Positions 1-42,540 of a DNA stretch of 42,540 bases are shown piece after piece. This DNA is from a virus: positions 1-42,540 of IMG/VR virus record IMGVR_UViG_3300043449_000265, one strand, 5' to 3'. Every line of letters starts with the position of its first letter. Position 1 is the stretch's first letter. The notes under the pieces were generated by a model. It was not told the DNA's origin. It saw nothing but the letters and a program-made list of their open reading frames with translations, and made no database searches. Made by a program: the position numbers and the translations under genes.

Positions 1-161
1 AATGCCGTTGACTCGGCACGACACGTACCAATCTCAACACCAACAATATTTTCACCAAGTCTTTTGATATAAGGTGCCAATCCTTTTACCGACACCCAAT
101 CATAAGGCCACTTATCACCAAGTTCTTTAATCGTCATAAAATCTTCATCAGTTAAAGCCAT
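1..161 (-). CDS. Class I SAM methyltransferase, N-terminal fragment (cut by window edge)
   Basis: This gene starts with ATG at 161 and runs off the left edge, so only about 53 residues are visible. The visible part ends in VGVEIGTCRAEST. That resembles the glycine-rich SAM-binding loop (motif I, VEIGxxxGxST) of class I methyltransferases, here with A where many have G. The start lies just beyond the stop of the upstream gene at 165, so it is probably the next gene of the same sugar/methyl cassette. Substrate unknown. The family call rests on one motif and the rest of the protein is outside the window. Confidence 0.5.
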   Translation of the reverse strand, partial: MALTDEDFMTIKELGDKWPYDWVSVKGLAPYIKRLGENIVGVEIGTCRAESTA

Positions 162-164
162 CAC

Positions 165-839
165 TTAATCTCCAAGAGTAAATCCTATATTTAAGTTTGT
201 TAGAATAGCAACCGCATTACCGGCTCCATAAGGTTTATTATATTCATATTCATCAAATTTTTTATCATGTACCTGAGTCCAGTTATTTTTTTCATCTCTT
301 ATCAATAATATATATTTCATATTCTGGTCTGTAATAGTTTGCTCAAGTTTTCTATTAAATCCTACTGGAAAAGTCAGCAAATAATTTTTAGATTGTTTTA
401 TAATCTTTTGTAAAAGATTTAAAACTTTTTCAGGATCTTCTGGATATCCGTAATCACCATTACCAACATGTTCTATTGTGCTTACAGATACAACGTTCTT
501 TCCTTCATAATCAACATCATAAATATCCATTACTGTTGTGGATGGTTTTTCGGATCTTAAATCATATATTGGATGATTAGCATCTCTATAGAAACAACTA
601 ACTTCACCCAATTCTATCAAGTTATCTTTATATTTTTCAATGAACCAAAAGACAATAGGCAGTTCGACTTTTCTTTCGTTTGAGTGTGGACTATTATATC
701 CACCCCAATCACCATATTTTAGGTTTATAATCTCAACATCTTTGGTTTCTGTTACAGCAACTTTAACTTCCGTTTTAGTTTCTGTATCCACTACTGATGT
801 TTTAGTTACTTTTTTTGTAGTTGTAGGTTTCTTAGCCAT
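165..839 (-). CDS. SAM-dependent methyltransferase-like protein
   Basis: Predicted 224-residue protein. I chose ATG at 839 (MAKK...) because GAGGA lies just upstream. A longer frame to 893 has no such site. After a Lys/Thr-rich tail of about 35 residues comes a methyltransferase-like core. An ERKVELP segment is followed by IELGEVSCFY, which matches the LEVGNV-type motif I of one bacterial family. VVSVSTIEHVGNGDYG then matches its ISTLEHVG motif, and LLTFPVGFN matches the TVPVGYN motif. Such enzymes often sit in polysaccharide loci. It overlaps the upstream glycosyltransferase-like gene by 8 bases. Family moderately sure; substrate not inferable. Confidence 0.6.
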   Translation of the reverse strand: MAKKPTTTKKVTKTSVVDTETKTEVKVAVTETKDVEIINLKYGDWGGYNSPHSNERKVELPIVFWFIEKYKDNLIELGEVSCFYRDANHPIYDLRSEKPSTTVMDIYDVDYEGKNVVSVSTIEHVGNGDYGYPEDPEKVLNLLQKIIKQSKNYLLTFPVGFNRKLEQTITDQNMKYILLIRDEKNNWTQVHDKKFDEYEYNKPYGAGNAVAILTNLNIGFTLGD

Positions 840-1728
840 ATTTTTCCTCGAATATTGTCTTCCATTGTGGTACACGATCCCACTGATGGACAATGGTTAC
901 TTTTTTACCATTAACAAATACTTCACCATTATCAATTCTATAAGTCGCATCTCTAACAAATGGAAGGGGCATATTAGGATTTTTTAAATATTCTTCACCT
1001 ATTCCACCAGAACCTGCTTCAATAGCAGGTCGAGATGTGCCAGCATGAACAACCCAACCATCATCAGGATTTGTAAATTTAGTTAATAGTGAATATACTT
1101 CGGTTTGTAGAAGGACATTTAATGCGGCCTGATCCGGTCCGCCACCACCTGGAACATGAGGATTTAAACCACGGCAAACTAACCAAACATTTAATGATAA
1201 GCTTTTTATAACATTTAGTGAACCGGCAATAACACCGGCACAATAGATTTCGTTATCACCGTGTATATCTAAAAAATATTGACCAAATGTTTGTTGTAAA
1301 TTATTTTTACCCCATGGTTCATCTTTATACTTTAGATTTTCCGAACCAACCAGAATATTACCAAAAAAGTTTTTGTCTATCCAATTTGAGGGATTGGACT
1401 GAAAGATAACATCTCTAACATCGGTCATAATAACATTTTTAACTGGTTCATTAAATATGTTTAGAAAACCATAAAGATGGAAGAAGCGATCAACCATAAC
1501 TGAACCACGAGAATTATCATGTGTAAATCCGTTTGTTTCGTCGTATTGGTTACATCCAATTATCATAAATCCTTCATCAGTAAGTTTTTTTACCGTTCCA
1601 GAATCCATATTATAAACAAGGACCGCCTTGTGTCCAGTAAAACCTGACTTCTTAATTGAATTGGCCCAATATTTAATCTGATCCCAATTATATCTATCAA
1701 CTACACCTACAATTAAATCTTTATCCAT
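832..1728 (-). CDS. Glycosyltransferase-like protein (GT-A type)
   Basis: Predicted 298 residues. The N-terminal DLIVGVVDRYNWDQIKYW segment and the central VIMTDVRDVIFQ segment (about residues 99-110) look like the start and the D-x-x-D metal/nucleotide-sugar site of GT-A glycosyltransferases. NEIYCAGVIAGS and GPDQAALN further on are typical of GT-A proteins that handle an activated sugar. The gene overlaps the upstream GT2 gene by 16 bases, with GAAGGGA as its likely ribosome site inside that gene. Context suggests surface glycan or virion glycan modification, but donor and acceptor are unknown. It could be an inactive relative. Confidence 0.6.
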   Translation of the reverse strand: MDKDLIVGVVDRYNWDQIKYWANSIKKSGFTGHKAVLVYNMDSGTVKKLTDEGFMIIGCNQYDETNGFTHDNSRGSVMVDRFFHLYGFLNIFNEPVKNVIMTDVRDVIFQSNPSNWIDKNFFGNILVGSENLKYKDEPWGKNNLQQTFGQYFLDIHGDNEIYCAGVIAGSLNVIKSLSLNVWLVCRGLNPHVPGGGGPDQAALNVLLQTEVYSLLTKFTNPDDGWVVHAGTSRPAIEAGSGGIGEEYLKNPNMPLPFVRDATYRIDNGEVFVNGKKVTIVHQWDRVPQWKTIFEEKYG

Positions 1729-2486
1729 GGATATTTCCCTTCATAATATTGTTCTTGTGTTCTATTACCTGTTTCAAAAAACTCTTTTGTAACCGAATGT
1801 GGATTACCATCTAGACGATAGCAAAGTGTATGCTTACCGTTTGTATCATATTTAGCATGTTGTTTAACAGAATAAAAATACTGGCGATCCCCACCCCAAC
1901 CGGCGTGCCAGAAATGACAAGTCTTTTGTAGAAACTCTCTCTTGAAACAGAATGATGATGTATCAATTAGGAACTGTTCACCATGTGGAGAACGGCGTGA
2001 CATGAATATTGGCCATTTGCCGAGGCTTTCACAATTATCATCGGTAATATACCTTCCTTCTGGCGAGTATATCTTACGGAGTGAGAAAGAGAAATCCAAG
2101 TTTTTACTCTGGGCAGTCTGCACAAGGGTCTCAACGTGATCACTTTCATACCAATTGTCCTCATCAAGAAACAGAATATAATCGGAGTTAATTAGGTGAG
2201 GATATGCTGCATAGATACGATGACCGTAGAATGATTGATCACCAACTTTACCTGTGTTTTCTGGTGTGCTAACTACATGAATGTTTGGTTGTGGATCCAT
2301 CATCCTTGCTATGGTGACAATCTCCTTAACGGTTTCAATAAATTCAGGACCATCAATAACAATCAAATGCTTACACTTGTAAGATTGAGTTGCTACGGAT
2401 GTAATAGCATCTAATAGTTTAGGAGAACCAATAGTAGGGGTAATGACCGTTACGGTCTTAGGGGAATCTTCGATCACAAGTTTCAT
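1713..2486 (-). CDS. Family 2 glycosyltransferase
   Basis: Predicted 257 residues. The N-terminus VTVITPTIGSPKLLDAITSV followed by a QSYKCKHLIVIDG segment is the classic GT2 opening, with nucleotide binding by the first beta strands. FLDEDNWYESDHVETL around residue 105 supplies the DxD-type metal site. A Trp/His/Gly-rich part (FWHAGWGGDRQYF) follows near residue 190. It is the first gene of a four-gene sugar/methyl cassette downstream of hsp20, with GAGG 10 bases before the ATG. A CTAAATA box and a hairpin lie between it and hsp20, so it may be transcribed late. The acceptor is unknown; modification of a virion or host surface glycan is inferred. Confidence 0.75.
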   Translation of the reverse strand: MKLVIEDSPKTVTVITPTIGSPKLLDAITSVATQSYKCKHLIVIDGPEFIETVKEIVTIARMMDPQPNIHVVSTPENTGKVGDQSFYGHRIYAAYPHLINSDYILFLDEDNWYESDHVETLVQTAQSKNLDFSFSLRKIYSPEGRYITDDNCESLGKWPIFMSRRSPHGEQFLIDTSSFCFKREFLQKTCHFWHAGWGGDRQYFYSVKQHAKYDTNGKHTLCYRLDGNPHSVTKEFFETGNRTQEQYYEGKYPWIKI

Positions 2487-2508
2487 ATTATAACCTCAAG
2501 AAAGAAGA

Positions 2509-2534
2509 CCGGGACTTGATAACAGAGGTCCCGG
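2509..2534 (-). terminator. GC-rich hairpin after hsp20
   Basis: CCGGGACTT pairs with AGGTCCCGG (9 bp, one G-U) around an 8-base loop. On the minus strand it is followed by a pyrimidine-rich TCTTCTTTCTT run, which fits a factor-independent terminator for hsp20. The U run is imperfect. It lies between the hsp20 stop and the GT2 gene. Confidence 0.55.
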
Positions 2535-2545
2535 CCATGTTAATC

Positions 2546-3085
2546 TTATTTAGGTGTCACCGCATCAGCGATCTTCTGTAATCCTTGAGTCCACGCCTTC
2601 GTGCCCTCCGTGAGGAGTTGCTTAGTCGTCTCCTGGACACCGAACGGATCCAAGATATCGATTTTCTTAGCCTTCTTCTCCTCGGGGATATAGCGTTCAA
2701 GAGCAATTTTAAGTAGACCATTGACCAACTCCGCATTTTTTACAACTACAGTATCAGCAAGGTTAAACTTACGGGTAAACGCCCGGTTAGCAATGCCTTG
2801 GTAGATGTAATCTTCGGCGTCGGACTCTAGATTACCCGAAACGGTTAGTGTGTCATCCTTCAACTCAATATCAAGGTTCTGTTTACCGAATCCGGCAACA
2901 GCCATCTCAATTTCAAAATGCTCATCATCAATCTTTTTGATATTGTATGGAGGATAAGTAGGAATCTTTGGTAGTGTTTCACTGGCCTCACGCAATCTAT
3001 CAAGCATAGTATCGAAACCAATAAACTGTCTTGCTAGACCAGTAGGAATACCAAAGTGTTCTGTGTTGAATTTATAGTTTGTCAT
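2546..3085 (-). CDS. hsp20: Small heat shock protein Hsp20 (alpha-crystallin family)
   Basis: Predicted 179 residues. Such ATP-independent holdases bind unfolding proteins; in phages they may protect virion proteins during assembly. The alpha-crystallin domain covers about residues 45-145. It starts with PPYNIKKIDDEHFEIEMAVAGF, continues with LTVSGNLES and FTRKFNLAD, and has NGLLKIAL, the end of the fold. An I-x-I/V-type C-terminal tail motif is not clear. Hsp20 genes are common in marine T4-like phages. An AAGGAGA site precedes the ATG and a TTGACA-18-TATAAT promoter lies just upstream, so it should be expressed as its own unit. Confidence 0.9.
   Translation of the reverse strand: MTNYKFNTEHFGIPTGLARQFIGFDTMLDRLREASETLPKIPTYPPYNIKKIDDEHFEIEMAVAGFGKQNLDIELKDDTLTVSGNLESDAEDYIYQGIANRAFTRKFNLADTVVVKNAELVNGLLKIALERYIPEEKKAKKIDILDPFGVQETTKQLLTEGTKAWTQGLQKIADAVTPK
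2547..2553 (-). promoter_or_regulatory. Possible late promoter box CTAAATA
   Basis: CTAAATA on the minus strand overlaps the last codons of hsp20 (Pro-Lys-stop). It matches the box found before the structural genes in this window. Transcripts would enter the hairpin at 2534-2509 before the GT2 gene. The match may be chance because CCT AAA TAA is also coding. Confidence 0.35.
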
Positions 3086-3143
3086 TGTAGTTCTCCTTTT
3101 CAGCGAGATATAAAAAACGATACCTTTCGGCTATCATCATACT

Positions 3144-3173
3144 ATTATATAGTAAACTTTATGGTCTTGTCAA
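3144..3173 (-). promoter_or_regulatory. Sigma70-like promoter before hsp20
   Basis: On the minus strand TTGACA (3173-3168) is followed after 18 bases by TATAAT (3149-3144). The -35 box contains the TGA stop of the upstream gene. It should drive hsp20 with a leader of about 50 bases. Confidence 0.75.
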
Positions 3174-3505
3174 CCTATTAACCAGTATGTTCCATTAGCA
3201 AAAACAGGAACAGCATTTGTTCCTCCAGAAAATACTCTGGATTGGAAAGTTGTATTGTTAGCATCGATAACAAATGATCTAGCACCCATTGTAGGTGAAG
3301 GTAGAGATGCAACCGTATTAGCCTTTGTGAATTGTGTACCTATCGTATCAATACTAAAAACGGCATTAGAGTCCACACTAAAAGTTAAAACTCTCGAAGA
3401 GGAATTGGCACCATATCCCATTGTGGAAACGGACATACTAATAGCATTATATACATTGCTATTACTCATCCATACCGTGGACATATTTGCTATACTTACT
3501 GTCAT
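3170..3505 (-). CDS. Hypothetical protein, probable small virion protein
   Basis: Predicted 111 residues, rich in Ser, Thr, Asn and Val with few charges, a composition typical of beta-rich tail or fibre proteins. No motif is recognised. Its start overlaps the end of the PAAR-like gene by 4 bases (ATGA), so the two are likely coupled and may work together at the tail tip. The TGA stop lies inside the -35 box of the hsp20 promoter. A structural role is inferred only from composition and position. Confidence 0.6.
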   Translation of the reverse strand: MTVSIANMSTVWMSNSNVYNAISMSVSTMGYGANSSSRVLTFSVDSNAVFSIDTIGTQFTKANTVASLPSPTMGARSFVIDANNTTFQSRVFSGGTNAVPVFANGTYWLIG

Positions 3506-4200
3506 ACTGTCACCACCGATAGTGTTAAGTTCTGTGTTGGATAAAGATTAAAGTAATCATCTATAACTATATATTGACCATCATCCTGCACAAGAGCATT
3601 TGTTACCGTATTGATCGCAGGTAATGAGATTTCATATGAAGCGACTCTACTATCAATATAGTTGGCAAATGTAAATGAATAACCTGAGGTTTGTCCTGTT
3701 ACTGTAGCACCAGAACCTAATGCAGGAGCACCGCTTGGTATGTTTCCTATTTGTGCAATTGCTGAACCACCACCAAGTTGAGTGAAATTCATAACTTGGC
3801 CCATGATCTGTTGACCTATACCAACAAGTTCACCAATTTGTAGTCCACCAAAACTACCAAGTCCGAGTTGCTGCATCATACCAATAGCAGCCATCATGTT
3901 ACCTTGACCTATCATAACATTAGGAGAACCCATAATAGGTATAGGCAATCCTTGTAGATGTGGTATGATACCCATAACATCAGGCATGGCGCCACTAGCA
4001 ATGGCAGGAACAGCAGGTATTCCACCAATCAAAACTCTAGTGTTTAACATTTGTAATATAGGACCTAATCCGTTGTGACTATCTATGTCACCTACAACAG
4101 AGGCTAAAATATTATTTACTATAACATTTGTGTTTAGTCCCGTCGGAACGGTTAGGGCGCCGCACATTCGCAGCATCCCTATTAGGTGCATTGGAAACAT
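3502..4200 (-). CDS. PAAR-like tail spike tip protein (tentative)
   Basis: Predicted 232 residues. After about 30 residues come VGDIDSHNG, VLIGGIPAV, MPDVMGIIPHLQG and NVMIGQGNM. These resemble the repeating GD..H..G...V.I.G.PA.....H pattern of PAAR proteins, which cap the central spike of contractile tails and sharpen it for membrane piercing. A Gly/Met/Gln-rich middle and a beta-rich C-terminus (about 165-232) follow and may be a fused extension. The ATG at 4200 overlaps the dUTPase stop. An alternative ATG at 4167 has a better AGGGA ribosome site and would drop 11 odd residues. T4 gp5.4 is the analogous protein. Family call is moderate. Confidence 0.55.
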   Translation of the reverse strand: MFPMHLIGMLRMCGALTVPTGLNTNVIVNNILASVVGDIDSHNGLGPILQMLNTRVLIGGIPAVPAIASGAMPDVMGIIPHLQGLPIPIMGSPNVMIGQGNMMAAIGMMQQLGLGSFGGLQIGELVGIGQQIMGQVMNFTQLGGGSAIAQIGNIPSGAPALGSGATVTGQTSGYSFTFANYIDSRVASYEISLPAINTVTNALVQDDGQYIVIDDYFNLYPTQNLTLSVVTV

Positions 4201-4853
4201 TACTTCTTCGGTCTTCCTGCTTTTTTCGTTGGTACCTTAGGCGGCGCCTTTGCTGGTAATTTAGGTGGCAATTTACTAACCTTACCAACCTTTTTTGGTT
4301 CTATTTTTCGGACATCTTCTGCGACTTTAATAACAATAGTTGAACCTTCCGAGGATACACCAGTTGAACCCATGCCGCCTGTGCGGTTGGTCTTAACCCC
4401 TGGTCTTGCTGCGGATTCAATAATAGAATACTTAACATCCTCGACCAGTTCGGCCTGTGCGATACGGTCACCGCTTTTGATTACCAGCTGGTTCTGTGAA
4501 ATGTTATGAACTAATACCATGACTTCCTGAACATAGTCGGAATCTATAACACCCTCACCATTAGCAAGAATAAGGCCTTGCTTTAAAGATAGACCGGAGC
4601 GGGCGTGAAGGCGCACGGAGTAACCTTCTGGTATATCCAAGATCAATCCAGTTGGAACGGCAATACGATCACCAGGCTGAATAACGATCTGGTTATTCAT
4701 AACTCTTTTAAAAGGTTTATTGTTGTGAGCATATCCTTCATAGGTATTATTGTTATAACCTTGAAAGGATAGATCAAAGCAAGCCGATTGTGAGGTCTGC
4801 TTTGCTGGTAGTTTGACAAGTGGGTGTGTTCTGAAGATTTTCAATGTAGTCAT
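4200..4853 (-). CDS. dut: dUTP diphosphatase (dUTPase)
   Basis: Predicted 217 residues. It hydrolyses dUTP to dUMP and pyrophosphate, keeping uracil out of phage DNA and feeding dTMP synthesis. All five motifs of trimeric dUTPases are visible: ACFDL (24-28), RSGLSLKQG (85-93), NGEGVIDSDY (98-107, with the catalytic Asp), GDRIAQ (128-133) and RTGGMGSTG (157-165). Residues 30-55 hold an extra Asn/Tyr-rich loop, and a Lys/Pro/Val-rich tail of about 45 residues follows motif 5. The tail is unusual for the family and might bind DNA or a partner. The start overlaps the upstream small gene by ATGA, so translation is probably coupled. Confidence 0.92.
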   Translation of the reverse strand: MTTLKIFRTHPLVKLPAKQTSQSACFDLSFQGYNNNTYEGYAHNNKPFKRVMNNQIVIQPGDRIAVPTGLILDIPEGYSVRLHARSGLSLKQGLILANGEGVIDSDYVQEVMVLVHNISQNQLVIKSGDRIAQAELVEDVKYSIIESAARPGVKTNRTGGMGSTGVSSEGSTIVIKVAEDVRKIEPKKVGKVSKLPPKLPAKAPPKVPTKKAGRPKK

Positions 4854-5068
4854 TCTTTATCTCTCTTTTCTTCAACAAGTTTCTTAATATCTAAAACTTT
4901 TTCATTCTCAATTAACTGAATACAGATATTGGTTATGTCAATATCTTTTTGTATAAAGAACATTTTTTGTCGGAGGACTTCCAACTGTTCTCTATAATAA
5001 GCCAACTCTTTCTCTTTTCTCTCACGGGTTTCATAGATATCGGTCAAACGGATGATGGTATTAGCCAT
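4850..5068 (-). CDS. Small coiled-coil protein, unknown
   Basis: Predicted 72 residues, highly charged. A heptad-like stretch spans about residues 15-70 (ETRERKEKELAYYREQL onward), which suggests one long coiled coil. No family recognised. It shares one base with the regA stop (TAATG) and overlaps dut by 4 bases, so it is translated in the clamp-loader/regA/dut run. The tight coupling supports a real gene, but no function can be given. Confidence 0.65.
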   Translation of the reverse strand: MANTIIRLTDIYETRERKEKELAYYREQLEVLRQKMFFIQKDIDITNICIQLIENEKVLDIKKLVEEKRDKE

Positions 5069-5481
5069 TATTCCGTTTCTGGATATCTTTTCTTACCTAG
5101 AGAATACTTAGCAACCAAATTCCATTCACCTTTTTCACCATACGATATAATCTTAATGCGGTTGAGAGGTGTGAGTGGTTCGGAACTTTTGTCTTTATCA
5201 ACCAGAGTGACAAGACCCCATTCTGCTAGGAGATTGGCAATAGTATTGCGACGGCCTCTGTCTTCCTCCGAGAAATCGGTAGGTTTGCCGTCTAGCATGA
5301 ACATTTCCTTGAAATGTACCAAATAATAATGACCTTGTTTGTGAAGGATATGACAAGATTGGTATAGTGTCTTATCCTTCTTGGATGCTACACCTATTCT
5401 TGTTAAAGTCTCCTTGACCTTCAGGAACGCCTGCGGGTCAGGTAGTTTTACCTCCACGAAGTCGTCTAGGTTTACTGTCAT
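5068..5481 (-). CDS. regA: RegA translational repressor
   Basis: Predicted 137 residues from ATG 5481, preceded by AAGGTGG; a GTG at 5490 would add three residues. T4 RegA binds ribosome sites of early mRNAs, such as those of gp44, gp45 and gp62, and blocks their translation. The sequence closely follows T4 RegA: FLKVKETLTRIGVA, TLYQSCHILHKQG, YYLVHFKEMFMLDG, EEDRGRRNTIANLLAEWGLV, then WNLVAKYSLGKK near the end. It has the T4 order gp45-gp44-gp62-regA. Its start lies inside gene 62 (44-base overlap), so it is coupled to it and may repress its own run. Confidence 0.93.
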   Translation of the reverse strand: MTVNLDDFVEVKLPDPQAFLKVKETLTRIGVASKKDKTLYQSCHILHKQGHYYLVHFKEMFMLDGKPTDFSEEDRGRRNTIANLLAEWGLVTLVDKDKSSEPLTPLNRIKIISYGEKGEWNLVAKYSLGKKRYPETE

Positions 5482-5854
5482 TGTTGCCACCTTTATGAAT
5501 TCGTTTTCTTATTTCTTCTAATTGGGCATCACTCAGTAAAACCATCACTTGTTTCGCTTTGTCATAAGAATATCCATAATATTCTCTAACGGCCTCCAAG
5601 TTCTCTGAGGTTTCACGTTTTACCCATTTACTATAGGGTCTTTTATACCCACGGATAGTATTTAGGAGATATTGATATTGAAGAGTTCCAGGAAGATTGG
5701 GATACAAATTCATCTGGTTGGCTTGTAAAGCACAATCATAATGGAACGACAATGCTTTATTTATGATATATCCCTGGTAGTCTTTCTCGTCCTCCAGAAC
5801 ATATTGTTTGCTCTGGAGGATGGAAGGTATGATATCTTTGAATAGGTCAGCCAT
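5438..5854 (-). CDS. 62: Clamp loader small subunit gp62
   Basis: Predicted 138 residues. gp62 joins four gp44 subunits to load the gp45 clamp on primer-template DNA. It begins MADLFKDIIPSILQSKQYV, as gp62 proteins do (T4: SLFKDD...), and has the YQYLLNTIRGYKRPYSKWVK segment (about 66-84), which corresponds to the conserved PRGKRYGKW region of T4 gp62. It is shorter than T4 gp62 (187 residues), as in marine T4-like phages. The start shares one base with the gene 44 stop, and the 3' end overlaps regA. Assignment rests on sequence plus gene order. Confidence 0.88.
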   Translation of the reverse strand: MADLFKDIIPSILQSKQYVLEDEKDYQGYIINKALSFHYDCALQANQMNLYPNLPGTLQYQYLLNTIRGYKRPYSKWVKRETSENLEAVREYYGYSYDKAKQVMVLLSDAQLEEIRKRIHKGGNNDSKPRRLRGGKTT

Positions 5855-6789
5855 TACTTGAACTCACATTCTACCATCATTTCAGTTAGACAGGCCACAA
5901 GATTAAGTTCCTGATCGGCCACAAATGCTGCTTGATACTGATACTTGGCAAGAGTAATGACAGCCGCAGGAATACTATCTGGTTTTAGGTATTCATACAA
6001 ACCATCATATACATCTCGAAAGATTCGAGAAGGATCAACATCAGAGTTATTCGCAACCCACTTTCTCATGCCGGAGAAATCTTTTTCTTTTAGTGCCTTG
6101 ATTAGTTCATCGAGTTTACGAACATTGTCCACCTGAGCAAGCACACCAGTATCAATGCGTCCACTAGTAGCATAACGTTGTAATTCGTTGAGAGTCCGGC
6201 GATAGTCTGGAAAATACCGCTCAACAATCTTTCCCAATACTTGCGGATCATATTCAATTCCTTCTGTTGTTAATATTGTTTTTAGGCGTTTGAACATTGA
6301 CATTGCCATCTTGGATTTTTCATCACCTTTGAGTGAGAAATCTACAACGGCACATCTACTATGCAAGGCGTCAATCAATCGTGCCTTAAAGTTACAAGTA
6401 AAGATGAATGAACAGTTTTCACTAAACTCTTCAATAGCACCACGCAGGCCCGCCTGTGCTTCTGGAGTTAGATAATCTGCCTCATCAAGTATAATCACCT
6501 TACGACCACCAGTCAAAGAAATGGTAGATGCATAACCTTTTATCTTTGTTCTGAGAGTATCGATACCTCTCTCTTCGGATGAGTTAATAAAAAGATGATT
6601 AAGTCCAAGTTGTTCACACATTGACTTGGCGATAGTAGTCTTGCCGCAACCGGCAGGACCAGTTAGCATTAGATTTGGTATATTACCATCATTTACATAT
6701 TCCTGAAAGACCGATTTAATACGGTCTGGAAGAATACAGTCCTCAACAGTGTGAGGACGATATTTTTCACATAACAAATATTCACTCAT
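5854..6789 (-). CDS. 44: Clamp loader large subunit gp44 (AAA+ ATPase)
   Basis: Predicted 311 residues, close to T4 gp44 (319). It is the ATPase of the sliding-clamp loader. YRPHTVEDCI (10-19) is the RFC box near the N-terminus, Walker A is GPAGCGKT (44-51), Walker B is VIILDEAD (97-104), and HSRC (142-145) is the SRC arginine-finger motif. The collar domain follows to the end. GAAAGGTC precedes the ATG. A methyltransferase gene has been inserted between it and the gp45 region, while gp62 follows directly. RegA probably regulates it. Confidence 0.95.
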   Translation of the reverse strand: MSEYLLCEKYRPHTVEDCILPDRIKSVFQEYVNDGNIPNLMLTGPAGCGKTTIAKSMCEQLGLNHLFINSSEERGIDTLRTKIKGYASTISLTGGRKVIILDEADYLTPEAQAGLRGAIEEFSENCSFIFTCNFKARLIDALHSRCAVVDFSLKGDEKSKMAMSMFKRLKTILTTEGIEYDPQVLGKIVERYFPDYRRTLNELQRYATSGRIDTGVLAQVDNVRKLDELIKALKEKDFSGMRKWVANNSDVDPSRIFRDVYDGLYEYLKPDSIPAAVITLAKYQYQAAFVADQELNLVACLTEMMVECEFK

Positions 6790-6799
6790 TCATGACCTT

Positions 6800-7492
6800 T
6801 CATTTCAAAACTAACCAAAGTCTTTTAAACCACACATTTTCTTTATCTATGTTATAATATCCACAATTATATCTTTCATATGTCCAATCATATATGAAAG
6901 ATATTTTTTTATTGTTTACAAATTTATTTTCTATATTTAATTTTTCATCATCTAGTCTTAAAAATTTACATCCATTATTAATAAGTTCTTTTTCAACTTC
7001 TTCTTGTGTAAGATACGTTCTAGTATTTTTTTTGGTGCTATAACCATATTTTATATCACTATCATTGAGATTTAAAATATTATTATTTTCCTCTATATTT
7101 ACAGTAACGGTAGATTCCAATATAATTATATTAGAATGTTTCAGTGCATTTTTTATATCATTTCTCCAATTTTGCAAATGATATAAAAGACCCATATGTA
7201 TTATAAGATCAAATTTTTTATTGAAACTATAATCTTTATCATGGTCTATTAAGGCAAACTCAGCTGAGTAATTATATAGATTTTTTAAATTTTTGTCAAT
7301 ATCTTCTAGAAATTCTATCCTTTCATCTGTAAAAACTACATCCGCACCCAATTTTAAAAATTCTATTCCAATATCACCATGAGCACATCCTAATTCCAAA
7401 ATCTGTTTATTTTGAAACCATGATTCTCCAAATATGTTAATAATTTTATTGACTCTTGATTTATACCATTGCTCATAAAACAAAGATTTCAT
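6800..7492 (-). CDS. Class I SAM methyltransferase (AT-rich insert)
   Basis: Predicted 230 residues. Motif I is ILELGCAHGDIGIEFLKLGA (about 31-50), followed by VVFTDE for the acidic ribose-binding residue and FDLIIHMGLLYHL (about 94-106) as motif IV. This is the plan of small-molecule, lipid or glycan methyltransferases (Methyltransf_11/25 type). It does not show a DPPY or PC motif, so it is probably not a DNA methylase. The gene is visibly richer in A and T, and in Asn/Lys/Ile, than gene 44 and the gp45 region around it. It is joined to the upstream gene by TAATG. That looks like a recent cassette insertion into the replication cluster. Confidence 0.7.
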   Translation of the reverse strand: MKSLFYEQWYKSRVNKIINIFGESWFQNKQILELGCAHGDIGIEFLKLGADVVFTDERIEFLEDIDKNLKNLYNYSAEFALIDHDKDYSFNKKFDLIIHMGLLYHLQNWRNDIKNALKHSNIIILESTVTVNIEENNNILNLNDSDIKYGYSTKKNTRTYLTQEEVEKELINNGCKFLRLDDEKLNIENKFVNNKKISFIYDWTYERYNCGYYNIDKENVWFKRLWLVLK

Positions 7493-7788
7493 TAAGATGC
7501 CGTTTTCTCCATAACAGTGGTATAAAACTCTTCAAAGTCCGTGTTCTCTTGAACCTCTTCTTTAAAGTTTGCCTTGAAATATGCTCTAGCCATTCGCTTG
7601 AACAATTTCTTATCAATGCCAAGTTTATCAGCAACTTCATTTGTGGTTTCTTTTTGTAGTTCTCTTTCAGCACCAACACGGGTCATGGAGTCATTCATCT
7701 CCAATACCGCCTTACGGAGGATCTTACGATCTTCATCTGTAAGGCCTTGTACCGACCGCTGTTGCTGATTATGTCCTATACCTGCCAT
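7492..7788 (-). CDS. dsbA: DsbA-like dsDNA-binding protein
   Basis: Predicted 98 residues. T4 DsbA (89 residues) is a double-stranded DNA-binding protein reported to act near late promoters. The C-terminal half here, from EVADKLGIDKKLFKRMARAY to FEEFYTTVMEK, matches the T4 DsbA layout of a KDELGVDGKMFNRL segment followed by a VELYDTVF ending. The N-terminal MAGIGHN segment is different. The gene sits near gp45, the clamp that activates late transcription, which fits. It shares stop/start bases with both neighbours. Identification is by pattern recall, so moderate. Confidence 0.65.
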   Translation of the reverse strand: MAGIGHNQQQRSVQGLTDEDRKILRKAVLEMNDSMTRVGAERELQKETTNEVADKLGIDKKLFKRMARAYFKANFKEEVQENTDFEEFYTTVMEKTAS

Positions 7789-7973
7789 TAGTCCACCTCA
7801 ATAATCATACTAGGGTTAATACATTCATACTTAAAGACACCTCTAACAGATACACCGCCGGCGTCTTTACATTTACTTGAATGGTCTGTAGCGGAGAATA
7901 CCATATAAACAAATAGTCCTACGCAACAACCAACAAAAAACATAACAACCATATCGGTTATCTTGCTCATCAT
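7788..7973 (-). CDS. Small single-pass membrane protein
   Basis: Predicted 61 residues. A hydrophobic helix of about 20 residues (VVMFFVGCCVGLFVYMVFSA, about 8-27) follows a short N-terminus. The rest is a small domain with two Cys (C35 and C51) that could form a disulfide if exported. No family recognised. It overlaps gp45 by ATGA and the DsbA-like gene by one base, so it is translated with them. A membrane role during infection is inferred only from the helix. Confidence 0.6.
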   Translation of the reverse strand: MMSKITDMVVMFFVGCCVGLFVYMVFSATDHSSKCKDAGGVSVRGVFKYECINPSMIIEVD

Positions 7974-8626
7974 TTTGTTTCCTGAGCAATGAAATATTTA
8001 AGATTGCCGGCCTTATTAACAAACTTGGCAAAGGCACCAATCTGTAGTTCAACATCATAATCATCAGGAATAAGTTTAAGGTTCTCACTCTTGAAGGTTG
8101 CGATAAAGTCCTTACCAGCATAATCACCAATCTTTGTAGAACCATGATTAGATGTATCATTTGCTTTCTCATGGATCTGTAGCAATAAAGAACCATCCTT
8201 ACCAACTACAGATAGATGTGGAAGGTTATTCATGGAGGCCAACTTTAGCAACCTTGAGATAGAAGCATTTAGTAATGTAAAGGATACATCAACATTCTTA
8301 ATTGTTAGTTCCTTATCGGCAGGTGGTGTAATGATAAGGTTTGGTGAACAAGGAAGATATGTTAAAGTAAAGTCACCTTCGGTCATAGACACGGAGTCTT
8401 TACCAAATGTGATTTCAGGATTGCGTAGGGTTGTAATGTTACCCAGAAAGTTGTTTAGATCATAGATGCCGAACTGTTGAGGAATATCATCTTCAAGAGT
8501 TGCCTCAAGAAGAATAGACCGTTCGGATGACATGGTCTTTTGAACCTTACCAGGGTTTAAAACAACGCCGCTATTAATATTGGCAAAGTTTTTTAGAACC
8601 GTCAAGGTATTTTCACTAAATTTCAT
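7970..8626 (-). CDS. 45: Sliding clamp gp45
   Basis: Predicted 218 residues (T4 gp45 is 228). Trimers encircle DNA, hold the polymerase, and in T4-like phages also activate late transcription together with gp55 and gp33. The N-terminus MKFSENTLTVLKNFANINSG is typical of gp45, and the pattern IYDLNNFLGNI and the C-terminal LKYFIAQETK agree. Position between gp1 and the clamp-loader genes also fits. AAGGAG lies about 8 bases before the ATG. No strong promoter is seen in the 16 bases before it, so it is probably transcribed with gp1. Confidence 0.93.
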   Translation of the reverse strand: MKFSENTLTVLKNFANINSGVVLNPGKVQKTMSSERSILLEATLEDDIPQQFGIYDLNNFLGNITTLRNPEITFGKDSVSMTEGDFTLTYLPCSPNLIITPPADKELTIKNVDVSFTLLNASISRLLKLASMNNLPHLSVVGKDGSLLLQIHEKANDTSNHGSTKIGDYAGKDFIATFKSENLKLIPDDYDVELQIGAFAKFVNKAGNLKYFIAQETK

Positions 8627-8642
8627 ATTATACTCCTTATAT

Positions 8643-9236
8643 TCACAGTGTATGTACCATTTTATATTGTTTTTCAGATTGTGTCAAGATGATTTTTACA
8701 TTCTCTTTTAGATCATCCTTTGTTCCTTCATTATGAATAACAAAATCTGGATCATAATTGTTCCAAGCTGTTTCAGATATGTGCATCTTAGAAATTTCTT
8801 CTGGAGAAGGATCATCACCTCGTTTAACGCGGATAATCACGCCGCCGGCACTACGTATAAAATCAATCTCATTAGGAAAACGGCAGTCGGTGATAACCAC
8901 ATCTTCATATCCGTGAATACGTTTTTCTAATGCCGCAATCCAGATGTTATCTGCGATTCCATGCCGACATGCTTCTGTGCCAAATTTTTGTAGGATTAAT
9001 CTTGGTGTTACTTCATAACCGAGTTTATGTGACCACCAAACATCAACACGTTCGCGGAAGGCCCGCGAAGCGTTAGTATCACCTTCTAAAAGGCCACGCG
9101 GCCACAGGAAGATACCTGCAACCGCGTCCTTTAGAGCATCAGCAAAGGCAAACTTTTTATAACCGTGTTCTCTTTCGAGAATATCGCCTACTGTGCCTTT
9201 GCCGGATCCTATGAATCCAACAACGCCTATAATCAC
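8643..9236 (-). CDS. 1: Deoxynucleoside monophosphate kinase gp1
   Basis: Predicted 197 residues. It phosphorylates dNMPs to dNDPs for phage DNA synthesis. The P-loop GFIGSGKGT (7-15) and the following YKKFAFADALKD segment are typical of T4 gp1-type kinases. The middle has TPRLILQKFGTE, and VVITDCRFPNEID carries the DxRFPNE motif diagnostic for this family. It overlaps the upstream glycosyltransferase-like gene by 4 bases (ATGA). Confidence 0.92.
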   Translation of the reverse strand: MIIGVVGFIGSGKGTVGDILEREHGYKKFAFADALKDAVAGIFLWPRGLLEGDTNASRAFRERVDVWWSHKLGYEVTPRLILQKFGTEACRHGIADNIWIAALEKRIHGYEDVVITDCRFPNEIDFIRSAGGVIIRVKRGDDPSPEEISKMHISETAWNNYDPDFVIHNEGTKDDLKENVKIILTQSEKQYKMVHTL

Positions 9237-10039
9237 CGCAAATTACCGCTCAATGCTGCTACTGCGGGAAGATCACCTTGGAAGCCATATGTACCAACGT
9301 GAGTTGTTTTCATCCATGGACATAACCAAACTTTCATACCAATTGCTCTGGCATTTTGACAGAACATATAATCTTCTGAAAGATAACGGTGAGATTGTGG
9401 ATCAATTACTGTATCAAAGTAAGCATGGATATATCTTGTACCATCAAAGTTAGCCTGACCTACGTGGTCTGGTTTATAATGAAGATGTGGATATTCTTCG
9501 GCATACTTCTCAAAGACTTCACGTTTTACCATCATAAATCCGGTACCAATCTCCATAACCTCAACTGGTTCGGTTACTTTGAATGACTTTGTACCAGGAA
9601 CAGGATTGAAAACGAAATCGCCTGTAACACCATCAAGCATACCGGGATTAAATTCAGGATTTTCGGCATTCTTCTTAACAGCATTAACAATGTTTGACCA
9701 ATTAATAGACTTCTTAGGATATGGGCCACCAATAATGTCTTTATCTAACGCCAGTAATGCCAAAACATCTTGTGGATTGAACTGAATGTCAGCGTCGATG
9801 AATAACATGTGAGTGCATCCTGATCGAAGGAACTCATCAACAAGATAATTGCGGGCGCGAGTGATTAGACTTTCATTGAAGATAAAAGAAAAGCGACATT
9901 CCATCCCATATTGGATGCAAGTCGCCTGTAAATCCAAACATGCCTTGGCATAAAGACCGAAACATTGGCCGCCATAGCAGGGTGTCGCTACAAATAATTT
10001 CTTTGATCTCAATTCTTCGGTTGAAATTTTAATTTCCAT
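9233..10039 (-). CDS. Glycosyltransferase-like protein with DxD motif
   Basis: Predicted 268 residues from ATG 10039, chosen because GGAG lies 6 bases upstream; an ATG at 10051 overlaps that site. The fold looks like GT-A. LFVATPCYGGQCFGLYAKA opens it, THMLFIDADIQFNP (about 80-93) carries the DAD metal motif, and IGTGFMMVKREVFE and YLSEDYMFCQNARAIG match the acceptor-side motifs of family 2-like enzymes. Similar proteins are frequent in marine myoviruses, sometimes near dNMP kinase. It follows a strong terminator, so its own promoter may lie in the 10040-10100 region, but none is obvious. Acceptor unknown; DNA base glucosylation or glycan modification are both possible. Confidence 0.7.
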   Translation of the reverse strand: MEIKISTEELRSKKLFVATPCYGGQCFGLYAKACLDLQATCIQYGMECRFSFIFNESLITRARNYLVDEFLRSGCTHMLFIDADIQFNPQDVLALLALDKDIIGGPYPKKSINWSNIVNAVKKNAENPEFNPGMLDGVTGDFVFNPVPGTKSFKVTEPVEVMEIGTGFMMVKREVFEKYAEEYPHLHYKPDHVGQANFDGTRYIHAYFDTVIDPQSHRYLSEDYMFCQNARAIGMKVWLCPWMKTTHVGTYGFQGDLPAVAALSGNLR

Positions 10040-10056
10040 AATGTTCTCCATAAACG

Positions 10057-10096
10057 AAAAGGCCGGTGCCTACTATTATATAGGCGCCGACCTTTT
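10057..10096 (-). terminator. Rho-independent terminator after the tRNA/winged-helix unit
   Basis: A 16-bp stem pairs 10096-10081 with 10072-10057 (one G-U, one mismatch) around an 8-base AT loop. It begins AAAAGG and ends CCTTTT on the minus strand. It ends the short unit made of the tRNA and the 73-residue protein. Confidence 0.8.
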
Positions 10097-10117
10097 AGTA
10101 TTGACTAATCTAGGAGA

Positions 10118-10339
10118 TTAGTTTGCAAGGCGGTAGAAAGCCGTGCGCTTACCATCTACCATGCGGTAGTTGGTGTAGATGTTGTAATACTCACGGAGGT
10201 CCGCAACACGCTTTGCAACCGACTCACGAGGAACGCGGGCAATCTTAGCAACGGAATCAGCGGTGATACCAGCGCCTGTGTTATGCTTTAGAAGGACGTT
10301 CTCGATCTTTTCAATTTGTGTTTTACGTGCAGTAGCCAT
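10118..10339 (-). CDS. Small winged-helix DNA-binding protein
   Basis: Predicted 73 residues. ATG 10339 (MATARK) has GGAG 8 bases upstream; an in-frame ATG at 10354 overlaps that site and is unlikely. The sequence reads as a winged helix: helix 1 TQIEKIENVLLKHN, helix 2 TADSVAKIAR, recognition helix PRESVAKRVADLREYY, then a beta wing NYRMVDGKRTAFYRL. Small proteins of this plan regulate phage early or middle genes, or bind single replication sites. It is co-transcribed with a tRNA from a consensus promoter and ends at a strong terminator, so it is expressed early and independently. Target unknown. Confidence 0.65.
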   Translation of the reverse strand: MATARKTQIEKIENVLLKHNTGAGITADSVAKIARVPRESVAKRVADLREYYNIYTNYRMVDGKRTAFYRLAN

Positions 10340-10376
10340 TATATATTTCTCCATTTACATAGTTTAGGTTCGTCGT

Positions 10377-10451
10377 TGGAGCGAAGAGTGCGGAGTCGAA
10401 CCACACATCACAGAATGGGAATTCTGTGTAATACCTTTATACGATCTTCGC
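10377..10451 (-). tRNA. tRNA-Gly-like gene with atypical loop (anticodon UCC or CCC)
   Basis: The 75-base gene folds as a tRNA. The acceptor is GCGAAGA/TCTTCGC with encoded TCCA. The D-arm is close to that of T4 tRNA-Gly as I recall it (TCGTATAAAGGTATTAC), and the T-loop is TTCGACT. The anticodon arm is ACAGA/TCTGT, enclosing ATTCCCAT, which is 8 bases instead of 7. The T-stem is 6 bp (GTGTGG/CCGCAC) and the variable loop is short (GAT). Aligned with T4 tRNA-Gly(UCC), it carries one extra C next to the anticodon and lacks base 26. It could decode GGA/GGG, read four bases, or be degenerate. A consensus promoter lies 35 bases upstream. Confidence 0.8.
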
Positions 10452-10485
10452 ATTGATACCTTGCTGTAATACCGACGATTTTTAT

Positions 10486-10514
10486 ATTATAGCAAGGTAT
10501 TGGTGTAATGTCAA
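10486..10514 (-). promoter_or_regulatory. Consensus sigma70 promoter for the tRNA unit
   Basis: TTGACA (10514-10509), a 17-base spacer and TATAAT (10491-10486) on the minus strand: a full consensus match with the host housekeeping sigma. It lies just after the AAA+ gene stop and drives the tRNA and the winged-helix gene. Confidence 0.85.
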
Positions 10515-10523
10515 GCTTTATTT

Positions 10524-11741
10524 TTAGAAAGGGCCGGCAGGTCCGTTAGCACCGGCGGCGTATTCTTGTTCCATAGAAGAACCAACGGCACCGGTAGCAC
10601 CTTCAACCGTTTCATCAACCTTCTTATAAAGTTCCATAAAGGCATTCTTTGTATCAATATCAAAACGGTTAAGACACAATTCAATAGCCTTAACTTTATT
10701 TTGATTAAAGATAGCATAGGCCTCGCAGATATGGACAAGGCGGCGGGTGGAGATGATTTCACTCAAAGCACCTTCATAGAAGGATTTGCGGATAACATCT
10801 GCCCAAGTAACCAACTTGTCAACAAACTCCGTGTTCTCAATACCAGATGCACCAAGGACATTGTTAAGGATTTTAGACTCGACTTTAGCAGCAGGATATT
10901 CTTGTTCCATTGTAATAGAGAAACGCTCAAGGAACGCTTCATTCATAACATTGGTGCCGATAAATCGGCCATCATCCGAACCTTTACCTTTAGTATTAGC
11001 AGTTGCAATCACATTGAAACCAGCGGTTGGATGAACAACTCGATTAGTTTTTTTCAAGTAAACTGCTTTACCTTCGAGGACTGGTTGAAGGCACATAAGT
11101 TTATTTGAACCAAGGTCAACTTCGTCCAAGAGTAATAAGGCACCGCGTGACATAGCAGTAATAACAGGGCCATCCTGCCATACTGTTTCACCGTTGACAA
11201 GGCGGAAGCCACCGATAAGATCATCTTCATCCGTTTCGATTGTAATATTAACACGTACCATTTCACGTTTTTCAGTGGCACATATTTGTTCAACCATCAT
11301 TGTTTTACCATTACCAGAAAGTCCAGTAATATAAGTTGGATAAAACTTTTTAGATTTAACAATAGAACGGACATCAGCAAAATGTCCAAATGGAACATAA
11401 CCAGTGGCCTTTTCAGGGATCAAAGACAACTCAGCATTATTAGAAACAACCGAAGGTGCAACCATAGCAACGGCAGTTTCAGGAATAACTAGCGCTTTAG
11501 GTGCTAAATCGGGAAAAGGTTTAATTGCCTTACGTGCAACGGTAATAGGTGCACCATTTTCTGGAAGAGAATAGATACCACGGCCAATTTTACGGTCAAC
11601 GTCATTTAAAATCCAGTTAGGTTTATCAAGTCCATACTTGTCGCAGATTTGAAGAACCTGTGGACGAGTGATTGAACGAATAGCACCGAACTCAAAACGG
11701 ATTTTGTCGAGGAATTCGTTACGATCTACCTTCTTAACCAT
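10524..11741 (-). CDS. cobS: MoxR/CobS-type AAA+ ATPase
   Basis: Predicted 405 residues from ATG 11741 with AAAGGAAAAG upstream; longer in-frame starts fall in the promoter. A small N-terminal helical domain (1-60) is followed by a Pro/Val-rich linker. The AAA+ core has Walker A GLSGNGKT (140-147), the insert DDLIGG (173-178), Walker B LLLLDEVD (202-209), sensor 1 Asn249 and an FLERF arginine finger (270-274). This is the MoxR/CobS clade, whose members pair with VWA proteins and remodel or metallate partners. Marine phage copies are often called CobS, but no CobN is present here. The zinc-motif/VWA gene upstream is the likely partner. The locus has its own consensus promoter. Confidence 0.85.
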   Translation of the reverse strand: MVKKVDRNEFLDKIRFEFGAIRSITRPQVLQICDKYGLDKPNWILNDVDRKIGRGIYSLPENGAPITVARKAIKPFPDLAPKALVIPETAVAMVAPSVVSNNAELSLIPEKATGYVPFGHFADVRSIVKSKKFYPTYITGLSGNGKTMMVEQICATEKREMVRVNITIETDEDDLIGGFRLVNGETVWQDGPVITAMSRGALLLLDEVDLGSNKLMCLQPVLEGKAVYLKKTNRVVHPTAGFNVIATANTKGKGSDDGRFIGTNVMNEAFLERFSITMEQEYPAAKVESKILNNVLGASGIENTEFVDKLVTWADVIRKSFYEGALSEIISTRRLVHICEAYAIFNQNKVKAIELCLNRFDIDTKNAFMELYKKVDETVEGATGAVGSSMEQEYAAGANGPAGPF

Positions 11742-11777
11742 TACATCTTTTCCTTTCACATTTCTCATTATATATGG

Positions 11778-11806
11778 ATTATAGCACAAGGAATGGTCGG
11801 TGTCAA
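11778..11806 (-). promoter_or_regulatory. Consensus sigma70 promoter for the AAA+ gene
   Basis: TTGACA (11806-11801), 17 bases, TATAAT (11783-11778) on the minus strand. The TGA stop of the 112-residue gene lies inside the -35 box. The leader to ATG 11741 is about 30 bases. Confidence 0.85.
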
Positions 11807-12141
11807 CCTCTAAAAGGTTTGTAAACAGACTTGTTTTCCTTCTTCTTCTTTTTATTGTAAGCCTTTTTGATTTCCTCAGGGTATGTAAACAAGCACAAAT
11901 CGGCACTCGTACCTTCCCAAGGTTCCCACCGTTTTACAAGTGACCGAGTAACTTGCTTATCATATGCATCCGTACCATACGTTAGATCATATAAGTCAAA
12001 CTTATTCATAGGATACCATATACGGCGAAAACGCCAATAGTTGGTTTCATAGTAATCATTAACCCAATCTGCATATCGACCATAATCTCGATTAGGTGAC
12101 TTTGATCGATATGATCTCATATCATGTTTATATTGTTTCAT
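11803..12141 (-). CDS. Unknown 112-residue protein between VWA and AAA+ genes
   Basis: Predicted 112 residues, rich in Tyr, Trp, Arg, Asp and Lys. An aromatic N-terminal half (YGRYADWVNDYYETNYWRF, about 20-38) leads to a short KKAYNKKKKKENKS basic tail. No family recognised. Its ATG overlaps the last base of the VWA gene, so the two are coupled. Its stop is built into the next promoter. Constant placement between the two partners would suggest an adaptor or substrate of the AAA+/VWA machine, but that is inference. Confidence 0.65.
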   Translation of the reverse strand: MKQYKHDMRSYRSKSPNRDYGRYADWVNDYYETNYWRFRRIWYPMNKFDLYDLTYGTDAYDKQVTRSLVKRWEPWEGTSADLCLFTYPEEIKKAYNKKKKKENKSVYKPFRG

Positions 12142-14333
12142 TATGCAACCTTCTTTGATTGTCCTGCAATACGATCAACAAACTGACGGAGCAGGACACG
12201 ATTTACAGTTTTCTTTTGTGCAAACTTAGAGAATGCCTTAGCCATTTGTCTAGCGGTATTCTTCTTAGTATTATCAATAAGCAACTCGTTGGTTGAATTT
12301 TTTAGTGCCTTGGAGTCAATAACATAATATTCATCATACCCGGCACTCTTGATAGGATAGAACTTGTTATCGTTCCAGAACTTTTGGATTTCTTTCAATT
12401 TATCATAGTTATCTTTAAGATAGAATTGACTAGCAAACTTATTGAAAGAGTTACCAAACAAGAAGAAACCAACAAGATTACAACCAGTGCGTTCTTTAAG
12501 GATACGCAAGAGAGTTGTAGTATTAGTATCCGTTCCACCATAACCCCAAGGATACCAATCATATGTTTTGCGAGTTACCTTGTCAACGTAAAAGTAACGG
12601 CGTGATTGATTAGGCACACGAGGAGTAGTTTCGTTTTTAATACCTTCACTTGGATTGGAGTCACCATCTGTAAGGAAGATAGTATTAACAATTTCAAGTT
12701 TATTCTTAGCGCGGAAATCCTCAACAAGTTTTGGCGCAATCATAATAGCATGATTAAGTGGTGTGCCACCCATACCATCAGTTGTCAACCAGTTCCGATT
12801 AGAAGCAGCCCAAAGAACGGTCATTGCAAAATTCAATTCTTGAATATTCATACGTGAGGAAAGGAAGTTGCGAAGGACAAGATTTGATCCACCAATTACA
12901 TTTTCTTGGCCGATATATGTAAATGGATTATCACAACCGCAATCTTTAAAGGCATACACCTCAAAAGGCACTCCAATTTGTTTACAGAATAAACAAAGGG
13001 AGAAAAGTTGCTTCATGGTATCTTTCAAGTTCCATTGCATAGAACCAGACCAGTCAAGGAACATAATAAAGCCGTGGTTCTTACCTTTTGGAATATTAGT
13101 AAGACGGCGGAAGATATCATCATTATACTTGTATGAATGAAGTTTATTTGTATCAATAACACCAGTCTTGGAGATATTGATACGGGCATACATTTCTGCA
13201 GCCTTCTTTTGTTCAAACTCTTTTACAAGGAAAGAGATTGTTTCCTTCTCTTTCATTTTCCATGCGGTCATTTGTTTGCGATTAAACTCAAAAACATCTC
13301 TTGATATATAACCACGGCCAACCTCAAGGGTGAGCCATTCATCAAGGACTACTTTATAGTCGTGAACAGCCTTGTCCCAATTTACTTGAGGCATATTCAC
13401 ATAGACGTAGGTTGAGTTTTCGTCCTTAACGATATCTTGGGATTTTTTCTGCCATGTTTCATCAGTTTCGGAAACAGGAGCATTTTCAGGCATAAAGTCA
13501 CCGGGGCCGGCGCCATTATTTACTGAGTCGGATTGAATATCACCTTCGCCGTTTAGTGCGTCGGATTTTCCTTCACCTTCACTGGAATCGGTTTCATTTT
13601 CGGCGTTTTCGCTTTCAATGCTATCGTCCCAATTACCGTTGTTATCAGTATCAATGTTGCTATCATTACCGTCTTCTCCTTCTTCGGACTCGATTAGATC
13701 AAGTTCCATTGTTTGTTGGTTTTCAAGTTTCTCTTTACAGTAGATATAGATTTCTTCTGTAAGACCAACAACTTCCTCGAATGTTTCAAGACCTTCAGCC
13801 CGTTTTAGGAACACTCGTTCTTCGGGTGAAAACTCCATTTTATAGTTGATATTACCACCCTTGAAATAAATATTTAGGCGGTCAATAAAGTTCATGGTAT
13901 TAATATCACGTTTAGCCGTGCCAAAGAAATCACGTTCTACCAATTCACGATAACCGATAAGGTAGTTTTTACGTGAACCGGGATAGCGGCGTTTTTGGCG
14001 CTTATCGATACGGGCATCCTCAACACAGTTAAGAAAACCTTGAACTGTTTTCTTTAGTTGTTCGGAGATTGTTTCGTTAGGGAAAACACGGGCAGCAATA
14101 CCTTCATATGCCTTTTTATATGTCTCAGCATCGGGAGTATCTAAAGCATGGCCCGTCTCATGGACGATAAGGAGGTCTTGGAGATCATTTGAGATGCCTT
14201 GCCAAATAGGCAGCATCAATACACGGCCTTTAAGGTCAAACATGGCGGTCTTAATGCCTGGTGTTTGCTGAACCGTAATATTTTCCGTAGCAAGGAGTTT
14301 TGCCAAGAGAGACGTTTGATTTCCGTTAGACAT
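12141..14333 (-). CDS. Metallopeptidase-like protein with VWA domain (CobT-like)
   Basis: Predicted 730 residues from ATG 14333 (MSNGN). An upstream in-frame ATG overlaps the promoter -10 box. Near the N-terminus HETGH (58-62) is a zinc-peptidase HExxH motif. NCVEDARIDKRQKRRYPG (102-119) resembles the downstream acidic motif that would give the third zinc ligand. A very acidic linker runs through about 220-330. The C-terminal VWA domain has a full MIDAS: DWSGS (427-431), GGTPL near 523 and TDGDS near 555. CobT and other VWA proteins serve MoxR/CobS ATPases, and such an ATPase is two genes downstream. Substrate is unknown. Activity of the zinc site is inferred from motif only. Confidence 0.82.
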   Translation of the reverse strand: MSNGNQTSLLAKLLATENITVQQTPGIKTAMFDLKGRVLMLPIWQGISNDLQDLLIVHETGHALDTPDAETYKKAYEGIAARVFPNETISEQLKKTVQGFLNCVEDARIDKRQKRRYPGSRKNYLIGYRELVERDFFGTAKRDINTMNFIDRLNIYFKGGNINYKMEFSPEERVFLKRAEGLETFEEVVGLTEEIYIYCKEKLENQQTMELDLIESEEGEDGNDSNIDTDNNGNWDDSIESENAENETDSSEGEGKSDALNGEGDIQSDSVNNGAGPGDFMPENAPVSETDETWQKKSQDIVKDENSTYVYVNMPQVNWDKAVHDYKVVLDEWLTLEVGRGYISRDVFEFNRKQMTAWKMKEKETISFLVKEFEQKKAAEMYARINISKTGVIDTNKLHSYKYNDDIFRRLTNIPKGKNHGFIMFLDWSGSMQWNLKDTMKQLFSLCLFCKQIGVPFEVYAFKDCGCDNPFTYIGQENVIGGSNLVLRNFLSSRMNIQELNFAMTVLWAASNRNWLTTDGMGGTPLNHAIMIAPKLVEDFRAKNKLEIVNTIFLTDGDSNPSEGIKNETTPRVPNQSRRYFYVDKVTRKTYDWYPWGYGGTDTNTTTLLRILKERTGCNLVGFFLFGNSFNKFASQFYLKDNYDKLKEIQKFWNDNKFYPIKSAGYDEYYVIDSKALKNSTNELLIDNTKKNTARQMAKAFSKFAQKKTVNRVLLRQFVDRIAGQSKKVA

Positions 14334-14357
14334 TTGATTCCTTTCTCGATTTTCAGT

Positions 14358-14386
14358 ATTATAGCAAATCAAGTTGAGTTTGTCAA
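14358..14386 (-). promoter_or_regulatory. Consensus sigma70 promoter for the VWA gene
   Basis: TTGACA (14386-14381), 17 bases, TATAAT (14363-14358) on the minus strand. The transcript starts close to 14351 and reaches ATG 14333 after the GAAAGGA ribosome site. Confidence 0.85.
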
Positions 14387-14406
14387 GTTATAAGGGAATC
14401 AATAGG

Positions 14407-14532
14407 TTAGCGTGAAAGTCGATTGTAAACCCACGCGGTAGTGAAGATTATTGTATAGATTGTAAACACGATAAGGAATGGTTCAAGTAGATCCCAACGG
14501 TTTTCAAGTTTATGGAAATCAAAATATTTCAT
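14407..14532 (-). CDS. 41-residue single-pass membrane protein
   Basis: This short gene begins ATG at 14532 with AGAGGT 7 bases upstream and ends TAA at 14407. The protein starts MKYFDFHKLENRWDLLEP. A strongly hydrophobic helix then covers about residues 19-35 (FLIVFTIYTIIFTTAWV), and a short basic YNRLSR tail follows. That predicts N-terminus and C-terminus on opposite sides of the membrane. It follows the GIY-YIG gene by 10 bases. No family is recognised. Small phage membrane proteins of this type often act in lysis timing or superinfection exclusion, but nothing here shows which. Confidence 0.6.
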   Translation of the reverse strand: MKYFDFHKLENRWDLLEPFLIVFTIYTIIFTTAWVYNRLSR

Positions 14533-14542
14533 GTATTTACCT

Positions 14543-15070
14543 CTATTTTTTTGTAACACGATAGACAGAGGCCCTACCAATACCAAGATATCTTGCTATA
14601 GCAGTAGCACCTAATCCTTGTTCTTTTAGTTCTAAAACCTTTTCTGTGTCTATACTTATCTTGCGACCTTTATATACACCTTTTTCTTTTGCTTTTTTTA
14701 TTCCTCTTTTTTGATTTATTTTCCATAATGATTTATCTTTAATTTCAGTTCGGCTGTTTCTAAACACATTAACATTTAAACATGTACCACCAAATTTATA
14801 TATTCCATAATCATTTAAGTGCTGGACTATTTTTTCTGCTTCTTCTTTTAGCAAACGTTCATTATCATATTCATAATAACCCCAAGATAGTATCTCTTTA
14901 GTTTTAAGATATTTTTTATCATTCCAAAAATGTTTATATGTTGATGGTGTTCCCATATAAACATCATTTTCTGGTAGACAATAACATGACCTAATTCCTA
15001 TGTAATACAATTCCGGATCATCACTATAGACATTTTTTAATGTTATTTTATACACATAAGTATATTTCAT
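14543..15070 (-). CDS. GIY-YIG-like nuclease with Hin-type HTH tail
   Basis: Predicted 175 residues. The N-terminus YTYVYKITLKN followed by LYYIGIRSC (about 3-29) looks like the two strands of the GIY-YIG nuclease fold, with VYK in place of GIY. YMGTPSTYKHFW and the later KEEAEKIVQHLN also fit GIY-YIG-type homing enzymes, which use Arg and Glu for catalysis. The last 46 residues (KGVYKGRKISIDT to the end) match the HTH of Hin/Tn3 resolvases. Together that suggests a homing or selfish endonuclease with a borrowed DNA-binding tail. It is AT-rich, starts in the stop of the DruA-like gene (TAATG) and lies in an accessory block. Confidence 0.65.
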   Translation of the reverse strand: MKYTYVYKITLKNVYSDDPELYYIGIRSCYCLPENDVYMGTPSTYKHFWNDKKYLKTKEILSWGYYEYDNERLLKEEAEKIVQHLNDYGIYKFGGTCLNVNVFRNSRTEIKDKSLWKINQKRGIKKAKEKGVYKGRKISIDTEKVLELKEQGLGATAIARYLGIGRASVYRVTKK

Positions 15071-16329
15071 TATCTTCCTACCTGTGATAGATACTTAGCC
15101 TTTGTTTCTTCCCAATCCATAAAGATTAGGTCATCATAGAAAAGAGTTTCCTTAGAAACACGGTCTTGTTCAACTAAGGACTTGATCCGTTTTCCTGCAT
15201 ACTTATCTTTCCATAGATTTACCAGAGCATCATAACTGGAATCGAACGCCTTGGCAAGTTCTTTCTCGGAGATTTCCTTACGAAGAAATTCGTTGGTGTT
15301 GGTATACAAAGGACTAAAATAGATTCCGCGGGCGTGCTCGGAACGAATTAGTTCTTTATCAATACCAAGTTGAGAATACATAAATGTATAAGATCGGTTC
15401 TTGTGGTCTCTCTTGTATGGCATACCGTCAAGGTTCTTTGCAACATACCACTCAAAGTATTTTCTTGTATGGTTCTTCTTCAACCAATCAAGCATTAATT
15501 TTACAGTAGGTTTTCTTGCCTCATAAGACACAGAGCCTGATGTGAAGCCCATTTTTTTCCAATGTTGCAGGCGATCATACTGTGATAACTGGTTAGTTTT
15601 AGACTTACCATATAATGATGTAGTAGTAACGCCAATGAGTGTATCACCATATTGTTTTTTCCAATCTTGTTGTACCTTATCACAAAGACAAAGTAATGCT
15701 AGAAGTTTACCGCCTGTATAGTTATAACCAAGCGGTTGTAAAGGCACAATGGTAGAACCAATGGCCGTGTGATTGATCATACCTTGATTTGTCTTAACCT
15801 CACGGGACCAACCAATATAATTATCTCTTGGTGTCAGGTCAAGGAAGTCGGATGAAATACAAATAACACCAAGATATTTACCTGTAACATCATCTTGAAC
15901 AATATAAGATAAATTACGGCCAATATTGGAGTTATTCTTCATTGTAGAAGTAAAGTTGCGAATAGTATTCCAAGTGTCTTGCATATCAAATTCAGGAGTA
16001 TAAACAAGGACTGGTTTTAGTTTCGCATAGTCCATTGGATCATTAGGAATCCAGATGTTATCTTTAATCTTATTGATTGCAAGTTCCTGTTCACCGTCTT
16101 CAAGACAAGTGCCAAATAAACCTTCATGTGTAGGATATTTAATATGTATCTCAAGCCATTTTTGATAGAGAGTATATTCCTCTACGGACATTTTAGAAAC
16201 ATTAGTAAGGTCCTCAACAACAACCTTTTTTAGTTCATCATCGTTAAGGGCCTCTGGTGCTTCAAATGTGGATTGAAATAAGTCCCATTGCTTTTCAACA
16301 TCTTTTAGTTCATCTTCACTTTTTGCCAT
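15070..16329 (-). CDS. DruA-like protein (DUF4338 family)
   Basis: Predicted 419 residues. The middle part fits DUF4338, the family of Druantia defence protein DruA. LGVICIS (153-159) and TPRDNYIGWSRE (166-177) correspond to the RDRxIGW motif. GGKLLALLCL (206-215), DWKKQYGDTLIGVTTTS (222-238) and YDRLQHWKKMGFTSG (251-265) correspond to the DW..YG..L..T......Y....W...G.T.G motifs. The 110-residue N-terminus and 150-residue C-terminus are extra. No DruB-E or helicase partner is present, so it is not a full Druantia locus. Solo DruA-like genes occur in phages; a role in counter-defence or DNA modification is only inference. It precedes the GIY-YIG/HTH gene. Confidence 0.62.
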   Translation of the reverse strand: MAKSEDELKDVEKQWDLFQSTFEAPEALNDDELKKVVVEDLTNVSKMSVEEYTLYQKWLEIHIKYPTHEGLFGTCLEDGEQELAINKIKDNIWIPNDPMDYAKLKPVLVYTPEFDMQDTWNTIRNFTSTMKNNSNIGRNLSYIVQDDVTGKYLGVICISSDFLDLTPRDNYIGWSREVKTNQGMINHTAIGSTIVPLQPLGYNYTGGKLLALLCLCDKVQQDWKKQYGDTLIGVTTTSLYGKSKTNQLSQYDRLQHWKKMGFTSGSVSYEARKPTVKLMLDWLKKNHTRKYFEWYVAKNLDGMPYKRDHKNRSYTFMYSQLGIDKELIRSEHARGIYFSPLYTNTNEFLRKEISEKELAKAFDSSYDALVNLWKDKYAGKRIKSLVEQDRVSKETLFYDDLIFMDWEETKAKYLSQVGR

Positions 16330-16339
16330 AATAATCCTT

Positions 16340-16861
16340 TTAATAATCTAGTTGAGGCGGCACTGGAAAATCAAGATAATCCAATCCTAATGATAGTCCT
16401 GCTCTGGGAGTCAAAGATATAACTTTATGATAATTACCTATTGGTATATAAATTACATCACCTGGATTTAAAATATACTCTCCATTATCCACAATCCATT
16501 TTGTTTTACCTATCATTTGCCAATAAAATACTTCTGCCTTATCTATATGTTTTCCACTACCTAATGCTGATGTGGTTAAAGATATATATAAATGTGCCGA
16601 TGTTTCCAACTTAGGACATATTTTTTGTAAGTTTTCACAAAACAATTTTGTAAATTCACAATGTTCTTTCACATTATGAGTTACGATATAATAATTATCT
16701 TTATTCAATATTAAACTATTTTCTTTGACGGACGCTTCTAAATCGGCAAAAACATATTCCCATGTTATATCAAAATTTATAACATTACCAAAATAATAAC
16801 TTAAATTTTCTTTTCTATTTTTTATAAACTTTTTATCATATAGAAAGTCAAAATTCGACAA
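16340..16861 (-). CDS. Cupin/JmjC-like Fe(II) oxygenase
   Basis: Predicted 173 residues with TTG start at 16861: GGAG lies 9 bases upstream, and no in-frame ATG exists near the N-terminus. SGKHIDKAEVFYWQMIGKTKW (about 106-126) gives the HxD metal pair, and NPGDVIYIPIGNYHKV (about 137-152) gives the distal His in the GD..YIP...H pattern of JmjC/cupin_8 oxygenases. Such enzymes hydroxylate proteins, nucleic acids or small molecules with 2-oxoglutarate. The family also holds inactive members. The gene is more AT-rich than its neighbours and looks like an insertion. Substrate unknown. Confidence 0.65.
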   Translation of the reverse strand: MSNFDFLYDKKFIKNRKENLSYYFGNVINFDITWEYVFADLEASVKENSLILNKDNYYIVTHNVKEHCEFTKLFCENLQKICPKLETSAHLYISLTTSALGSGKHIDKAEVFYWQMIGKTKWIVDNGEYILNPGDVIYIPIGNYHKVISLTPRAGLSLGLDYLDFPVPPQLDY

Positions 16862-17041
16862 TTACTTAACTCCATTTTCAGGTAAAGGCAGTGTTACCTT
16901 TTCTATCTCCAATTCACTTATAGTTGTAGTAAGATAATGCTCCTCACTTTTTAACCACACATAGTTACCATCAATCGCCATAACCTGAAACAATTGATAC
17001 ATATGTTTATGATAGTAGAAGTCTCCGATATTTACTTCCAT
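16862..17041 (-). CDS. Small hypothetical protein (59 residues)
   Basis: ATG at 17041, stop TAA at 16864-16862. The protein starts MEVNIGDFYYHKHMYQLF and looks like a compact beta-barrel fold (IGDFYYHK..QLFQVMAIDGNYVWLKSE), similar to small SH3/KOW-like domains. It overlaps the upstream 58-residue gene by 10 bases, and the TTG start of the oxygenase follows its stop directly. The tight packing supports reality. No function seen. Confidence 0.55.
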   Translation of the reverse strand: MEVNIGDFYYHKHMYQLFQVMAIDGNYVWLKSEEHYLTTTISELEIEKVTLPLPENGVK

Positions 17042-17208
17042 CGTTCTTTAATCTCTTTTACACGATCTTTAAGGTATTCTTTAACTATTGGTGTTATATT
17101 ATCATTATTTTTGCAAACTGTCAAGATATTAATTTCCGTTTGAAACGCGGTCATTAGTATGTAATCTTGGGAATAACTGTAATTTTTGTGAGGATCAGTT
17201 TTTGACAT
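17032..17208 (-). CDS. Small hypothetical protein (58 residues)
   Basis: ATG at 17208 with AGGAGCACCTAT upstream, stop TAA at 17034-17032. It begins MSKTDPHKNYSYSQDYILM and ends in a charged helix (VKEYLKDRVKEIKERWK). Probably all-alpha. No family recognised. It is placed 10 bases after the membrane-protein gene and overlaps the next gene. The good ribosome site and the overlap are the evidence that it is translated. Confidence 0.55.
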   Translation of the reverse strand: MSKTDPHKNYSYSQDYILMTAFQTEINILTVCKNNDNITPIVKEYLKDRVKEIKERWK

Positions 17209-17218
17209 ATAGGTGCTC

Positions 17219-17446
17219 CTAAGTTAATTCTTTCACCACACCAGCAATATAAATTAATATTATAACAAACTGAATTGTTATAAGTGACCACTTTCTCCAT
17301 AATAAGGCAACTAGTAACCATGCAAAATTACCGGCCAAAGAAACATAAATGTTTAATGGATATATGTTCCATGAAGTAAGTGCCACGCCGAAAATAAGTA
17401 ATACAGTGGCAAACCATTCAAGGACGAATTCAACTTTCTTGTTCAT
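17219..17446 (-). CDS. Small membrane protein, two to three helices
   Basis: Predicted 75 residues. Hydrophobic segments at about 9-25 (LEWFATVLLIFGVALTS), 33-49 (IYVSLAGNFAWLLVALL) and 55-71 (LITIQFVIILIYIAGVV) predict three short membrane helices separated by basic residues. No family recognised. It overlaps the preceding small frame by 17 bases. GGTGG lies a few bases before the ATG. A role at the host membrane is inferred from the helices. Confidence 0.65.
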   Translation of the reverse strand: MNKKVEFVLEWFATVLLIFGVALTSWNIYPLNIYVSLAGNFAWLLVALLWRKWSLITIQFVIILIYIAGVVKELT

Positions 17447-17537
17447 TAATCCACCCCATTTGAGATAGACCCTGCCATAAATTGTCTATATTATATGATT
17501 GATAACCATAATGAGTATCATATATGTATGTAATCAC
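17430..17537 (-). CDS. Possible 35-residue protein with GTG start
   Basis: A GTG at 17537 overlaps the TGA stop of the upstream gene (GTGA), with GGAG about 10 bases before it. The frame runs to TGA at 17432-17430 and overlaps the next gene. The peptide begins (M)ITYIYDTHYGYQSYNID and has a WQGLSQMGW segment. It fills a gap that would otherwise be 87 bases. Evidence is only the coupling signal and frame, so it could be chance. Confidence 0.4.
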   Translation of the reverse strand: MITYIYDTHYGYQSYNIDNLWQGLSQMGWINEQES

Positions 17538-17833
17538 TTATCCATCTCCTTACGAAAGTCAAAATCATCGGTTAACATTTGGTCATATATTTCTTGTGTA
17601 ATATCTTCTATTTTTTCGGTAAGTATTCTTAGTGACATTGCAGAAATAGCATCAACAAGTATTGAGTTTACAGATTGACCTTGTTTAAGACCAAGTTCTT
17701 TCATAATAATAGGGGCAACTGCCAACCTTTCCATTTGTCTAGAAGGTGACATTGCCCACACAAACGGAATCTTACCTTCGTCCATTAGTCGTTCGGACTC
17801 GGCCATATTCCGTAATGTTTCTTTATTCAGCAT
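17534..17833 (-). CDS. Hypothetical protein, 99 residues
   Basis: Predicted 99 residues, helical and acidic, with an ESERLMDEGKIPFVWAMSPSR segment and a long C-terminal helix. No family recognised. The ATG at 17833 sits at the expected transcription start of the promoter just upstream, so the mRNA would be leaderless. Otherwise translation starts at the in-frame ATG at 17806 (MAESERL), which gives 90 residues. It heads the operon of small genes that leads to the DruA-like gene. Confidence 0.6.
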   Translation of the reverse strand: MLNKETLRNMAESERLMDEGKIPFVWAMSPSRQMERLAVAPIIMKELGLKQGQSVNSILVDAISAMSLRILTEKIEDITQEIYDQMLTDDFDFRKEMDK

Positions 17834-17839
17834 GTTTCT

Positions 17840-17868
17840 ATTCTACTAGGTTATTGTTCTTTTGTCAA
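17840..17868 (-). promoter_or_regulatory. Sigma70-like promoter before the accessory operon
   Basis: TTGACA (17868-17863), 17 bases, TAGAAT (17845-17840) on the minus strand. The -35 box encodes the Leu-Thr near the end of gp46. It should drive the small genes, the oxygenase, DruA-like and GIY-YIG genes. Confidence 0.65.
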
Positions 17869-19572
17869 GACCGAAAAGTTTTTTACCTTTTCAAACTTTA
17901 CCGTTCTTTGGAACCTATCCACCATAGCATCTTTATGTGATATAACAAATATATTAGTTCCTTTATCACCCATATCCCACATGATCTTAATAAACTCATC
18001 TATTCCTGTGGCATCCATAGCACGATCAAGGATTTCATCAAACACAAGAATGTTGACGTTGACCGAGTTTTTGAGTTTGGCAATCTGTCTCCATGTAAGG
18101 AGAATTGCCAAGTCTATTCTTAACTTTTCTCCTTCGCTGAAATTATGGTAGGAGAACTCATCTCGGTATCTTGACTTGATTGTTTCCTCAAAGGACTCAT
18201 TGATGTTAAAGTTGACGAAGAAACCAAGCTTTGCCAGATACTTGTTGATGTGCTTGTTGATGATCGGTAGATATTGCTTAATAATCTTAGTTTTGATTCC
18301 ACCATCTTTGAGTAGAGTAGTAGCGAGGTCGATGTAGGTCCGTTCATCTAAAAGGGCCTTCTTTTCTTCTTCGAGGGTGGAAATATCATGTTGAACTGTT
18401 TCGAGTTGTCGTTCGCTGTCTTGGGTGGTTTTATCCGATGATGCGAAAGATTCAATCTGTTCAATGATTTGTGCCAGATTATTCTCAATAGAGTTATAGG
18501 AAGTCTTAGAAGATGAAATAGATACTCTAAGGTCATTGATCTTCTTTAAAACCTCGTCAATCTTCTCAATTTCACCAAGGCATTGATCAATCTGTTCGGA
18601 GACCTTATTTAGTCCTTCACTAATTTCACCGATCTTAGAATTGTTATCTTCTATTGCTTTTTCTTTATGTTCTGGTACTATATCTTGCTTACAGGTTGGA
18701 CAACTATCATTATCATGGTAAAAGGCCACCTCTTTCTGTAGTCTCTCCTGATTATTCTCCATTTTAGCACGGAATCCAACTAATTTGCTATGCTTTGATT
18801 TTAATGCGGAGGTATCTGCACCGGCCTCAATTAGTCTATCTCTTTGACCTTCTAAGTCGGAAATGACTGTTTGTTCCAAAACTAAACTATCTTTTAGTTC
18901 CTGTTCTTTTTCTCTTAATTGAGAAACTTTGCTTTCATTATTGACCTTTAACGAGGCCAAAGTTTGCTCAATGTAAGTTTTATTTTCTTCTTTGCTGGTG
19001 AGTGTAATTCTATTCTTTTCCAGTCCTTCTCTGTTTAACTGCAAGCGGTTCTTCACCACATTAGACATAGCGGAAAATATTTGTATGTCTAATAGATCCT
19101 CAATAACCGATCTACGATCACCAGGTGATAACTGCATAAAGGGAACGAATGATGCCGAACCTAGAATAACAACCTGTGTAAAGGACTTAAAGTTCATCTT
19201 TAGAATATGTTTTTCTAGGTGCTCTTGGTAGTCCTTAGCTGCCGCATCTTGATTGACCATCTTATCTTCACAATATATTTCAAAGATGTTTGGCTTAGCA
19301 CCACGAATAATCTTATATCGTTTATTAGAAACAGTGAACTCAATTTCAACCACACAGTTTTTACCGTTGATGCTATTGATTACATTACCTTTATTTACCT
19401 TACGAAAAGGTTTACCAAACAAAACAAACACGATGGCATCTAGAAAGGTGGACTTTCCGGCACCATTGTGTCCCATAATCAAGGTATTCTTATGTGTGTC
19501 TAGTCCAATCTCAGTCCAATTGTTACCAGATGATAAGAAGTTTTTATATCGTATAGTATGGAAAGTAATCAT
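17851..19572 (-). CDS. 46: Recombination endonuclease subunit gp46 (Rad50/SbcC-like)
   Basis: Predicted 573 residues (T4 gp46 is 560). With gp47 it forms the phage Mre11-Rad50-type complex that resects ends and degrades host DNA for recombination-dependent replication. Walker A is GHNGAGKS (34-41). Two long coiled coils flank a zinc hook CPTC (291-294). The signature FSEGEKLRID lies near 477, and Walker B/D-loop ILVFDEILDRAMD near 507. It overlaps the upstream DUF6445-like oxygenase gene by 4 bases, and that gene in turn follows gp47. The operon probably starts at the promoter at 22012-22040. Confidence 0.95.
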   Translation of the reverse strand: MITFHTIRYKNFLSSGNNWTEIGLDTHKNTLIMGHNGAGKSTFLDAIVFVLFGKPFRKVNKGNVINSINGKNCVVEIEFTVSNKRYKIIRGAKPNIFEIYCEDKMVNQDAAAKDYQEHLEKHILKMNFKSFTQVVILGSASFVPFMQLSPGDRRSVIEDLLDIQIFSAMSNVVKNRLQLNREGLEKNRITLTSKEENKTYIEQTLASLKVNNESKVSQLREKEQELKDSLVLEQTVISDLEGQRDRLIEAGADTSALKSKHSKLVGFRAKMENNQERLQKEVAFYHDNDSCPTCKQDIVPEHKEKAIEDNNSKIGEISEGLNKVSEQIDQCLGEIEKIDEVLKKINDLRVSISSSKTSYNSIENNLAQIIEQIESFASSDKTTQDSERQLETVQHDISTLEEEKKALLDERTYIDLATTLLKDGGIKTKIIKQYLPIINKHINKYLAKLGFFVNFNINESFEETIKSRYRDEFSYHNFSEGEKLRIDLAILLTWRQIAKLKNSVNVNILVFDEILDRAMDATGIDEFIKIMWDMGDKGTNIFVISHKDAMVDRFQRTVKFEKVKNFSVLTKEQ

Positions 19573-20285
19573 AAATCGTTCTGTTCATTACATCTTGTTA
19601 CTGGAGACATATAAGGTGAAACACATTCTCTAACAAAGAATACTTGTGTTAGTCTAGGTTCACCTGAAGGATTATTGAAACTATTGACACCATGCCAGGT
19701 ATCTCCAGGAAAACACACTAGTCTGTTATAGATGTTATTAAATCTTACCGTTTCTTCAAACGAAGAGTTATGTAAATCTAATGCTAGATCATGTTGAACA
19801 TCTATGTTATCTCGATACAACAAAATCTTAGATTCGACGAAATGATTTATTGTATTTTCATTCACAACTCTAAACAGAGATGTGCCGTTTTCAGGAATAG
19901 AATTTGGTGAAAGATAGATTATTCCACTGAATAGTACAAAATCATCGGTATGAATCCATCCTTTGTTCTTAGATGAATTAGGATCTTTGTCAAGTTGTTC
20001 AACCAATTGAAACATTGTGTCAATGGTGTAATGAACCGATTTATCTAAAGGATAAAACAATGATAACAACTTAGCACAAAACTTGTCATAAAAGTTTCTA
20101 TTGATTTGATGTATGAGACTTGTTCTTTTACCAGGCCAATGACCATCATTATGGAAAAAATCATTGTCTAATGCTAGTTTTCTTACCTCATCAGGATTTT
20201 TATAAAAGTTGTCCACACACATATAAGGATATTTTTTCAATCCTTTTTTAACTCTAAATTCATCCGCCAAATGTTGTTCAGCCAT
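19569..20285 (-). CDS. 2OG-Fe(II) oxygenase-like protein (DUF6445-like)
   Basis: Predicted 238 residues. WIHTDDFVLFSGIIYLSP (about 114-131) carries the HxD metal motif at the start of a jelly-roll. RLVCFPGDTWHGVNSF (about 193-208) gives the distal His, followed by RLTQVFF with a possible 2-oxoglutarate Arg. The N-terminus YPYMCVDNFYKNPDEVRKLAL resembles bacterial proteins of DUF6445 type. Such enzymes hydroxylate peptides or small molecules, here of unknown identity. It is wedged between gp47 and gp46, overlapping gp46 by 4 bases. Confidence 0.65.
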   Translation of the reverse strand: MAEQHLADEFRVKKGLKKYPYMCVDNFYKNPDEVRKLALDNDFFHNDGHWPGKRTSLIHQINRNFYDKFCAKLLSLFYPLDKSVHYTIDTMFQLVEQLDKDPNSSKNKGWIHTDDFVLFSGIIYLSPNSIPENGTSLFRVVNENTINHFVESKILLYRDNIDVQHDLALDLHNSSFEETVRFNNIYNRLVCFPGDTWHGVNSFNNPSGEPRLTQVFFVRECVSPYMSPVTRCNEQNDL

Positions 20286-20300
20286 ATCATAATTCCTTTA

Positions 20301-21377
20301 TTATACAGTTTCTACCTGCTGTGCCTCTTGATATACGTCTAACATAAACGATTTCATTCTAGCAGATTCCACAGGTAAAGTCAATCCATCAATATACTTA
20401 GAAAGGATAGTTGCTGTATCTTCCGCTTCATCAACGGAATCGGCATCTTCATTTTCTAACAATACTGATGGATCTTCAACAATCTGTATATCTAAAGGAC
20501 CTGCTTTATATATGGAATCAAAAAGTAGATCAAATGCATAAGGATTAGATTTATTAATCACCACTAACTTAACGTAGGTATTCTTATACTTACTAAAGTC
20601 TGTGCCTTGTATCTTTTCTACAATGTTAGGATTGGCAACGTCATCATACTTTGCAATTCTAAACATCTTATAAGGATTTTGTATAAACTCTAGAATACGT
20701 GTTTCTGTATCAAAGACAGAAAATCCTCTAGGGTCTGAGTAATCATGCCAAGTATATTCAGCAAAGGCACCAATGTAAGAAACATTACCAATAGTAGAAC
20801 GATGATGGTAATGTCCGCTATAGACTTTATCAAACTTGTCAAAAACTTTACGATCCAGTCCATGATCCGATATCAATCCTTTATGCATTGTGAAACCGTT
20901 TAGTTCTAGGTGACCCATAAGAACCTCGGCCCTAGGATGTTCAATTACATCCATTGCTTGTTCACGGTTTGATGCCGTGATCCAAGGCATTATTTGTATA
21001 TCCAACCCATCAATATTAATAATGTCAGGTAAACTATAAGTATTAATACACCTATATCTTCCAACAACAAGTTCATCTAATGCGTTTACCTCATGTGTAT
21101 CTTTGTAATAGGAGTCATGATTACCTTGTATGATGTGGGTTTCAATACCACGATCTTCTAAGGGATCGAGTAGGTCTTCTCTACACCTTTTGGCGGAGAG
21201 GAAGTTGATATATTTCCGCCTGTCGAAAATGTCACCAAGGTGTACCACATGGCCAATAGAATTAGTATCAATATAGTTGAAGAACCAGTCATAACAGCAT
21301 TTTTGATATTCGTGAAACGCCGGGTTATCATTTCTTACTCCTGCATGTGTATCCGTTATCATAGCAATTTTTGTCAT
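20301..21377 (-). CDS. 47: Recombination endonuclease subunit gp47 (Mre11-like)
   Basis: Predicted 358 residues (T4 gp47 is 339). It is the nuclease partner of gp46. The calcineurin-type metal motifs are in order: DTH (9-11), GDIFD (48-52), GNHDS (85-89), then GHLELNG and YSGHYHHRS, the later His ligands. The C-terminal 100 residues hold the capping domain and an acidic stretch. It overlaps the upstream oxygenase gene by 4 bases, so it is translated with it. Function and pairing are well known for T4. Confidence 0.95.
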   Translation of the reverse strand: MTKIAMITDTHAGVRNDNPAFHEYQKCCYDWFFNYIDTNSIGHVVHLGDIFDRRKYINFLSAKRCREDLLDPLEDRGIETHIIQGNHDSYYKDTHEVNALDELVVGRYRCINTYSLPDIINIDGLDIQIMPWITASNREQAMDVIEHPRAEVLMGHLELNGFTMHKGLISDHGLDRKVFDKFDKVYSGHYHHRSTIGNVSYIGAFAEYTWHDYSDPRGFSVFDTETRILEFIQNPYKMFRIAKYDDVANPNIVEKIQGTDFSKYKNTYVKLVVINKSNPYAFDLLFDSIYKAGPLDIQIVEDPSVLLENEDADSVDEAEDTATILSKYIDGLTLPVESARMKSFMLDVYQEAQQVETV

Positions 21378-21976
21378 TGTTTAACTCTTGTATTAAATGC
21401 GATTGAAACTCTTTTGGATATATTTTGTTTACCATTAGAACCGTGTTTAATCCAACTAGGAAAAATAAATAAATCTCCTATTGAAGGATAAAATTCATAT
21501 ACTCTTTTACTGTAAATTGTCTCTTTAAAAGAATCCGTATATTCTACAAAAGGGTTAGGATTTTGAAAACATAATGGATTTGATTCTTTATCAGTTTTTA
21601 GATATATACATCCTGTAATCATGCTATTAGGATGAGTGTGATCATATAATGAACTACCTTCATACTGAAAATTTATCCAACTATTTGTTAAAATGGTTTC
21701 ACAAAAACCTGTTAAGTCGCTATATAATTTTAAGGCATTATTAATATTTTTTTCTATGTTACAATCAATATTTTTTTCTAACTCTAAAATTATATTCGAG
21801 TCGATAGCATGTGATACTTTTGCATTGCCTGTAAAATATCCATGCTGTTTTAAAGATGTATGATGTTCATAAAACGAAATAATTTTATCACATTGTAATA
21901 GATTCAAAAAATTTGGAAATTTTATTACCAAACAAGGAAATATATCTTCGCTCAAATATTTTACAATTTCATTCAT
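21374..21976 (-). CDS. 2OG-Fe(II) oxygenase (TIGR02466-like)
   Basis: Predicted 200 residues. YDHTHPNSMITGCIYLKT (about 111-128) and GDLFIFPSWIKHGS (about 166-179), followed by KRVSIAFN, are the hallmark segments of the TIGR02466 oxygenase family: an early metal His, FPSWLxH with the distal His, and the R.S.sFN strand with the 2-oxoglutarate Arg. The gene is AT-rich and Asn/Lys/Ile-rich compared with gp47, which points to acquisition. It is the first gene of the gp47-gp46 operon behind a good promoter, and the ATGA overlap couples gp47 translation to it. Substrate unknown; it may act on virion or host peptides. Confidence 0.72.
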   Translation of the reverse strand: MNEIVKYLSEDIFPCLVIKFPNFLNLLQCDKIISFYEHHTSLKQHGYFTGNAKVSHAIDSNIILELEKNIDCNIEKNINNALKLYSDLTGFCETILTNSWINFQYEGSSLYDHTHPNSMITGCIYLKTDKESNPLCFQNPNPFVEYTDSFKETIYSKRVYEFYPSIGDLFIFPSWIKHGSNGKQNISKRVSIAFNTRVKQ

Positions 21977-22011
21977 TTATAAAAAAATCCTAATATCAAA
22001 TTTTTAGATAC

Positions 22012-22040
22012 AGTATATGCTAAAAACCTAACTTCGTCAA
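22012..22040 (-). promoter_or_regulatory. Sigma70-like promoter for the gp47/gp46 operon
   Basis: TTGACG (22040-22035), 17 bases, TATACT (22017-22012) on the minus strand. The TGA stop of the upstream small gene is part of the -35 box. Confidence 0.65.
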
Positions 22041-22222
22041 TCTTCTTTAGTAAGCTCTTTATATGTCTCATATTCTGATTGCCTTAACCAACCTAGATTT
22101 ATCATCCTTTGCATAACCTTATCCTTATCTTGTTTATTATAAGGAACAGGTTCAACTATCTTATCACAAAACCACTCTATGTTTTGATCAATCTCTTTGA
22201 TCATATCGTCTATATCGGTCAT
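22037..22222 (-). CDS. Small hypothetical protein (61 residues)
   Basis: Predicted 61 residues, acidic and helical, beginning MTDIDDMIKEIDQNIEWF. The C-terminal half has an NLGWLRQSEYETYKEL helix. No family recognised. It overlaps the upstream gene by 4 bases (ATGA). Its stop lies inside the next promoter, which suggests compact real gene borders. Confidence 0.6.
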   Translation of the reverse strand: MTDIDDMIKEIDQNIEWFCDKIVEPVPYNKQDKDKVMQRMINLGWLRQSEYETYKELTKED

Positions 22223-22422
22223 GATGTTTTCCGGCGTTTAAAAGTGCCTGCCGTCCCCATTTCAGTGTCATAGTCATTGATTGCTTTATCAATGGCCTTT
22301 TTAATACCTTCTAATCTCATGCGATAGTTACCACGAATATGGACTCGCTCTTTTTTATCTTTCAAGGCCGACAATAACTGTTGAACCTGGAAAGGAACAT
22401 CAAACTGGTTCTCTTCTTTCAT
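22219..22422 (-). CDS. Small hypothetical protein (67 residues)
   Basis: Predicted 67 residues with alternating basic and acidic runs: FQVQQLLSALKDKKERVHI, then a RLEGIKKAIDKAINDYD helix and a Lys/Arg-rich end. Possibly a nucleic-acid or protein binder. It overlaps the HNH gene by 4 bases upstream and the next gene by 4 bases downstream. No family recognised. Confidence 0.6.
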   Translation of the reverse strand: MKEENQFDVPFQVQQLLSALKDKKERVHIRGNYRMRLEGIKKAIDKAINDYDTEMGTAGTFKRRKTS

Positions 22423-22958
22423 AACACTCTCCTAATGACATATCCTTTGTGGTTCTCGTAAGTGCCAGATAAAACTTTATTCATACAACCTATGTTTAGA
22501 TTTTGTTCGGAACAAAAACGTCTCAAACCTTTTATTATATTTACTTCACCATCAGGAAAAATAACTTCATATTTTTTTCTTCTGGAATCATACATATGTT
22601 CTAAATTTTGACGATGTTTTTTACTTTTAGGTTTTCCTGTCATAGTTTTTCTTTGTATTTCTCCGCCTATAAAATGATGTGTTCCCTTAGAAACTCTATC
22701 ATTTTGTGCTTCTTTAGAAAGTTCCGAAATCACATTAGGAGACATTTTCATCTTTGTTGCTAATCTATGACAAGCGGCCCAATCCTTTTGTTTATAGTGT
22801 ATATTATAGTGGTCTTTTATTGACAAGGCAACTAAATTATTTAGATCATTATTCTTACGATTACCGTCTATATGGTGTATATCGTAAGTTCTACCTTCTT
22901 CATCATTAGGAATAGAACCGTGATATTGTTCGTATATTTTTCTATAGTTGACTTTCAT
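22419..22958 (-). CDS. HNH homing endonuclease downstream of gp55
   Basis: Predicted 179 residues from ATG 22958 with GGGGGAG upstream; the open frame to 23066 is inside gp55. YDIHHIDGNRKNNDLNNLVAL (about 25-45) and KDHYNIHY (about 48-55) form the HNH nuclease core. The C-terminal half (FPDGEVNIIKGLRRF, NKVLSGTYENHKGYVI) resembles the DNA-recognition modules of phage HNH enzymes. It overlaps gp55 by 17 bases and closely resembles the HNH gene at 37395-37982. These are mobile genes that cut related phage genomes. Activity is inferred from motifs. Confidence 0.8.
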   Translation of the reverse strand: MKVNYRKIYEQYHGSIPNDEEGRTYDIHHIDGNRKNNDLNNLVALSIKDHYNIHYKQKDWAACHRLATKMKMSPNVISELSKEAQNDRVSKGTHHFIGGEIQRKTMTGKPKSKKHRQNLEHMYDSRRKKYEVIFPDGEVNIIKGLRRFCSEQNLNIGCMNKVLSGTYENHKGYVIRRVL

Positions 22959-23514
22959 TTTCTCCCCCAAAAAACTTATCAAGTCCTTCTTTGGCCGCTT
23001 TACGTTTTTCTTTTTTTTCTGCTTCTCGGCCCTCAAATTTTTTGATAAATTCATTAAGATTGTCATACATTGTGGAGGAAATCAAGTGGTTATCGTCATT
23101 ATCTATCATTAATGCCGCATCCGATGTATCTAGGACACTTTCTTGAAATTTCTTATAGATTATATATCTATTTTTCTCTTCTTTACTTATCCTTCTATGG
23201 AAGGCATAGTAAATAATTTGAGTGAAATAAGCAAAAGGATTTTGTGAAATAGTAGGATTGAAATTATCAAAGTAAAGAAAACAGTTTTCAATAGCATCGG
23301 ATACCAATTCATCACGGAATGAATAGTTCATAAAACGAGGCTTATGTGAAAGGTTTTCAGCAATCAAATAGATACATTTACCGATATATTCGGATACTCG
23401 TGGTTTTTCAAGGCCATTTTTTTTAGCCTCTACAACTTGCTTCTTATATTCAACGATCTCTGCTAAAAATCTTTGATTATCTACATAATGATTTTTCTTC
23501 TTTTTCGTAGTCAT
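22942..23514 (-). CDS. 55: Late sigma factor gp55
   Basis: Predicted 190 residues (T4 gp55 is 185). It directs host RNA polymerase to late TATAAATA-type promoters and works with the gp45 clamp. The segment NPFAYFTQIIYYAFHRRISKEEK (about 91-113) is the best conserved part of gp55, matching sigma region 2. FMNYSFRDELVSDAIENCF (about 61-79) also fits. A basic C-terminal tail is present. It has its own promoter, and an HNH gene overlaps its end. The CTAAATA boxes in the structural region would be its targets. Confidence 0.93.
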   Translation of the reverse strand: MTTKKKKNHYVDNQRFLAEIVEYKKQVVEAKKNGLEKPRVSEYIGKCIYLIAENLSHKPRFMNYSFRDELVSDAIENCFLYFDNFNPTISQNPFAYFTQIIYYAFHRRISKEEKNRYIIYKKFQESVLDTSDAALMIDNDDNHLISSTMYDNLNEFIKKFEGREAEKKEKRKAAKEGLDKFFGGENESQL

Positions 23515-23540
23515 TTCAACCTCTTTGCAAACATATAAAC

Positions 23541-23569
23541 ATTATACACTAAAAAAAAGTTTATGGCAA
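23541..23569 (-). promoter_or_regulatory. Sigma70-like promoter for gp55
   Basis: TTGCCA (23569-23564), 17 bases including an A/T tract, TATAAT (23546-23541) on the minus strand. Leader of about 20 bases with AGAGGT before the gp55 ATG. Confidence 0.7.
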
Positions 23570-23583
23570 CCTCATTTTGGGGC

Positions 23584-23613
23584 TTGACAAGGTTCCTATA
23601 TTGTGTGTATAAT
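23584..23613 (+). promoter_or_regulatory. Plus-strand sigma70-like promoter
   Basis: TTGACA (23584-23589), 18 bases, TATAAT (23608-23613) on the plus strand. It is back to back with the gp55 promoter. No plus-strand gene of normal size follows. The transcript would start near 23620 and run towards the hairpin at 23682-23696. Confidence 0.6.
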
Positions 23614-23681
23614 ATGCTCCGCATCCATCACCAAGTCTTACCACCAATATTAACCAGTTGCTCTAGATGAGCGAAGCGAAT

Positions 23682-23696
23682 CCACGCGAAGCGTGG
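23682..23696. terminator. Perfect short hairpin after the 85-residue gene
   Basis: CCACGC-GAA-GCGTGG forms a 6-bp GC-rich stem. On the plus strand GCTTT follows; on the minus strand ATTCGCTTC follows. Neither is a good U run, so it is a weak bidirectional terminator at best. It lies 4 bases after the stop of the 85-residue gene. Confidence 0.4.
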
Positions 23697-23699
23697 GCT

Positions 23700-23957
23700 T
23701 TAGACCTCCGTTAAGGACTTGAGTTTTGCTATCTGTTTCTTAAGGATAGGACCGCGATTAGGCCATTTGATAATAGGTTGGTCGTCATTCTTTGCTAGAT
23801 TTTCCAGCAAAGGAAGATATATCTTACGGACGGCCTGTAGTCTTAGTTTAAGGTCATCTACCTCGCTGGTGATTGGTGATAGATCCGGTTCATCATCAAA
23901 GGTAAATCCGAAATCATCTTCACCATCTAAATCTAAATATTTGTTTTTATCGGCCAT
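23700..23957 (-). CDS. Small acidic protein between UvsW and gp55
   Basis: Predicted 85 residues. The N-terminal 35 residues are acidic and disordered-looking (YLDLDGEDDFGFTFDDEPDL). The rest is helical (VDDLKLRLQAVRKIYLPLL, then KKQIAKLKSL). T4-like phages often carry a small acidic protein near here, but I do not recognise a family. It shares one base with the upstream Sm-like gene. A short acidic hook joined to a helix could bind the polymerase or clamp, but that is speculation. Confidence 0.6.
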   Translation of the reverse strand: MADKNKYLDLDGEDDFGFTFDDEPDLSPITSEVDDLKLRLQAVRKIYLPLLENLAKNDDQPIIKWPNRGPILKKQIAKLKSLTEV

Positions 23958-24382
23958 TAGTGCATAGTCCTTTTATCTTTGATTGATTGCATTAATTCGG
24001 CAATTTCTTCTATATAATCAGGTTCAGGTTCTTCTTCAATCTTTTTATCTTTTTTATCCTTCTGTTCCGCGATATATGTATCTATACTATCCCAATAATA
24101 CTCATTCATCTTTTCACTAACATTGCAACACAAAAGCACCTCACTTGCACTAATAGTAAATTCTTGATCGGAACATATTCTAGGATATACCCAAGGCATA
24201 AAGGCTATCTGTAAGTATCCTGTAGCAGTAGAAGGAACATATAATGCTTTTAGAGGGTTGATCAATACTAGAGAAGATATTTTATCTCCTTCTCCTATTT
24301 CAACCACTTCGGCAATAATATCATCTCCATTTTTTAAACGGATCAATTTTGCCACCGGTAAATCATTAATATCAATATCCAT
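23957..24382 (-). CDS. Sm-like fold protein (tentative)
   Basis: Predicted 141 residues. VAKLIRLKNGDDIIAEVVEI (about 9-28) is the Sm1-type strand pattern with NGD. SLVLINPLKALY, LQIAFMPWVYPR and FTISASEVLLCCNVSEKM follow as in phage Sm-like proteins. The last 40 residues are charged (EQKDKKDKKIEEEPEPD). T4-like marine phages commonly have this protein after UvsW. It could bind RNA or DNA, but no binding residues can be assigned. It follows uvsW by one base and shares one base with the next gene. Confidence 0.6.
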   Translation of the reverse strand: MDIDINDLPVAKLIRLKNGDDIIAEVVEIGEGDKISSLVLINPLKALYVPSTATGYLQIAFMPWVYPRICSDQEFTISASEVLLCCNVSEKMNEYYWDSIDTYIAEQKDKKDKKIEEEPEPDYIEEIAELMQSIKDKRTMH

Positions 24383-24383
24383 T

Positions 24384-25859
24384 TCACTTATCCTTCATAT
24401 CAATCTTGTATATACGGAACCTAAATCCTTCTTCACTATAAGTTTTTATCCTCTCCATAAAATGCTTGAGTGTAAAGTTCTCACGTTTTTTCCAGCTAAA
24501 GTCGTCGGCAATGTCAAAGAGGGTGGCGGATTTTTTTGTGGCACTAACCCGAAGGCCTCTACCGATTGATTGTAGGTTACGAATCTTGGACTTGGAAGGA
24601 GATGAAAATATGATGTTATCCAAGGCCACGATGTTAGTACCAGTGCTAAGAACACCAACGGACCCAACAATAATAGCATCGTGCTCGTTCTCGATGATCC
24701 TTCGTATTTCTTCTCGGTCTTCAACGTCTGTTCCTCCATGAATAAAGAAGACCTTTCGGCCTTCTTTCACCTTCTTATTTAGCATGTCATATAAGACAGT
24801 GCCATGCTTCTCAACAAAATTGAATAGCAGTAAAGTATTACCTTCTAATGACAATGCTAAGTTACATATAAACTTATTTCTCTCTTTATTAGAGATGATA
24901 TACTCTAATTCCTCTTGATATGATGCCGATTTCATATAGTGACATTCTTCTTCACTATACTTTAACATGAGACATTTGATAGTCAATTCGGCTAGCTGTT
25001 TCTTTTTCATTAAATCTTTTGATGTAGTGGCTTTATAGATTTGACCAAACAAACCCATCAATACCCATTCATGTGCTTTGGCTCCGGATAACGTTCCTGT
25101 TACACCTAAACGATATTGTGCTTTGGTACATTTAGAAAGAATATCGGATAAAGCCTTTGCTTGTGCCTGATGCACCTCGTCGCAGATTACATAGTCAAAC
25201 TTTTCAAAGTATTCTTTAGGCATTTTATACAATGATTGCCAAGTAGATATCATAATTGGATGTTCGGAATCTTTATCTCTACCCGAATATACTCTCCAAC
25301 AATACTTAAACATATCTTTACCATTATTTACAGAATAGTCTTGGAAGTCTGTAAACATTTGTTCTACTAGTGCAGACCTTGGTACAATCAATAATCCTCT
25401 TTTACCTTTTTTAAGTAGGTACATACAGACAAGATATAATAATAATGATTTACCAGAACCAGTAGGAGATAAGACAATCTTCCGTTTAGACCTCATGGCA
25501 TGAACAAAAGCATCTAACTGATAGTCTCTTGGTGGGTGTTTAGGATTAAGTTGTTCAATAAACTCTTTAGCCTCTTCTACAGAGAAAGAGTTATCAAGAT
25601 CCTCATCTTCATACTCATAGGTATAACCTTTTTCAGTTATCCATTTGATTACCTGAGAAGCAAGGCCACGATAGATTAGACCTGTGGTAGGAGAGTAGAG
25701 TCGTAAATATCCATCCCAAAGTTTCTGCTTGTAAGAAGGAACAAACTGAAACCCTGGGGGACGGAAGGAGAAGGCATCTCTCAATTCCCATCCTTTACCT
25801 TCATCACAACGGATGTGGATGTAGGCCTCATTCTTATTATGTATAATAAAGTCCGTCAT
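24384..25859 (-). CDS. uvsW: DNA/RNA helicase UvsW
   Basis: Predicted 491 residues (T4 UvsW is 503). It is a superfamily 2 helicase that branch-migrates recombination intermediates and switches origin R-loop replication to recombination-dependent replication. Q-motif-like RDYQLDAF (111-118) is followed by Walker A SPTGSGKS (131-138), DEVH (227-230), VTGTL (motif III region) and QSIGRGLR (motif VI) near residue 460. The N-terminal 100 residues correspond to the UvsW DNA-binding domain. It overlaps uvsY by 4 bases, so both are probably transcribed from the promoter before uvsY. Confidence 0.93.
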   Translation of the reverse strand: MTDFIIHNKNEAYIHIRCDEGKGWELRDAFSFRPPGFQFVPSYKQKLWDGYLRLYSPTTGLIYRGLASQVIKWITEKGYTYEYEDEDLDNSFSVEEAKEFIEQLNPKHPPRDYQLDAFVHAMRSKRKIVLSPTGSGKSLLLYLVCMYLLKKGKRGLLIVPRSALVEQMFTDFQDYSVNNGKDMFKYCWRVYSGRDKDSEHPIMISTWQSLYKMPKEYFEKFDYVICDEVHQAQAKALSDILSKCTKAQYRLGVTGTLSGAKAHEWVLMGLFGQIYKATTSKDLMKKKQLAELTIKCLMLKYSEEECHYMKSASYQEELEYIISNKERNKFICNLALSLEGNTLLLFNFVEKHGTVLYDMLNKKVKEGRKVFFIHGGTDVEDREEIRRIIENEHDAIIVGSVGVLSTGTNIVALDNIIFSSPSKSKIRNLQSIGRGLRVSATKKSATLFDIADDFSWKKRENFTLKHFMERIKTYSEEGFRFRIYKIDMKDK

Positions 25860-26299
25860 CTATCCGTCATTTTCTTCCATTCAATAAAGGCACGTAGAGC
25901 ATACACTCTACTGTTTAGTTCCTTTACAACGGAAGTGCAAAACTCTACCACTTCCTCATGAACTACTTTTTTAAGAACTAGATTATTTAGGTCTTCGTCC
26001 GCATCCATATAAATCGGTATATTCTGCTTAATGATTAGACGACCATTAGGTTCCCAACCACGTTCTTTTAGTTCCTCTAAATCAAGTTCACCTTGATAAT
26101 ACTGGAATTTTATAAGTCTCATTTTATTATAATCATTGGTAAATTTCTTTGCCAACATACGGTGATGAGAAAGTATATGTAGGTATTTACCGTGTAACGA
26201 TGATATACGGATCAATTCTAGGCCTGGTTCGGTGGAATCTATGGTACTATCTTTATGCCATTCTTCCATTAGATCATCAAGTTTCACAGGAGGTTTCAT
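25856..26299 (-). CDS. uvsY: Recombination mediator UvsY
   Basis: Predicted 147 residues (T4 UvsY is 137). UvsY loads the UvsX recombinase onto ssDNA covered by gp32. The start KLDDLMEEWHKDSTID is the typical UvsY opening. HGKYLHILSHHRMLAKKF and YYQGELDLEELKERGWEP also match the family. The last 50 residues are helical and would form the hexamer tail. It precedes uvsW as in T4-like genomes. AGGAATAC lies before the ATG. A tandem repeat and a weak promoter occupy the 57 bases upstream. Confidence 0.92.
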   Translation of the reverse strand: MKPPVKLDDLMEEWHKDSTIDSTEPGLELIRISSLHGKYLHILSHHRMLAKKFTNDYNKMRLIKFQYYQGELDLEELKERGWEPNGRLIIKQNIPIYMDADEDLNNLVLKKVVHEEVVEFCTSVVKELNSRVYALRAFIEWKKMTDR

Positions 26300-26310
26300 A
26301 GTATTCCTTA

Positions 26311-26361
26311 TGTATCATAAACAGATCATTACATATTGTAATGTATCATAAATAGATCATT
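26311..26361. repeat. Two 20-bp direct repeats before uvsY
   Basis: TGTATCATAAACAGATCATT (26311-26330) recurs at 26342-26361 with one change. The period is 31 bases. A small palindrome (ATTACA-TAT-TGTAAT) fills the space between them. The second copy overlaps the stop of the tube-like gene and the uvsY promoter spacer. Confidence 0.8.
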
Positions 26362-26368
26362 TTGTCAA
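26340..26368 (-). promoter_or_regulatory. Possible sigma70-like promoter before uvsY
   Basis: TTGACA (26368-26363), 17 bases, TACATT (26345-26340) on the minus strand. The -10 box is weak. The repeat at 26342-26361 overlaps it, so a protein bound there could repress or activate. Confidence 0.5.
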
Positions 26369-26878
26369 GCGTTCAATTTCAAACAAGTCGTAACGGAAAG
26401 TAAAGTCTGCGGTAGGGATAACATCGGCATCTACCTTGGTGTCAAATGAGATTAAACCGATAGAAGTAGGGTGGCAGTTATGGAACTTAACACGAATATT
26501 AGGATTATTCGCATTGGTATTTACGGTAAGATATCCGTCAAAATATAAAGGTGCCTTAGGATCTCTTGCCTTAATATATTGTGCATAGGATTCCGGTCTG
26601 GTTAAACCTTTTAACCAGTTATATGTTTCCTCCCACACCCGAAGGTCCTCATCAATAATAGCAGTAATGGTGAAAGCCTCATATACCAATTTGTCACCAG
26701 CACGGTAAGTTGCGGAGAATGGTGTAGGAACCATAACCTCTGTAGTGGATACAGAAGGCAGATTTACAGTCTGACAAAAATACTTTAGAAACGGTAAGTC
26801 AGGAATAATAAAAGTAAACTTCGTTGATTGAAGAATAGATGTATTGTCAGGTGTTTGTGGTAGAAATTGGGTAGTCAT
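26357..26878 (-). CDS. gp19-like tail tube-fold protein next to gp23
   Basis: Predicted 173 residues. KFTFIIPDLPFLKYFCQTVNLP followed by VPTPFSATYRAGDKLVYEAF and TITAIIDEDLRVWEETYNWLKGLT is the pattern of tail tube proteins (T4 gp19/gp54 fold): strand pair, GD, then the T(V/I)x(I/V)xxDE segment and a helix. A gp19 gene proper exists at 38091-38657, so this is a paralogue: a tube initiator, terminator or tail completion protein are possible. GGAGG lies 8 bases before the ATG. A terminator and a CTAAATA box separate it from gp23. Confidence 0.65.
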   Translation of the reverse strand: MTTQFLPQTPDNTSILQSTKFTFIIPDLPFLKYFCQTVNLPSVSTTEVMVPTPFSATYRAGDKLVYEAFTITAIIDEDLRVWEETYNWLKGLTRPESYAQYIKARDPKAPLYFDGYLTVNTNANNPNIRVKFHNCHPTSIGLISFDTKVDADVIPTADFTFRYDLFEIERLTK

Positions 26879-26894
26879 GGATCCTCCGGTCCAT

Positions 26895-26901
26895 TATTTA
26901 G
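26895..26901 (-). promoter_or_regulatory. Late promoter box before the tube-like gene
   Basis: CCTAAATAATGG on the minus strand, about 17 bases before the ATG at 26878. Matches the box before gp18 and gp22. Confidence 0.65.
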
Positions 26902-26904
26902 GCA

Positions 26905-26936
26905 TAAAAAAAGAGAGGGCCGAAGCCCTCTCTCTG
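26905..26936 (-). terminator. Rho-independent terminator after gp23
   Basis: The stem AGAGAGGGC/GCCCTCTCT (9 bp) carries a TTCG tetraloop and is followed by a T run on the minus strand. It lies 30 bases after the gp23 stop and is the clearest terminator in the window. Confidence 0.92.
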
Positions 26937-26964
26937 AGTTTACTAACTCTAATCTTTTTAGCGA

Positions 26965-28326
26965 TTAGGTTAGGTTACGAACGCGGAAAATGCGGTAGTA
27001 GATGTTGGCCTGGCCGCTTGTGTTGCGGTCACCAACTACACCGTCGCCATTTGCCGTGGCGAATGGGTTTGCCACCATTCCGTAACGTGTCTTAAAGCCA
27101 ATCTTTGGCTGGAAGGTGTCTTGGCCAATTGCACGAACCATCTGTAGTGGAACGTATGGGCAGTAGAACAAGCCGGCATCAAATGGTGATGTACCACGAT
27201 AACCAACTGTTACAAGCTCGTCGCCGTTTGCTGAACCACCGAAATAAGGATCAATATAAACCTTAATACGGCCGTGTAGCATACCAACGAAGGTGTTGCC
27301 TGTATCGTCAACTGTTAGATCAGCGGAAAGAGCAGGTGTGTAAGAAAGAACACCAGCCATTGCCATTGCTGAAGCAACGTCTGAAGAAACGATAAGGACG
27401 TTGCCTTTGCCTCTACGGGTTGCTTTTGCGATAGCGTTAGCGTCACGCTCAATCTGGAAAATAAGACCTTTGAACTTCTCAACTGACCAACGGCCGTTTG
27501 AGTCTGTGTCAAGATCGAATGTACCAGCAGTTGTAACACCATACTGAGCACCAACTGATGCTGTGCGGTAAATTGTGCGGATAACTTCACGGTTGATTTC
27601 AGCCAAGATTTCTGTTGAAAGAATGTTGGCCAATTCTGTCTCAGCATCAAGGCCGTGAATGGCTTTAAGATCCTGAGCAAGTTCTGTGGTGTATTCTGCT
27701 TTTAGAGCGCGTGAACGGGCAGTAACAGTGACCTTGTCAATGTTGAATGCCATTTCAGCAAAAGCATTACCTGATGTGCCGTCGCCAAGAGCTTCAGCCT
27801 GTGCAGTTGACATGCCTTTACCAACACCGAAAGCGGAAGAAGTTCCGAGAGCGGCAACTGGGTTTGTGTTAGCAATGTCACCTGAAACTGTGCCATCAAG
27901 ACCACCAGCAGAGTTCTGTGAAGCGAAAGCTGTGTTGGCTTCGAAGAATAGTGCTTCACCTGTGGTGCCTGCACCTTGTGCTTGCATTTCTTTATAACGT
28001 GAACGCATAGCGAAGATAAGGCCTGTTGGGCCGGTCATTGGTTGAACGCCGCAAACGTCATAAGCAATTAAGTTTGGAAGCGCACGACGAACGAGTGAGA
28101 TAAGGATTGGGTCGTATGAACCAACGCCTGTACCAGAACCGAGACCACCACCAGAGTTGGTAGGAGCGGACTCGTTAAGAGTGCGGGACTCTTCAGCCAT
28201 TGCCTTTTCTTGGTTCTCAAGAATAACGGCTGTAACCGCACGGCGGTATGGGTCTTTAATCTTTGAGAGACCGTCGTGGTCAAGAACTGGTGACCACTTC
28301 TGCTCTAGGTTTTCTGTAAGATACAT
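26965..28326 (-). CDS. 23: Major capsid protein gp23
   Basis: Predicted 453 residues (T4 gp23 is 521). It builds the hexameric head lattice in the HK97 fold. The N-terminal propeptide has the T4 protease motif LNE before SAPTNSGG (cleavage expected after E52). VRRALPNLIAYDVCGVQPMTGPTGLIFAMRSRY (split at its centre as written: about 79-111) is the classic gp23 signature used in PCR surveys. GLFYCPYVPLQMVRAIG and FQPKIGFKTRYGMVANPF near the end also match. It has a late-type box upstream and a strong terminator downstream. It precedes a tube-like gene rather than gp24, which is not seen in the window. Confidence 0.96.
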   Translation of the reverse strand: MYLTENLEQKWSPVLDHDGLSKIKDPYRRAVTAVILENQEKAMAEESRTLNESAPTNSGGGLGSGTGVGSYDPILISLVRRALPNLIAYDVCGVQPMTGPTGLIFAMRSRYKEMQAQGAGTTGEALFFEANTAFASQNSAGGLDGTVSGDIANTNPVAALGTSSAFGVGKGMSTAQAEALGDGTSGNAFAEMAFNIDKVTVTARSRALKAEYTTELAQDLKAIHGLDAETELANILSTEILAEINREVIRTIYRTASVGAQYGVTTAGTFDLDTDSNGRWSVEKFKGLIFQIERDANAIAKATRRGKGNVLIVSSDVASAMAMAGVLSYTPALSADLTVDDTGNTFVGMLHGRIKVYIDPYFGGSANGDELVTVGYRGTSPFDAGLFYCPYVPLQMVRAIGQDTFQPKIGFKTRYGMVANPFATANGDGVVGDRNTSGQANIYYRIFRVRNLT

Positions 28327-28355
28327 TTTAGTTTCCTTCTTTCTTTAACTAAAGT

Positions 28356-28362
28356 TATTTAA
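28356..28362 (-). promoter_or_regulatory. Late promoter box before gp23
   Basis: TTTAAATAAC on the minus strand, about 30 bases before the gp23 ATG, right after the gp22 stop. GAAGGAAAC is the ribosome site. Confidence 0.55.
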
Positions 28363-28363
28363 A

Positions 28364-29776
28364 TTACTTTGGAAGATTTCTACCAAGTGCTTGGACATAT
28401 TTAGCCATTGGGCCTTCAAGATTTGATTCGGAAATCATTCTTGGGTCGGCCGACTCAACACGGTCAAGAACCTCATCGGTCTTAACAGCAGCTGGGAAAT
28501 AATTCTCCCGTAGTGTTGAAATCTTTTCGATAAACTGATCATCGTCAGCGTAAGCAACATTCTCAACGAGACCTTTTAGTTTCTCTGCTTGAGTTGTTGT
28601 TAGGCCTTCACAAACATAAGCAACCAATTCATTCTTACGGGATTCAGCAATCATGCCTGTGAGAGCAACATTGCGTTCGATTTCCTCATTAAGTTTAGCT
28701 TCAAGATCCTCAACTGTCTGTGAAAGTTCCTCTACAACGGCAACTTCCTCTTCAGGAATGTCGATGTAGTGTTCGGCAAATAGTGAACGGAGACCGCCGA
28801 TGAAATCTTCTGTAAGTTCGCTACGGAGAGCAGACTCAACAGCAACTTCATTTTCTTCGATCCACTGTTCAACTACGTAATTAAGATAGTTATCAACGTT
28901 GGTTGAAAGTTCTTCCATAATTTCGGAAACTCTTTCTTCCAATGTTTCTGCATAAGCCTGTTCAAGTAGAGCAACTTCTTCTTCAAGTTTTGCTTTAACA
29001 GCAGCTTCGAAGATTGTTGTTGCTTTAGCATGAAATTCTTCTGATAGGTTTTCACCTTCTAGAAGCGCATTAACATGTTCCGACATATCAACCTGATATG
29101 ACTCTACTGGTGATTCCTCTGTTTCTTCATCAAGAACTTCTTCATCGAATTCAAAGTTCTCTTCGATAGCAGCAAGGATCTCTTCTTCTGAAAGACCTGC
29201 TTCGATGCCTTCGTTAATGAAATCTTCTAGTTCTTCGGAAAGTTCTAGTTCTTCTTCCATACACTTGTCATCTTCATCGTCATGGTCGTCGTCTTTTTTC
29301 ATCTTTGACTTTTTAGCAGCTTCTTTGATGGTAGCGACACGTTCTGCAATTGCGTTTGTTTCAGCAACTACTGAACCTTCTTCTTCCATCTCTTCGGCCA
29401 TTGCTGGTTGTGATTTAAGGGATTTCTTTGTTTCTGGTGAAACACTAGCCTTTGATGACTTTGATGTGTCTTTGCCTGTCTTACCAGCAGCCTTGGCACC
29501 GAGGTTATCGGAAGCAACTGATGTAGGTGTAGCACCACCTAGATCGTCAACACCACCGAATGATGATGCATCTGGGCCATTTGGATTGGAAAAACGGCTT
29601 TCAGGTGACTTTGAACCTGGATGTAGTGTTTTAGCATTGACGGTTGATGCTGTTGAAGGATCAACTGGATTAGGGTTTGACACGCCGCCGGCCAATGGAC
29701 CGACAGATGGGATACCCTCATTCAATTGCTTACCTTCAAGCACTGCCTTCGCTGCTTCTGTAAGTGATTTACTCAT
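28364..29776 (-). CDS. 22: Prohead scaffold protein gp22
   Basis: Predicted 470 residues (T4 gp22 is 269). It forms the internal core around which gp23 assembles and is then degraded by gp21. The N-terminal 130 residues are Gly/Ser/Asn/Pro-rich and low in structure. About 130-250 is very acidic (MEEEGSV, KKDDDHDDEDDK), and the middle and C-terminal parts are long helices with coiled-coil pattern (LEAKLNEEIERNVALTGMI). The last 40 residues fit the conserved gp22 C-terminus. It lies between gp21 and gp23 as in T4. It is much longer than T4 gp22, mainly in the N-terminal acidic half. Confidence 0.88.
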   Translation of the reverse strand: MSKSLTEAAKAVLEGKQLNEGIPSVGPLAGGVSNPNPVDPSTASTVNAKTLHPGSKSPESRFSNPNGPDASSFGGVDDLGGATPTSVASDNLGAKAAGKTGKDTSKSSKASVSPETKKSLKSQPAMAEEMEEEGSVVAETNAIAERVATIKEAAKKSKMKKDDDHDDEDDKCMEEELELSEELEDFINEGIEAGLSEEEILAAIEENFEFDEEVLDEETEESPVESYQVDMSEHVNALLEGENLSEEFHAKATTIFEAAVKAKLEEEVALLEQAYAETLEERVSEIMEELSTNVDNYLNYVVEQWIEENEVAVESALRSELTEDFIGGLRSLFAEHYIDIPEEEVAVVEELSQTVEDLEAKLNEEIERNVALTGMIAESRKNELVAYVCEGLTTTQAEKLKGLVENVAYADDDQFIEKISTLRENYFPAAVKTDEVLDRVESADPRMISESNLEGPMAKYVQALGRNLPK

Positions 29777-29806
29777 AAGTTAGATACTCCTTTTTCTATA
29801 TCTAGT

Positions 29807-29813
29807 TATTTAG
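29807..29813 (-). promoter_or_regulatory. Late promoter box before gp22
   Basis: ACTAAATAACTAG on the minus strand, about 30 bases before the gp22 ATG. It lies just past the gp21 stop and is followed by AAAAAGGAG. Confidence 0.7.
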
Positions 29814-29818
29814 TATTT

Positions 29819-30466
29819 TCAAAGTTTTGAAATATAATTTTCAAAAATCTTTAAGGCTACTGATTCCAATTCATGCCTGGAAGACTCTTTAATAAGTTTT
29901 CTCGCACGGTCATTAGACTGTTCGGTCCATTGACCATTTAAGAATAACCACTCTTTACCTTCCATAATTCCACGAACGAATGCCTCTGGTGCTGATGGGT
30001 CGGCCACAACATCTGCTGCTGTTGCTAACTTATAATCATCTTGGACTTGTTGAAAACCGTTGTGTGGTTTAAGAGACCCTACGCCTCTTGTTGACACACC
30101 AAGGCTTGCACCACCATCTAGTAAACTCTTAACGATTTTTCCGTTTGGAGTATCTAAAATCTTTGCTTTACCAATAAAGTTTGTCCCGTCAGGATGTAAT
30201 GATGTAATCATGTGGGACACACGGTCTAGGTTAATTTGAGGATTCTCAGGATGACCTAGCTCACCAAATGCTCTATTCTTCTGGACGTATTCGCGGTTAT
30301 ATCTGTCCGCTTCTTTGGCAAGGACACTCATAGGATATACACGGCCGTTTCTATTGACCTTTTCAGCCTGCATGAAGATACCTTGGATAAAGTGGTTCTT
30401 ACCACCCTTACCATCGGACTCTGTTAGATACTGAATGTCTAAAATTTCTTCGGTTATAAGTTTCAT
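29819..30466 (-). CDS. 21: Prohead protease gp21
   Basis: Predicted 215 residues (T4 gp21 is 212). It cleaves scaffold and capsid proteins inside the prohead. FGELGHPENPQINL (68-81) carries the catalytic His72, and GGASLGVSTRGVGSL (118-132) carries the catalytic Ser125. This is the herpes-assemblin-like serine protease pattern. VNRNGRVYP (38-46) is the conserved N-terminal segment. A CTAAATATACC box and an inverted repeat lie just upstream. It sits between the head-core genes and gp22, as in T4. Confidence 0.94.
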   Translation of the reverse strand: MKLITEEILDIQYLTESDGKGGKNHFIQGIFMQAEKVNRNGRVYPMSVLAKEADRYNREYVQKNRAFGELGHPENPQINLDRVSHMITSLHPDGTNFIGKAKILDTPNGKIVKSLLDGGASLGVSTRGVGSLKPHNGFQQVQDDYKLATAADVVADPSAPEAFVRGIMEGKEWLFLNGQWTEQSNDRARKLIKESSRHELESVALKIFENYISKL

Positions 30467-30476
30467 TTGTTTCCTC

Positions 30477-30496
30477 TACCTAGTAGGTATATTTAG
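30477..30496 (-). promoter_or_regulatory. Late promoter box and inverted repeat before gp21
   Basis: CTAAATA (30496-30490) on the minus strand, followed directly by TACCTA-C-TAGGTA (13 bases, near 30489-30477). The repeat lies at the expected transcription start, which might mark a hairpin at the RNA 5' end. Confidence 0.6.
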
Positions 30497-30501
30497 GCGT
30501 T

Positions 30502-31254
30502 TTATTCGCTTGCTAGACCAGAAATAACACCACCTAGTGCTTGTCCGAATGGTGATGCTTTTGTTTCTCCGGCCGCTTTCTTAACATCTTGAAATGTGCT
30601 ATACGCTCTACCATATTTTTTTCTAACCAATTTAACAGCGGTTTTACTACCTCTTCTTTTCAAATCTCTCGCTTGAGCAATATCTGCGGCATATCTGTCC
30701 GATTTACTTGGTGTACCTTGACGAGCAAGACCTGCCTGAGGTAAGTTTTTAAGTTGTTTTGATCTAGCAGCAATACTTACAAGTTTATCTTGTCTTGCTT
30801 TTTCAGATTCAGGGTCATAATGTTTAATTGCTGGTGATGTTGGTTTCTTTTTTGTTCCGAAAGCGCCTGGTTGAGGACGCTCTTTTTCTTGAGATGCTAT
30901 AAATGGATGTGGTGCAACTTTTCCGGCACCTGTTAATCTCTTTTTTTCCGCTTCAACATCGGATCTGGATATATCTTCTTTTAATTTTTTTCTTTTTAGT
31001 GCGGGTTTTTTTGTTTTTGGTTTAATGCTTATAGTAATATCACGAGGATCAGGTAAAACGTCTGATGCTTTCCTCCAACCAAGTTCTTTTCTAGCCTGGA
31101 TCTGTGCTGCTGTTAAACCACCAAGACCTTCAGCCTGAATATATCGTTTCATCTCATAGAGTTTTCTTTCCATGATATCATTTAATCGTGCCTCAAATAA
31201 CTCTGATGCCGATACATAATCTTCGGAAAGGATGGATTCTACTAGAATGTCCAT
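30502..31254 (-). CDS. Probable head-core protein, gp68-like N-terminus
   Basis: Predicted 250 residues. The first 45 residues (MDILVESILSEDYVSASELF, then LNDIMERKLYEMKRYI) resemble prohead core proteins gp67/gp68: a self-repeat of short helices with a LF and MERK pattern. The remainder is very basic (KPKTKKPALKRKKLKEDI, SRSDVEAEKKRL, KKKPTSPAIKHY) and Gly/Ala-rich at the end. That suggests an internal head protein that can contact DNA. It shares four bases or fewer with neighbours and lies between gp20 and gp21, where T4 has gp67/gp68. Identification is by position plus N-terminus. Confidence 0.6.
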   Translation of the reverse strand: MDILVESILSEDYVSASELFEARLNDIMERKLYEMKRYIQAEGLGGLTAAQIQARKELGWRKASDVLPDPRDITISIKPKTKKPALKRKKLKEDISRSDVEAEKKRLTGAGKVAPHPFIASQEKERPQPGAFGTKKKPTSPAIKHYDPESEKARQDKLVSIAARSKQLKNLPQAGLARQGTPSKSDRYAADIAQARDLKRRGSKTAVKLVRKKYGRAYSTFQDVKKAAGETKASPFGQALGGVISGLASE

Positions 31255-31769
31255 TATGGTATTCCTGCTGCGTTAAATGCTGCTGGATCGGCAGTCTGAC
31301 CTTGATCATAATCGGCACCATTTTTCTTAATATCGATATAAAGTGTGGCATGGTCAAGATTTGCGAAATCGGAATTAATAATAATATCACCATTAACGTT
31401 TGCTGATGGTGTGAAAATAGGATCTCCATGACCCATGCCGGTAAAATTATAATCAAAGAAACCTTCACCAACGGTGGCAAATGTTGATGTACCATTTGAG
31501 TTGTTTGTGGTTTCCCACATTAACTCAATATATCCTTTATTCTTTGCTGCATAACTACCAAAAATTCTCACAATAGATGTTTTATAAACACCTTTTGAAT
31601 CTGTATTATTTGTCATAATCTTACCATTTGTATTGAGAGAATATGCAAGGCCTGATACATCAAGAATCTTTGTATTTGCTTCGTCTGTACCATCAGAGTG
31701 AATAACATATCTAATTAATGCTCTTTTTGTTGAGTCGATTAACTTTGTTTGTATAATAACATTTGCCAT
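31254..31769 (-). CDS. Hypothetical structural protein
   Basis: Predicted 171 residues, beta-rich (ANVIIQTKLIDSTKRALIRY, then LYIDIKKNGADYD), with many Asn, Thr and Gly and few charges. Such composition is typical of capsid decoration or fibre-like proteins. No family recognised. It follows the 395-residue gene by two bases and shares one base with the gp68-like gene. AGGAAC precedes the ATG. Function unassigned. Confidence 0.6.
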   Translation of the reverse strand: MANVIIQTKLIDSTKRALIRYVIHSDGTDEANTKILDVSGLAYSLNTNGKIMTNNTDSKGVYKTSIVRIFGSYAAKNKGYIELMWETTNNSNGTSTFATVGEGFFDYNFTGMGHGDPIFTPSANVNGDIIINSDFANLDHATLYIDIKKNGADYDQGQTADPAAFNAAGIP

Positions 31770-31771
31770 TT

Positions 31772-32959
31772 TTAGTTCCTAACTGAAAAATTTAATAGTT
31801 TCTTGAAGGATTCAAGGTCTTCGTTTAACATACCTTCAACAATCTTTTTGTTTTTGGTATTGACCGAATCATATACTTCAAGGATTCTTTTTGCCATACT
31901 GGTATTTAGTGTAACTGATCTTCCGTTAATGGAAAGATCCATGTTTTCAACACCTTCTTTAACCATGGTACGAATATCGGTTATTTTATTTTCTCTTAAT
32001 TGTGCTTGTTTTAATCTTGATTGATATACAGGATCTTTATCTGATCCGGTTTCCCATGAACTATATGCTTTACCATGAGGAGTACCTCTATATAATCCTT
32101 TAACTATAGTATCTTTTGAAAGATCACTACCGGCAGAAGATCCAGAAGCTGCTCCTGCGGCAGCACCGGCTGCGGCACCACCAGCGGCACTTTTTATAGG
32201 ACTAGATGATTTTGATGCTAGTTTAGGAGATTTAGCACTCTTAGCAATTGCTGATGCGTCTCTAGCAATACCTTTTTCTGCGGTTTTGCCTGTCAACTTG
32301 CCAATACCTTTACGGACAATGCCTGCGCCTGCTTTTAATCCTTTTGCTGCAACTCTAGTGAGAGGACCACCAACTGCCATCATGGCAGTATCAACGGCCG
32401 CATCTTTGGCAGCACCTTTGTAATCACCTTTATATAATTTCTTACCTGCACTATAATATGGAATAGCAATGTCTGCTACTGTATCGGCAACGTCTGCCAA
32501 TCCTTCGTTCATTCTTTCTTCACGTAGTTTTTCTATATTCTCTTTAAAATGCTCATATGTCGGACGTTCGGTATATCGTGTAGCACTTGAACCTTGTTCC
32601 TCTACAGGTACACAATTAGGTACCATCTTATTACCTTTTTTCTTCATACCTTCTTGCTTATAATTATCCCAACATGCTTCATCTAGTGTATCATAAACAA
32701 CTGCTTCACCTAGGTTTACATTGCCTCCAGGTCCAAATGGAATAGAAAGATACTTGTCAAGCAATTTTGAATAGTATAATGCCACGACTTGATTTTTCGG
32801 ATATAATCTAAATGATAATCTTCTAAAGATAAGCAATGAAGGCATATCTTTATAAGTTGCCATGCCTTTATTCTCAAGCATCAACTCCTCAGGAAGACTT
32901 TCTACCTGAGATGTAAATTTACCATTGTATTCTTCACGGATCTGCTTGAGTGTTTTCAT
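31772..32959 (-). CDS. Multi-module head-core-type protein (395 residues)
   Basis: Predicted 395 residues. FRLYPKNQVVALYYSKLLDK (50-69) and ACWDNYKQEGMKKKGNKMVP (95-114, ending NCVP at 118) are small modules that I recall as stand-alone or fused parts in marine phages. An amphipathic AGKKLYKGDYKGAAKDAAVD stretch (about 172-191) then leads to Ala/Gly/Lys-rich helices, and a low-complexity AAGAAAGAASGSSAG part (about 268-282). The C-terminus is helical. It is basic and disordered in the middle, like an internal core protein packaged with DNA. It precedes gp21 and follows the 858-residue fusion. Family unassigned. Confidence 0.55.
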   Translation of the reverse strand: MKTLKQIREEYNGKFTSQVESLPEELMLENKGMATYKDMPSLLIFRRLSFRLYPKNQVVALYYSKLLDKYLSIPFGPGGNVNLGEAVVYDTLDEACWDNYKQEGMKKKGNKMVPNCVPVEEQGSSATRYTERPTYEHFKENIEKLREERMNEGLADVADTVADIAIPYYSAGKKLYKGDYKGAAKDAAVDTAMMAVGGPLTRVAAKGLKAGAGIVRKGIGKLTGKTAEKGIARDASAIAKSAKSPKLASKSSSPIKSAAGGAAAGAAAGAASGSSAGSDLSKDTIVKGLYRGTPHGKAYSSWETGSDKDPVYQSRLKQAQLRENKITDIRTMVKEGVENMDLSINGRSVTLNTSMAKRILEVYDSVNTKNKKIVEGMLNEDLESFKKLLNFSVRN

Positions 32960-32970
32960 ATTGTTATCCT

Positions 32971-33129
32971 TTACTGTGCAAAATAATCGGAAGCAATTTG
33001 CTTTTTCTTTTCTTCCAATTTCTCTTGAGCCTTCTCTTGTAGAGCGGCCATAAAGTTATCTTTCATAGCGCCGAGATCATTTTCTAGGATGTTCTCAATC
33101 GCCTCATTGATAAGGTTTTGATTTTCCAT
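32971..33129 (-). CDS. 67: Possible internal in-frame gp67-like product
   Basis: ATG 33129 within the 858-residue gene is preceded by GAGGA with 7 bases spacing, a strong ribosome site. Translation from here would give 52 residues, MENQNLINEAIENILENDLG followed by a charged helix and SDYFAQ. That is close in size and pattern to prohead core protein gp67 and to the short core proteins of marine T4-like phages. It might be made both as a fusion and alone. No promoter is visible. This is an inference from the ribosome site and the T4 pattern. Confidence 0.5.
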   Translation of the reverse strand: MENQNLINEAIENILENDLGAMKDNFMAALQEKAQEKLEEKKKQIASDYFAQ

Positions 33130-35547
33130 TGTAGTTTCCTCGTATATTGTTTTGGTTATTCCTGTAGCACCTGGTGCATATGTAGTATCTGGTTTATTCA
33201 TATTCTCTGCAACGTCACCTTTACCCATTGGGCCTGTTGCTTCATCCCAATCTTTATCTTTACTATTTTCTTTTACTTGTTTCTTAGATGTTTTTTCTGG
33301 TACTTTTCCAACTTTTGATTCTAACCATTTCTTAATAACAGCTCTTGATACAAAAGGAGGAACTGGTTTGTTTTGTTCTAAGTATCTAAGATGAACTTTA
33401 CCTACTTTTTCTGCGGAAATTTCGTTCATTTGTGTAGATTTACGATTATCAGGCCAATCGGCAGCGTTTTGAATAGCGTCTAGTTTTCTTTGCTGATTGA
33501 TAGATCCTTTAAGATTCTTTACTTCATCATCTTTAGCAGATTGACCACTAATTTTATCTGCAAGTAAACCTGCCGCTAATCTTGGAGGTGTTAAGAAACT
33601 TATCATTGAAGCCAATTGTGCTCCTGCTCCTGCGCCGGCCATTTCATCAATCTGTCCTTCGGCAACCTGCTTTGCTCTTTTTGTTGCTGTAGCATATAAT
33701 ACTTCTTTAGCACGTTCACCATAACGCTTTTTCATTCCAGGAAGACCTTTCTTCATGGACATTACAATTTCTTCTTTCTTTTTGGTCTCAGCAGGAGTCA
33801 AATGCTTTTCATAGATACCACGTTGAGTTGTTTGTGGTAATGCATTTGTTTCTTCTTCGCAGTTCCATTTACGCAATGCTAGAGCCTTGCGAGTTGGTCT
33901 ACCTTTTTCGTCCTTCATAGGACCTTTCATGCCACCCATGCGGGCACAGAATGACTTACGACGCTTTGCCGCCTTGCCTTTAGGATCTAACTTTGATGGA
34001 GGAGTTGTAACGGCCATAGAAAGTTTAGAACCTGGATTTTCTCTGCGATATGAAGCAATACCTTTGCGGTTCAAACCACCTTCTGGATCTTTACCAGCAC
34101 TACGCTGCCATGCTGCGGATTCTTCAAATTTATCACCAGTGTGTGACATATAATCATCAACTGCTGTTATACCATCTTTAGCAACGGCAATTTTACTTTG
34201 AACCCAAGCAGGGAGATTTTTAGGATTTTTTAATTTTGAATCTAGATTATTTGCTTTTGATGATATTGCTTTGAGCTGTGTTTTTGCCATACCCGTTTCA
34301 TCAGAAGCATCCGTTTTATCTTCAACAGATTCATTAGTAGCAGATTTCCATCCACCACCTTTTGATTTATACCATTTAGAAGCCCAACCGTTAGCATAAG
34401 CGGAAGGATAAACATCAAACTTTGCTTTTGCCTGTGCCTTTGCTCTAGCCCACAAAGCAGGATTTGTAGGAACATTTTTTTCTAAAAGTGTTTCTTCGTT
34501 GGTATTAACCATAATAGGTTTACCACCTTTGCCTGGTCTATCTGCCACTGGGTCTTCCCTTCTTTTACGTCTCGCTGATTTTGCTCTTTCATCTTTACTC
34601 ATTGCTCTGGCACTTGCAAGAGGACGACATTTTGGTTTGCCTTCACCTTCTTCTCTCGCACAAGGTCCTTTTATATTACCTTTTGTATCGTATCGGACCC
34701 ACTTTTCTCTAAACCATTTTCTTAGGTCTTCGTTAAAAGTATCTTCTTCCATCTGTTTCTTTTTTAATGCTGCTTTTGCTAAATCATATCCTTTTTTACC
34801 ATAATGAATCGCACTGGCACCCCAACCTGCGGCACCTGGTAATGCTGATGCTGCTCTTACCATATCAGTTTGATGTCTTGGTTTATGCTGACTAATAGCA
34901 TCACCCATGGTATACATATTAGCAGCAGTCATTCCTGTTATAGCAACTGTTTTGGCAACCTTTTTGGCCTTGTCTAGTTTTGGACCTTCTTCTAGTTGGT
35001 CATTTGCTCTTAACTTTGGTGGTGCATCTGTTAATCCAGTATAACTATTTGGTTCACCTGATCCACCAAGTTCGTTCAACTTTGTCTTTACTCGTTCTCT
35101 TGCTTCATTTATAAAGTTAGATGATGACTTGATCTTTGTAGGATCAAAAAAGTTATAACCTAAACTTTTATTATGATGATCAATATGTTTCTTTTTAATA
35201 TATTCTAGTTTACTACCATTATTATCTGTATAAGACATAGCATTGGTGTCAATATATTGTTGAACATAATTTGTTCCTGCCGGATCACCCGAAGTATATC
35301 CTAAACCTCTTATACCACCTGTATCTGATTCCTCAAGGTGTGCTTTATCTAATTTGGTATAATAATCTAATCTTTCACCAAGATGGTCTAGAGCAATCTC
35401 TCTAGCAATCTTAGGATGATCTGTATGTTCTTTTTCTACTTTTATTCCTTTCAACAACTGTTTTTTGACTTGTAATACAGGCACGCCGTATTTCTTAGCA
35501 AGATCATTGACCGTTGATGTAGGTTTGTCTAAAAGTTTTTTAGTCAA
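32971..35547 (-). CDS. Large mosaic head-core protein ending in gp67-like domain
   Basis: Predicted 858 residues, very basic. Separate modules are visible. A DUF5661-like start covers about 20-69 (GVPVLQVKKQLLKGIKVEKE and REIALDHLGERLDYYTKL). A Cys/Lys/Arg module lies near 274-350 (RKWFREKWVRYD, KCRPLASARAMSKDERAKSA). A NPALWARAKAQAKAKFDVYP module lies near 360-395, an RRKSFCARMGGMKGPM module near 532-565, and a KKRYGERAKEVLYATATKRA module near 605-624. The last 52 residues (MENQNLINEAIENILENDLG...) resemble T4 gp67 and have an internal ribosome site. Such modules usually occur as small separate proteins. Role in core assembly or DNA packing is inferred. Confidence 0.65.
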   Translation of the reverse strand: MTKKLLDKPTSTVNDLAKKYGVPVLQVKKQLLKGIKVEKEHTDHPKIAREIALDHLGERLDYYTKLDKAHLEESDTGGIRGLGYTSGDPAGTNYVQQYIDTNAMSYTDNNGSKLEYIKKKHIDHHNKSLGYNFFDPTKIKSSSNFINEARERVKTKLNELGGSGEPNSYTGLTDAPPKLRANDQLEEGPKLDKAKKVAKTVAITGMTAANMYTMGDAISQHKPRHQTDMVRAASALPGAAGWGASAIHYGKKGYDLAKAALKKKQMEEDTFNEDLRKWFREKWVRYDTKGNIKGPCAREEGEGKPKCRPLASARAMSKDERAKSARRKRREDPVADRPGKGGKPIMVNTNEETLLEKNVPTNPALWARAKAQAKAKFDVYPSAYANGWASKWYKSKGGGWKSATNESVEDKTDASDETGMAKTQLKAISSKANNLDSKLKNPKNLPAWVQSKIAVAKDGITAVDDYMSHTGDKFEESAAWQRSAGKDPEGGLNRKGIASYRRENPGSKLSMAVTTPPSKLDPKGKAAKRRKSFCARMGGMKGPMKDEKGRPTRKALALRKWNCEEETNALPQTTQRGIYEKHLTPAETKKKEEIVMSMKKGLPGMKKRYGERAKEVLYATATKRAKQVAEGQIDEMAGAGAGAQLASMISFLTPPRLAAGLLADKISGQSAKDDEVKNLKGSINQQRKLDAIQNAADWPDNRKSTQMNEISAEKVGKVHLRYLEQNKPVPPFVSRAVIKKWLESKVGKVPEKTSKKQVKENSKDKDWDEATGPMGKGDVAENMNKPDTTYAPGATGITKTIYEETTMENQNLINEAIENILENDLGAMKDNFMAALQEKAQEKLEEKKKQIASDYFAQ

Positions 35548-37429
35548 CTAAATTATCCTTATTTAGTTTAACAAGATAACCGTTTTCATTTAGATGTGTT
35601 ATAACACCTTGGTTATTAGCATATTTATTGGATCCAACATAAGTTAGACCTAATGATCTTGCTTCTTTAATCAAAGGTTTCTTAGGTTGTGCTTTTTTAC
35701 CTTTAATTCTTTCAAGTTCAATCTTTTTGTCCATCATAGATTGTTCATGGTCTTTATTGATTAGTTCATTCTTACTAACAGGTTGTTCTTCTCGGTTCTT
35801 TTCAATCTCTTGCTGCACCGCAGCCTGTGTAATCTGTTGTTGTGCATTATACATCAATTGATTTTCTTGATCGGCCTGTTGCTGTTGCTGCTGGGCAATC
35901 ATTTGCTGCTGCTGCTGTTGAGCAACAATGGCATTCTCCTGCTCCATTTGTGCATTAATTTCTTCCATATCTTCATCGGATTGTTGAAGTATGTTTTTAC
36001 GAACCCACTCTATCGAATAATACTTACCAACAAATGGATCAACCTTAGTCAAAACGTCGAGTCTTGTAGATAGAAGTTCCGCTTCTTTAAGTTCATCAAA
36101 GTTATTGTCGGTCTTAAAATCATAGAAGATATCTTCTTTGAACTCTTTCCATTCTTCATCGGTACAGACCTTTTTGAGCACCAATTGAACACGGAGCATA
36201 TCATCAAATAGAATAGAGAACTTATTACGTAGTCTTTGTATAAACTTTGTAAACTTTAATTCATCTCTGGTGATTTCTGTAGAACGACCAAGAGAGAAAC
36301 CTTGCTGTGGTTCTAGACGGCCAATAGGAACATTTAGTGAACGGTAGAGTTTAGACTGAAAATATTTAACATCTTCTAATTCACCAAGGTTTCTTGCACC
36401 TTCTAGTGTGGAGATTTCGGTACCTTTAGAACCTTCACGGCGTGGTAACCAGAAATCCTCAAGCATAGATAGATGTTTACGGTCATCCTTGATTTCACCG
36501 GTCGAGGAATCATATACGAGTTTATTACGGTATTTGACCATAATATCTCTAACATACTGGTCGGCCTTGACGGTTGGCATATTACCTACGTCAATGTAGA
36601 ATACTCGACGCTCCGGTGCTCTGGAGAGGCGATAAATGACGGTTGCGTCTTCAACCATTCTAAGGTTGTTAAATGGTTTGATTGCCTTATGTAGATAGGA
36701 AAGAACCATTGTCTGTTTTGGGTCCATTAGACCAGAATTAACATTGATAATGCTATCGGGAGCAATCTTAGATCCTAGATTGGAACCTGATCCAATCATA
36801 CCTCTTTCGTTATAGAGGTAATATTCGATCTGTCTTTTGATAAGTTCTACGCCTGTATTAGGATCACGCATCTTTTGGATTTCGCGGATCTTACGAATAC
36901 GGCGAGGGTCAATATACTTGACCTCTTGAATTCCTGCTAATGGTTGGGTTTCGTCAATAACAACATGATAGAACAATCTACCATCAATATAATATCTACG
37001 GAAGATATCGTGACCCATATTACCAAAGTTGAGTAGTTTTAAAATATAATTAAATTCGTCTTCAATGCGTTTCTTAATACCAGCAGGAACTTTAAGTTCG
37101 TCCATGTTGATTTCAACGCACTGTCCACCTTCTTCAATGACGATTGCCTCATTGACAATCTCATCAATGGCCGTTTCCATTTCTGGTTGAATAGAAAGTT
37201 CGCGGTATTTTGTGATTAATTGTGTTTCGTTACGGAATGTACCGTCAAGGTCTACGTATGTGCCGTAGTATCCTGCTCCCGCTACGGTTACCGCACCATC
37301 ATCATTCATCGGCAAAGAGAATGATTTTTGTTTTGGTTCTAACTGTTGTTGGTCTTCAACCTTTTTAGGTGTACCAATCTCAAATCCGAAGAGCTTAATT
37401 GTCGTCACTCCTATTTTTGCATTTATCAA
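35540..37429 (-). CDS. 20: Portal protein gp20
   Basis: Predicted 629 residues (T4 gp20 is 524). The dodecameric portal at the head vertex starts head assembly and holds the packaging motor. Typical segments are IKYDI-like YIDPRRIRKIREIQK (about 174-188), VNSGLMDPKQTMVLSYLHKA (225-244), SRAPERRVFYIDVGNMPTVKA (269-289) and LEDFWLPRREGSKGTEI (about 325-341), a well-known gp20 motif. The extra C-terminal 130 residues are Gln-rich (EQENAIVAQQQQQQM) and then basic. The ATG at 37429 lacks a clear ribosome site and overlaps the HNH gene by 35 bases; GTG at 37408 is the alternative. Confidence 0.95.
   Translation of the reverse strand: MINAKIGVTTIKLFGFEIGTPKKVEDQQQLEPKQKSFSLPMNDDGAVTVAGAGYYGTYVDLDGTFRNETQLITKYRELSIQPEMETAIDEIVNEAIVIEEGGQCVEINMDELKVPAGIKKRIEDEFNYILKLLNFGNMGHDIFRRYYIDGRLFYHVVIDETQPLAGIQEVKYIDPRRIRKIREIQKMRDPNTGVELIKRQIEYYLYNERGMIGSGSNLGSKIAPDSIINVNSGLMDPKQTMVLSYLHKAIKPFNNLRMVEDATVIYRLSRAPERRVFYIDVGNMPTVKADQYVRDIMVKYRNKLVYDSSTGEIKDDRKHLSMLEDFWLPRREGSKGTEISTLEGARNLGELEDVKYFQSKLYRSLNVPIGRLEPQQGFSLGRSTEITRDELKFTKFIQRLRNKFSILFDDMLRVQLVLKKVCTDEEWKEFKEDIFYDFKTDNNFDELKEAELLSTRLDVLTKVDPFVGKYYSIEWVRKNILQQSDEDMEEINAQMEQENAIVAQQQQQQMIAQQQQQQADQENQLMYNAQQQITQAAVQQEIEKNREEQPVSKNELINKDHEQSMMDKKIELERIKGKKAQPKKPLIKEARSLGLTYVGSNKYANNQGVITHLNENGYLVKLNKDNLVD
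35560..35566 (-). promoter_or_regulatory. Possible late promoter box before the 858-residue gene
   Basis: ACTAAATAAGGA on the minus strand inside the last codons of gp20, 13 bases before the next ATG. It resembles the other boxes, but it lies inside coding sequence. Confidence 0.4.
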
Positions 37430-37982
37430 AATGCCATTGCATCATTTGTGGTTTAGGCCCTTCTTTAGAACAATGAGGACAAACAATCCGTCTAGATGTA
37501 TTGTTTCTTTCTACAGCAACTTTACTCATTAAACGTTTTGATTCCTTAGTTCTCTTTTGACCTAATTTTGAGGCCGCTGCTCTTGCATATGCCTCTTTTG
37601 AAATAACTTGTTTTGATCTTTTTTCCTTAATCTTTGTTTTAGTTTCTTCAGTATGTTTAATACCTAATCTATAACTATTACCAAGGAAATTATGTGTACC
37701 TTCTTCAATTCGTTTTAGAGCACTTTTTTTACCTATACTAGACTGTATTTTAGAAATTTCTTCAGTAGATTTTTCCATCCGCATAGAAATTGCTAAACAC
37801 GCAGCCCAATCTTTCTGTTCATAATGAATATCAAAATGTTCATCCATGGTTAATGCCACTAGATTTGAAGGATCATTATTATCCCTATTACCATCTCTGT
37901 GGTGTATTTCATAAGTCCTTCCATGAATATCTAATGGAATAGGACCGTAATATTCTTCATATATTGCTCTATAAATAGTCAT
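37395..37982 (-). CDS. HNH homing endonuclease upstream of gp20
   Basis: Predicted 195 residues from ATG 37982 with GGAG 8-9 bases upstream. YEIHHRDGNRDNNDPSNLVA (about 24-43) and DEHFDIHYEQKDWAAC (about 48-63) form the HNH core. A basic middle (SKEAYARAAASKLGQKRTK) follows, and a C-terminal zinc-finger-like CPHC...HFDKC is present. It is clearly related to the endonuclease at 22419-22958, most closely in the first 100 residues. It is inserted between gp19 and gp20, and its end overlaps the start of gp20. Such enzymes cut the same site in sister phages. Confidence 0.8.
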   Translation of the reverse strand: MTIYRAIYEEYYGPIPLDIHGRTYEIHHRDGNRDNNDPSNLVALTMDEHFDIHYEQKDWAACLAISMRMEKSTEEISKIQSSIGKKSALKRIEEGTHNFLGNSYRLGIKHTEETKTKIKEKRSKQVISKEAYARAAASKLGQKRTKESKRLMSKVAVERNNTSRRIVCPHCSKEGPKPQMMQWHFDKCKNRSDDN

Positions 37983-38007
37983 GCTGTGTCTCCATCTTAG
38001 ACATAGA

Positions 38008-38035
38008 GTAGGCAGGTTCCCCAACCGTGGCCTAC
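38008..38035 (-). other. Structured leader hairpin before the HNH gene
   Basis: GTAGGC (38035-38030) pairs with GCCTAC (38013-38008). Inside it GGTT pairs with AACC around a GGGG loop. It lies 26 bases before the HNH ATG, a position where a hairpin could restrict translation. Confidence 0.6.
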
Positions 38036-38042
38036 ACTTTTT

Positions 38043-38070
38043 ATGGGGAGGAGTCGTAACTCCACCCCAT
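38043..38070 (-). terminator. GC-rich hairpin after gp19
   Basis: ATGGGG/CCCCAT and GGAG/CTCC stems with one A-A mismatch surround a 6-base loop. On the minus strand ATAAAAAG follows, so it is a hairpin without a U run. It could be a weak terminator or an RNA-stabilising structure downstream of gp19. Confidence 0.45.
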
Positions 38071-38075
38071 TGTTA

Positions 38076-38083
38076 TATTTATG
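38076..38083 (-). promoter_or_regulatory. Late promoter box before HNH/gp20
   Basis: CATAAATA on the minus strand, 7 bases after the gp19 stop. It is the closest match in the window to the T4 late TATAAATA box. Transcription from it would pass both hairpins to the HNH gene and gp20. Confidence 0.6.
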
Positions 38084-38090
38084 TTACAAA

Positions 38091-38657
38091 TTAAGCGCCA
38101 GAAACGTCAGTTGTCTGAACTGGAAACGCTGATTCCCACCATTGGTAGGAAAATGTAGCAGTAAATTCTTCAATCTGGTCGCCTGAGGCCCAATCAAGAT
38201 CAATAGCAGAAACGTCAGTTGGAAAACAACCGATCAACTTATATTGCTTAATGATCTCACCTGTCTTAGCATACTGAGTAACCATAGCATCGGCTTGATA
38301 AGTTCTCATTGTTGCCAATACTGGGTTACGAACATTCAGGACGTGAGCATTGAGGGCACTCATCCAAAGTTCTAGGTTATTGCGGATGAGGAAGTTCTCA
38401 TCGTTAATAACAGTGAATGACCAATCAGGGAATGTTCTTGTACCAGCAACCTTGATCTCACGACCAAAATATGGGACGCTGATAGAAGATATTGAGTCTC
38501 CAGGTAGAGATGATGCTCTTGCCTTAAACGTGATAGCCGCAGAGGTAAGAGGTGTAATCCCAGGCGCTGGAGGCATGTTCATTGTAATGTCAAAGAGACT
38601 GGCGCGGGCGCCGTCATTGACAAGACTTGCTCTAAATTGTTGAACATTAAATGCCAT
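38091..38657 (-). CDS. 19: Tail tube protein gp19
   Basis: Predicted 188 residues (T4 gp19 is 163). It polymerises into the inner tube of the contractile tail. The N-terminus RASLVNDGARASLFDITMNM followed by ISSISVPYFGREIKVAGTRT and FPDWSFTVINDENFLIRN match gp19, with its GDRTF-x-DW-x-VTVMNDE motif. The C-terminus IDLDWASGDQIEEFTATFSY also fits. It follows gp18 as in T4. A late-type box overlaps the gp18 stop, and GGAG lies 9 bases before the ATG. Confidence 0.94.
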   Translation of the reverse strand: MAFNVQQFRASLVNDGARASLFDITMNMPPAPGITPLTSAAITFKARASSLPGDSISSISVPYFGREIKVAGTRTFPDWSFTVINDENFLIRNNLELWMSALNAHVLNVRNPVLATMRTYQADAMVTQYAKTGEIIKQYKLIGCFPTDVSAIDLDWASGDQIEEFTATFSYQWWESAFPVQTTDVSGA

Positions 38658-38676
38658 TTTAGTTTTCTCCTTTTCC

Positions 38677-38685
38677 TATTTATTA
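38677..38685 (-). promoter_or_regulatory. Late promoter box before gp19
   Basis: TAATAAATA on the minus strand. The gp18 stop codon TAA is its first part. It lies about 20 bases before the gp19 ATG. Confidence 0.65.
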
Positions 38686-40395
38686 GACGCCTGTTTTACC
38701 AACAATTTCGGAGAAGGCAACTCCTGTACCAACGGCAACAAAGTTCAACTGAATGAAGTTAATTGCGCGAGCTGGTTTGATATAGATGTCACCAACAAAT
38801 TCGTTTTTGTCAATGACCTCTGGTGTATTATTAGTGGTATCACAAACAACTTGATAGTCAAAGATACCTCTTTTACCTTTAATGTCTCTAAGGAAAGGAT
38901 CTACTAGAGCAACGAACTGGGCTCTTGTGAACTCATCGTTGAACTCAAATAGAGAATACTTAGCAGCTCTTGAAATTGATTGCTCAAGAACAATAAACAA
39001 TCTGCGAACGTTTATACGGTCAAATGCAGATGGTTTAGATGTCATGGTTTTATCACCATAGAAAACTGTGCCGACACCAGACATAGAAACGACTGGGTTG
39101 ACTGAGTTTTTGTATAGTGTATCTCTATCAGCCTGATTAGGCGACCAAGAAAGCTGGGTAACATTCTTAATTAGACCACGATTTAGACCAGCAGGTGACC
39201 ACCAAGCATCATTTGTATAATCTGTTCTAGCACAAAGTCCAGCAATATCACCATTGAGAGGAACCCAACGATAGACATTGTTATACTTATCAAACTGTTT
39301 CTTCCAACCTGAATCCATAACTGCATATGAAGTTGAGTTGAATAGATTACGATTTGTGATAATAGCAGTTGCTTCGCTTCCGATGTTATTGACAACTGCT
39401 GCTTGAGGAGGTGAAATAAATGCTACCAAATCTTTACGACCTTCAGCAATATTATCAACAATATATTCCGAAACTGTTTGAGAGGCATCACCTGTCATTA
39501 ATAATGAAACGTCTGCTTTTTCGGCATCATTGAAAAGATCATAAGCATCTGTTAAATCACCACTTGTAGGAGCACCGTTCGTGCCACCTGCTAATGTTGC
39601 GGTATAGTTTGTATTGCCTTCAGCAAATGTTGTATTTGCTGCGGTTGAACCCCATGTTGTTGTATCGGCAGAACCATTTGCCATCTGAGCGTGATGCAGA
39701 ATATAAACGTATTTTGAACGGTCATTAATTACATTGATATAATAATTTGATGTTCCATCATCATTAGTAGCATCAATAGCCTTAGAAACATATGAGAAAC
39801 GCTCTAAGACGGTATTTGGTGTACCAGAAAAATTACCTAATGTGTCAATAACGATAATATGCATTTCGTCATTAGCACCACGTCTTGAGGTAGTCCAATT
39901 TGTTGTTCCTGGAACACCATTAAAGTTTGGTGCATAAGTCCATGAAGAAAATGCTGTAGAATTAGCAGATGCCCAAAGTGAAACTTTAAGTCCGTTGCCA
40001 ACGGCACCAGGATAACGAGCAGCAAACATGCCTGTATTAGCAGCTGCTGAAAGGTTCATATATTCGTTTTCATAAATGTTATTATTTTCAATAACGAGTG
40101 GTTGTGATCCTGATACTGCGTTATTTGCTTCGGTTGTGTCACATGCACGGACAACCAAAAGATTTTGTGCGTAGCTTAGAAAGTTTGCTGCGGTATAGAA
40201 TGAGGTGAAAGTATTTTGATCTGGTTGACCAAAGGTATTTACCAGTTCAATTTCATTACTAAGTCTTGTTAATTCATTTACTGGGCCCCAAACAAAGTTG
40301 CCGGCGAAACCTCCAACTGTAGTAGATAGTGATGGTACAACGGTCGTTAGATCAACTTCGGACCATGCTACACCAGGTGAAAGTAGAGTTGCCAT
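38683..40395 (-). CDS. 18: Tail sheath protein gp18
   Basis: Predicted 570 residues (T4 gp18 is 659). It forms the contractile sheath around the tube. The start LLSPGVAWSEVDLTTVVPSL followed by VGGFAGNFVWGPVNE is the gp18 opening. RRLFIVLEQSISRAAKYSLF and EFNDEFTRAQFVALVDPFLR, then DIYIKPARAINFIQLNFVAV near the end are the conserved C-terminal sheath motifs involved in subunit handshake. The Asn/Thr-rich middle (about 110-280) is the variable surface domain. A CTAAATA box lies upstream. It precedes gp19, and gp17 precedes it, as in T4. Confidence 0.95.
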   Translation of the reverse strand: MATLLSPGVAWSEVDLTTVVPSLSTTVGGFAGNFVWGPVNELTRLSNEIELVNTFGQPDQNTFTSFYTAANFLSYAQNLLVVRACDTTEANNAVSGSQPLVIENNNIYENEYMNLSAAANTGMFAARYPGAVGNGLKVSLWASANSTAFSSWTYAPNFNGVPGTTNWTTSRRGANDEMHIIVIDTLGNFSGTPNTVLERFSYVSKAIDATNDDGTSNYYINVINDRSKYVYILHHAQMANGSADTTTWGSTAANTTFAEGNTNYTATLAGGTNGAPTSGDLTDAYDLFNDAEKADVSLLMTGDASQTVSEYIVDNIAEGRKDLVAFISPPQAAVVNNIGSEATAIITNRNLFNSTSYAVMDSGWKKQFDKYNNVYRWVPLNGDIAGLCARTDYTNDAWWSPAGLNRGLIKNVTQLSWSPNQADRDTLYKNSVNPVVSMSGVGTVFYGDKTMTSKPSAFDRINVRRLFIVLEQSISRAAKYSLFEFNDEFTRAQFVALVDPFLRDIKGKRGIFDYQVVCDTTNNTPEVIDKNEFVGDIYIKPARAINFIQLNFVAVGTGVAFSEIVGKTGV

Positions 40396-40445
40396 TTTTT
40401 ACTCCTTTTTATAGGTTGGAATGGTGTTTTATATCCATTTCTACT

Positions 40446-40452
40446 TATTTAG
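40446..40452 (-). promoter_or_regulatory. Late promoter box before gp18
   Basis: ACTAAATAAGTAG on the minus strand, about 50 bases before the gp18 ATG. AAGGAG is the ribosome site. The 74-base gap to gp17 holds nothing else. Confidence 0.7.
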
Positions 40453-40469
40453 TGTTTTGACATTTTCCA

Positions 40470-42140
40470 TTATAATGCTGGATCCCAATGAGGATCAATG
40501 TAAAGTCCCTCTTTTTCGGTGGTAATCCATCGGTCTCCGCTAGAGTCTTTTTCAGGGAAAGGATCGTCTATACCATTGTCTATAAACCCAAAAGGTACAT
40601 TATCAACATCTTCAAGATAGGAAATCTCTTTTTGTAGAGCATAACGAATATCGTTGGAGACAGTTTCTTTAAATAGTTTCTGTGCGGTCAACCATCCAAA
40701 ATGAACCAGTGTCATGGCAAGGTCGTCATTACTACCCTCTTCCGCCATAAAGGTCTTTTTAGTGGCCGAGAAAGAAAATAACTCGGTGATGGTATCTTCA
40801 TCATTTAGTATAAGTTTATCACTCTCCACTAAGGTCTTGAGGTTAGCACAACCAATCATTTTAGACTGCGCCGTTATTCTTAGACCAAAGGCCAGTTTAT
40901 TCTTACCTGCGGCAAAACCACCAGAGGCCTGCATACCCTGTTTTCCTTTGATCTGGAACTTTAACAGGTTTTCGTATAGCAGTTCGTGGTGTAGAATATC
41001 AGCAACTTGGAGGCCAATGGAGTTAATTTCAACAAGGACAAAGGCATCGTTATACTTTGTGGCGGCCGAATAGATGATGGCCGGTAGAAGCATAGGACTT
41101 ATTTCATTATTACGGTATTTAGCAACCTGTCGGTAGGGTATCTCGGTCACATCAAATATAGAGAAGGCTGAGTAGTCAAGACCTTGGCCCTCGGATACAT
41201 CGGCGCATAGAACGTAGGTGTGTTTTGATATAGGTTCTTCAAAGATATCCATACATTCGTTTCTGGTAATAGGTTCTTTCCAGTGTAGAGCGGCCAGTTT
41301 AGAACCATTAATAAGAGTATTAGATGAACCTAAGAACTCACAACCAAACTCTTGGTCAAACTGTCTCTGTGAGGTGTTTCTAATGGTTTCTTCTGCCCAT
41401 TTAGCATCTCTACCTGGCACCATTGACCAGTGGATCTCAATGGGTTGATATGTGCTAGTCTTTTCTACAGCTTTTGTCCACATCTTATAGAATAGGTTCA
41501 TACCGTTTGGTGTAGAAACGATAACGACCTTAGATGTTTTACCAGATGAAATAGTAGGATAAGTTGAGTTAAAGAACTCTTCGGCAATGTTGTTTGGAAC
41601 GAACGCAAACTCGTCCAGAAAGATTAGGTTGAACGAGAAACCACGAACTGATGATCCGCTGGTGGAGTCAGCTAGAACTCTTGAACCGTTGGCAAGATAG
41701 ATAGAACCTTTGTTCCACTCTTTGATGCCTTGCTTGAGAAACATAGGCAGATACTCAAAAGCAAGTTTAAGTTTCTGTAGCAACTCACGGGCAGTTGGAG
41801 CACGGTTAGCTAGAATAGCGACAACAAAGTTTTCGTTGAATAGAACTTGGTGAAGAATGTATGCCACACTTGTAGTTGACTTACCGACCTGTCGTGGTAG
41901 CTTGCAGATAGAGAAACGATTATCGTGAAAGGTCTGCAACATCTTCTCTTGGAAATCCCACATAGCAAATGGAATTAGACCTTTATCGACGTTGATGATC
42001 TTGATATATTTCTTAGAAAAATATACCGGATCTTCCGCACATTTCAAGTATTCGTTTAATTCTTTTTGAGTGAAAGAATGACGGTACTGCTCGTTTGGGA
42101 GGTTTGGATTATTTTGATAACTAAACGGCGTCCTTGCCAT
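40470..42140 (-). CDS. 17: Terminase large subunit gp17
   Basis: Predicted 556 residues (T4 gp17 is 610). It is the ATP-driven packaging motor and headful nuclease. Walker A is PRQVGKST (82-89). Walker B with catalytic Glu is NLIFLDEF (171-178). VVIVSTPNGMN, with the coupling motif, lies near 205. RNase H-like nuclease residues are CADVSEGQGLDYS (near 311), VLVEINSIG (near 367) and NDDLAMTLVHFG (near 476). It overlaps gp16 by 20 bases and precedes gp18. Confidence 0.96.
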   Translation of the reverse strand: MARTPFSYQNNPNLPNEQYRHSFTQKELNEYLKCAEDPVYFSKKYIKIINVDKGLIPFAMWDFQEKMLQTFHDNRFSICKLPRQVGKSTTSVAYILHQVLFNENFVVAILANRAPTARELLQKLKLAFEYLPMFLKQGIKEWNKGSIYLANGSRVLADSTSGSSVRGFSFNLIFLDEFAFVPNNIAEEFFNSTYPTISSGKTSKVVIVSTPNGMNLFYKMWTKAVEKTSTYQPIEIHWSMVPGRDAKWAEETIRNTSQRQFDQEFGCEFLGSSNTLINGSKLAALHWKEPITRNECMDIFEEPISKHTYVLCADVSEGQGLDYSAFSIFDVTEIPYRQVAKYRNNEISPMLLPAIIYSAATKYNDAFVLVEINSIGLQVADILHHELLYENLLKFQIKGKQGMQASGGFAAGKNKLAFGLRITAQSKMIGCANLKTLVESDKLILNDEDTITELFSFSATKKTFMAEEGSNDDLAMTLVHFGWLTAQKLFKETVSNDIRYALQKEISYLEDVDNVPFGFIDNGIDDPFPEKDSSGDRWITTEKEGLYIDPHWDPAL

Positions 42141-42540
42141 CTTCTTCTTTCTTGTTCTTTATAGCAGCAAGCAATTCAGCAGTAGAACCAACAAAAACAG
42201 CCTGCTCTACATTGATACTATCCGCACTTTTCTTTCGTGGGTCAGTATCAGGTGCAGGTTCTTTTAGATCCCGCTTCATTTTCTGTAGGTTATATAGGTC
42301 CTTAGACGTTTCTCCTACAGTCTTAATTAGATTAGCAACAACCTCAAATCCTCTTGCCGACTCATTTTGTCTGGCAATTTGAGATATATCTTCAAGGGCA
42401 TCATTACCTTTTTCTATGAGGTTGCGAAGAGTATTACGAACAAGACGATAATCTTCGTCTTGATCCTCTGGCCCAGATTCCACAGGTTCATAAACTGTTA
42501 CTTGTTTTGGTTGTTCTTCATGATCAATGCCTAAGGCATC
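42121..42540 (-). CDS. 16: Terminase small subunit gp16 (5' end outside window)
   Basis: The frame is open to the right edge, so the start is not visible; 139 residues are seen. The fragment begins DALGIDHEEQPKQ, then an acidic stretch and helices (DYRLVRNTLRNLIEKGNDAL, then GFEVVANLIKTVGETSKDLY). This matches the gp16 coiled-coil core with the LGID-type N-terminus. gp16 forms rings that select DNA and stimulate gp17. The gp17 gene overlaps its end by 20 bases. A GTG at 42483 is only an internal codon. Confidence 0.85.
   Translation of the reverse strand, partial: DALGIDHEEQPKQVTVYEPVESGPEDQDEDYRLVRNTLRNLIEKGNDALEDISQIARQNESARGFEVVANLIKTVGETSKDLYNLQKMKRDLKEPAPDTDPRKKSADSINVEQAVFVGSTAELLAAIKNKKEEDGKDAV

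Follow-up and report, generated by a model that had tools for sequence, protein, structure and literature searches.

The metallopeptidase-VWA and ATPase genes

The window, i.e. the whole stretch of 42,540 nucleotides analysed here (IMG/VR record IMGVR_UViG_3300043449_000265), comes from a T4-like aquatic virus, and the genes and sites of the locus described below all lie on its minus strand. A protein of 730 residues is encoded at 12141..14333 and matches the PHROGs profile phrog_459 ('peptidase', CobT-like) along residues 2–723 (E = 4e-183); its start codon, the ATG at 14333, agrees with the promoter and with a AGAAAGGA ribosome site. The N-terminal domain, for which the structure model is confident (pLDDT 92.8, pTM 0.88), has the HExxH helix followed by a Glu helix. 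The former (predicted, residues 49–65; pLDDT about 97 in the motif region) carries the zinc-peptidase motif HETGH (residues 58–62; 14148..14162), and the latter (residues 91–116 in the model) carries NCVEDARIDK (residues 102–111; 14001..14030), whose E105 is a candidate for the third zinc ligand. An acidic linker, predicted to be disordered (about residues 215–290; 13464..13691; pLDDT 25–47 across most of its length), is followed by a VWA domain (12309..13076) with a complete MIDAS, i.e. D427, S429 and S431 in DWSGS (13041–13055), T524 and D556. H58, E59, H62, E105 and the five MIDAS residues are invariant in an alignment of 34 non-redundant relatives. The coordinates, reading frames and motifs of the locus are as the original prediction gave them.

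Searches with the 730-residue protein yielded no Pfam match at E ≤ 0.01, nothing useful from Pfam or NCBIfam, and no match in the plasmid search. In the PDB, only weak sequence matches were obtained, mostly to acidic low-complexity regions, and no significant zincin match was found by sequence or by fold; the top fold matches of the N-terminal domain, ArdC and M61, are of the zinc-peptidase type and are not significant. In fold comparison with the PDB, the VWA region best resembles other VWA domains, including NorD of the NorQ-NorD complexes. DUF2201_N (cellular metallopeptidase-VWA proteins), of which almost none were found in alphaproteobacteria, gave a single weak match, to one relative (E = 0.78).

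The second gene (10524..11741) encodes a MoxR/CobS-type AAA+ ATPase of 405 residues (AAA_5, 6e-19), which matches phrog_249 at residues 98–384 (E = 2e-118). A PDB profile search with the ATPase returned CobS (1e-29) and also midasin, with NorQ and CbbQ among the matches. The Walker A motif GLSGNGKT (11301..11324), the Walker B motif LLLLDEVD (11115..11138; D206 and E207), the sensor N249 and the Arg-finger region R273 are present, and the key residues are invariant among 30 aligned relatives. The predicted pairing of such an ATPase with a metallopeptidase-VWA protein is supported, since the two genes stay together in relatives.

Between the two genes lies a lineage-specific open reading frame of 112 residues (11803..12141), which had been considered a possible adaptor or substrate. 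Its homologues are confined to three close relatives (L002, L003 and L025), and there is no match among 50,697 phage records. Therefore, it is not a conserved part of the machine, and the adaptor role was rejected. Concerning the co-occurrence of all three genes in related phages, the ATPase and VWA genes never separate, but the small reading frame does not travel with them.

Promoters

Perfect TTGACA-17-TATAAT promoters precede both the peptidase-VWA gene (14358..14386) and the ATPase gene (11778..11806), as had been predicted. A third (10486..10514) lies 35 bases upstream of a tRNA-like gene with the anticodon CCC (Gly; 10381..10451), which it serves; it adjoins the machine genes and is no part of the machine. 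The tRNA-like gene scores 33.3 bits against Rfam RF00005 (gathering cut-off 29), and ARAGORN reports none. All three perfect promoters share an extended TGCTATAAT -10.

With at most one mismatch allowed, the window contains nine such sites versus 0.8 expected, a number reached in 0 of 100 shuffles. All nine are within 7–24 kb, and the structural half has none. The T4 late-promoter motif TATAAATA occurs once versus 4.9 expected. Of 39 relatives, 29 have a promoter with at most one mismatch in front of the VWA gene (nearly all 52–55 bases upstream), and 35 of 44 have one in front of the ATPase gene (mostly 60–67 bases upstream), compared with 52 of 1500 random 160-base stretches. The promoters are perfect at this locus, while those of distant relatives are weaker or absent. 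Judged by their sequence, these host sigma-70-type promoters would allow both genes to be expressed early or in the middle period.

Gene neighbourhood and conservation of the pair

The pair lies on the same strand as its neighbours, between the recombination nuclease genes gp47 (20301-21377; phrog_100, 2e-95) and gp46 (17851-19572; phrog_77, 4e-168) on one side and gp45 clamp (7970-8626), gp44 (5854-6789), gp62 (5438-5854) and RegA (5068-5490), all identified with PHROGs, on the other. The structural genes are at 26965-42140, and a phage-encoded head maturation protease (phrog_207) is also present.

The gene pair is already known and found in hundreds of phages, and this locus adds a member. 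It consists of the 'peptidase' (phrog_459, present in 463 phage records) and 'CobS' (phrog_249) of the T4-like cyanophage core, both with long profile matches here. The novelty that had been suggested for the machine is not upheld, since the pair has been published as cyanophage core (PMC3037559) and as CobST (PMC8651126), and a like pair has been described in jumbo phages (PMC7824862). The T4-like pairs of S-PM2, P-SSM7 and HTVC008M resemble the present one in both families, gene order and gp46-gp45 placement, and differ from it in lacking the 112-residue reading frame between the genes.

Whenever there is enough downstream sequence, the ATPase gene follows the VWA gene (75 of 75 viral loci). 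HExxH and the Glu are kept in all 134 viral-type loci that span the site, which were not selected by motif. This conservation extends to about 17% identity within the domain; for T4-like relatives the identity of the peptidase domain is mostly 35–72%.

Among loci with enough sequence, gp46 is upstream in 57 of 64 and gp45 is downstream in 48 of 54; for example, the order in S-PM2 is gp47-gp46-pair-gp45-gp44. The T4-like gene order is inherited, and these loci are therefore not independent evidence. Elsewhere, the pair adjoins replication or recombination genes in several unrelated phages and an IncC plasmid. The order is primase-ligase-pair-dnaE in nickie, and the pair is followed by dnaE in pHCM2, X66, p5669 and BUCTxx99; the dnaE-adjacent cases probably share one origin. 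In ICP2 and T5S1 the pair is near primase, helicase and polymerase genes, and in the IncC plasmid it flanks ssb-bet-exo. The genes next to the pair in Gordonia, Tsukamurella and Rhodococcus phages are unannotated. In nickie, BUCTxx99 and p5669 the HExxH is lost while the VWA domain, the ATPase and the dnaE neighbourhood are kept; thus in these three the core function does not depend on proteolysis.

Relationship to cobaltochelatase

The ATPase is homologous to CobS, and CobT is homologous domain for domain to the viral VWA protein, as established by a chain of hhalign comparisons (E = 5e-35 and 3e-44) through an SSU5/IncC-type bridge. The proteins annotated 'CobT/CobS' in SSU5-like phage-plasmids, Rhizobium X66 and IncC plasmids likewise comprise an HExxH-VWA protein and a CobS-like ATPase, encoded close to genes of replication or recombination, but are nearer to CobT in sequence and adjoin dnaE or bet/exo rather than gp45/46.

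The 730-residue protein has no match to the CobT equivalog model TIGR01651 at E ≤ 1; its phage and plasmid relatives score 86–143 bits against a cut-off of 759 (X66 and pHCM2, E = 1e-24 to 1e-26). The ATPase scores 90.8 bits against the CobS model TIGR01650, below the cut-off of 558.55. In the CobS tree, the T4-like and the cellular sequences fall into separate groups with full support; because of long branches, the tree cannot place the distant phage rows. HExxH is found at the aligned site in 0 of 30 alphaproteobacterial CobT proteins versus 134 of 134 viral-type loci with HExxH and Glu; therefore, the 730-residue protein is not CobT. An apparent HExxH in one CobT reading frame (L155) falls within translated sequence that precedes the gene itself and that codes for CobS in another frame, and was discarded.

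No CobN (PF02514) is present in the 42.5-kb fragment, to which that statement of the original prediction applies, and its view that a chelatase is not supported agrees with the HExxH, intact here and absent from CobT. CobN is missing even from 15 of 33 genomes with cellular equivalog CobT. Relatives of the pair are also found in phages that infect Pelagibacter, Vibrio cholerae and enterobacteria, which are not known to have a CobN pathway, and this argues against a chelatase. The 'peptidase' label has been called a mistake by Liu et al. (2021; PMC8651126), but at the level of sequence motifs it is correct for the 730-residue protein.

Proposed function and alternatives

We propose, with a probability of roughly one half, that the pair is a two-protein AAA+ remodelling machine that acts as a replication-stage protease on proteins at the phage DNA. 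The ATPase would form a ring of the CobS/MoxR type that engages the MIDAS of the VWA protein, whose zincin-type N-terminal domain, presumably zinc-binding, would be carried on the flexible acidic linker. Through ATP-driven remodelling, a protein bound by the machine would then reach the peptidase domain and be trimmed or removed. Both genes would be transcribed from the host-type sigma-70 promoters. Considering these promoters and the place of the pair in the replication/recombination block, proteins located at or near phage DNA in replication are the most likely substrates.

For the metallopeptidase-VWA/MoxR pair of group 2.2 jumbo phages, a role has been proposed as a chaperone of virion assembly that also processes structural proteins by proteolysis (Iyer et al. 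2021; PMC7824862); the analogy with ATV p618/p892 would suggest it as well. That pair, from another phage group and compared here by its published description, has the same architecture (N-terminal metallopeptidase, VWA and partner MoxR ATPase), and complexes are commonly assembled by MoxR-VWA pairs. Such a role is unlikely here, however: the pair is in the replication block, away from the structural genes and among the sigma-70-like sites that the structural half lacks (0 of 9); IncC conjugative plasmids carry it with ssb-bet-exo; and head maturation has its separate protease.

The zincin domain might also bind metal or a peptide without cleavage, which would make the pair a pure MoxR-VWA chaperone or a metal-insertion factor. 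NorQ and CbbQ, which are relatives of MoxR, activate metalloenzymes. In NorQ-NorD and CbbQ-CbbO a MoxR-type ring is likewise joined to a VWA partner, though these are not known to have a metallopeptidase domain. In CobT and in three mobile-element lineages, HExxH is gone but the pair persists. On the other hand, the catalytic Glu of HExxH is kept in every one of the 134 loci, which binding alone would not demand, and this reading appears improbable.

The original prediction of an early protease that degrades or remodels host proteins in host takeover is in keeping with the strong host-type promoters and the intact peptidase motif. Nothing was found in favour of action against host proteins, no host target was identified, and the surrounding genes suggest a link with the replication/recombination block of the phage itself; moreover, the pair is core and syntenic across T4-like relatives, while takeover genes are usually variable. 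We consider this quite unlikely.

Very unlikely is the published proposal that the pair hijacks host CobN into an active cobaltochelatase for more cobalamin (Liu et al. 2021; PMC8651126): both subunits are truly homologous to CobS and CobT, and a cyanobacterial host may encode CobN, as the Synechococcus elongatus control shows, but the equivalog scores, the retained HExxH, the separate CobS groups and the range of hosts all stand against it.

The replication-stage protease may be extended, as a tentative and rather doubtful proposal, to all phage and plasmid 'CobST'. These would constitute one replication-coupled AAA+ metalloprotease family that works as Spartan does with p97, clearing or trimming proteins on DNA that undergoes replication or recombination. 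Bacterial CobT would be derived from this family by loss of the peptidase site and recruitment to cobalt insertion.

Phage 'cobS' is commonly listed among auxiliary metabolic genes for vitamin B12 (e.g. PMC11705849). If the motif evidence holds, a paralogue underlies the B12 metabolic claims for phage cobS/cobT, a machine of the phage core has a putative protease activity, and it becomes possible to test whether cobaltochelatase originated from a protein remodeller.

The locus and its relatives

The IMG/VR virus record of 42,540 b has a T4-like gene content. Genes for terminase, sheath, tube, portal, head protease, scaffold and major head protein occupy positions 26965-42140, and this structural block is followed by UvsW, gp47, gp46, the peptidase-VWA/ATPase locus, gp45, gp44, gp62 and RegA. 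The coordinates originally assigned to the three ORFs of the locus are correct: the 730-aa metallopeptidase-VWA protein (12141..14333, minus strand), a 112-aa ORF (11803..12141, minus) and the 405-aa MoxR/CobS-type AAA+ ATPase (10524..11741, minus). The observation of the locus as a whole is likewise confirmed, while its interpretation as a protease-coupled remodelling machine acting early against host proteins is supported in part.

In the large protein, HETGH (residues 58-62) and NCVEDARIDK (residues 102-111) are accompanied by an acidic linker and by a VWA domain whose MIDAS set of five residues is complete. The Walker A, Walker B, sensor and arginine motifs of the ATPase are all intact. 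Key residues show no variation among 34 and 30 non-redundant relatives, respectively. Shortly upstream of the pair lies a homologue of DruA, a Druantia protein family (PF14236, E 1e-23; 15070-16329, minus), with relatives at about the same position in many T4-like viral loci, and between this homologue and the pair is a 175-aa protein (14543-15070, minus) with a C-terminal resolvase-type HTH (PF02796).

Perfect sigma-70-type promoters are located 53 b and 65 b 5' of the start codons of the two large genes, and a third belongs to a tRNA-Gly(CCC)-like gene (10381-10451, minus; Rfam, 33.3 bits; none given by ARAGORN). The promoter signal exceeds chance, because the window contains nine sites with no more than one mismatch versus 0.8 expected, and the promoters recur at nearly identical positions in relatives.

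The large protein matches phrog_459 over almost its full length, and the ATPase matches phrog_249. By tblastn against 50,697 phage records, they are found in 463 and 547 records, respectively, each total including 365 Synechococcus-, 61 Cyanophage- and 24 Prochlorococcus-named records. The ATPase gene is downstream of the peptidase gene in 75 of 80 viral loci, and in the other five the contig stops within or right after the peptidase gene. Family identity and linkage are nearly certain, and the scattering in relatives that would have spoken against the original prediction is not seen for the pair. For the 112-aa ORF the prediction does fail: it is not part of the conserved unit, having homologues only in three of the compared loci (L002, L003, L025). 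Three loci of genome assemblies (L091, L092, L096) have the reverse arrangement, with the ATPase upstream.

Such a machine is not new, because cobS is a published core gene of cyanophages (PMC3037559), the cobST cluster has been assigned to the cyanophage core (PMC8651126), and a MoxR pair whose VWA partner has an N-terminal metallopeptidase is described in group 2.2 jumbo phages (PMC7824862), in passages that draw no connection to the cyanophage genes. The present analysis contributes a comparison of HExxH with genuine CobT proteins, the homology bridge and the context of replication genes.

The HExxH site and CobT

Liu et al. (2021) named the pair cobST, called the 'peptidase' label mistaken and proposed hijacking of host CobN. 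The CobS and CobT equivalog cut-offs are not reached. HExxH is found at the homologous site in 0/30 alphaproteobacterial proteins above the CobT cut-off, where the site reads RGxADAxALRLRHHD; the downstream E-x-A-R-x-E motif is retained in most of them. By an alignment-based count in loci not selected by motif, HExxH and the Glu are present in all 73 T4-like viral loci, all 18 phage-like contigs of genome assemblies and all 43 SSU5-like loci.

Homology of the T4-like domain to CobT is shown in two steps. The T4-like set matches the SSU5/IncC/Rhizobium set with HExxH aligned on HExxH (E 5e-35, somewhat inflated because the T4-like profile A3 contains six SSU5-like rows); when these rows are left out, an independent full-length comparison matches in the VWA core at E 6.5e-17. 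The SSU5/IncC/Rhizobium set in turn matches CobT over 582 columns (E 3e-44), HExxH facing the degenerate CobT stretch. HExxH is also kept in individual proteins from the IncC plasmid and from Rhizobium, Cobavirinae, Roseobacter, Gordonia, Tsukamurella, Rhodococcus and Vibrio phages; in ICP2 the Glu position is apparently occupied by Asp. It is lost in Acinetobacter p5669 (QEVAK), Pseudomonas nickie (SEISK) and Stenotrophomonas BUCTxx99 (REVST). In the simplest reading, the peptidase-type domain would be ancestral and lost several times, including in CobT, the direction being drawn from an unrooted comparison.

The N-terminal domain modelled alone (pLDDT 92.8, pTM 0.88) places HExxH within helix 49-65 and E105 within helix 91-116, a predicted order that would be expected for a gluzincin-like site. 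Its top two PDB fold matches, neither significant, are the HExxH metallopeptidase-like antirestriction protein ArdC (E 0.39) and M61 aminopeptidase (E 1.1). Its matches in a set of predicted viral proteins are 'CobT' and VWA proteins from phages and haloarchaeal viruses and, at lower rank, PolyVal metallopeptidase, SprT-like and IrrE proteins. The full-length protein matches VWA domains in fold, including NorD of MoxR-type NorQ-NorD complexes. A functional zinc-peptidase site in the large protein is predicted, and is likely.

Gene neighbourhood and possible role

In T4-like loci that extend far enough, the pair is preceded by gp46 in 57/64 and followed by gp45 in 48/54, the order in S-PM2 being gp47-gp46-peptidase-CobS-gp45-gp44-gp62-RegA-gp43. 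The pair is adjoined by dnaE in pHCM2, X66, p5669, nickie and BUCTxx99, and by primase, helicase and polymerase in ICP2 and T5S1. In the IncC conjugative plasmid pEC2-1/2a (L188, 1061-9054), ssb, bet, exo and a DUF3150 gene are enclosed by the genes for the CobS-like ATPase and an HEAAH-VWA protein. With related modules counted once, there are about four independent replication/recombination-gene contexts; in actinobacterial phages the neighbours carry no annotation.

Involvement in replication or recombination is plausible (probability about 0.4), and chiefly on account of this neighbourhood it is preferred over the role in virion assembly proposed by Iyer et al. (2021; PMC7824862). A role in host takeover is less favoured on the same ground.

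Equivalog-level CobT occurs without a CobN match in 15/33 alphaproteobacterial genomes (some possibly incomplete), and Caulobacter vibrioides, a control, has CobT and lacks CobN. In cells, CobST may serve some purpose other than cobalamin synthesis. In the nickie, BUCTxx99 and p5669 loci HExxH is gone, yet the ATPase-VWA pair beside dnaE is retained, and these lineages are natural tests of whether proteolysis matters.
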